Of a stretch of 36,867 nucleotides of DNA, positions 1 through 36,867 are shown piece after piece. The notes beneath the pieces were generated by a model. It worked only from the letters and a program-made list of their open reading frames with translations, was not told the DNA's origin and made no database searches. This DNA comes from Chloroflexota bacterium (GTDB lineage: Bacteria; Chloroflexota; Anaerolineae; VGOG01). Position 1 is the first letter of the stretch. Every line of letters begins with the position of its first letter. The translations under genes and the position numbers were made by a program. The stretch spans positions 1 through 36,867 of the forward strand of contig VGOG01000011.1 of the NCBI GenBank assembly GCA_016875995.1. Direction: 5' to 3'.

Positions 1-2301
1 TTGCCTGGCTTCGAGCCGCCCACTCGCCAACTCTCCCTGGCCGAAGTTGCCGGCGCCGTGCCGGAGCAGTGGGGTGCCCACTACACCCTGGCCCGCCTGC
101 TCGACGACCTGCGCGCCTTCGCCGCCGAAGCCCTCCAGACCCACGATCTCAACGCCCAGCTCTTCGCTGAGGAAGCCGAGAAATCCGTCCACCTGCTGGA
201 CGTCTTCCTCAACGACTACGACGTGGTGGTGATGAATCCGCCGTATAACAAACCGAAGGAGATGCTGTTTTCGGTACAACGTTACCTCCAGAAAACTTTC
301 CAGTATGGTACAAATGACCTGTACACTGCGTTTTTCGAACGTGCACATGACTTACTCATCCCCGGTGGTTACTGTGGAGCCATAACATCGAGAACCTTCT
401 TCTTTCTGGCAACCTTTGAGCAATTCAGACGACAGTTTCTTATTCCGCTCACGCAATTGCGAGCTACTGCAGATTTAGGATTTGGCATTTTGGATGATGC
501 TGCCGTAGAAACTTGTGCCACGGTCATTGAGAGATCACCAACCGAATCAAGTAGAAAATTGCCTGCAACGTTCTTGAGGTTGCTAGATGCTGAAGACAAA
601 CAGCAAGTTGTCTATAACATGTGTAGAGGACTTAGTGACCCTAGACATCAATGCCGGGTGTTTGTCGTATGGCAAGATGATTTCACACTGACCCCTAGAT
701 GCTCACTGGCTTATTGGGCTCCACACCGTTTACTTGAACTTTTCTCCAATCACGCGCCCTTTGGCGAAGTGTTCGGAGATGTGCGTATGGGGTTATCGAC
801 AGCCAATGATGAACGGTTCCTGCGCTATGTTTGGGAAATGAGTGGACAAAAGACACCACCTATCCAACGGTGGGTACCCCATGCAAAAGGTGGGGAATTC
901 TCTCGATACTATCAGGACTTATACCTTGCCATAGACTGGCTTGACAACGGCAAAGTACTAAAAGTGTCTGAGGGGGCAGTTATACGAAATGCTGCATACT
1001 ACTTCAAGGAAGGGCTAACTTATCCTCACGATACAGTTAAGGGCCTCAACGTTCGTTATCTACCACCGAATGCGACATTCGGAGCAAAAGGCCTAGGAAT
1101 CTTCGTCAATGAGCCCGCCAATTTGTGGTTTGTGCTTGGCTACCTCAACAGCATTTTAGCACAACAACTCATGCTGTTCATGACACCTAGTCGAAGCTGG
1201 GAAGTTGGCTTGATGCAGCAGTTGCCATGCAAAGTACCGCCAAATCCTCAGCAAAGTGTTGTTTCTATCAACGCTCAAACAATCTTCGCCCTCAAGGCCT
1301 CCTGGGACACCGGCAACGAGACCTGCACCCGCTTCGACGCCCCCTGGCTCATCCAGGCGCACCAGGGCACCCTCCTGGCTGGAGCAACCACCGAACTGGA
1401 AATACCCAATACCCAATATCCAATATCCAAAGTCCAACCTCTAACCTCCAACCTCCAATCTCTGCTCGATCACGTCTGCAGCGTAGAAACCGTCGCCGAC
1501 GCCCGCCTGCAACAGCTCCAGGCCCAGATTGATGAGGCCGTCTATGACCTGTACGAGATTTCTCCTGAAGACCGCGCCCTCATCGAACGGGAGCTGGGCG
1601 ACCGGCCGCCGGAGTTGGTCTGGCCTCAGTTGGAGGGGAAATCCAACAAAGAGAAGCGCCGCGAGCACGTCCGCCGTCTCGTCTCCTACTTCCTCCTCCA
1701 GGCCCTCCAGGAGAAGCGGGACGGAATTCTGCCCCTGACACCCGGCGCCGGCCAAACCACCGCCCTGGACGAGGTGCGCCGCGGCATGGAGGCCGAGTTC
1801 GGCGAGGACGCTGCCTTCAGGATGGAGACGGAGATCAAGCCGGTCCTGGGTCAGAGCTTCGCCGATTGGCTGGACGGGCCGTTCTTCAAGTGGCACACTC
1901 AACTCTACAAACGCTGCCCTATCATCTGGCACCTGGCCAGTCCTCGCAATCTCTTCGCCTGTTTCGTCTATATCCACAAACTGGATCGGGATACCCTGCG
2001 CAAGGTGCAAACCCTCTACCTCTGGCCCCGCCGCCGGGCAGCCGAGGCGGAGCTGGAGGCTGCGCGGGCCGAGAAGGCTCACCGCCGCATTGACCAGGCC
2101 GAAGCCCTTCTGGATGACCTGGCCGAGTTCGAGAAGCGGCTGCTGGCCGTTATCCAGGGCGAAGTGGAGTGCGACACCCCCGACTGGGCCGAGGGGCCGT
2201 ACCGTGGCGGCGTCTACGACCCGGTGCTGGACGACGGCGTGAAGGTGAACATCACTCCGTTGCAAGAGGGGGAGGTGTTGAGGTACAGGAAGGTAGTGTG
2301 A
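1..2301 (+). CDS. pglX: BREX PglX-type adenine-specific DNA methyltransferase, 5' partial
   Basis: This is the C-terminal ~766 residues of an N6-adenine methyltransferase of the PglX/Eco57I kind, which in BREX marks host DNA and is needed for defence. The catalytic motif IV is visible as VVVMNPPYNKP near residues 77-87, followed by the usual F-x-F-rich region (residues ~130-140). No SAM-binding motif I precedes NPPY, although it should in this class, so the gene runs in from beyond the left edge and position 1 is not a true start. The far C-terminus (YDPVLDDGVKVNITPLQ) matches the closing segment typical of PglX proteins. Full-length PglX is about 1200 aa. The next gene begins at or just after the stop (possible GTGA overlap). 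A short heptamer repeat is translated in frame at residues ~469-487. PglX assignment rests on motif plus PglZ/BrxL context. Confidence 0.85.
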   Translation: MPGFEPPTRQLSLAEVAGAVPEQWGAHYTLARLLDDLRAFAAEALQTHDLNAQLFAEEAEKSVHLLDVFLNDYDVVVMNPPYNKPKEMLFSVQRYLQKTFQYGTNDLYTAFFERAHDLLIPGGYCGAITSRTFFFLATFEQFRRQFLIPLTQLRATADLGFGILDDAAVETCATVIERSPTESSRKLPATFLRLLDAEDKQQVVYNMCRGLSDPRHQCRVFVVWQDDFTLTPRCSLAYWAPHRLLELFSNHAPFGEVFGDVRMGLSTANDERFLRYVWEMSGQKTPPIQRWVPHAKGGEFSRYYQDLYLAIDWLDNGKVLKVSEGAVIRNAAYYFKEGLTYPHDTVKGLNVRYLPPNATFGAKGLGIFVNEPANLWFVLGYLNSILAQQLMLFMTPSRSWEVGLMQQLPCKVPPNPQQSVVSINAQTIFALKASWDTGNETCTRFDAPWLIQAHQGTLLAGATTELEIPNTQYPISKVQPLTSNLQSLLDHVCSVETVADARLQQLQAQIDEAVYDLYEISPEDRALIERELGDRPPELVWPQLEGKSNKEKRREHVRRLVSYFLLQALQEKRDGILPLTPGAGQTTALDEVRRGMEAEFGEDAAFRMETEIKPVLGQSFADWLDGPFFKWHTQLYKRCPIIWHLASPRNLFACFVYIHKLDRDTLRKVQTLYLWPRRRAAEAELEAARAEKAHRRIDQAEALLDDLAEFEKRLLAVIQGEVECDTPDWAEGPYRGGVYDPVLDDGVKVNITPLQEGEVLRYRKVV
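1404..1459. repeat. Tandem heptanucleotide repeat inside pglX
   Basis: Eight consecutive 7-nt units are visible: two ACCCAAT, then ATCCAAT, ATCCAAA, GTCCAAC, CTCTAAC, CTCCAAC, CTCCAAT. They share the core yCCAAy. The array is translated in frame within the methyltransferase as a stretch rich in N, Q, P, S. It differs in composition from the GC-rich flanks and lies between the target-recognition-like region and the C-terminal domain, so it is probably a tolerated linker insertion. Confidence 0.75.
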
Positions 2302-2330
2302 TCGGATTGCCCGATTTGGGAGACAGACGC

Positions 2331-3989
2331 ATGACGGAAAAGCAGCTACGAGCGATCATTGCCACAGGTGAATCAACCACAGTGGAGTTCAAAAGCGACC
2401 GGGGACCGCTGTCCGATGCTGATCTATTGGAGACCGTCGTCTGCCTGGCGAACGGCCAGGGCGGCACTATTCTGATCGGCGTTGAGGATGACGGAACCGT
2501 TACGGGTCTACACCCCGACCACCGTACGCGACCGGGGTTCCTGGCTGCCTTCGTGACCAGCCGCACCGTGCCTTCGTTGGCCGTGGAAGTGGCCTTTGTG
2601 GACCTGCCCGAAGGGCCGGTAGCGGTGGTGACCGTGCCAGCCGCCCACCAGCCGGTGGCGACCAGCGACGGCAAGCTGGTCATTCGCTATACCGATACCC
2701 ACGGGAGGCCTGGCTGCCGTCCCCTCTACCCCTACGAACTGACCAGTTGGCGTGCCGACCGTGGCCTGACCGACCTTTCGGCGCTGCCGGTGCCTGGTAC
2801 AACCTGGGATGACCTGGACCCCCTCGAGTTCGCCCGCCTGCGCCGCATGGTAGAGGAGAACCGGGGCGATGCGGCGCTACTCGAGCTGTCGGACCAGGCC
2901 ATCGCCCGTGCGCTAGGCCTGGTGCGCGCCGAGGACAACGTGCTCACCCCCACGCTGGCTGGGCTACTCCTGGTCGGCAAGGAGAGCGCATTGCGCGAAT
3001 ATCTGCCAGCCCATGAAGTGGCGTTCCAGGTATTACGTGGCACCGACGTAGCGGTCAACGAGTTCCGTCGCTGGCCGTTGCTGCGTGTCCACGAATGGTT
3101 GGTGCAAGCGATTGAGGTGCGCAACGAGGAGCAGGAGCTGATGGTGGGCAGTTTCCGGGTGGGTGTGCCGCGCTATGATCGGCGCGGGATCCGCGAGGCG
3201 GTGAACAATGCCCTCATCCACCGCGATTACACTCGCCTGGGCGCCATCCATGTTCAACTGCACGACAACCACGCCCTGGTGACCAACCCCGGTGGCTTTG
3301 TACTGGGCGTGCGCGTTGACAACCTGCTGGTGGCGGCGCCACGGCCACGCAACCCGTTGCTGGCCGACGCTTTCAAGCGTGTCGGGTTGGTAGAACGCAC
3401 TGGTCGCGGCGTAGGCATCATCTACCATGGTCAGTTGAGCAACGGCCGGCCACCGCCGAGCTACGACCGCTCTACCGAGACGAACGTGACCGTCACCCTG
3501 GACAGCCGTCCCGCTGATCTGGACTTTGTGCAGCTCACCATCCAGGCCAACCGGAAGCTGGAACATGCTTTAGGGGTGGAAGAGTTATTGGCCTTATGGG
3601 AAGTGTGGCGGAAAGGGACCACGAATATCCATGAGCTAATGCCTATACTGCAACGGGATGTGACCAACACGGCCGATGTATTGGCCGAGTTAGCACAGGC
3701 CGGATTGCTCAAGGCCGATGGGCCGGCATATCGCCTGGCACCGGAACTGCGTGCGGGCGCGGAGAGAAGGGTTGGGATCATACCCATTGATCCTGACGCA
3801 GCCATCCTGTCCTACGTGCAAGAATGCGGCCGCATCACGCGCCGGGAGGCGATGACCTTAACAGGGTTGAGCGAAGAGCAGACTCGTTATAGGGTGCGGA
3901 AGCTGGTAGAGCGCGGTGCCCTGGAACAGGTAGGTATAGGGCGCGGCGCTCACTACCGAATGGCCCAGAAAGAGAAAAACGGGGAATAA
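2331..3989 (+). CDS. AlbA_2 (Schlafen-type) ATP-binding protein of the BREX locus
   Basis: A 552-aa protein with an N-terminal AlbA_2 (divergent AAA_4/Schlafen) domain: TVEFKSDR at ~17-24 and ANGQGGTILIGVEDDG at ~40-55. A central HATPase_c_4-like region follows, with GIREAVNNALIHRDY (~286-300) and ERTGRGVG (~355-362). The C-terminal end looks like tandem winged helices (~420-545). Family members are putative transcriptional regulators or nucleic-acid-binding ATPases, and are frequent passengers of BREX and other defence islands. The ATG at 2331 has GGGAG about 8 nt upstream. An alternative GTG at 2298 overlaps the pglX stop as GTGA and has its own AGGAAGG, so translational coupling is possible. 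The ORF-track start at 2169 lies inside pglX and is unlikely. Its stop codon sits inside a 40-bp palindrome before pglZ. Its role in defence is not deducible from sequence. Confidence 0.85.
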   Translation: MTEKQLRAIIATGESTTVEFKSDRGPLSDADLLETVVCLANGQGGTILIGVEDDGTVTGLHPDHRTRPGFLAAFVTSRTVPSLAVEVAFVDLPEGPVAVVTVPAAHQPVATSDGKLVIRYTDTHGRPGCRPLYPYELTSWRADRGLTDLSALPVPGTTWDDLDPLEFARLRRMVEENRGDAALLELSDQAIARALGLVRAEDNVLTPTLAGLLLVGKESALREYLPAHEVAFQVLRGTDVAVNEFRRWPLLRVHEWLVQAIEVRNEEQELMVGSFRVGVPRYDRRGIREAVNNALIHRDYTRLGAIHVQLHDNHALVTNPGGFVLGVRVDNLLVAAPRPRNPLLADAFKRVGLVERTGRGVGIIYHGQLSNGRPPPSYDRSTETNVTVTLDSRPADLDFVQLTIQANRKLEHALGVEELLALWEVWRKGTTNIHELMPILQRDVTNTADVLAELAQAGLLKADGPAYRLAPELRAGAERRVGIIPIDPDAAILSYVQECGRITRREAMTLTGLSEEQTRYRVRKLVERGALEQVGIGRGAHYRMAQKEKNGE

Positions 3990-4017
3990 ACGGGGAATTC
4001 CCCGTTTATTCCCTGTT
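3978..4017. promoter_or_regulatory. 40-bp near-perfect palindrome over the AlbA stop codon
   Basis: The left arm AACGGGGAATAAACGGGGAA is followed with no spacer by its reverse complement, with 19 of 20 positions matching. Each arm itself contains a GGGGAA/TTCCCC motif twice. It overlaps the TAA of the AlbA_2 gene and ends 33 bp before pglZ. There is no T-run, so it is not a standard intrinsic terminator. It could be a dimeric regulator site, an mRNA processing hairpin tuning pglZ expression, or a mobile palindromic unit. Confidence 0.7.
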
Positions 4018-4050
4018 CTATCTCCGAATTGGGGTAAGCGAGGTAAGGCC

Positions 4051-6567
4051 ATGCTGATTCAAGCCTTAACTGACCATTTCAATTCCTACTTCTACCGCGC
4101 CAAACACCACGACACCGTCCTCTGGTTCGACCCAGACCAGGAATACGTTGCCCTGCTGGATCACCTGACCGACATTCCCTTGTGGCGCTACGAGGATAGC
4201 CTGCTCCAAGTGCGCTACCGGCTGGTCAAGCGCGCGCCAGGCGAGCGAGCTGTCGTCTACCTGCCCTTGTCTCAGAAGGATGCCGAAATCCTGCGTCCCT
4301 TCTTCGCTACCAGCCTCATCTTCCGTGAGCGCCTGTACCGCTTTCTGCGCCGGCAGGGCCTGGACTTCCCCGATGATCCAGAAGTGGCCCACGAACTGCG
4401 TGCTCTACTGCCTCGCCTGGCTGCCCGTTCGGTTGGCAAGGGACGTGTGTTTTGGGAGTACAACCTGGCCAACCTGGAGCGAGCGAGGGAGACGCTGCTA
4501 GGCAACTTCGACGATGCCTTGCTCCGCTTCCTGACCCAGCCACAGGTTCAACTGACCGAACTGAAGCGGGAAAAGCTGGACGGCCTCTTCTTCGCCCAAC
4601 TGGAGAGCGCCTACGGGCTGGCTGCCGATCCAGAGGACGATCCGGATGAGGTCGCCCGCCGACTGGCTGCCCAATTGATTCTCACCTGTGCCTACATGCA
4701 GGCTGAGATCAACCTGCGTGAGCACGACAGCGAACTGGAGGATTTCCCCTACCCGGCCCGGCTGGCTGAGCCCCTCCACCGCGAGCGCTGTTGGACCTTC
4801 GTGACCCGCTGGCAAAACGACCGTACCTACAGTATGACCTACGCCCGCCTGGCCGACGAGCTCCAGATGCGCTACGACCTGACGCGCTGGGCCGTGGGCC
4901 TGCCCCATGACGTCGGCTTGACCCTCCGAGACACCTTCGCCAACGTACAGGAGGCCCTCTGGACCCACGTCGAGAAGACTTTGGACTCGCTGGCGAGCGA
5001 GGACGAGTGGCGCAATTGGTTGCAGGCTCACGACGGCTCCATCGCCGCACGAGCCGACGACTTCTGGGCTCGCGAAGGTCGGGACCCCGGTTGGCGGCTG
5101 CTGGTCCTGGCCAGAGACCTGCTGACCGCCATTCACTGGGTACGGCAGCAGCTCGATCGCTTGACACGACCGTCTGAGGTGCTCCGAAGCTATGCCGAAG
5201 GGTGGTACTGCACTGATCAGGACTATCGCCGCCTGCGCGAAGCCCTGGACGCCTCCCCCCGCTCCCACGACCGGCTGCGCGACCGCTGCGCTCGCAGCTA
5301 TCGGGACATCCTGCGCCGCATGAACGACCGTTTCTGCACCTTGCTGGAGGCGGAAGGTCGTTGGCCCCCAGAAGCTCTGCCCGCTCAGGATGCCTTTTGG
5401 GCCCAGGCCATAGGCGAACCGAAACCTGTCCTGAGCCGAAGCCCTGAACGGAGTGAAGGGGTAGCCGAAGGAAAGGGACGGCGGGTGGCCATCATGTTCG
5501 TGGATGCCCTGCGCTACGAACTGGGCCAGGAACTGCGAGAGGCACTGGAGAGCGAGAACGCAGGTGATCGGCGACAGCTCGCCGCGCGCCTCGCTGCCAT
5601 CCCCACCGTAACCTCCATCGGCATGGCCGCCCTCCTGCCCGGCGGCGACCGCCGGCAGGTGGCCTACAGTGATGATTGGGAGGTCACCATCGAGGGCAGC
5701 GGCAATCTGAAAGAGAAAGGCGCCCGGCGACAGTGGCTGGAGCGACATCTGAAAGGTGCAGCCTTCTACAACTTGGAGGAGTTGCTGAACACGCCGACCG
5801 ACCGAATACCTGAAGTTGCTGCCTACATCATCTTCGACACGACACTGGACGCGGTGGGTGAAACAGCTAGTACACTGGCCTGGAACACCTTCAGCACACT
5901 GCTCCAATCGGTCAAGAAAGGGGTGCACAAGCTCCTGGCGCTGGGCGTGAACGAGGTCCACGTGGTGGCCGACCACGGCTTCCTGCTGCTGGACGAGGTT
6001 GGGGAGCACGAGAAGGTCAGCGTGCGAACGGTCCCAGCACCAGCCAAGAAGTCTCGCTACCTGGTAGGGCCACATCTGGGCAAGACGGAACAGTTGCGCT
6101 TCCCGGTGCCGGGCAGCCAGGACCTTGTAGCCTGGTTCCCCCGGGGCATCGGCTGCTTCCGTACGCCAGGCCCATACAACTACGTACACGGGGGACTGTC
6201 GCTTCAGGAGTTGGTAGTTCCCCATCTGACGGTGACCCAACAGGTACTGGGGCGACCCGTGGGAGTGCAGGTGAAGCTGCCAAAGGTGATCCGCAGTGCT
6301 CAATTCAAGGTCGTCTTGCAGCCCGTATCGGCCGACATCTTCGACCAGCCTCGACAGGTGGCTCTCAGCCTGGAGAAGGCCGGCCAGGCGGTGATTCCAC
6401 CCCTGAGCTGCATCGTTCGTCCCAGCGAGCCGACGACGATAGACGTTTTCCTGCCCATGGGCTGTGGCCTGGAGCCAGGCGATCAGGTGCGCTGGCTGCT
6501 CCGCGATGCTGTCACCGACGAGGTGCTGGCCGAGCAGGAGGCCGTCAGTGAAGTAGATCTGTGGTGA
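4051..6567 (+). CDS. pglZ: BREX alkaline-phosphatase-fold protein PglZ
   Basis: An 838-aa protein of the length usual for type I BREX PglZ. The N-terminal half (to ~450) is helical and family-specific. The alkaline-phosphatase-superfamily PglZ domain follows: VAIMFVDALRYELG (~479-492) carries the first metal-binding Asp, PTVTSIGMAALLPGG (~518-532) holds the Thr/Ser-rich motif, and VVADHGFLLLDE (~638-649) gives the second metal-binding Asp-His pair. PglZ is an obligate BREX component, probably a metal-dependent nuclease or phosphohydrolase. A widespread-looking interspersed repeat is translated in frame as RSPERSEGVAEG (~463-474) just before the domain. Start 4051 has a GAGGTAAGG-like site upstream. 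It follows the AlbA gene by 61 bp containing half of a palindrome, and precedes brxL by 16 bp. Confidence 0.93.
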   Translation: MLIQALTDHFNSYFYRAKHHDTVLWFDPDQEYVALLDHLTDIPLWRYEDSLLQVRYRLVKRAPGERAVVYLPLSQKDAEILRPFFATSLIFRERLYRFLRRQGLDFPDDPEVAHELRALLPRLAARSVGKGRVFWEYNLANLERARETLLGNFDDALLRFLTQPQVQLTELKREKLDGLFFAQLESAYGLAADPEDDPDEVARRLAAQLILTCAYMQAEINLREHDSELEDFPYPARLAEPLHRERCWTFVTRWQNDRTYSMTYARLADELQMRYDLTRWAVGLPHDVGLTLRDTFANVQEALWTHVEKTLDSLASEDEWRNWLQAHDGSIAARADDFWAREGRDPGWRLLVLARDLLTAIHWVRQQLDRLTRPSEVLRSYAEGWYCTDQDYRRLREALDASPRSHDRLRDRCARSYRDILRRMNDRFCTLLEAEGRWPPEALPAQDAFWAQAIGEPKPVLSRSPERSEGVAEGKGRRVAIMFVDALRYELGQELREALESENAGDRRQLAARLAAIPTVTSIGMAALLPGGDRRQVAYSDDWEVTIEGSGNLKEKGARRQWLERHLKGAAFYNLEELLNTPTDRIPEVAAYIIFDTTLDAVGETASTLAWNTFSTLLQSVKKGVHKLLALGVNEVHVVADHGFLLLDEVGEHEKVSVRTVPAPAKKSRYLVGPHLGKTEQLRFPVPGSQDLVAWFPRGIGCFRTPGPYNYVHGGLSLQELVVPHLTVTQQVLGRPVGVQVKLPKVIRSAQFKVVLQPVSADIFDQPRQVALSLEKAGQAVIPPLSCIVRPSEPTTIDVFLPMGCGLEPGDQVRWLLRDAVTDEVLAEQEAVSEVDLW
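5425..5470 (+). repeat. Interspersed palindromic-type repeat absorbed into pglZ
   Basis: The stretch with CTGTCCTGAGCCGAAG, CCTGAACGGAGTGAAGG and GTAGCCGAAGG resembles the small 'CTGAGCGGAGTCGAAGG' repeat family seen scattered in environmental Chloroflexota and related genomes (recalled resemblance, not searched). It is in frame and encodes a Ser/Glu/Arg/Gly linker directly before the PglZ metal-binding domain. Confidence 0.55.
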
Positions 6568-6583
6568 CGATGGAGTGTTTACG

Positions 6584-8638
6584 ATGCAAAAGACGCTTGT
6601 GTTGGATGAACTGGATCAGAAGTTGGCCGATGCCTTTCCGGGTCGGGTAGTGCGCAAGGACCTGGTACGTCAGACCAAAGTTGGCTTCAACGTGCCGGTC
6701 TACGTGCTGGAGTACCTGCTGGGTCAATATTGCGCCTCGACTGATCCAGAGGTCGTGGCTAAGGGCCTGAACTACGTACGCGAGACCCTGAGCCGCAACT
6801 ACGTCCGCGCTGACGAGAGCGAGAAGGTCAAGGCCATCACCCGCCAGAAGGGCCGCCACCGCATCCTGGATAAGGTCAAGGCCCGCCTGGACACCAACGT
6901 GAACCACTTCTGGGCTGAGTTGGTCAACCTGGGGGTCAAAGACGCCCTCATTGCCGATGACATCGTCCACGGCTATGACAAACTGCTGGTCGGTGGCATC
7001 TGGGCCCTGGTTGATCTGATCTACGACCCGGACTTCCAGGAGAGGGGGGTCACGCGACCATTTGCCATCGAGCGGCTCAAACCCATCCAGCAGCCCTCGA
7101 CGGACCTGACCGATTTTCTGGCTGCGCGGGGCAGCTTCAGCACCGACGAATGGCTGGACATGCTATTGCGCAGCCTTGGCCTGGAGCCAACCCATCCCGA
7201 CTTCACCCGGCGCAAGAAACTGCTGTACCTGATGCGGCTGATCCCCATGGTCGAGACCAACTACAACCTGCTAGAGCTCGGGCCGCGGGCAACCGGCAAG
7301 AGCTTCGTCTACCGTGAGATCTCCCCCTACGCCATCTTGATCTCAGGAGGACAGACGACCGTAGCCCAGCTTTTCATGCATCTGGGCACCGGACGCATCG
7401 GTCTGGTCGGGCTATGGGACGTGGTCGCCTTCGACGAGGTGGCCGGGGTGCGCTTCAAAGACCCTAACGGCGTCCAGATCCTCAAGGACTTCATGGAATC
7501 AGGCAGCTTCTCCCGCGGCAAAGAAGAGGTGCCAGCCGAAGCAGCCATCGTGTTCAATGGCAACCTGGACGGCGACGTGGCCACGCTGGTCAAGACCTCG
7601 CATCTCCTGCAACCACTGTCGGACCAGATGCAAGACCTGGCCTTGATTGACCGCATCCACTTCTACCTGCCGGGCTGGGAGATGGACAAGATGAGGCCGG
7701 AATACTTGACCGATCATTACGGCCTGGTGGTGGACTACATCACCGAGGTTTGGCGCTCCCTACGCAAGACCAGCTACGCCGATCTGGTGGATAGGCACTT
7801 CAGCCTGGGCAGCCACCTGAATCAGCGAGACGTGCGGGCCGTGCGCAAGACGGTCTCCGGCTTGGTCAAGCTACTGCATCCAGACGGTCAGGTGTCCCAG
7901 GATGAACTGGAGGAGTACCTGCAACTGGCCATGGAAGGCCGGCGGCGGGTCAAAGAGCAACTCAGGCGTATGGGCGGTCTGGAGTTCTGGGCGGTCAACT
8001 TCTCTTACATTGACCTTGAAACCCGCCAGGAGACCTTCGTCGCCATGCCAGAGCAGACCAGCGGCGGGCTAATCACCCCGGGGCAACTCGATCCGGGCGT
8101 GACCTTCACCGTGGGCACCGATCAGGCTGACGGCCGACTGGTCATCTTCCGTATCGAGGCCCAGGCCATGAAAGGGAGTGGTAAGCTGCGTGTAACCGGC
8201 TCGCCATCCAGGGCGGTTCGAGATGCCGTTGACACAGCCCACACCTATCTCAAGTCCCAGTACTCGCGGCTGGGCTTGAGCAAGAATCCCAACGACTACG
8301 ACCTGCACGTGCAGTTGGTCAACCTGATGGGAGCCAGGGAGGGAAGCGAGACAGGGGTGGCCTTCTTCGTGGCTATGGTGAGCGCACTATTGGGCAAGCC
8401 GATGGTGGAGTCGCTGGTAGTATTGGGGGAGATGAGCCTGCGAGGAGGACTGCTGAAGGTGGATCTCCTAACCGAGCGCCTGCAACTGGCCATGGACAAC
8501 GGGGCCAAGCGCGTGTTGCTCCCCGCCGAGAACAAGCGTGACTTCGCCGACATCCCCTCCGACGTGCTGGACAAGCTGCAGATTATCTTCTACTCCGACC
8601 CCATCAGCGCTGCTTTCCGGGCTATGGGTCTGGAGTAG
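6584..8638 (+). CDS. brxL: BREX AAA+ / Lon-like protein BrxL
   Basis: A 684-aa BrxL. The N-terminal BrxL domain spans ~1-200. The AAA+ core has Walker A GPRATGKS (~233-240), Walker B VVAFDE (~280-285) and a sensor-like FNGN (~324-327). A C-terminal Lon-type fold spans ~530-684. In the Lon domain the catalytic serine motif DGPSAG is replaced by EGSETG (~586-591), and the lysine of the LKEK motif becomes LTER (~629-632). Both dyad residues therefore appear lost by alignment, which argues against proteolysis and fits the view of BrxL as a DNA-acting AAA+ ring. The ATG at 6584 has GGAG 8 nt upstream; the GTG at 6575 in the ORF track is less likely. It sits 16 bp after pglZ and directly abuts the next ORF. 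Confidence 0.93.
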   Translation: MQKTLVLDELDQKLADAFPGRVVRKDLVRQTKVGFNVPVYVLEYLLGQYCASTDPEVVAKGLNYVRETLSRNYVRADESEKVKAITRQKGRHRILDKVKARLDTNVNHFWAELVNLGVKDALIADDIVHGYDKLLVGGIWALVDLIYDPDFQERGVTRPFAIERLKPIQQPSTDLTDFLAARGSFSTDEWLDMLLRSLGLEPTHPDFTRRKKLLYLMRLIPMVETNYNLLELGPRATGKSFVYREISPYAILISGGQTTVAQLFMHLGTGRIGLVGLWDVVAFDEVAGVRFKDPNGVQILKDFMESGSFSRGKEEVPAEAAIVFNGNLDGDVATLVKTSHLLQPLSDQMQDLALIDRIHFYLPGWEMDKMRPEYLTDHYGLVVDYITEVWRSLRKTSYADLVDRHFSLGSHLNQRDVRAVRKTVSGLVKLLHPDGQVSQDELEEYLQLAMEGRRRVKEQLRRMGGLEFWAVNFSYIDLETRQETFVAMPEQTSGGLITPGQLDPGVTFTVGTDQADGRLVIFRIEAQAMKGSGKLRVTGSPSRAVRDAVDTAHTYLKSQYSRLGLSKNPNDYDLHVQLVNLMGAREGSETGVAFFVAMVSALLGKPMVESLVVLGEMSLRGGLLKVDLLTERLQLAMDNGAKRVLLPAENKRDFADIPSDVLDKLQIIFYSDPISAAFRAMGLE

Positions 8639-9094
8639 GTGTCTGTCCAAATGTCTGGCCAGAGTCCAGAGACACAAGCACGCCTGCAAAGCATAAACAA
8701 GTTCCTCGAAGAGATCTACGGCCACCCCCGCTGGCTGAGCGACATCCTGCGCGCTGCGGGGATGGACGAAGACGAGATCACACGGCTGCGGAGCGATCAC
8801 CTGGACGACTACCTGGCCGGGCTTCTCCGGCGTTGGTGGTCGTGGATGGCCGAGATCCTGCCGTCCCGACGCGACGACATCATCGTCCGCCGCTACGGTC
8901 TGAACGGCTCTCCTCGACCGTCCCTGGCCCATCTCGGCCACGAGTACGGTATCTCTCGCGAGCGTGTCCGCCAACTGGAAAAAAGTGCCCTGAAGCGGTT
9001 ACGCTACCCGGCACGCAGACGCAGGCTGGAGCGCATTGCCGTGGAAACAGCGAGGGAGATCTTTGGGGGGTCAGACCGCGGAGGTTGTGACTGA
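8639..9094 (+). CDS. Small protein with sigma-70 region 4-like HTH, BREX-associated
   Basis: A 151-aa protein whose second half (~85-135) is a clear sigma-70 region 4: RRYGLNGSPRPSLAHLGHEY followed by GISRERVRQLEKSALKRLR. No region 2 (-10 recognition, core clamp) is present, so it cannot be a normal sigma factor. It may be a DNA-binding regulator, an anti-/co-sigma-like protein or a phage-sensing adaptor. The first 80 residues are helical and unrecognised (YGHPRWLSDILRAAGMDEDE). The GTG at 8639 touches the brxL TAG; an ATG at 8651 is an alternative. The tight junction implies co-transcription with brxL. Autoregulation of the BREX operon is a reasonable but unproven guess. Confidence 0.75.
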   Translation: MSVQMSGQSPETQARLQSINKFLEEIYGHPRWLSDILRAAGMDEDEITRLRSDHLDDYLAGLLRRWWSWMAEILPSRRDDIIVRRYGLNGSPRPSLAHLGHEYGISRERVRQLEKSALKRLRYPARRRRLERIAVETAREIFGGSDRGGCD

Positions 9095-9146
9095 CCCCGG
9101 ACGAGGTGTTAACCCGATCGCCTATAGGATGACCTGAGTATCAATA

Positions 9147-10892
9147 ATGGCTACAATGATTACCTGCTACGGGGGTATCAACGAGATAGGCGGCAGTAAG
9201 GTCCTGGTCGAAGACGGAAACGTCCGGGCCTTCCTCGATTTTGGCAAATCTTTCGGCCGCTACAGTGACTACTTCGACGGCGTCTTCGTGCGGGAGCGGA
9301 CAACCAGGGGGCTGCTGGATGCCATGGCCCTGGGCCTGATTCCCCCTTTGGAAGGATTGTACAGGGATGACTTGGTCCCCATTTTCAACCCGGCACACGT
9401 TACAGTGCGGGAGGAGGAGTACTCCGACCGGGCGGGTCGGCGCAGAAGACGGCAATGCATGGAACGGGACGAACCCGCTGCCTATGCGGATTTCTGGGCA
9501 CGCTTTCGAATCTGCCCAGGCTACCGGGACCTGAGGCGGGAGGGGCCGGCGGTAGATGCCATCGTGTTGTCTCATGCACATCTGGATCATAGTGGTGATC
9601 TGGACTTTGTGGACCCTGACATTGCGGTGTTATCCTCACGCATGACGGCCTTCATTGCCAAGGCCATGCAGGACAGCGGCAAGCCCGGCGCTTCGGGGGT
9701 GGTCTACGCCAACCCTCATACCGTCAAAGAGAACGGCCTGCTGGCGGCAGATCAGTCGAAGGGATATGTCTGGCGGCGGTGGGGCTTCCTCGATGGCGAG
9801 CCTGCAGGATGTGCAAGCGCATCAGATCCTTTTGCCAGCGCCTGGAGCTTCTGGGTCTGGCGGCCAGCCAAGCAGGATCAGCCCGCCCCGGAAGCAGGAA
9901 CGCACAGCGAACCGGCTCCCTTGAACCTTAGGTGGTGGCCGCTGGACCATTCCCTCTTCGGAGCGGATGGCTTCGTCGTGGAGACGACGGCCGGCCTGAT
10001 AGCTTATACCGGCGACATCAGGTTCCATGGGCGTAACCGTGACCTCAGCTACCGTTTTGCGGAAGAGCTTTCGGTTCTCCGTCCTCTTGCCTTGCTTTGC
10101 GAGGGAACCCGCGCCGGTATCGGTGAACGCGTGACCGAGGATGAGGTCAGGGACAACTGTCTGGCCGCCGTTCAGGCGGCCGAAGGCAGGTTGGTTGTCG
10201 CCGATTTCGCCCCCCGCAACGTAGAGCGGCTCATCACCTTTCTGGACATCGCCCGCCAGACTAAGCGACGTCTGCTCATCCAGCCCAAAGATGCCTACCT
10301 GCTGGCGGCCATGCGCCTGGCTGAGCCGGCATCCGTCCCAGATCTGGAGCGGGAGCCATGGCTGGCCGTGTATGACGATCCCAAAGGCCAGCAGTACAAA
10401 TGGGAGCAGATAACCCGGCAGGTGTATGCCGACAACCTTTTGGGCCCTGACGAAGTCAAGGCACATCCCGGTGACTACATCCTGGCCTTCAGCCTGTGGG
10501 ATATGGCAGACCTGTTGGACGTCGAACATATCCTGGGAGAGGCCCCCGGAGGCGCGTACATCTACTCCAATAGCAAGGCCTATGACGAGGAACAGAAGGT
10601 AGACCTGGTGCGACTATGGAACTGGATCCGCCACTTCGGGATGGAACCGGTCGGATTGGAGGTAGTGGCTCGTGACCGGACTGGCCGGGTGGCCGAGGTT
10701 GACGTGGTGCCGGGCTATCATGCCTCCGGGCATGCTGACGGACCCGAACTGCTCCAGCTCGTGAAGACCGTGCGTCCCAAAGTGCTTATCCCCGTTCACA
10801 CAGAGCAGCCCCAATGGTGGCTAGAGGAACTGGCAGGGACCGGAATCCAGGTGGAGATCCCGCTCTATGCCCGGCCTATGTATCTGCGCTGA
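9147..10892 (+). CDS. RNase J-like MBL-fold / beta-CASP metallohydrolase
   Basis: A 581-aa protein with a metallo-beta-lactamase domain: the metal motif HAHLDH is at ~143-148, and a further DH (~271-272) and TGD (~290-292) lie after an insertion. The beta-CASP closure GYHASGHADGPELLQ is followed by PKVLIPVHTE near the C-terminus, as in RNase J and CPSF-like nucleases. Family members process RNA or DNA 5' ends. It is longer between its MBL motifs than housekeeping RNase J and carries a Pro/Ala-rich insert around 235-262. It lies 52 bp after the sigma-like gene on the same strand, so it may be part of the defence operon as a nuclease effector; it could also be an independent passenger. The Shine-Dalgarno sequence is weak, and an ATG at 9156 is an alternative start. 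Confidence 0.8.
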   Translation: MATMITCYGGINEIGGSKVLVEDGNVRAFLDFGKSFGRYSDYFDGVFVRERTTRGLLDAMALGLIPPLEGLYRDDLVPIFNPAHVTVREEEYSDRAGRRRRRQCMERDEPAAYADFWARFRICPGYRDLRREGPAVDAIVLSHAHLDHSGDLDFVDPDIAVLSSRMTAFIAKAMQDSGKPGASGVVYANPHTVKENGLLAADQSKGYVWRRWGFLDGEPAGCASASDPFASAWSFWVWRPAKQDQPAPEAGTHSEPAPLNLRWWPLDHSLFGADGFVVETTAGLIAYTGDIRFHGRNRDLSYRFAEELSVLRPLALLCEGTRAGIGERVTEDEVRDNCLAAVQAAEGRLVVADFAPRNVERLITFLDIARQTKRRLLIQPKDAYLLAAMRLAEPASVPDLEREPWLAVYDDPKGQQYKWEQITRQVYADNLLGPDEVKAHPGDYILAFSLWDMADLLDVEHILGEAPGGAYIYSNSKAYDEEQKVDLVRLWNWIRHFGMEPVGLEVVARDRTGRVAEVDVVPGYHASGHADGPELLQLVKTVRPKVLIPVHTEQPQWWLEELAGTGIQVEIPLYARPMYLR

Positions 10893-10951
10893 ACGAGGAG
10901 GAGATAGAAGCGTTGCCGCTGATGGTGAACGAGGGGTGGGAGGTGAAGTAG
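10889..10951 (+). pseudogene. C-terminal coding remnant after the MBL gene
   Basis: A short open stretch overlapping the MBL stop reads NEEEIEALPLMVNEGW... and ends at a TAG. It has protein-like composition but no start, and looks like the last ~20 codons of a lost gene or an old extension of the MBL protein. The following 160 bp, up to the transposase, shows nothing else that is clear. Confidence 0.3.
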
Positions 10952-11110
10952 CGAATGGGCATGTCTAACCTGAGATATCCTACTGAACACGAGCCTAACT
11001 GTTGTGCAACCAGAACCGAAATCATTCTAAACCGCTAAAAAACGGCACTTTACTAACCAGATAGTCTTCGGGTAGACTAATCGTGATTACTTTAGCACAA
11101 GGAGGTCACG

Positions 11111-11847
11111 ATGAGTCTACCGCCAGAAGTTGCCGTCGGGGAATGCAAGGTCACGCGAACGGCCCACGCTATGCTGGTGACCTGGGGACTGTTCGCCCGC
11201 CAATACAAACTGGTCCAGGCGCTGTAGGAGGTATCTATTCCCCAACGTTCGCGGGAGCACAGGCCACAGACCAAATGGCCTTGTTGAGCGAGATGGGCTA
11301 CGAGGTCTACAGCAAGGCCTACAGCCACCGGGTTACCCAGGCGATGCACCGGCGGTTAACGGCGATGAACTCCTGGACCCGGGTAGGGGACAACGCCGAG
11401 ATGGTAGCCTGGAAAGACCTGCGGCTCGACTTCTGCCCTTATCCGCTGGATGTGGGCCTGGAGCACTTCTACACCGGGCAGAAAGAATGCTATGCCCTCC
11501 TCTTGCACTATGGCAGCGAGACAGTGACGGAGGACCTGCCCGGATGGTTCTCCTTCTACAACGGCCGGCAGACCATCGAGGCGGGGGTCAAGGAAGGCAA
11601 GCATGTCTTCCAGGTGCATCACCTGAAGGTCCGCTCGGAGGCCGGGCTGGCGATCCAAGAGGAGTTCAGCGCCTTGGCAGCGAATCTGGTACGTTGGGCG
11701 ACCCTCTGGCTGCACGAGCAATGTCCTGGAGCCCGACCCCCCTTTGACCAACCGCAAGCCTCAGTCAAACAGATGGTGCGGGTGGCGGCGAATACCTCGG
11801 CCTTGGTCTTCTGGCAAACAGAAGCGCTTGTCGTGGCAATTCCGTAG
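11111..11847 (+). pseudogene. Decayed IS4-superfamily transposase
   Basis: The ATG at 11111 has a perfect AAGGAGG ribosome site and begins MSLPPEVAVGECKVTRTAHA. A TAG interrupts the frame at 11225, after which homologous-looking sequence resumes (EVSIPQRSREHRPQTK) to about 11275. There the reading jumps to another frame, entering the C-terminal third of a DDE transposase. That part carries the exact IS4 signature Y-(2)-R-(3)-E-(6)-K in FYNGRQTIEAGVKEGK. The middle of the protein, with two of the three catalytic acids, is deleted. The ORF-track entry starting at 11083 is the wrong frame for its first ~65 codons. The element separates the defence block from the next operon, and its 3' end is overlapped by the antisense methyltransferase ORF. 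Confidence 0.8.
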
Positions 11848-12639
11848 GTACTCTCTGTGCTCAGGCGCAACCTCTTTTGACGCAGCGAAGTCCTCAGCAA
11901 GGTCGTGATGGTCACCATGCCTCAAGAAAGGGATCGGTAAATATCGCTCAGGTTTAGCTTCGTAAAAGTCGCAGGCTTCCAGGGCCGGATAGCAGGCGTG
12001 CCAGACCGCCTCGGGCCGGCACTGCGGGCCGATGGCATGGATCAGCAAGCTGTCGGGGGCACGATTGCCTTGTAACATCACCAAGATGCCATGCTGGGCA
12101 GCCAGCAATCCGGCGTAGAGGCCGAGGAAGGCCATCGTGATTCTCAAGGAATGTTTCTCCGAAAGGCGCGGCAGCAGCATCCCGACCCGTTCCCGGTAAG
12201 CGGCATACGCTTCCCCAAACATCTTTTCCAGAATGTGCTTTTCCTCGACACGGGCCTGGGCATAGATGATTCCGGCCATGAACGGCAGGACGCACAAGGC
12301 ATACCACGCGCCCCAGGCCAGAAACCAGCCCAGCAACATGACCAGTCCGGCAGTGTATTGCGGATGCCGCACCCAGGCATACGGCCCGCTGTCCACCAGT
12401 TTGCCAACTTTATCCAGCGTTGTGGTCGTACCTTTCTTGCGCAGGTACATCATCGGATAGACCCGCCCGAGCAGTCCCATGATGAGCAACGGCAAACCAA
12501 GCCCGTATTGGACAGTTGGATTGTCGAAAGTGGGCTGTTCGAACAAAGGCAGCGCCAGGGTGAGAAATCCAAGCATGGCCCCCGCCCCCACCAGAGCTTT
12601 CCTGACCGCTTCGCTTTCCAATGGCGGAACCTTTCTCAT
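11761..12639 (-). CDS. ICMT/PEMT-like membrane methyltransferase with odd C-terminus
   Basis: A 292-aa integral membrane protein of the isoprenylcysteine carboxyl methyltransferase / phospholipid methyltransferase type. It has several hydrophobic helices, the SAM-binding core YAWVRHPQYTAGLVML (~100-115) and the downstream ARVEEKHILEKMFGEAYAAY segment. These enzymes methylate carboxylates, lipids or small molecules at the membrane. The start is the ATG at 12639, which forms an ATGA overlap with the SRPBCC stop; the ORF-track start at 12666 lies inside that gene. After the core (~residue 190) an extra ~100 residues include another hydrophobic helix. The last ~28 residues are read antisense through the transposase remnant, so the natural C-terminus has probably been replaced. 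Confidence 0.75.
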   Translation of the reverse strand: MRKVPPLESEAVRKALVGAGAMLGFLTLALPLFEQPTFDNPTVQYGLGLPLLIMGLLGRVYPMMYLRKKGTTTTLDKVGKLVDSGPYAWVRHPQYTAGLVMLLGWFLAWGAWYALCVLPFMAGIIYAQARVEEKHILEKMFGEAYAAYRERVGMLLPRLSEKHSLRITMAFLGLYAGLLAAQHGILVMLQGNRAPDSLLIHAIGPQCRPEAVWHACYPALEACDFYEAKPERYLPIPFLRHGDHHDLAEDFAASKEVAPEHREYLRNCHDKRFCLPEDQGRGIRRHPHHLFD

Positions 12640-13085
12640 TCCTTGCTTCGCAAGAGTTCTTTCCAACGCCGCTGACGGTGACGATAGAACAGATGGGCAA
12701 ACATCCAGACCAGCCCGGTCAGCAGCCCGGCCCCGATTTCGATCTCGTCGGTGTAGCGCAGTCTGCCATCCCCAAGTGAGTGAAACCGAATGGTGTGGTT
12801 CCAGACCGGCGCAAGTGCGCCGCTTTCTTGGCTCTCGATCAGGTTAGCGGCCCGGTCTATGGTGACGAGCGTGATGCGGTGTTCTCCGACTGGCAAAAAG
12901 CCGAACAGGGACAGCCGCAACGGGTATGTTTTGCCCACAACCCACTCGCCGTCGAGGTCGCCAGCAACCAGTGGCTCGAAACGCAAAAGTGGCGCGGACA
13001 CAAAGCGCAGCGAGGCCGGGCGGCTGATTTCGCCCCACAGTTGTTCCGCCGTACAATCGAAAACCGTCGAGATGCGCGCCAGCAT
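12636..13085 (-). CDS. SRPBCC-family protein
   Basis: A 149-aa protein with the START/Bet v1-like SRPBCC pattern: N-terminal MLARISTVFDCTAEQLWGEI, a central beta-rich part with GEHRITLVTIDRAANLIESQE, and a final helix containing GLVWMFAHLFYRHRQRRW. The fold binds hydrophobic ligands; the ligand is unknown. The ATG overlaps the stop of the upstream YoaP-type gene by one base (TAATG), and its own stop overlaps the next gene (ATGA). The long upstream extension in the ORF-track version (start 13622) is shadow sequence of the GNAT gene. Confidence 0.75.
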   Translation of the reverse strand: MLARISTVFDCTAEQLWGEISRPASLRFVSAPLLRFEPLVAGDLDGEWVVGKTYPLRLSLFGFLPVGEHRITLVTIDRAANLIESQESGALAPVWNHTIRFHSLGDGRLRYTDEIEIGAGLLTGLVWMFAHLFYRHRQRRWKELLRSKE

Positions 13086-13879
13086 TATTCTTGCTCCTTG
13101 ATGTGTGGGCCTGTGAGAGTGGCGCTGGCGTTGAAATCCTTGCGCTGGAGATAGTGGTAGGTGAGCAGTCTGCCATCCAGCACGATGCCAAAGACGCCGT
13201 AGGGACTGGGAGAATTCGCCTGTAGCTCCTGCGCCGATTGGAAGGTCACCACCTGCGAGGGGATGCCTTTCTCCGCTGCGAATTCCAGAGCAATGTTCGT
13301 GGCGTCCTCGACGTAGGGGCATTGCGGCGTGCGGATGACGGTCAGCCCGGCGCCAAAGCGGGCCTGGCGCGCCTCCCAATCGGTGGGAAAGGCCGGGAGC
13401 GGCGCGGCGTCGTCGAAGCGGTAGACCAACAGGTGAAACGAAGGCGGCGCCTGGGCCACATCCACAAAGCCGTGCTTGAGGAAAATGTCCTTTTTCGCCA
13501 TCCACACCCGTTCGGTGGCAACCGTGACGACGCCGTGTTTGCCCTGGGCGCGCGCATCGTCCAGGCACGTCTGGATGAGATGCGCGCCGTAGCCCTTGCC
13601 CTTGCCTTTGCCCACCACCCACAGGCAGTGGATGAGCAGGTAGTCGGGCGCCTGGACGGCCCGCCAGGCGTACTCGCCGGGAATGTACTCGATGAAGCCC
13701 ACCGTCCGCCCGCCGATCTCGTGGATCATGTGGAGCTTGAGGCCTTCGGCAAAGCGCGCCGCCAGCCAGTCGCGCTTTTGACGATAGCCCGGCGTCTTGC
13801 GCTTGCTCATGTAGCAGAAAAAGCCCTGCTTGTCTACATTGTCCGCGTTCACCGTGATCATCTCAAAAGTTTCACTCAT
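13085..13879 (-). CDS. GNAT N-acetyltransferase with YoaP C-terminal domain
   Basis: A 264-aa two-domain protein. An N-terminal GNAT fold (~1-165) includes the acetyl-CoA loop region CLWVVGKGKGKGYGAHLIQ (~85-103). A C-terminal YoaP-like thioredoxin-fold domain (~175-255) has TPQCPYVEDATNIALEFA and YGVFGIVLDGRLLTYHYL. The architecture matches the YoaP family of uncharacterised acetyltransferases. It starts 3 bp after the stop of the preceding GNAT gene, which provides its ribosome site (CGAGGAGT), so the two are co-translated. Substrate unknown. Confidence 0.82.
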   Translation of the reverse strand: MSETFEMITVNADNVDKQGFFCYMSKRKTPGYRQKRDWLAARFAEGLKLHMIHEIGGRTVGFIEYIPGEYAWRAVQAPDYLLIHCLWVVGKGKGKGYGAHLIQTCLDDARAQGKHGVVTVATERVWMAKKDIFLKHGFVDVAQAPPSFHLLVYRFDDAAPLPAFPTDWEARQARFGAGLTVIRTPQCPYVEDATNIALEFAAEKGIPSQVVTFQSAQELQANSPSPYGVFGIVLDGRLLTYHYLQRKDFNASATLTGPHIKEQE

Positions 13880-13882
13880 TTT

Positions 13883-14497
13883 TCATACTCCTCGCGTCAT
13901 TTCCCACATGGGAAGGTCAATGATAGGAAGCACAATCTTTTTGATGACGGCAAACCCCAGGTGTTCGTACATGCTGACATTGCTTTCGGTTTCCGCTTCC
14001 AGATAGAGGGAAACGCCGGTCTGCTCGCTTTTTTCAATCAGTGCTCTCAGCAGCCTGCCGCCGAACCCCTGCCCCTGCATGGCCGGCGCCACGCCAATGA
14101 TCTGGAGATAGATGTAAGGTTTGCCGCTCATGTTTTCTTTGCGGTCCGTTTCAACGGGCCTGAAGATGGGCTGCATTCTTCTGGCGATTCGTGCGCCGAT
14201 TTTCATCCCCGGCCATAGTGCGCCGCTGCGCAGGATGCGCCAGAACGTCATATCGGCCACCGCCCCCGGCAGCCAGGCCGCAACGCCTTCCAAAGCTCCA
14301 GAGGGCGCGTAGACCTCGCCGTATTTCAGGCAATAGCGAACGGGCGTCTCAAAGGCATACGCTCTTTGCGCCATCGTGGCATCACCAAAAACCGCGTTCC
14401 ATACGGGGTCGTGTTGAAAAGCGTCGGCCAACATCACCGCGGCCCGGTGAATGTCTTTTTTCTGTAAACGGTACAAACCAGCCAATGTGTCTGACAT
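13883..14497 (-). CDS. GNAT-family N-acetyltransferase
   Basis: A 204-aa single-domain acetyltransferase. Motif A, binding the acetyl-CoA pyrophosphate, is IGVAPAMQGQGFGGRLL (~134-150; Q-x-x-G-x-G form). It is followed by SLYLEAETESNVSMYEHLGF (~162-181), the usual N-x-x-x-Y-x-x-x-G-F of motif B. The N-terminal part resembles small-molecule GNATs. It lies 8 bp after the truncated hydrolase, with GGTGAGGTGA as ribosome site, and is the first intact gene of the remaining operon. Substrate not determinable. Confidence 0.85.
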   Translation of the reverse strand: MSDTLAGLYRLQKKDIHRAAVMLADAFQHDPVWNAVFGDATMAQRAYAFETPVRYCLKYGEVYAPSGALEGVAAWLPGAVADMTFWRILRSGALWPGMKIGARIARRMQPIFRPVETDRKENMSGKPYIYLQIIGVAPAMQGQGFGGRLLRALIEKSEQTGVSLYLEAETESNVSMYEHLGFAVIKKIVLPIIDLPMWEMTRGV

Positions 14498-14505
14498 CGT
14501 TCACC

Positions 14506-15060
14506 TCACCTGTCGTATGGTTCATTTCTCAAAAACGCGAGAACGTCCCGGCGGAACTGCTTGCCGCCGGCCGGATGCCCCATGTTCGGATAAAGGCAAA
14601 GCCTGGCGTTGGGAATCCCGGCCGCCGTCTCACGGAACAAGGCTGGGGTGTAAAAGGGGTCTCGATCGCCCACGACCACCAGGGTTGGCGCAGCGATCTC
14701 GCCCAGGCGGTCCTTGAAGGCGTGCCGGTCTTCGGCCTCCACGGTGACGACTAGATCGCCGGGGTCTTGTGGCGCGTTCAACGACAGCAGCCACGCGCTG
14801 AACCAGACGAGCGGGCGGGAGAGCCATTTTCCGAGGCCGGCCTGCGGGAACACCGAGCCAACCAGGATGGCCCAGGCCTTCATCCACTGCCCTTGCTGCG
14901 CCAGGCGGGCGACCTCCAGCTGCAACTGCTTGGCCGTGTCGCTCAGCGTGTGCGCGCTCGAGTGGATGACCAGGCGACGCACCAGGTCGGGGTGGTCGGC
15001 GGCGAAATGCTGGACGATGGAGCCGCCGGTCGAGATGCCCAGCACGTCCACCGGCCCACG
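14506..15060 (-). pseudogene. Alpha/beta hydrolase, N-terminus removed by IS982
   Basis: The C-terminal ~185 residues of an alpha/beta hydrolase begin just before the nucleophile elbow (VDVLGISTGGS). They continue through PTLVVVGDRDPFY (acid-bearing strand) and PNMGHPAGG (the catalytic His). The oxyanion-hole N-terminal strands are missing: at about 15060 the sequence turns into IS982 transposase read on the opposite strand. The ORF-track start at 15078 lies in the IS. It would have been the upstream member of the GNAT/YoaP/SRPBCC/ICMT operon, whose promoter is thus also lost. Confidence 0.8.
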
Positions 15061-15486
15061 CCTGCATTTCACCACCACTCTGGCAGGGATAGTGGATTCG
15101 TGGCTGCTGGCTCCAGGTGCTCTTCATGATCTGACCCCAACACCAGAGTTGCTGCGAACCTATCACGACAAGTTGGCTGTCGGTGACAAAGCGTACAACG
15201 ATGCTGATTTGGAGACGGATTTGCGTCGAGAGCAGAACGTTCTTCTTCGTCCTCTGCGCCGTAAGAACCAGCAGAACAAGTGGCCTGAGGCCCTCGCTTA
15301 TGCCTTACAGAAGGCACGGCGGCTGATTGAGACTGCAGGTAGTGTGCTGACGACTGTCTTTCGCATCAATCACCCGGGTGCCCGCTCTTGGTCAGGCGTC
15401 GTAGCCCGTACAGCCACGAGATTGCTCGCTTACAATATGGCCTTTGTGCTCACTTATGTCCTGGAGTTCGTCTTCGGAAACTAGCA
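15061..15486 (+). pseudogene. IS982-family transposase, 3' fragment (copy 1)
   Basis: The C-terminal ~140 residues of an IS982-type DDE transposase: IVDSWLLAPGALHDL, then VGDKAYNDADLE with a catalytic Asp, then LLRPLRRKNQQNKWPEAL. It ends at 15484, and the adjacent terminal repeat GGAAACTAGCA (15476-15486) matches that of copy 2. The 5' half is absent; the fragment is fused at ~15060 to the truncated hydrolase. The first ~115 codons of the ORF-track entry (from 14714) are antisense hydrolase. It is divergent in sequence from copies 2 and 3, so it arrived independently. Confidence 0.8.
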
Positions 15487-15558
15487 CTTTCAGTAGATTT
15501 TGTTTTCCAAAATAAATTTGCCACATGGACTCCTATGAGTGAGATATGATGTAAGCCT

Positions 15559-15687
15559 GCCTAACGGACGGAGCTCAGCGGCGTGGCGGGTGAACCGAGG
15601 CTGCGTCGCCCGCAGGCGCACTGGCGAGCCGAAACAACTCGGAATTGGGGCCCAGGTAGCCACGTCAACTGCATGCGTTCGTTAGCC
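15559..15687 (-). other. attC-like recombination site (C), long form
   Basis: On the minus strand the site starts with R'' GGCTAAC and ends with R' GTTAGGC (perfect GTTRRRY). The outer ~25 nt of each end pair imperfectly (AACGAACGCATGCAGTTGAC with GAGCTCCGTCCGTT). Length 129 bp, within the range of attC sites. It lies at the 3' side of the acyltransferase gene, as expected for a gene cassette. Confidence 0.65.
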
Positions 15688-15745
15688 GCGTTTGTTCGGC
15701 TCAATGCCTATTGCGCTGACTCTTGGCTAGGCCCTCTAGACGAAT

Positions 15746-16906
15746 TCAGAACATCTCGCTGAGTAGTGGTGCACGCTTCAGTATTGCGGCGCTGATACCC
15801 CATGCCAGCAGCACTGTCGAAACCACAGCCAATGCCGCCTTGACGCCCAATGGTAGTTCAACGGACACTAGCAGATAGGCCAGCGGGTAGAGAATAAGCG
15901 GATGAACGTAGTATATGCCGTATGAATTGACGGCCTGGCTCCGCCAGAAGCGCCCCGCCCCGTTTACCCAGGTCCGGAATAGAGCCAATGCCGTCATCAG
16001 AGCCGTCAGACAGAAGATGTTGAAGGCCACACCCGTTGCAACAAACACAAGTGGCCCTGGTTCCGATCCCAATCGGCACGTCAAGTAACCGAGTCCAGCC
16101 AAGACCGCAACAACTCCCCATGTCCAAACGCGTGGGCAATACCCTCCAGGCGTGAACCAGGCGCGCAGGTGTGCATAAACCCCCAGGCAGAAGTAGCCCA
16201 GGTAGAGCGGTACACGCACGGGCTGAAAAACCAACAGGTAACCATGCGTCCAGGCATCAATCGGGTACGCGAGATTGACCCAAAGAAAGCTCCCGGTAAC
16301 GATCACGCTAAATACAGCCAACGCGAGCCATGGCCTTGAGCTAGGTCCTTGTTCGAGCGCCCGCATCCGTGGGCTGATCTCGTAGATCCAGCACAGCAAA
16401 GCGAATAAAAGCATCAGCATCCCGAGGAACCAATACACAGACTGTTGAAATACGAACGGGCTCCAGAAATCTACCGCCCAGAACTCCCACAAGCTCTTGG
16501 AAGTCCCGAGCGACCAATAACCGATATAGGTGGTTGGAGGCGCCAGCAAGAGTGCGCCTAAAACCCAAGGAGCGCCAACCCGGATTGCCTTTTCCTTGAG
16601 AAATTGGTGAGTTCCACGTTTCCGCAGCGACGGATACGCAAAGTAGCCGGCCACGAAGAACAGGATGGGCATGATCGGAACGTCAATCAACAGCACCAAT
16701 TGAGTGAAGGTCAAGTCAGAGTGCTTATCAAGGACATACCACCACTGTGGCGGGTATGCCATATACGTTATTGAAGCGTGAAGAACGATCACCAGCCAGA
16801 TGGTAGCCGCTCGAAGGTTATCTAGGAAGTACAACCGATTTGATCCGCCTGAAGAATGCGATCCTATGGCTGCATTTTGGAGAGCGTCAGCTGGCGAGGC
16901 CGTCAT
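15746..16906 (-). CDS. Acyltransferase 3 (OatA-like) membrane protein, cassette-borne
   Basis: A 386-aa polytopic membrane protein of the acyltransferase-3 family, which O-acylates sugars or lipids. The family signature YFLDNLRAATIWLVIVLHA (first helix with the catalytic His) sits near the N-terminus. FFVAGYFAYPSLRKRGTHQF follows, and about ten hydrophobic helices can be counted. The C-terminus has NSYGIYYVHPLILYPLAYL. The ATG at 16906 has GGGGGA 7 nt upstream; the GTG at 16933 lacks such a site. It is flanked by attC-like sites at both ends (15559-15687 and 17025-17099) and reads in cassette orientation. The ~118 bp between attC and start could hold its own promoter. Confidence 0.88.
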   Translation of the reverse strand: MTASPADALQNAAIGSHSSGGSNRLYFLDNLRAATIWLVIVLHASITYMAYPPQWWYVLDKHSDLTFTQLVLLIDVPIMPILFFVAGYFAYPSLRKRGTHQFLKEKAIRVGAPWVLGALLLAPPTTYIGYWSLGTSKSLWEFWAVDFWSPFVFQQSVYWFLGMLMLLFALLCWIYEISPRMRALEQGPSSRPWLALAVFSVIVTGSFLWVNLAYPIDAWTHGYLLVFQPVRVPLYLGYFCLGVYAHLRAWFTPGGYCPRVWTWGVVAVLAGLGYLTCRLGSEPGPLVFVATGVAFNIFCLTALMTALALFRTWVNGAGRFWRSQAVNSYGIYYVHPLILYPLAYLLVSVELPLGVKAALAVVSTVLLAWGISAAILKRAPLLSEMF

Positions 16907-17024
16907 AGCGATTCCCCCGACTCGAAAAGGCACTGTTAAGGGAGTTTATCATCGTTTGCTTTCGGGCATGGCGCGATCGGTTGCCGACGAGTTTATGATG
17001 TCGGGGAGTTGGCCACGAGTAAGC

Positions 17025-17099
17025 GGCTAACGGCGGCGCATCACCCGCTGGCCGACGAGCGCAGCGAGGAGGCCAGTCGGCACCATGCGCTTGTTAGCC
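17025..17099 (-). other. attC-like recombination site (B)
   Basis: Read on the minus strand, it has R'' GGCTAAC and R' GTTAGCC (each one position off the consensus, but symmetric). The inner arms are CGACTGGCCTCCTCGC and GCTCGTCGGCCAGCGGG. Length 75 bp. The TAA of a residual cassette ORF lies inside R'' (GGC-TAA-C), a common cassette arrangement. Confidence 0.75.
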
Positions 17100-17180
17100 A
17101 GCGCCCCGCTTGAGGTATTTGACATACACCAACTCTGGATCATCTTCGTCCAGATATGGAGAACATCCTATTCTGTAACT
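17094..17180 (-). pseudogene. 3' tail of a cassette ORF cut by IS982
   Basis: Between attC B and the IS982 terminal repeat a minus-strand frame reads YLDEDDPELVYVKYLKRG and terminates at the TAA inside the attC R'' core. It has convincing protein composition and no start codon. The rest was removed or displaced by the IS982 insertion at 17186. The family cannot be recognised from ~28 residues. Confidence 0.55.
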
Positions 17181-17185
17181 TTATC

Positions 17186-17964
17186 TGCTAGTTTTCGGCC
17201 TGATGTGAGGCCTGGATGATTTGCCAAAATGGCCGTCATGCCGTAGATGAAGCCTATCGCAGACTGTTCCCGCCCGGGAAGCGACTACGGAGACGCGGTC
17301 CTGAGCCGGACTTCTCAGATAGCGAGGTCATCACCATCGGGCTCATCTGCGATACCTGCTTCCACGGTCATGAGGAACTCACGATGTCCTTTACAGGAGA
17401 TGGACCCCGAAGACAGGCTACGCATCGGCGATAGCGCACCGGCGTTTGTGTGCCCCTACATGCGCGGTTGGCAATGCACCACGGTCTTCGGGCCAGAGGG
17501 CTGCGGGGTAGTGAAAGCAAGCGGGCCAAGCTGTTTGGATTCCGTGTGCACCTCACCACCACGGTGAAGCAGATAGTAGATGAGTGGCTCCTGGCTCCGG
17601 CGGCCCACCACGATGTCAAGATCTTGCCCTTTGTCCTGAAAGATCGTGAGGACCTGCAGGTCATTCTGGACAAGGCTTACAATGACGAAGATCAGGAATT
17701 GCGAATGTGGCGTGAACAGGACATTCTCTTGTTGCCGCTGCGCCGCAAGAACACGAGGGCACAGTGGGAACCCGACGTGAAAGCTGTCTTGAAACGTGTC
17801 CGACGACGAGTCGAGACAGCGCTAGTGTCTTGACCCAGGTCTGGAGCATTAATGGCCTGGAGCTAGGAGTCTGTCAGGTATCATCGCGCGAATTGCAACG
17901 CGAATCCTGGCTCATACTATCAGCTTCATCGTCGCACCACAGCTACTTCCAGCGGAAACTAGCA
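17186..17964 (+). mobile_element. IS982-family element (copy 2) with terminal inverted repeats
   Basis: The left end TGCTAGTTTTC (17186-17196) and right end GGAAACTAGCA (17954-17964) are imperfect inverted repeats. They enclose a decayed IS982 transposase. The element sits inside the cassette array, between attC B with its ORF tail and the CPBP gene. No clear target duplication is seen. Confidence 0.75.
17216..17963 (+). pseudogene. IS982 transposase with deletion and several frameshifts
   Basis: The N-terminal part (PDFSDSEVITIGLICDT, HGHEELTMSF) stops at about 17395, where roughly 125 bp present in copy 3 are missing. Reading resumes in another frame as MDPEDRLRIGDSAPAFV. It shifts again near 17510, runs VHLTTTVKQIVDEWLLAPAA to KAYNDEDQELRMWREQDILL, and shifts once more after 17830. 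The last segment is recognisable only as fragments. Inactive. Confidence 0.8.
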
Positions 17965-18003
17965 ATTAGAGTATATTTCTCTTGATGAAGGGCGGTCGGC
18001 CTC

Positions 18004-18876
18004 CTAGAATCCCCCCAGAACTGCGACCGTCGAGAAGATGACAATATCTTGGAAAAAGTGGATGATCCATGCGGCGAGGAATCCCTGCGTCTCGTACATG
18101 CTTCGACACATATACCAACCGAGTACGCCACTCATGATGACCCCAAGGATACCGGCCGGGGCTCCGTAGTAGTGGGCGATGCCAAAATAAGCAGATGCAA
18201 CCATGACAAGGTAATCCTTCGGGAGCTCTTCCTTAAGCGGGCCAAGTACCGAACTCCGATAGACCACTCCCTCACTTAAGGAATTCACGAGCGCGAGAAG
18301 GACGATGAGTGGCAAGAGTGGAGGTAGGCGGCCCAAGGTCGCTGGCTGTGAGAACCCGCTCACCGTGAGTAACGTCAGCAGGAGGGTCCCTGCAGCGATG
18401 AGCAGCGCCGAGATGACGGAGAGCCTTCCCCAACCGATCTTGCCTTCCTCTATTCCGAGCCAGGCGATGCGTGACGCCTTCGCCGACAGATCACCCTTTA
18501 CAAGGTAGACCTCGTGTGGCGATCGGTACAGGAGTAGTAGCACCCCCACGACTGGAATGATCCCCAGGAACTTGAGTAGGATTGCGCCGCCGAACTGTCC
18601 GCTAAAACTGCCTGGCGCAAAGATCGCCTGCCACCAGGTAGATGCCTGGGCTTGCTCAACGACCATCTGCACAATGATGATGGCAGTCAGCAAGAAACCG
18701 TACCGTGCCAGACTCCTCTCCCTGGCACCGACGCGAAGGTAGAGGGTGAAGGTGAAAAGGAGAACGGCTTTGGCCAAGAACCACCAGGATGGCAGGAACC
18801 CTACCGACTCCCTGACAACGATGTCCGGGAGCAGTGACGCAATAAGGGTGAGGACGCCCACCAGAATCAACTTCAT
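18004..18876 (-). CDS. CPBP/CAAX-type intramembrane protease-like protein, cassette-borne
   Basis: A 290-aa membrane protein with about eight hydrophobic helices and a CPBP (Abi/CAAX protease) core near the C-terminus: NSLSEGVVYRS, YFGIAHYYGAPAG and AAWIIHFFQDIV. The first motif has EG where the canonical family has EE, so one catalytic acid position deviates, while both histidines are kept. CPBP proteins act in prenyl-protein processing or bacteriocin immunity and are frequent in integron cassettes. The start is set at the ATG (MKLILVG) at 18876, with GAGGAG 7-8 nt upstream; upstream ATGs at 18882 and 18891 lack spacing. It lies 72 bp after the DUF6544-like gene with no attC between, so the two may share a cassette. 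Confidence 0.8.
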   Translation of the reverse strand: MKLILVGVLTLIASLLPDIVVRESVGFLPSWWFLAKAVLLFTFTLYLRVGARERSLARYGFLLTAIIIVQMVVEQAQASTWWQAIFAPGSFSGQFGGAILLKFLGIIPVVGVLLLLYRSPHEVYLVKGDLSAKASRIAWLGIEEGKIGWGRLSVISALLIAAGTLLLTLLTVSGFSQPATLGRLPPLLPLIVLLALVNSLSEGVVYRSSVLGPLKEELPKDYLVMVASAYFGIAHYYGAPAGILGVIMSGVLGWYMCRSMYETQGFLAAWIIHFFQDIVIFSTVAVLGGF

Positions 18877-18948
18877 ATTCATACTCCTCATGCACTGCTG
18901 TCCTTTCTGTTTAACCCGTTTTATGCAATTACTATCAATCCATCTTGC

Positions 18949-19809
18949 TCATCTGTTACTCAGTTCATATTCAATTCGCTGAATCCGCCCACGCCAGTAT
19001 GGCTTCGCTCCGTCAGAAAGTAACCATGTCACTTCACCTTCCAGCGGAACCAACATGCCATCCCGAATTTCGTAGTCCCAGATTCGACCTTGCCAAGGGG
19101 TTGAAACCTGCTCCCCATCCACTTCGTGGTATCTGCCATCCGAATGAACTGAACTGATTAACCCTTGAGCATCAAATTTAAACACCAGCGTAACCGTCGT
19201 TGTGCCATCGGTGATCGTGGCACTGGCTTGTGTGTCATCAATTGCTGTCCAAGCCACACCCTGACTTGGAAGAAGTGCTGTTGGATACCACGCCGCCTCA
19301 GCGAAAAAGCGCATTAACTCTCCATGTGCCAGTTCTGGGGTACTGGGCTGTTTCATTACTGTCAATAGCCCGAATAGCTTTGCCGTCAAAACACCCTCAC
19401 CTGCAACATAGGCATCATGGACATGAATGGTCATTCCCGGCACCATACGAATGCGAGCGTCCCAAACAAAACCTGGACGCTGGATGATGACACGCTGAGT
19501 TGAACTGAACGGCTTCCATTGCTCTCCAGTCTCGCTCATGTTGAAGGTGCCAGTGTGTTCTATGCTGACTGCCGTAACTAACGGTTGCCCTTCTTTCAGA
19601 ACAGTACGAAGATAGCGCTGAACAGGCGCAGGCAGCCCCTCCAATTCACGCGGGTCATACGATGTTGGGGCGATCGGCACACGTGCCGCTTCCATTTTCG
19701 CATGCAGGTCTCTCGTATCTGATTGCCAGCGGTTAGTGCCGTAGATGATTACCGCCACAATAACGAACGCCAGAACGACAAGTAAAACTGCAATCACTTT
19801 CCACCACAT
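18949..19809 (-). CDS. DUF6544-like membrane-anchored protein, cassette-borne
   Basis: A 286-aa protein with one N-terminal membrane helix (VIAVLLVVLAFVIVAVIIYG). A beta-rich exported domain follows, with LPAPVQRYLRTVL, FKFDAQGLISSVHSDGRYHE and TPWQGRIWDYEIRDGMLVPLEGEVTW. These features match the DUF6544/DUF6920 family of unknown function. The ATG is preceded by AAGGAGGATTAGAC and begins 17 bp after the attC A core, typical for the first ORF of a cassette. Confidence 0.82.
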   Translation of the reverse strand: MWWKVIAVLLVVLAFVIVAVIIYGTNRWQSDTRDLHAKMEAARVPIAPTSYDPRELEGLPAPVQRYLRTVLKEGQPLVTAVSIEHTGTFNMSETGEQWKPFSSTQRVIIQRPGFVWDARIRMVPGMTIHVHDAYVAGEGVLTAKLFGLLTVMKQPSTPELAHGELMRFFAEAAWYPTALLPSQGVAWTAIDDTQASATITDGTTTVTLVFKFDAQGLISSVHSDGRYHEVDGEQVSTPWQGRIWDYEIRDGMLVPLEGEVTWLLSDGAKPYWRGRIQRIEYELSNR

Positions 19810-19825
19810 GTCTAATCCTCCTTCT

Positions 19826-19897
19826 GCTTAACGGTTGGCATAACCCGCTTGCGATGAGCGTAGCGAGGGGCAAGTCGGGTTCATGCCATTGTTGGGC
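19826..19897 (-). other. attC recombination site (A), perfect consensus cores
   Basis: Read on the minus strand, the 72-bp site begins GCCCAAC (perfect RYYYAAC) and ends GTTAAGC (perfect GTTRRRY). Imperfect inverted arms AATGGCATGAACCCGACTTGC and GCAAGCGGGTTATGCCA fold into the usual hairpin, with a central CTACGCTCATC loop. It separates the small membrane protein gene from the DUF6544-like gene, exactly where a cassette boundary is expected. Confidence 0.85.
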
Positions 19898-19972
19898 GGA
19901 GCGATTCCAGCCCCCCTGAGCCGAGGTAGTGAGCGCACAGGACGCCTTGCTAGAGCAACAGATCAAGCCGCG

Positions 19973-20386
19973 CTACTTGCTTCTTGCCCGATTCAAGATG
20001 TCAGCCACTGCCAGAATGACCCCGATCCCCATCAGGCCATAACCAACGAGTCTATCCTCCCCGAAGATGATCCCTGCCAAGACGAACGCGAAGGCCAAAC
20101 TGGCCAAAGGCGTGATTCTGTTCTCTGCCTTCTTCCCACGCACGAGGAAGACGACGATGCAGAATAGGTTCGGTATAGCATTCTGAAAAGTTGACTTATA
20201 CTGAACTTTGGCTATAATACCTGGTGCTTTGACTGGGCAATTTGGATTGAAACGCCGCTTCCGACCGACGCCCATATTATGCAATCGAAGTTCCTTTTTG
20301 TCAAACAACAGGAGGCAACTTGCTTTGCGAAACTCGAGTTGTCCATAACCCAAGTTTGCACCAAAAAACGATTTTGTGCAAGTCAC
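19973..20386 (-). CDS. Small membrane protein, cassette-borne, 5' end uncertain
   Basis: The credible part is the C-terminal ~70 residues with two or three hydrophobic helices (IPNLFCIVVFLVRGKKAENR, LAFAFVLAGIIFGEDR, GLMGIGVILAVADIL). It looks like short uncharacterised membrane proteins of integron cassettes. The first ~65 residues (FFGANLGYGQLEFRKASC...) are of different character, and no good ribosome site is seen. The original start may have been lost in a junction near 20180-20200, and the present upstream ORF may be accidental. Its stop lies 75 bp before attC A, in cassette orientation. Confidence 0.5.
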   Translation of the reverse strand: MTCTKSFFGANLGYGQLEFRKASCLLLFDKKELRLHNMGVGRKRRFNPNCPVKAPGIIAKVQYKSTFQNAIPNLFCIVVFLVRGKKAENRITPLASLAFAFVLAGIIFGEDRLVGYGLMGIGVILAVADILNRARSK

Positions 20387-20433
20387 AAACCGCCCCGGAT
20401 TTTGTCTAAACTCAAGTTCTACAAGACGTACCA

Positions 20434-20777
20434 GCCCTGCTCATCAACGTCAGAAATCTCTCCAAGAGTTACAGAACCGGTCAGGCTGAGACAAAGGCGC
20501 TGCGGGGCGTCAGCCTGGAATTGGAGAAAGGCGGAATTGGGGTTATCCTGGGTCCGTCTGGATCGGGGAAATCCACAGCAAGTCCCCGCTGGATGTGGGA
20601 GAAGTATTGGCGGCGATTGGGATGGAAGATGAGAAAAACCGCTTCCCACGGGAGCTTTCCGGCAGCGAGCAGCGTGTGGCGCTGGCGCGGGCGGTGGTCA
20701 AAAAGAGGAAAGCGCAGCATGAGGCTTTCGCCGGTCAGTTCTTGACTCCAGCCTCGAAACTGTCCGAAGGGAGGTAG
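20434..20777 (+). pseudogene. ABC transporter ATPase, internally deleted
   Basis: The N-terminal end of an ABC ATPase is clear: LLINVRNLSKSYRTGQAETK, then ILGPSGSGKST (Walker A). Directly after the Walker A the frame shifts and most of the domain is missing. It resumes as GEVLAAIGMEDEKNRFPREL, then SGSEQRVALARAV (ABC signature, Q in place of the second G), and ends at 20777. Walker B and the H-loop are absent. The sequence type resembles MacB/LolD-like export ATPases. The next gene starts 3 bp downstream, so the two were one operon. Confidence 0.8.
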
Positions 20778-20780
20778 GCT

Positions 20781-21935
20781 ATGGGCATGCCGGAATACGA
20801 TGTATTCATTGCTGGAGGCGCAATCGCCGGGCCAGTGGCGGCGAAGTTCTGCGCCAAACAGGGCTTGAAGACCCTGCTGGTCGAGAAAGCCAAAGTGCCT
20901 CGGGACAAAACCTGCTCCGGCATTCAGTTCCCGTACTTCGAGAAGATCATCGGTGATCCCATACCGCCCGACCGGCTGTGCCGCAATACCCTGTCGAAAG
21001 TGGAGATACATTTCCCCAATGGGAAGGTCACCCAGGTGGGCTTTCCCATGCTCAGCTTTATGCGGAGCACTTTCGACGAATGGCTCTGCCGCCTGGCCCA
21101 AGCTTACGGAGCCGAATTTCGGGATGGTTGTAGCTTCAAATCCTGCGAGGAGTCGGCCAGTGGCGCTTTGATTCATCTGGAAGCCGGTGGCAAACACGAG
21201 ACGATCAGAGCGAGGTACGTCGTAGATGCGACGGGCATGAGAGCAGTCATCCGGCGCCAACTCCGAGGCGCCGAGGGGTTTCAAAGAGGCGGCACAGGCG
21301 CAACTCTGAACTACTACTTTACGGCGGACGGCGATCTCCAGCCCGACACACTCTACCAGTTTTGGAATCTCGAATTCAACGATGCGATGTTTGCCTGGGT
21401 TTACAACAAGACCCTGCCCGATGGTCAAGACTATTGGGTCGTGGGAACGGGATATGAGAAGGACATCTATCTGCACCTGGATAGATTCTTCGCACACGTC
21501 CAGAACCTGTATCATCTGAAGAACGTGAATATCGTCAAGAAAGAGGGCTACAGCGCCAGCATGTCTTTGCTGGACGAGCGAAGAATCTGGCTTGGCGAGA
21601 GGAACTTCCTGATGACAGGTGACGCTGCGGGATTGATTGATGTGACCCGAGGCGTGGGTATGGATGCTGCCGCGCTGAGCGGCCGGCTGGCAGCAAAGGC
21701 CATCGGCCTAGCTGCGCGCGAAAGCAGGCCCGTCGGCGAGACCTATGCCCGGCTGATGAAGGACCTCGTCGCTCAAACCAGGAAGAACCAGCACAGCGGC
21801 GTGCAGTCGTGCGCGACCAATGCCGCGCTCCAGACATATCTGGACAAAGGTATGCTGCGGATGGGGCTGCGTATGTTCTTCCAGAATCGCCTCAATCGCT
21901 TGCGGAGTGGCGAACACCAGGTCATGCTGCCGTAA
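20781..21935 (+). CDS. Geranylgeranyl reductase-like FAD-dependent oxidoreductase
   Basis: A 384-aa flavoprotein of the geranylgeranyl reductase / tryptophan-halogenase-like FAD family. The N-terminal dinucleotide motif is YDVFIAGGAIAGPVAAKF; the middle glycine of GxGxxG is replaced by Ala (GGAIAG). VVDATG occurs mid-protein, and the second FAD motif is FLMTGDAAGLIDVTRGVGMDAAALSG. Members reduce isoprenoid double bonds or hydroxylate aromatics. The ATG has GGGAGG 6 nt upstream, overlapping the stop of the ABC remnant. The fucosidase follows after 25 bp. Function in this context is unknown. Confidence 0.8.
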   Translation: MGMPEYDVFIAGGAIAGPVAAKFCAKQGLKTLLVEKAKVPRDKTCSGIQFPYFEKIIGDPIPPDRLCRNTLSKVEIHFPNGKVTQVGFPMLSFMRSTFDEWLCRLAQAYGAEFRDGCSFKSCEESASGALIHLEAGGKHETIRARYVVDATGMRAVIRRQLRGAEGFQRGGTGATLNYYFTADGDLQPDTLYQFWNLEFNDAMFAWVYNKTLPDGQDYWVVGTGYEKDIYLHLDRFFAHVQNLYHLKNVNIVKKEGYSASMSLLDERRIWLGERNFLMTGDAAGLIDVTRGVGMDAAALSGRLAAKAIGLAARESRPVGETYARLMKDLVAQTRKNQHSGVQSCATNAALQTYLDKGMLRMGLRMFFQNRLNRLRSGEHQVMLP

Positions 21936-21960
21936 GGGTCACCACCTGGGAGATGACGCG

Positions 21961-23364
21961 ATGACCTACCAACCTACGCTGGAATCGGTGAAAACCCATC
22001 CCCTGCCAAACTGGTATGACGGCGCCAAGCTTGGGATCTTTGTTCACTGGGGTGTATACAGCGTGCCTGCCTTTGCACCGCCAGGCGAAATGGCGGCGGC
22101 GAAATTGCTCAAGGGTGAAATAGGGTTTGCCCAATCACCTTACGCCGAGTGGTATCAAAACAGCCTGCGCATCCAGGGCAGCCCCACATACCGGCATCAC
22201 GTCGCAACCTACGGCGCGGACTATCGCTACGAGCAGTTTGCACCACAGTTCAATGAGCTGCTCCGGACATGGGATCCTGCCTCATGGGCGGAGCTATTTG
22301 CCCGCGCCGGGGCGCGCTACGTTGTCCTGGTCACCAAACACCACGACGGTTTTCTGATGTGGCACAGCCGCCATGCCAATCCGCGTCTCGAAAAATGGCA
22401 GGCAGCGCGCGACGTGGCGGGCGAGCTCAGTCGCGCCATCAATGCCCAAGGCCTCAAAATGGGCTTCTACTACTCCAGCCTGCTCGACTGGAGCTTCACC
22501 CAGAAGCCCATCACGTCACTCGCCGAACTCGTCGCCGGGAGCGACACCAGCCACGCCTATCTCGCCTACGTCGAAAAGCATTGGCTCGAGCTCATCGAAC
22601 GCTACGACCCCTGGATTTTATGGAGCGATATCGGATATCCACCTGGCTACAGCTTGCCCACGCTCTTCGCGCATTTCTACAACCGCAAGCCCGAAGGCGT
22701 GGTCAATGATCGCTGGATGCAACTGCCCCGATTCTTCTTCAGCAAACTGGGGCGCGCCATTCTCGGACAAATGACCAGACGCCTGCCAGGCGGTGAGCCG
22801 CCCAAGGTCCCGCACTGCGATTTTGTGACGCCCGAATACGCCACTTTCGACCACATCACAACGCACAAATGGGAGACCTGCCGGGGCATCGGCAACTCGT
22901 TCGGTTACAACCAGTGCGAGAACGCCAGGGACTATCAAAAGGCGGACGATCTGATCCGCCTGCTGGCGGACGTCGTCAGCAAAAACGGCAACCTGCTCCT
23001 GAATGTGGGACCCTACGCCGATGGGACCATCCATCCCTTGCAGGTGACGGCGCTCGAGGGGCTGGGCCGCTGGCTGAAGGCCAACGGCGAGTCCATCTAT
23101 GACACACGCCCGTGGATCCGCTTCCAGGATACCGGCGCCAATGGCGCGGAGGTGCGGTACACAGCCAAAGAGGGGGCGTTGTACGCCATCGTCACCAGGC
23201 TGCCGGCCAGCAAGGTGCTTTGCCTGCCGCTGGGGTTCGCGGGCGGCGCAACGCTGCTCGAAACAGGAGATGCGTTGGCGGTCGAACGCTCAGGTGGGAA
23301 TCTCCGGATCGCCTTCCCTCCCCGCATATCTGAAGAATCTATCCCGGTCGTCAGAATCCGGTAG
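21961..23364 (+). CDS. GH29 alpha-L-fucosidase
   Basis: A 467-aa glycoside hydrolase of family 29, which releases alpha-linked L-fucose with retention. The N-terminal barrel starts WYDGAKLGIFVHWGVYSVPA (~18-37). VTKHHDGFLMWHS (~124-136) follows, and the nucleophile Asp is in WILWSDIGYPP (D223). The C-terminal beta-domain begins around 380. No signal peptide is seen, so it acts in the cytoplasm or is exported another way. The ORF-track start at 21820 lies inside the preceding gene; the ATG at 21961 has GGGAG upstream. The last four codons and the stop lie in a 121-bp sequence repeated at 34.4 kb. Confidence 0.93.
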   Translation: MTYQPTLESVKTHPLPNWYDGAKLGIFVHWGVYSVPAFAPPGEMAAAKLLKGEIGFAQSPYAEWYQNSLRIQGSPTYRHHVATYGADYRYEQFAPQFNELLRTWDPASWAELFARAGARYVVLVTKHHDGFLMWHSRHANPRLEKWQAARDVAGELSRAINAQGLKMGFYYSSLLDWSFTQKPITSLAELVAGSDTSHAYLAYVEKHWLELIERYDPWILWSDIGYPPGYSLPTLFAHFYNRKPEGVVNDRWMQLPRFFFSKLGRAILGQMTRRLPGGEPPKVPHCDFVTPEYATFDHITTHKWETCRGIGNSFGYNQCENARDYQKADDLIRLLADVVSKNGNLLLNVGPYADGTIHPLQVTALEGLGRWLKANGESIYDTRPWIRFQDTGANGAEVRYTAKEGALYAIVTRLPASKVLCLPLGFAGGATLLETGDALAVERSGGNLRIAFPPRISEESIPVVRIR

Positions 23365-23471
23365 CCTCTTTGCCGCTCTGACGCTATGGGACTTGAGCGG
23401 CAGGATCGTCAGGTTCAGGGTTGCTGAGGGCCTGCGGCCTTGTCAGCGCCCATGCCCGCCCTGATCGCCGC
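23351..23471. repeat. 121-bp direct repeat, copy 1
   Basis: Aligns without gaps to 34422-34542 with 6 visible mismatches. It begins TCAGAATCCGGTAG, containing the fucosidase stop, and ends CCCTGATCGCCGC. It contains a hairpin, GCTGAGGGCC paired with GGCCTTGTCAGC (23423-23447). The ~140 bp from here to the transporter gene hold nothing recognisable. Confidence 0.9.
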
Positions 23472-23610
23472 CAGGTTCCAGCGGCCTGCGCCACCCCACC
23501 ACGCGGTCGCGCGGCCCGCAGGGGGAGATCCCCACTTTGTCAGGCGTGGAACTGCATTCGCAAGAAACCATCACCCTGCCCCCACTGGCTTACGGATTTT
23601 TGCTCTTCCG

Positions 23611-24489
23611 TCAGTGAGCCGCCGGGCGTTTCTTGAGGGCCTGCATCGCCACCACCCCGCAGATGATCAGCAGCAGCCCGACCGCCGTCATCCAGGTGAG
23701 CTGGTAGTTGGGGAGCAGGAACACCTGCCAGATGATTGGCAGCCCGATGAAGGCGGCGTTATAGGCCGGCACCAGCAGGCTGGCGCGTACCTTGTGGGCG
23801 AAGCCGATCTGTGTTACGACGAAGGCCAGAAAACCAACCACGAATGAGGAAGTGAAGAAGATTGTCCCAACCAGGTTGGACGGCAGCAGACCGGGCTGCC
23901 CGCCATAGTTCTGGCCGACGCCCTTGAAGAACGGGTCGAGGCTGCCCAACCCGCCGGCCAGGGTGCCGAACGCCAGGGCGACCACCGCCAGGTTCGAGCT
24001 CCGCAGCGAGGCGATGACGAAGGCAATGCTGAGAACCAGCCAGACCGCCTGGGCCGCCAGCATGGCGTTCACGTTCATCGAGAAACGGTCCATGCCGGTG
24101 CGTGCGATGTTCTCGATCCCGATGACCAGCGTCCCGCTGACGATGGCCGCCGCCCCCGCCAGTTCCAGACGGGTGATTTTTTCCTTCAGGACGAAAGCTG
24201 CATACGCCATCAGGAAGATCAGTCCCATCCCGAACATGCTGCTGAACAGGGCGGGCGGTCCGTAGGGCTGGGCCAGCGTAGACCAGACAAAGAGCGTGTT
24301 GTTCAGGATCAAACCGACGGTGTAGATGACCGGCTTCTTCAAACCGCCATCCACCGGCTGGCCGGTCTTTTGGAGTTTGGCCTTGATCTGCTCGAAAACC
24401 TCGATGCCCTGACGTTCCAGAGCCTTGGCCAGGTGGGCCTGGATGGTGAAGAGAATGCCCAGGAGCAGAACGAGTGGAATGTTGGTCAT
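23611..24489 (-). CDS. EamA/DMT-superfamily transporter-like membrane protein
   Basis: A ~292-aa protein with about ten hydrophobic helices arranged as two halves, as in drug/metabolite transporters. VLKEKITRLELAGAAAIVSGTLVI closes the first half (EamA-typical), and WMTAVGLLLIICGVVAM closes the second. A hydrophilic loop (~35-55) after the first helix is longer than usual. The ATG at 24489 has AAGG about 9 nt upstream; the ATG at 24498 in the ORF track would have the ribosome site touching it. Located after the alpha/beta hydrolase on the same strand (57 bp), so probably one transcript. The substrate may be a sugar or its breakdown product, by context only. Confidence 0.78.
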   Translation of the reverse strand: MTNIPLVLLLGILFTIQAHLAKALERQGIEVFEQIKAKLQKTGQPVDGGLKKPVIYTVGLILNNTLFVWSTLAQPYGPPALFSSMFGMGLIFLMAYAAFVLKEKITRLELAGAAAIVSGTLVIGIENIARTGMDRFSMNVNAMLAAQAVWLVLSIAFVIASLRSSNLAVVALAFGTLAGGLGSLDPFFKGVGQNYGGQPGLLPSNLVGTIFFTSSFVVGFLAFVVTQIGFAHKVRASLLVPAYNAAFIGLPIIWQVFLLPNYQLTWMTAVGLLLIICGVVAMQALKKRPAAH

Positions 24490-24546
24490 GAGAATCATCC
24501 TTGAATAGGTACTAAAGAAAAGTAAAAAGGGAGAAGCGGCAGATGG

Positions 24547-25578
24547 TTAAGGCGTCCGGCGTGACTGCATGTCATCCAGGATGACGCGCAGGGCGGCGGG
24601 ATTGGCGCGGTGCAGGAACTCCCCGCGCGACCAGTAGACCTCGTAATGCCCGCCCAGCGAGGCGACGACCGCCTGGATGGCCGGGGCATACTGCGTGTAA
24701 CGCGGCTCATTGTAACAGCAAATGTCGAACTGGTTCAGGACCTGGATCTGCGACCGGCCTGCCGCCCCCAGGATGGACAGGTCTTCGAACCCGGCCAGGC
24801 GCTGCAGGTCGGGGAGATTCTCCTCCCAGTCGCCCCAGTTCCTCTGGTCGCGGTCGAAGCGCAGGGCCAGCGGCACGCCGGCCGCCACGGGGTAGCTGGC
24901 GTCAATGCGCACGTCCAGCGCCGCGGCCAGTTGGGTCGTCCAGCCGCCGCCGGAGAGACCGACCATGAAGATATCCTGGAAGCCCTGCGCCTCCGCCTCG
25001 TTGACCAGGGCGATGACCGGCTCGACGAAGTAGCGCAGCGGCGAACCGGCGGTGACCTCATCGAGGAAAGCAAACTGCTTGTGCTGGCGGAAGACCACCG
25101 GCCCGGTCTCAGGCAGGGACACGGTCACCTCGTGCAGGTTGGCGCCCAGCAGCGGCATGTCCAGTCTCCAAACGAGATATCCGGCGCGTACGAAGGTCTG
25201 GATGGCGGCCCGGTCGCGCCGGGTGTAACCCTCGTGCCCGGTGTGGTAGATCACCAGCGCCCCGTTGGGTTCGGCTGGCCGGGAAACGGTGACGACCGAC
25301 GCGAAGCCGTTCGGCAAATGGATGATCTTGCCGTCCCCGGCGATTTCCGGTATAATATCCGGCAGAGAGGCAGCAGCGAAAATATAGTCAATCAGCCTGA
25401 GGCGCAGCGCTGCGACGTCGGCGGCGTCGGTGACGTGGATCTGCGGCTGGTAGGCGGCAGACGTCTCCCCTGGGGCCGGTATGGCGCCGGTCAGGTACAG
25501 CGCCAGCACCAGTCCCACCACGGCGGTCGTCAGGACGCCCAGCAGGAACCATAAGACGGGGGAGCGTGTCCTTTTCAT
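24547..25578 (-). CDS. Membrane-anchored alpha/beta hydrolase
   Basis: A 343-aa protein with an N-terminal membrane helix after MKRTR (VLWFLLGVLTTAVVGLVLAL) and an extracytoplasmic alpha/beta-hydrolase domain. The nucleophile elbow is MVGLSGGGWTTQ (S209). VIYHTGHEGY (~109-118) probably forms the oxyanion-hole strand, and a late His (EFLHRANPAAL, ~H323) could complete the triad. The closest general type is acetyl-xylan-esterase/dienelactone-hydrolase-like, so de-esterification of glycans fits the neighbours. The ATG at 25578 lies 33 bp from the divergent glycosidase start; the much longer ORF-track form (from 26280) is antisense of that gene. Family placement is tentative. Confidence 0.75.
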   Translation of the reverse strand: MKRTRSPVLWFLLGVLTTAVVGLVLALYLTGAIPAPGETSAAYQPQIHVTDAADVAALRLRLIDYIFAAASLPDIIPEIAGDGKIIHLPNGFASVVTVSRPAEPNGALVIYHTGHEGYTRRDRAAIQTFVRAGYLVWRLDMPLLGANLHEVTVSLPETGPVVFRQHKQFAFLDEVTAGSPLRYFVEPVIALVNEAEAQGFQDIFMVGLSGGGWTTQLAAALDVRIDASYPVAAGVPLALRFDRDQRNWGDWEENLPDLQRLAGFEDLSILGAAGRSQIQVLNQFDICCYNEPRYTQYAPAIQAVVASLGGHYEVYWSRGEFLHRANPAALRVILDDMQSRRTP

Positions 25579-25584
25579 GAGATC

Positions 25585-25592
25585 ATTATAAT
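25585..25592. promoter_or_regulatory. Candidate divergent -10 element
   Basis: The palindrome ATTATAAT in the 33-bp gap between the divergent hydrolase and glycosidase genes presents a perfect TATAAT on both strands. Convincing -35 boxes are not seen. On the minus strand transcription would start at or next to the ATG (leaderless); on the plus strand a ~13-nt leader with GGAGGG would result. Confidence 0.4.
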
Positions 25593-25611
25593 GCAGTCGT
25601 TCGGAGGGCAC

Positions 25612-28563
25612 ATGGATCATAAAGTGTACGTGATGCTCGGGTTCCATATCAATTTTTATCACTCCTGGCGGGGCGATACCCCCGACGAGGCCGGCTTCGG
25701 CACCGATATACGCGTCATCCGGGGCATCCTGGACATCCTCGACCGCGCCAACGCGGCCGGGAGGAAGGCGCGCGGCTACTGGGACACGGAGGTTTACTGG
25801 ACCTTCCAGGAGATCCTGCCCAAACACTGCCCCGACATCCTGGAGCGGCTGCGCCGCCGCGTCGCTGCCGGGCTGGACGAGATCGTGCTCGGCCCGTTCA
25901 ACAACGGCGCCAACCACGCCGCCACCGCCGACGAATTCCGCCGCGCGGTGGAATGGGCCATGGAGAACCCGTGGGGGTCTGGCTTGAAGCAGTTGTTCCC
26001 GCAGGTCACGTCCTACTACCGCCCGCAGGAGTGCTTCTTGACCACCGGCCAGGAGCAAATCCTGAAGGACTGTGGTGTGGACGGTCTCATACTCTATTAT
26101 GCCCTCGTCCCGTTCAACACGCTGGGGGCCTTTACCCCGGCCCTGTCTCTGGAGCGGCGTTACAACCCGTTCTGGTTCCGCTCCCGCGAAGATCAGCCGC
26201 CGCTGGTCGTCTTCCCGGCCATGGCCGCCGCCGACGTGCTGGAGATGACCTCGCTCGAATCCATGCTGCTCGACCTGCACGCCCGCCAGTTGCGCGGCGA
26301 GATTAATTCAGATGTTGTCATCCACCTGAACGAGGACGCCGACCTGGAAAGCTGGCTGCCCGTCAAGCTGCCGCCCGCCTTCAAGTGGTTTCCCAACACC
26401 GGCGGGCTGGAGGAGTACATCCACCTGGTCAACAAGTACCCGTGGGCCGACTTTACCGTCCCGAGCGAGTACCTGGCCGCCCACCCGCCGCAGGGCGAGG
26501 TGCTCGTCCGGCAGGACCTGGCCGACGGCGGCTTCGACGGCAGCTACTCGTGGGCCGAGAAATGCGCCAGCCTGCGCACCTGGACCCTGCTCGAACAGTC
26601 CCGCCTGAAGTCCAACCATGCCGCGGCCCTGGCCCGGCGCACCGGCCTCGACCTGGATGCCCGCCTATGGGACGGCATGGATTCGTCCTTCTTCCAGCGG
26701 CTGATCGGCCTGACCACCACCCACTTCGGCATGTCCACGCCGGTCATCAACGAGGAGCGCCAGGCGCGCGCCTTCGCCATCCTGGGCGGGGCACGGCGGA
26801 TTGCCGATGAGGCCGAGCGAGAGGCGGCCGGGCGGATCGTTGCGAAGCAGCCGCCGGCGGAGGCGCTATACGCTTTCGAGATTTTTCCCACCCCGCCGGC
26901 GCGGGAGCTCGATCCGGCTCCGGCGCGGGCGGCAGTCTGTGTGCCGGTGATCCTGCCGGCCGGGGTGGAGGCGGTGCGATTGGAGCAAGATGGAAAGCTC
27001 GCGCCTGCCTCCCTGACGGACCGGACGCCCCTCCCGGATGGCCGCGTGCAATACAACCTCCGCTTCGTTACCGGGACGTTGAGCAAGGACGATGTCTTGC
27101 ACTATCGTCTCTTCGCCGCCGCTCCAGCCGCCGCCCCCGCCCCGCTGACCCGGCTGAAGAACGCGTGGCTCGAGGTCGAGTTCTCCGGGCAGACGGGGAT
27201 CGCCTCCTGCAAGCACAACGGCGTCGAGGTTGGCGGGACGGAGTTCCTAAGCCCCTTTGTCTCCTACCGGACGGACAAGCAGCCGGTCGTCTACCCGGCC
27301 ACACGCTGGGAGCTTATCCCCCTGACCGGGGAGCAGTGGCACGGCCTGCAGCGCCTGCGCCTGCGCGCCTCGGCCCCGATGCAGACGCCGCACGGGGAAT
27401 TCACCAACGAGTTCACTTACACCTTTACCCTGTTCGACGATCTGCCGCACCTGTACGTGGATGTGGAGGCACGCTACGCCGCCACGCCGTCCACCGAGAC
27501 CATCCACAACATGATCCAGAAACTGCGCCGGCTGATGGACCTGCGCTGGGTGGAGGTGGCGCCGTGCCAGCTCCATCCAGCCCTGACGGCTCCGGCGGCG
27601 AAGCCCTTGCGGGTCTGGAAGCACAACTACCTGGGGATCACGGCCTGGTACGACCTGAACTACGGGCAGATCAACCCCCGCAACCGCGACCTGGATTCCT
27701 TCAACCACCAGGCGACCGCCGGCTGGGTGGCGGTCAGCGACGGGAAGCGCGGCCTGCTCCTGGGCGAGAACGCCGAGCGGCTGGCCTCGATGGCCTTCTG
27801 CCCGATGCGGCTGCGCGAGAGAAATGGCCTTCAGCAGTTATGGCTCAATCCCTTCGGCTCGTACCACGGCCGGCAAGCCAGCTATTCCCACCTGGGGGCC
27901 AGCGGGCTTGGAACGGATTTCCTGAATGCCTTCAGCGGCGCCCTGAAGCCCAACGGCCCCTCGTTCAACGGCCAGACTGTGACCTTCTCACTGCTGCTGG
28001 CGCCGTATGCCGGCGACGAGCCTCCGGCGGAGCTGCAGGCCGAGGCCGCCGCGCACTTCTATCCGCCGGGCGTGGTCTTTCACGCCGCGCCTGCCGGGGT
28101 GGAGGCGCTGCTGCCGGAAGATATCCTTGCTGCCGCTGAAGAGAACCTGCGCCAGGCGGCGATCGCCGCGACCGAGACCGTTCCCGTCCCGGCGGCCTTC
28201 CTGGTCAATCCCAGTCACAATCAGGCCAACCTGGTCTGGGATCTGCCGCGCGCTGTCCCGGTGACCGGCTGCGAGGTGGCCTGGAGAGCGGGCGGCGAAT
28301 CGGAATGGCAGACCTGCTCCATCCCACCGGCGAACCGCTGGCAGGTGCCCGGCCTGGAGGACGGGCGGGAATACGCCTTCCGGCTGCGCGCCGCCTGCGG
28401 CCCGCGCTTCTCCGCCTGGACGGAGGAACAAACCTGCGTCCCCGGGGCGGTCCTGGTCTCGTCCATGGGTGGAGGCTTTGCGCAGCTTCCCCTGCGGTCG
28501 CTCCTCAAGTTGATCGGCGGCAGCCTGTGGTCGGTCGTACGGGCGCGGTTTGCCCGGCGCTGA
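25612..28563 (+). CDS. GH38/GH57-like glycosidase with C-terminal FN3 domain
   Basis: A 983-aa protein. The N-terminal ~320 residues form a (beta/alpha)7-type barrel of the GH38/GH57/deacetylase class: YVMLGFHINFYHSWRGDTPD, GYWDTEVYWTFQEIL, YYRPQECFLTTGQEQIL, and a possible acid pair in HLNEDADLE. Residues ~500-850 are beta-rich, as in the large C-terminal domains of alpha-mannosidases (TRLKNAWLEVEFSGQTGIAS). A fibronectin type III-like domain (~865-955; NLVWDLPRAVPVTGCEVAWR) ends the protein. No signal peptide is visible. The start MDHKVYV at 25612 has GGAGGG just upstream; the track start at 25591 overlaps the -10. An intrinsic terminator follows at 28661. Exact family and substrate are uncertain. 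Confidence 0.72.
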   Translation: MDHKVYVMLGFHINFYHSWRGDTPDEAGFGTDIRVIRGILDILDRANAAGRKARGYWDTEVYWTFQEILPKHCPDILERLRRRVAAGLDEIVLGPFNNGANHAATADEFRRAVEWAMENPWGSGLKQLFPQVTSYYRPQECFLTTGQEQILKDCGVDGLILYYALVPFNTLGAFTPALSLERRYNPFWFRSREDQPPLVVFPAMAAADVLEMTSLESMLLDLHARQLRGEINSDVVIHLNEDADLESWLPVKLPPAFKWFPNTGGLEEYIHLVNKYPWADFTVPSEYLAAHPPQGEVLVRQDLADGGFDGSYSWAEKCASLRTWTLLEQSRLKSNHAAALARRTGLDLDARLWDGMDSSFFQRLIGLTTTHFGMSTPVINEERQARAFAILGGARRIADEAEREAAGRIVAKQPPAEALYAFEIFPTPPARELDPAPARAAVCVPVILPAGVEAVRLEQDGKLAPASLTDRTPLPDGRVQYNLRFVTGTLSKDDVLHYRLFAAAPAAAPAPLTRLKNAWLEVEFSGQTGIASCKHNGVEVGGTEFLSPFVSYRTDKQPVVYPATRWELIPLTGEQWHGLQRLRLRASAPMQTPHGEFTNEFTYTFTLFDDLPHLYVDVEARYAATPSTETIHNMIQKLRRLMDLRWVEVAPCQLHPALTAPAAKPLRVWKHNYLGITAWYDLNYGQINPRNRDLDSFNHQATAGWVAVSDGKRGLLLGENAERLASMAFCPMRLRERNGLQQLWLNPFGSYHGRQASYSHLGASGLGTDFLNAFSGALKPNGPSFNGQTVTFSLLLAPYAGDEPPAELQAEAAAHFYPPGVVFHAAPAGVEALLPEDILAAAEENLRQAAIAATETVPVPAAFLVNPSHNQANLVWDLPRAVPVTGCEVAWRAGGESEWQTCSIPPANRWQVPGLEDGREYAFRLRAACGPRFSAWTEEQTCVPGAVLVSSMGGGFAQLPLRSLLKLIGGSLWSVVRARFARR

Positions 28564-28660
28564 TCGCGCGCTTTTAGGCAGGAAAGATCGCTCGCGGGCG
28601 GTTGCGCTGGGAAAGCTGTCCGTATTGATCCAGCGCTCAGCGCCCATCAGGAACAACCGA

Positions 28661-28693
28661 CAGGCAGCCTATCTACCGGCTGCCTGTTTTTTT
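28661..28693 (+). terminator. Rho-independent terminator
   Basis: A perfect 9-bp stem CAGGCAGCC / GGCTGCCTG with an 8-nt loop is followed by seven T on the + strand. It lies 98 bp after the GH38-like gene and 20 bp before the convergent end of the fusion gene. Confidence 0.9.
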
Positions 28694-28712
28694 ACGATGA
28701 CAGAGGCCGCAC

Positions 28713-31700
28713 TCAGGCCATGGACTTGCCGATCTCCTTCAACTCCTTGACCACCTCCTCCGGCAGGAGGGCCGGCTCGACGCCCAGCAGCCTGCAGGTC
28801 ATGAGTTTGTGGGCGGTGATCTCGATGATCTCGGACATGTCGGCGGCCCGTCGCAGGCTGGAGCCGGCCACCACCAGGCCGTGGTTCTGCATCAGCACGC
28901 CCAGACCGTGCTGGAGCATGGCCTGGGCGACTTCCTTGCCCAACTGGTCCGTGCCCGGCATGATGAAGGGCACCACCGGGATGTCGCCGAAGAAGGCTGC
29001 ATCGGCGGAGATCGGTTGGAAGTGCGTGCCGGTCAAAGCCATCAAGGTAGCATAGGGGGCATGGGTGTGGATGACAGCACTGATGTCGGGCATGTTCTTG
29101 TAAATTTCGCAGTGAACGCGCCGCTCGCTGGAGGCGGTATAGTCGGTCTCGTTGAGGATTTTGCCGTCCAGGTCAATGCGCACCAACACGTCTAGATGCA
29201 GGTCGCCCTTGAAGATGGCATTGGGGGTGATCCAGATCTCGTTCGGGTTGTCGTCGCAGCGGGCGCTGATATTGCCGCCGGTGGAGGTGATCAACCCCTT
29301 GGCATACAGCTCGTTGGCGACCTGCAAGATCTGGTCGCGCACGTCGTTGGCCCTGGGTACAGCGGCTACGGCCGGTGCATATACGACCGTTTGCCCGACA
29401 GCCGGGGCAGGCGCGGCGGCAGGGGCCGGAGCGGCGGCAATCTTGGTCAGGTCGCCCGGATCACCGACCCTGGCACGCGCCTCGCTGTATAGGCGAGACA
29501 TGTTGCCCTGGATGCGCATGAAGGCCATGGCCTTGCCGGTGTCGCCGGAGAAGGAAAGCTTGCCACTCGTAGCAGCCTTGGTGGCATTGACCCGGCCGGT
29601 GAACATCCCATCCAGGATGTCGGCGGCCATCTTGAGCCTGACGTCCGGCTCACGCGGCGGATTGCCCAGCCCGGCGTCTACCTGGCCGTCAATGAAGCTC
29701 AGGAAGAACGCCTGGTCTATGTCCTTCACGGTAAACAGGAAGACCACGTTCTTGCCCCTGGCAAAGCTGGCCATCGCCGGGTCGGCGGTGATTGCAGCCG
29801 TGAACTCTTTCAGGATGGCGACCATCTTCTGGCGGCCGGCGCTATGCGCGGCGGGGACCGCCTGAGCGGCGACCGCGGCCAGGGTGGATGGGAGAGGGGC
29901 CGAAGTGGCTGGCGCGGCGGCAGGCGCGGCCGGGACACCTGATTGCGTCAGGTGACCGGGATCACCAACCCTGGCACGCGCCTCGCTCTTTCCCCTGGCA
30001 AAGCTGGCCATCTCCTTGTCTGCGGCGATGCGAGTGGTGAATTTCTTTAGAATGGCGGTCATTTTCTGGCGTACGGTATTCGTGTCCATGCTTGGAACCT
30101 TTTCGGTCAGCACCGCCGGCTGCGGGACGGCGGCGGGTAGGGGAGCGGCCCGGGTTTCAGCGGCCTTTTCCTTCTGGGCGGCCACGTCCAGGTCAGTCGC
30201 GCCTGGGCCAGGGCCAGCGGCGCGCTCCTGCAGCCTGGCCTCGTCCATCCGGCGGGCCCCCAGCCAACTGAATGATTCGAGGGCGGCCGGGTTGAGGATG
30301 TACTTCGGGCGCTGGCCGGCCAGCAGCAGCTTGATCTCGTTGTAGATGATCTCGCCCTGGTGGGCGGCCACCTCCTGGGTGTTGCCGGCCACGTGCGGGG
30401 TGGCGATCACATTGGGGAAAGCCAGCAGTGGATCGTCGGCGCCCGGCGGCTCGACCGGGAAGACATCCGTGGCGAAGCCGCCCAGCTTGCCGGACTGCAG
30501 CGCGGAGAGCAGCGCCTCCTGGTTGATCAGCGCCGCCCGGGCAGTGTTGACCAGGAAGGCGCCCGGCTTCATGCGCTCGAAGGCGGCCGCGTTCAGCATG
30601 CCCCGGGTCTCATCCGTGACCGCAGCGTGCAGGCTGACGAAGTCGCTCTCGGCCAGCAGGCGCTCGAAGGAGACCTTCTCGGCGCCCATCAGGGCGGCTC
30701 CTTCGGCGCTGACGAACGGATCGAAAAGCAGCACACGCGCCCCGAAGGGCAGGAGCCGGGCGGCCACCTTGCGGCCGACGGCGCCGCCGCCGATCAGGCC
30801 GATCGTCTTGCGCCACAGCTCAACCCCCAGGAACTCTTCGTGGGCCTGGCCCAGGCGGCCCAGGTCGCCGGCCTCCCCGCCAGGCTGGCGCAGGAAGGAC
30901 GAAGCACCCTGCAGCCGGCGGGCCAGCATAAGCAGGAACCCCAGCGTCAGGTCGGCGACTGCGTCCGCGTTGCGGGCGGGTGTATTGGCGACCGGCACGC
31001 CGGCCGCCGTGCAGGCTTCGATATCCACGTTGACCGGGTTGCCGCGGCAGACCACCACCAGACGCAGGTCGGGCAGCTTGAGCAGGCAGGCGGCGTCAAC
31101 GATGTCCACCTCGGTCACGAACACCTGGTAGCCTTGCAGTGCCTTGACCAGGTCGTCGCCGGTCAATAAGATGCCTTCGGTGCGATAGGGTTTGTAGGTC
31201 ACCTCGCCGATCTCGCCCAACTGCTTCAGGGCCAGCTCATCCACCTCGGCGGCGATGTAGATCTTCGGGCGGAAGGAAGCCGCCGCCGATCCGCCCTCGC
31301 CGGCCAGCGTCCCGGAAAGCATGACCTGGGTGATCTGCGTGGCGGCCGCACTGTCGGCTGGGCGGCGCTCCTGGCGCAGCGACTGCCAGTCGGCGTACAG
31401 CGCCTGGTAGGTGGACGAGAGCTGCGGGTCGGGCTGGTGCTCGCGTGCCGGGCGGGCCAGGGCCTTGGCGCCCGCCGCCAGGTTGGGGAAGAGACCGGCG
31501 GCCACACCGGCGCAGATAGCTGCCCCCAGGGCCGTGGCTTCCGCCGAGGCGGCCACCCGCACCCGGCAGTTGAGCAAATTGGCGATGGTCGCCGTCCAGA
31601 AGGTCGAGCGGGTGATCCCGCCGCCCAGGCAGACCTCGCCGGGCTTTTGGCCGGAGAGCTGCGCGATCTGGTCCAGGTTGGCGCGCACGGCGTAAGCCAT

Positions 31701-32852
31701 GCCTTCCAGGACGGCGCGCCCCACGTCGGCCCGGCCCTCGTCGCCCAGGCGGGCGATGAGCGAGGAGAAAGTCAGGTTGTCGACCGGGGGCTCGAGCGCC
31801 GAGGCGTTGAAGACCGTCGCCCCGATGGTCGAATGGATGCTGTGTGCGCCGGGAACAGAGGCCTCCGCCTCGGCCGCCAGGCGGGCGACCGGGTTGGGCG
31901 CCTCGGCGTGGAGCAGGCGTGCCACCCATTCCAGGGTGAAGCCCATCTGCCCGGCGTTCGTCTCGAGCACGTACAGGCCGGGGATGACGTGCAGGCCGGT
32001 CCAGATGCGCATTTCCGGGTCAATGGTCAGCTTTTCGACCGCCATTTGGACCGAGGTGGTAGTGCCGGCAATCACACCCACCTGGCCGGAGGCAACCACG
32101 CCTGAGCCAAGCAGGCCGCACTGCGTGTCCGGCCCGCCGACCGCCACCGGGATGCCGGGATGTAGCCCCAGGTTGGCGGCGGCCTCCCTGGTCAGCTTGC
32201 CGAGTCGGCTGCCGGCCGGCTGGAGCGGCGGCAGGACCTTCTCGGACAGGCCCAGGGACTTGATCAGGGCCGAGGCCCACTTGCGGGATTTCAGGTCGAA
32301 CAGCAGGCTCTCGGCCGCCTGGGCCGGCTCGGAGGCCAGCTCGCCGCTCAGCATGTAGCCGACCCAGTCGCTGATCGCCAGGGCGGCATGCAGCTCCTTG
32401 TACTTCTCCGGGCGGACTTCCTTCAGCCACATCAGGCGGGCGGCCATGAAGACCGGGTTGGGGTAATGTCCCGTGATCTTGTAGATCTCCTCGCCGCGCT
32501 CCATCGCCAGGTCCATGCCCTGGTCAACCGCGCGCGTATCGCGGTTGGGTGCCGCCAGCAGCACCCGTCCCTTTTTAGCGATCGCCACCAGGCTGTGGCG
32601 CATGGAGGCGGCGGCCACGCCGGCCACCTGGGCCGGTTCGATCCCGGCCTGGAGCAGGACAGCCCTGGCGCACTCGCCCAGCGTCCGCCAGACCAGGTCG
32701 GTATCCAGCCTGAAGGCAAAACCGCCGGCCTCCGGCTCGGGCGGCAGGCTCCAGGGCCGGAAGACGCTGGTGATTTCCCCCGTGGCGGCGTTGACCAGCA
32801 GGCAGCGTCCCCCGCCGCCACCGACGTCCAATCCCATCAGATACTTTGACAT
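28713..32852 (-). CDS. Fusion: LsrK-like FGGY kinase - 2-hydroxyacid dehydrogenase - SCP2 - class II aldolase
   Basis: A 1379-aa uninterrupted ORF with at least four domains. Residues 1-~497: FGGY carbohydrate kinase most like autoinducer-2 kinase LsrK (LMGLDVGGGGGRCLLV, AASMRHSLVA, ISDWVGYMLSGELA, GLHVIPGLYVLE, CLGGGI). ~528-860: D-isomer-specific 2-hydroxyacid dehydrogenase with GLIGGGAVG and the R603, E801, H820 catalytic set. 922-970: truncated SCP2. ~1005-1125: full SCP2-like sterol carrier domain. ~1168-1379: class II aldolase with TGGNIS, zinc ligands in IHTHAPYA (H1262, H1264) and QNHG (H1324). Ala/Pro linkers join the parts. The ATG has AGGAGATGAC upstream, and the gene follows the aldehyde dehydrogenase by 38 bp. 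Phosphorylation, redox and aldol cleavage of one sugar-like substrate is inferred. Confidence 0.88.
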   Translation of the reverse strand: MSKYLMGLDVGGGGGRCLLVNAATGEITSVFRPWSLPPEPEAGGFAFRLDTDLVWRTLGECARAVLLQAGIEPAQVAGVAAASMRHSLVAIAKKGRVLLAAPNRDTRAVDQGMDLAMERGEEIYKITGHYPNPVFMAARLMWLKEVRPEKYKELHAALAISDWVGYMLSGELASEPAQAAESLLFDLKSRKWASALIKSLGLSEKVLPPLQPAGSRLGKLTREAAANLGLHPGIPVAVGGPDTQCGLLGSGVVASGQVGVIAGTTTSVQMAVEKLTIDPEMRIWTGLHVIPGLYVLETNAGQMGFTLEWVARLLHAEAPNPVARLAAEAEASVPGAHSIHSTIGATVFNASALEPPVDNLTFSSLIARLGDEGRADVGRAVLEGMAYAVRANLDQIAQLSGQKPGEVCLGGGITRSTFWTATIANLLNCRVRVAASAEATALGAAICAGVAAGLFPNLAAGAKALARPAREHQPDPQLSSTYQALYADWQSLRQERRPADSAAATQITQVMLSGTLAGEGGSAAASFRPKIYIAAEVDELALKQLGEIGEVTYKPYRTEGILLTGDDLVKALQGYQVFVTEVDIVDAACLLKLPDLRLVVVCRGNPVNVDIEACTAAGVPVANTPARNADAVADLTLGFLLMLARRLQGASSFLRQPGGEAGDLGRLGQAHEEFLGVELWRKTIGLIGGGAVGRKVAARLLPFGARVLLFDPFVSAEGAALMGAEKVSFERLLAESDFVSLHAAVTDETRGMLNAAAFERMKPGAFLVNTARAALINQEALLSALQSGKLGGFATDVFPVEPPGADDPLLAFPNVIATPHVAGNTQEVAAHQGEIIYNEIKLLLAGQRPKYILNPAALESFSWLGARRMDEARLQERAAGPGPGATDLDVAAQKEKAAETRAAPLPAAVPQPAVLTEKVPSMDTNTVRQKMTAILKKFTTRIAADKEMASFARGKSEARARVGDPGHLTQSGVPAAPAAAPATSAPLPSTLAAVAAQAVPAAHSAGRQKMVAILKEFTAAITADPAMASFARGKNVVFLFTVKDIDQAFFLSFIDGQVDAGLGNPPREPDVRLKMAADILDGMFTGRVNATKAATSGKLSFSGDTGKAMAFMRIQGNMSRLYSEARARVGDPGDLTKIAAAPAPAAAPAPAVGQTVVYAPAVAAVPRANDVRDQILQVANELYAKGLITSTGGNISARCDDNPNEIWITPNAIFKGDLHLDVLVRIDLDGKILNETDYTASSERRVHCEIYKNMPDISAVIHTHAPYATLMALTGTHFQPISADAAFFGDIPVVPFIMPGTDQLGKEVAQAMLQHGLGVLMQNHGLVVAGSSLRRAADMSEIIEITAHKLMTCRLLGVEPALLPEEVVKELKEIGKSMA
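29442..30089 (-). repeat. Internal SCP2 duplication, first copy shortened in frame
   Basis: Two related blocks occur inside the fusion gene. Both begin RQKM-AILK-FT, contain MASFARGK and end SEARARVGDPG. In the upstream copy the ~88 residues between FARGK and SEARAR are missing, an in-frame loss of about 264 bp. The shared DNA is obvious at both joints (CCCTGGCAAAGCTGGCCAT and CCTGGCACGCGCCTCGCT). Confidence 0.8.
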
Positions 32853-32890
32853 GTCATCTCCTGTCTGGATCGGTATAACCGTTCGGCCCT

Positions 32891-34393
32891 TTATCCGTGC
32901 CTCCTGAAGAGGCTAAGCCGTTCCTTCCAGTTGCCGAACAGGACCTTGATCAACGTGCGCACGAATTCCACTTTCTTTGCCGAATAGGGGAAGCCCATCA
33001 TCTGCCCGCCCAGGCGCGGCCAGGAGATGTGCTGCCAGACGACCATCTCGCGCAGGCCCTCGGCGCCGCGCGTCTTGCCGTAGCCGCTGGCCTTGCGTCC
33101 ACCCCAGCCGACCTCGGCGTAGCCGGTGGAGGTGCCGTGGTCGTTGAGCGCCGCGTCTCCCACCTCCAGCCGGGTCAGCAGACGGCGGCCGCGGGCCACG
33201 TCACGCGTCCACAGGCTGGCGGTCAGGCCGTAGGCGCTGGCATTGGTCAGGCGGATGGCTTCTTCGACATCCTTCACTCTTCGGATTGCGATGAGCGGGC
33301 CGAAGGTCTCCTCGCGCATGACGGCCATCTCCTCGCTGACGTCAACGATGATGGTCGGCGGGAAGAAGCGACCCGCACCGGGGAGCGGATCCCCGCCCAG
33401 CAGCACTCTGGCGCCCATCTGCCTGGCCTCGGCCACCTGCTGTTTCAGGACGTTCATCTGCGCCTCGGTGGTGATGGCGCAGACCTCGTTGGTCGGGTCC
33501 ATCGCCGGGCCGGTGCGCAGGCGGGCCGCCTTCGCCGTCAGTTTTTCGATGAAGGCCGCGGCTGCCGCCTCCTCGACGTAGACGCGCTCGACGGCCAGGC
33601 AGGCCTGACCGGCGTTGAGCAGCGCGCCCCACAGGATGCCCGCGGCGGCCTTGTCGAGGTCGGCGTCCGCCAGGACGATGGCCGCGTCCTTGCCGCCCAG
33701 CTCGAGCGTCAGCGGGACGAGGTGCTCGCCGGCCAGGGCGGCCACCTTGCGCCCGTTGGCGGCGCTGCCGGTGAAGACCAGCTTGTCGATCCCGGCAGCG
33801 ATCAGCGCCCGCCCGGTGGAGGCGTCGCCGGTCACTACCTGGACCAGCCCCTGCGGCAGCCCGGCCAGCCGCGCCAGCTCGCCGACCTTCAGGCCAACCA
33901 GCGGGGTGTATTCCGAGGGCTTCAGCACGGCGGCATTCCCGGCGGCCAGGGCGGCGATCAGCGGTTCCATGCTCAGGGCGAGCGGATAGTTCCAGGGCGA
34001 GATGATCCCGACCACGCCGCGCGGGCGGGCGACGATGCGGTTGGAGCGCAGCACCCCCAGGCGCGGCGAGACCGTACGCGTGCGCAGGATGCCCGCCGCA
34101 TGGCCGCGGTAAAAGTGCAGCAGCTCCAGGGCGGTGACCACCTCGCCGTAGGCCTCCACCTGGTTCTTGCCCTGTTCGGCGACGATGAGCCGGGCGATGG
34201 CATCGGCCTGTTCCACCAGCACCCGGCTGAGCCTTTTCAGTTCGTGCATTCGCTGGCGGACGGTCAGATCCCCCCATGCGGCCTGCGCCGCCCGGGCGGC
34301 CGTCACTGCCGCCTGAACCTGTTCGGGGGTGCAGACCGGCGCCCTCCCCAGTTCCTCCCCCGTAGCTGGATTTCTTGAGATGAGATTTTCCAT
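32891..34393 (-). CDS. NAD(P)-dependent aldehyde dehydrogenase
   Basis: A 500-aa ALDH-superfamily enzyme. The oxyanion Asn is in ISPWNYPLALS (~130-140), the NAD-loop is FTGSAANGRKVA (~205-216), the general base Glu is in LTLELGGKDAA (~227-237), and the nucleophilic Cys is in NAGQACLAVERV (~260-271). EETFGPL is present near 370. The C-terminal tail has ~40 extra basic/hydrophobic residues (FVRTLIKVLFGNWKERLSLF), which may associate with a membrane. The start is MENLISRNPATGEELG at 34393 with AGGAGAC 2-3 nt before it; the ORF-track start 34489 reads through the direct repeat. It heads a two-gene unit with the kinase-aldolase fusion, so oxidation of the aldolase product (for example lactaldehyde) is a natural guess. 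Confidence 0.9.
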   Translation of the reverse strand: MENLISRNPATGEELGRAPVCTPEQVQAAVTAARAAQAAWGDLTVRQRMHELKRLSRVLVEQADAIARLIVAEQGKNQVEAYGEVVTALELLHFYRGHAAGILRTRTVSPRLGVLRSNRIVARPRGVVGIISPWNYPLALSMEPLIAALAAGNAAVLKPSEYTPLVGLKVGELARLAGLPQGLVQVVTGDASTGRALIAAGIDKLVFTGSAANGRKVAALAGEHLVPLTLELGGKDAAIVLADADLDKAAAGILWGALLNAGQACLAVERVYVEEAAAAAFIEKLTAKAARLRTGPAMDPTNEVCAITTEAQMNVLKQQVAEARQMGARVLLGGDPLPGAGRFFPPTIIVDVSEEMAVMREETFGPLIAIRRVKDVEEAIRLTNASAYGLTASLWTRDVARGRRLLTRLEVGDAALNDHGTSTGYAEVGWGGRKASGYGKTRGAEGLREMVVWQHISWPRLGGQMMGFPYSAKKVEFVRTLIKVLFGNWKERLSLFRRHG

Positions 34394-34421
34394 ACGTCTC
34401 CTGGGTGAATGAAAATGGTAA

Positions 34422-34542
34422 TCAGAATCCGGTAGTCTCTGTGCCGCTCTGACGCCATGGGACTTGATCGGCAGGATCGTCAGGTTCACGGTTGCTGAGA
34501 GCCTGCGGCCTTGTCAGCGCCCATGCCCGCCCTGATCGCCGC
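34422..34542. repeat. 121-bp direct repeat, copy 2
   Basis: About 95 % identical to 23351-23471 (6 mismatches by eye, no gaps). It lies 28 bp upstream of the aldehyde dehydrogenase start and could contain part of its promoter region. It begins with the same four codons plus stop that close the fucosidase gene, although no fucosidase is here. The rest of the 34394-34630 gap holds no gene. Confidence 0.9.
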
Positions 34543-34630
34543 ACCCCGCGACCCGAGGTGACGCCCCACTGAAAGCAGGATGGCTTCGGCCATGACCGTG
34601 CTGGCGGAAACCACACAGGACTTGGGGCGC

Positions 34631-34924
34631 TCAATCCGTATCGAAAGCTGCCAACGCCACGGGCAAGACCTGCGTTACGCCATGTCCGGCCGCCGGCAAG
34701 CCAATCAGGATGGCGCTAATGACTTCCTCGCGCGTTGCGCCCGCTTGCTTGGCGACTTGGACATGAAAGGGGATACCGCTTTCCAATCGCAAAGCCGCCA
34801 ACACAGCCAGGTATGCCAGAGCCGCCGTTTTCTTGTCCAGCGCGCTGGCTTGAGCAAGTCCTTGTACCATGCCGCCCCAGGCTTGCGCCTGTTGGGGGGC
34901 TTGGCTCATGAAGGTTTGAAACAT
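34631..34924 (-). CDS. Carboxymuconolactone decarboxylase-like (AhpD-fold) protein without redox cysteines
   Basis: A ~97-aa all-helical protein with the CMD pattern: ALDKKTAALAYLAVLAAL, then ESGIPFHVQVAKQAGATREEVISAIL. In AhpD-type members the E-x(4)-C-x-x-C-x(3)-H motif is catalytic. Here both cysteines are absent (ESGIPFH), so peroxidase-linked redox activity is unlikely and a decarboxylase-like or structural role remains. The TTG at 34930 in the track is replaced by the ATG at 34924, which lies inside the attC-like core (GTTATGT); no clear ribosome site is seen. It may be a cassette gene. Confidence 0.65.
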   Translation of the reverse strand: MFQTFMSQAPQQAQAWGGMVQGLAQASALDKKTAALAYLAVLAALRLESGIPFHVQVAKQAGATREEVISAILIGLPAAGHGVTQVLPVALAAFDTD

Positions 34925-34984
34925 AACCAAATCAAACCGCGATACAAGGCCGCGAAGCGGCGTCGCCTGCAGCGGGGGTTAGGC
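34922..34984 (-). other. Probable degenerate attC site (D)
   Basis: On the minus strand it starts with a perfect R'' GCCTAAC and ends GTTATGT (one mismatch to GTTRRRY). It has complementary CCGC/GCGG inner boxes and a GCCGCTTCGCGGC tip hairpin. Length 63 bp. It follows the DUF7000-like gene by 34 bp in the same orientation as attC A-C. Confidence 0.5.
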
Positions 34985-35018
34985 CGCCCAGTATTGTCAG
35001 CCCGTGTCAGTGCATCGC

Positions 35019-35540
35019 TCAATCACGCGGCCCAGCCTGTTCAAGAGGCTCGTGTTCAGCGAGGAACCTCTCAATGTCGTCGATGAACGCGACCGTGGCT
35101 TTTTCGATGGACGCGGTCAAAGCGTCTGAGTCGTTGAGGTCGAAATCTGTGGCCAGGTCGCATTCAAGAATCGAGTCGATACCTTTCGCTGGCGTGACAA
35201 CACGGTACTCGGGCCACTGGCTGTCTTTGAACAACTCCCAATACTGCCGCTGAACCTTCCGGTTGCTTCCCGCCAGCCAAGCTTCGAATCTGAATGCGTC
35301 GTAGTTGAAGACGATTGCGATTTTTAGGCCGCGATGCTTGAGCGACGGCGGAACGAGGGCAAAGTAAGTCATGTCCATATACCCCTGATAGAGACCAGAT
35401 ACGGCGAAACCCGCGTAGCTGTTGTTGAAGTGCGTTCGCAAACCCATCATGTAAGAGAGTAGTGCTCTGTACGCCTTCTGAATCGATCCTTTTCCGAGTT
35501 GCCCCCGCAACTCCTCCATGTCTTCCTGTATCGAGTGCAT
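35019..35540 (-). CDS. DUF7000-like cytoplasmic protein, cassette-type
   Basis: A 173-aa protein with a helical N-terminus (GQLGKGSIQKAYRALLSYMM) followed by the characteristic LYQGYMDMTYFALVPPSLK and LKIAIVFNYDAFRFEAWLAG. This resembles the DUF7000 family of unknown function, often found in gene cassettes (from memory). The ATG at 35540 has AAAGGAG 6-7 nt upstream; the track start at 35621 reads through the adjacent IS boundary. An attC-like site lies 34 bp after its stop. Confidence 0.75.
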   Translation of the reverse strand: MHSIQEDMEELRGQLGKGSIQKAYRALLSYMMGLRTHFNNSYAGFAVSGLYQGYMDMTYFALVPPSLKHRGLKIAIVFNYDAFRFEAWLAGSNRKVQRQYWELFKDSQWPEYRVVTPAKGIDSILECDLATDFDLNDSDALTASIEKATVAFIDDIERFLAEHEPLEQAGPRD

Positions 35541-35617
35541 GCTTGGCTCCTTTCTCATCTGCGCAACCCTCGCGGGAGGACTCCGAAGGACGGGCACTAA
35601 CGGACCGTGCTTCAGCC

Positions 35618-35843
35618 GCACGATGTCCTTTATCCGGCAACATTATCTCTATCTTTTCCCCAGGCTCTTGGAAGACAGCCGCTTTAACCGCCGCCGTCGG
35701 GAATTGGCCTCGGTCATCGAGGCCGTCCGCCAACTCCTCCGCAATCAGGAGATGGACCCCGAAGACAGGCTACGCACCGGCGTTTGTGTGCCCCTACATG
35801 CGCGGTTGGCAATGCACCACGGTCTTCGGGCCAGAGGGTAGAA
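35618..35843 (+). pseudogene. IS982 transposase internal fragment (copy 3)
   Basis: Encodes MSFIRQHYLYLFPRLLEDSR and FNRRRRELASVIEAVRQLL, typical of IS982 transposase N-terminal regions, then a segment nearly identical at DNA level to copy 2 (GGAGATGGACCCCGAAGACA...GGTCTTCGGGCCAGAGG). It lacks both IS ends. The ~125 bp it has between TCCTTTA and CAGGAGATGG are the ones deleted from copy 2, while a 12-bp piece (TCGGCGATAGCG) present in copy 2 is missing here. It ends 28 bp from the helicase stop codon. Confidence 0.8.
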
Positions 35844-35870
35844 CTCTCCCCTCGTTCCTTTGCCCTACCG

Positions 35871-36867
35871 CTACAACAGTGCCTCGCTACAGATGATGCG
35901 CGGAATCAACGGCGCTTCCTCGGCTCGATCAACAACGGTGCGGTGAGTTTCCTCCAGGTTGTAGTCCCGCACGATGCGCAATAGTTGCTCGATCAGAGCC
36001 TGGCCGGTGATCTGGCTGCGCCGCAGGTTGTTGAGCTCACGATGGGCACGAGCGGTCAAGGGGACGGTGCTTAAGATCTCGGACAGGAAAGCCAGCCGAG
36101 CTTTCTCCTCTGGGTCCTCCTCAGCATCGAAGATGAGGCGCAGTTCGGCCAGGGCGTAGTCGCGACCCAGGGCGGCGCCCACCCTGTGGCGGATCTCGGC
36201 CTCGCGAGCCCGCACCTCGGCGTCGAAGTCGCGCTTGACGGCGGCGATGCGCTCGTTAATGCCAACGGGCAGCGCCAGGGTGGGCTCGTCCTCCTCGCAG
36301 CGGATGGCGCGGATGGCCTGCTGAGGATCCGCCGTGCGATGGCCCCGTTCATCAACCAGGTAGAGGCGCTGATAGCTGCCGGCCTGGCAGAAGACGAACA
36401 GGCCAGGTTCACCAACGGACTGGCGCGCGCTGCGGACGCCGTCGGGCATGGTGGCGATCTCCTGAAAGCGGTCGGGGTCGGTGCGCTGCAGTTGGCGGAT
36501 GAGCTCTTCGGCCTCCAGCAGGCTGAAGATGTCGGGCTCAGGCTCGTCGTCCAGGACGCTGGGATCGCCCCGATAGATGGCGTACATGGCCTCCTCGTTG
36601 ATCTGCTCGCTCTTGTGCAGCACAGGGGCATCCTCGCCGATGGTGCGGTGGATGTCGGCGATGCGGCGCTCCAGACGTTGCTCGATGCCCAGCTCGCGCT
36701 CCAGGCCGGTCTCAGGGAGGAAGTTGTAGGCATAGATCGTATCGTGCTCAGTGCCGATGCGGTCCACGCGGCCCACGCGCTGGATGAGGCGGATGGGGTT
36801 CCAATGCAGGTCGTAATTGACGACGTGGTTGGCGTCCTGCAGGTTGAGGCCCTCGCTCAGGACGTCG
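35871..36867 (-). CDS. SNF2-type helicase of a BREX/DISARM-like system, C-terminal part
   Basis: About 331 residues of a helicase C-terminal half enter from the right window edge. Conserved motif V/VI of the SNF2 helicase C domain are clear: [20 protein letters not shown], then [10 protein letters not shown] with the arginine fingers. The following [25 protein letters not shown] and a long charged helical tail are typical of the defence-associated SNF2 helicases (BrxHII or DrmD type). The frame is open to position 36867, so the ORF-track methionine at 36776 is internal and the ATPase N-half lies outside. It is on the opposite strand from the BREX genes at the left, 25 kb away, with an IS982 fragment 28 bp after its stop. 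Confidence 0.85.

Follow-up and report, generated by a model that had tools for sequence, protein, structure and literature searches.

The DNA analyzed here, the whole of a contig of 36,867 bases (C11; the window) in a draft genome of a Chloroflexota bacterium (coded G000), very probably carries a chromosomal integron that has been stripped of its integrase gene, that is, a CALIN formed by deletion. The evidence for this explanation is an attC site recognized by a covariance model and by its anatomy (site C), two further sites recognized by anatomy and by comparison with shuffled sequences (B and A), the homology of a retained leader, and an intact IntI elsewhere in the assembly. The draft, a metagenome-type assembly, has 4.29 Mb in 414 contigs and is 94.9% complete and 5.26% contaminated. 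The features of the locus are as follows (strand in parentheses):

14714-15484 (+): DDE transposase of an insertion sequence (Pfam DDE_Tnp_1, E 3.5e-8); bounds the far end of the array
15559-15687 (−): probable attC site A, long type, 129 nt; R'' GGCTAAC, R' GTTAGGC; arms CAT[G]CAGTTG[A]CGTGG / CCACG CCGCTG AGC
15746-16933 (−): cassette gene, acyltransferase 3 family membrane protein, 395 aa (Pfam E 1.6e-28)
17025-17099 (−): probable attC site B, 75 nt; R'' GGCTAAC, R' GTTAGCC; arms GCGCAT[G]GTGCCG[A]CTGGC / GCCAG CGGGTG ATGCGC, with three mismatched positions between its extrahelical bases
17186-17966 (+): degenerate insertion sequence that separates the CPBP gene from site B within the second cassette
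18004-18891 (−): cassette gene, CPBP/Rce1-like membrane protease, 295 aa (Pfam E 3.1e-11)
18949-19809 (−): cassette gene, DUF6920/DUF6544 protein, 286 aa (Pfam E 2.2e-82 and 5e-75)
19826-19897 (−): attC site C (covariance model and anatomy), 72 nt; R'' GCCCAAC, R' GTTAAGC; arms TGGCAT[G]AACCCG[A]CTTGC / GCAAG CGGGTT ATGCCA, with extrahelical G and A
19898-20159 (−): truncated first cassette, the 3' part of a small membrane-protein gene (from its translation)
20160-20319 (+): intI/attI leader remnant; one end lies about 58 nt short of the attI crossover, the other immediately ahead of the start codon of the lost intI
20191-20218 (+): likely intI promoter TTGACT-16-TATAAT, seen in the sequence and pointing to the lost intI
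20310-20316 (+): Shine-Dalgarno sequence AGGAGGC of the lost intI (leader alignment)

The leader of a lost integrase gene

The leader remnant is 92% identical to the corresponding sequence on contig C74 of the same genome, 83% identical to that on contig C125 of a second genome (G044), and 78% identical to that on contig C212 of G000. Across the 60 genomes used for the IntI and leader searches (G000 plus 59 relatives, almost all of which belong to the same class), it matches only four other loci, each abutting an intI start; the gene is intact in two of these (C212 and G044:C125) and broken in the other two (C74 and G019:C26). In the leader alignment, both promoter hexamers are identical in C74, C212, and G044, and the similarity ends 3 nt past AGGAGGC, immediately ahead of where the relatives have their ATG. 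On the cassette side the limit of the similarity is 20160; the attI crossover that is common to the other loci (...ACTCAATA-GTTAGCC) would follow about 58 nt farther on, and the GTT core is missing from the window. Because the similarity stops at the intI start and short of the attI crossover, both intI and the attI core were deleted.

No intI was found in the window, either with TIGR02249, which was run over the whole genome, or by tblastn of IntI; of the marks of a complete integron, the window has neither an intact adjoining intI nor an attI with its crossover core. The earlier note had described an integrase-less, CALIN-like array with no integrase and no attI in the window. The absence of the integrase stands; as to attI, the core is indeed gone but the leader is kept. 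The array likewise fits the definition of a CALIN but is more than integrase-less, since it retains the footprint of the deleted intI and the genome encodes an intact IntI on C212.

Directly beyond the lost intI, positions 20430-20760 (+) hold the remains of an ABC-transporter ATPase gene, with Walker A kept and with an internal gap and a change of frame; read from the sequence, these remains are a second sign of decay on that side.

The earlier note had also suggested looking for intI on flanking contigs; the assembly has an intact gene on C212 and a broken one on C74. The C212 IntI (320 aa) scores 485 bits with TIGR02249 against the family cut-off of 265 bits; in an alignment it keeps the IntI-specific region and R138, H269, R272, H295, and Y304, that is, it is a tyrosine recombinase with the extra domain specific to IntI and the catalytic residues. 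The same contig carries an attI, a PIN-domain toxin gene cassette, and a long attC, with a murE-like gene (named from its translation) on the other side. On C74, intI has an internal deletion (residues 1 to ~52 are followed by 135-169) and is accompanied by an attI, an attC, and a cassette that encodes a nucleotidyltransferase/HepT pair. Further attCs are found on C43, C34, C215, and C290, and an intI fragment without an attC on C70; 14 of the shortest contigs of the genome yielded no attC. The composition of C212 and C74 is similar to that of the window contig, which is weak proof of a common origin; because the draft has 414 contigs and 5.26% contamination, the two could in principle come from another organism.

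Integrases are also found among the relatives: IntI scores above the cut-off in 17 of the 60 genomes, G000 included. The closest named relatives of the C212 IntI are from Chloroflexota (78% to Chloroflexi RBG_16_48_8), and in a tree it is placed among Chloroflexota IntIs, near a cyanobacterial group. The IntI of G025, from the same class, is 87% identical at the DNA level to that of a Thermoflexales bin. The most likely host, judged by these affinities of the integrase, is an Anaerolineae-type member of the Chloroflexota. In G002, from the same family, intI is truncated (157 aa) and an attC-like site is present. In G019, a relative from another family, the locus on C26 (1064-2279 of the locus) retains intI residues 1-70 followed by remnants of 269-316, together with the attI core, one cassette, and an attC, a decay of the same kind as that on C74. 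The earlier view that integrons are little documented in the host group is contradicted by these counts, and by the listing of Chloroflexi intI genes in 2008 (PMC2426708) and again in 2021 (PMC8618304).

An intact IntI in the genome and further attCs scattered on other contigs would also be expected if the integrase had placed the cassettes at a secondary site, so that the array never stood beside an intI. However, insertion at a secondary site would not bring an intI leader, and here a leader with promoter and Shine-Dalgarno sequence is found at the proper end of the array and oriented as it should be, with its similarity stopping at the intI start codon; we therefore consider off-target insertion very unlikely.

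An artefact of assembly, in which a complete integron was split, or was mis-joined with the contigs C212 or C74, is less probable still. The draft is in 414 contigs, attC arrays break assemblies, and CALINs are overestimated in drafts (PMC9024848); however, this array is located inside a 36.9-kb contig, away from its end, its leader differs by 8% from that of C74 and by 22% from that of C212 and so belongs to neither, and the sequence next to the leader join is unique in the genome.

The attC sites and the cassettes

The attC sites were scored with a grammar scanner that looks for R'' and R' boxes, two short spacers, and arms with two extrahelical bases 6 bp apart, and that accepts any terminal loop. 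The grammar was tuned on class 1 integron cassettes from plasmids; on the strand of the cassettes, most of their sites score 10-17, and scores up to about 9 arise by chance. A covariance model (R1) was built without any Chloroflexota site: its 37 attCs came from class 1 plasmids and from Pseudomonadota, Cyanobacteriota, and other phyla. In Chloroflexota loci that had been held out, R1 recovered more than 20 attCs, long ones among them; nearly all of the recovered sites are on contigs with an intI or an intI remnant. It gave no attC match in 55 kb surrounding genes that belong to the cassette gene families but lie apart from integrons. For the long attCs (~130 nt) a separate covariance model was considered, but MAFFT misaligned the palindromic arms and the model was dropped. 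A plain search of the window for RYYYAAC gave no more hits than expected by chance, so matches to the box alone mean nothing; an Rfam scan of the window gave no matches.

In a blind scan of both strands, sites C, B, and A are the three highest-scoring places of the window (19.0, 13.4, and 9.06), all on the minus strand, in agreement with the earlier description of three attC-like sites that share the orientation of the genes. The scores on the gene strand exceed those on the opposite strand (19.0 vs 4.8 for C, 13.4 vs 4.76 for B, and 9.06 vs 6.82 for A). Shuffled windows yielded 0.5 hits at a score of at least 9 and none at 13 or more; local dinucleotide shuffles reached the score of the site in 0 of 3000 cases for C, 0 of 3000 for B, and 1 of 3000 for A. 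All three sites have the R and L boxes, the extrahelical bases on one arm, and the gene orientation that characterize the attC fold.

The covariance check that had been proposed gave a divided answer. R1 finds site C with 45.6 bits (E 3.8e-9 in 79 kb and 2.1e-7 genome-wide) and site B with its exact ends at 14.7 bits, but with an E-value of 0.26; it does not find site A, although it does find some long attCs of relatives. When folded as plain DNA, site C has a z-score of −3.0 on the gene strand, and A and B fold no better than shuffles. Site A had been described as a perfect RYYYAAC...GTTRRRY; in fact its R'' (GGCTAAC) has one mismatch on the gene strand, and C is the site in which both boxes are perfect. 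At the level of sequence, site C is a proven attC, site B is a probable one, and site A is probably one as well by its anatomy and position, and is probably partly decayed; strictly counted, one site is proven by the covariance model and two are assigned by anatomy.

That the sites merely imitate attC, being either palindromes that arose by chance or ordinary REP-like repeats, is hardly credible for the array: the covariance model scores B weakly and misses A, but shuffles never reach the scores of B or C, site A has no other copy in the genome, the genome-wide E-value of site C (for which this explanation is already refuted) is 2.1e-7, and the leader is an independent line of evidence. For site A taken alone, such an origin is unlikely but deserves some weight. 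The earlier note had named identical copies of REP-like repeats elsewhere as grounds for abandoning the attC reading; site A is single-copy, no further copies of site C were found in the genome with R1, and the many near-identical genome copies that characterize REP or ordinary interspersed repeats were not seen.

The first cassette is truncated. Its gene is the frame of ORF 19973-20386 and ends before site C; the upstream part of this ORF is the leader remnant and not a real gene start, with the join at about 20160. The product of the truncated gene has no Pfam matches. The ends of the degenerate insertion sequence in the second cassette are approximate, taken from short inverted repeats, and the element resembles the insertion sequence at 14714-15484 at the protein level (tblastx); a copy of part of it (17394-17500) is found with 87% identity at 35746-35838, near the right end of the contig.

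Relatives of the CPBP protease and of the DUF6920/6544 protein are scattered, in 9 and 6 other genomes, respectively, of 199; the 16 loci with the closest relatives of the DUF6544 and CPBP genes all lack an adjacent attC. Thus, these are accessory genes but, contrary to the earlier suggestion, not evidently from families typical of cassettes.

Other features of the contig include a partial BREX defence system (1-8638, +), a few kb from the integron remnant, with genes for a PglX-like methyltransferase (truncated where the contig begins), a Schlafen AlbA_2/RecG-C-like protein, PglZ, and BrxL. An unusual fusion of sugar-catabolic enzymes is encoded at 28713-32852 (−), a single chain of 1379 aa composed of FGGY carbohydrate kinase, D-2-hydroxyacid dehydrogenase, SCP2, and class II aldolase parts; its gene lies in an 11-kb stretch that is edged by the copies of a 121-bp direct repeat (23351-23471 and 34422-34542; 95% identical).

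Class and history of the locus

A CALIN is defined as at least two attCs less than 4 kb apart without an adjacent intI (PMC9668308). With gaps of 1337 and 2726 nt between the attCs found by the grammar scan, the locus is a CALIN by the usual definition; using R1 alone with E <0.01, a single site would count toward it. Like the CALINs of IntegronFinder, the locus has three attC-like sites less than 4 kb apart, one gene orientation, and no intI alongside; it differs in that 160 nt of the intI/attI leader are kept, which the definition does not require and from which the origin by intI loss can be read. It shares with the sedentary chromosomal integrons on G044:C125 and G000:C212 the leader (78-83%), the layout of a leader with diverging cassettes, and the attC grammar, but lacks their intI and attI core. 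A further parallel is with pseudo-integrons that have a broken intI (Nemergut et al. 2008, PMC2426708; here, G000:C74 and G019:C26): in both, the platform is inactivated, the attI region and cassettes are left, and a functional intI may exist elsewhere in the genome. In pseudo-integrons, however, intI is recognizable, whereas no intI sequence is left in the window.

The routes proposed for CALINs are off-target insertion, intI loss, and rearrangement (PMC8618304); the leader remnant identifies the route here as intI loss. Such an origin is in line with PMC9024848, where CALINs are proposed to be degraded integrons, and with a survey (PMC2426708) in which pseudogenes made up nearly one third of the intI genes and several intI genes were present in more than one fifth of the integron-bearing lineages.

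We propose that the ancestral order was intI (+), a leader with promoter and attI, and cassettes reading away from it (−). One deletion or replacement would have removed intI from its start codon on, and another deletion the attI core and the 5' end of the first cassette; insertion sequences would later have entered the second cassette and the far end. We infer this order of events from the present arrangement. No relative with the FAD-oxidoreductase gene that flanks the locus was found among the 60 genomes, so neither the state before the deletions nor an empty site has been seen.

As a bottom-strand hairpin, site C would be a candidate for recombination in trans by the C212 IntI; B and A are less likely substrates. 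Single cassettes could then leave, but the platform would take up none at attI because the attI core is gone. As a guess, the retained leader may drive transcription of the first cassettes.

A wider reading, in which G000 has a distributed integron system with one working IntI (on C212) that serves several integrase-less platforms in trans, and in which the repeated loss of intI with retention of leader and cassettes is tolerated or favoured in the class and is not mere decay, is speculative and, in our judgment, improbable. The kind of locus is already known, and this integron remnant is ordinary yet well preserved. What is special is that intact, broken, and deleted intI loci with related leaders occur together in one genome; on a small scale, this allows a look at how cassette arrays persist after their integrase is lost, and the conserved leader could be used as a probe for intI-deleted integrons in other Chloroflexota.
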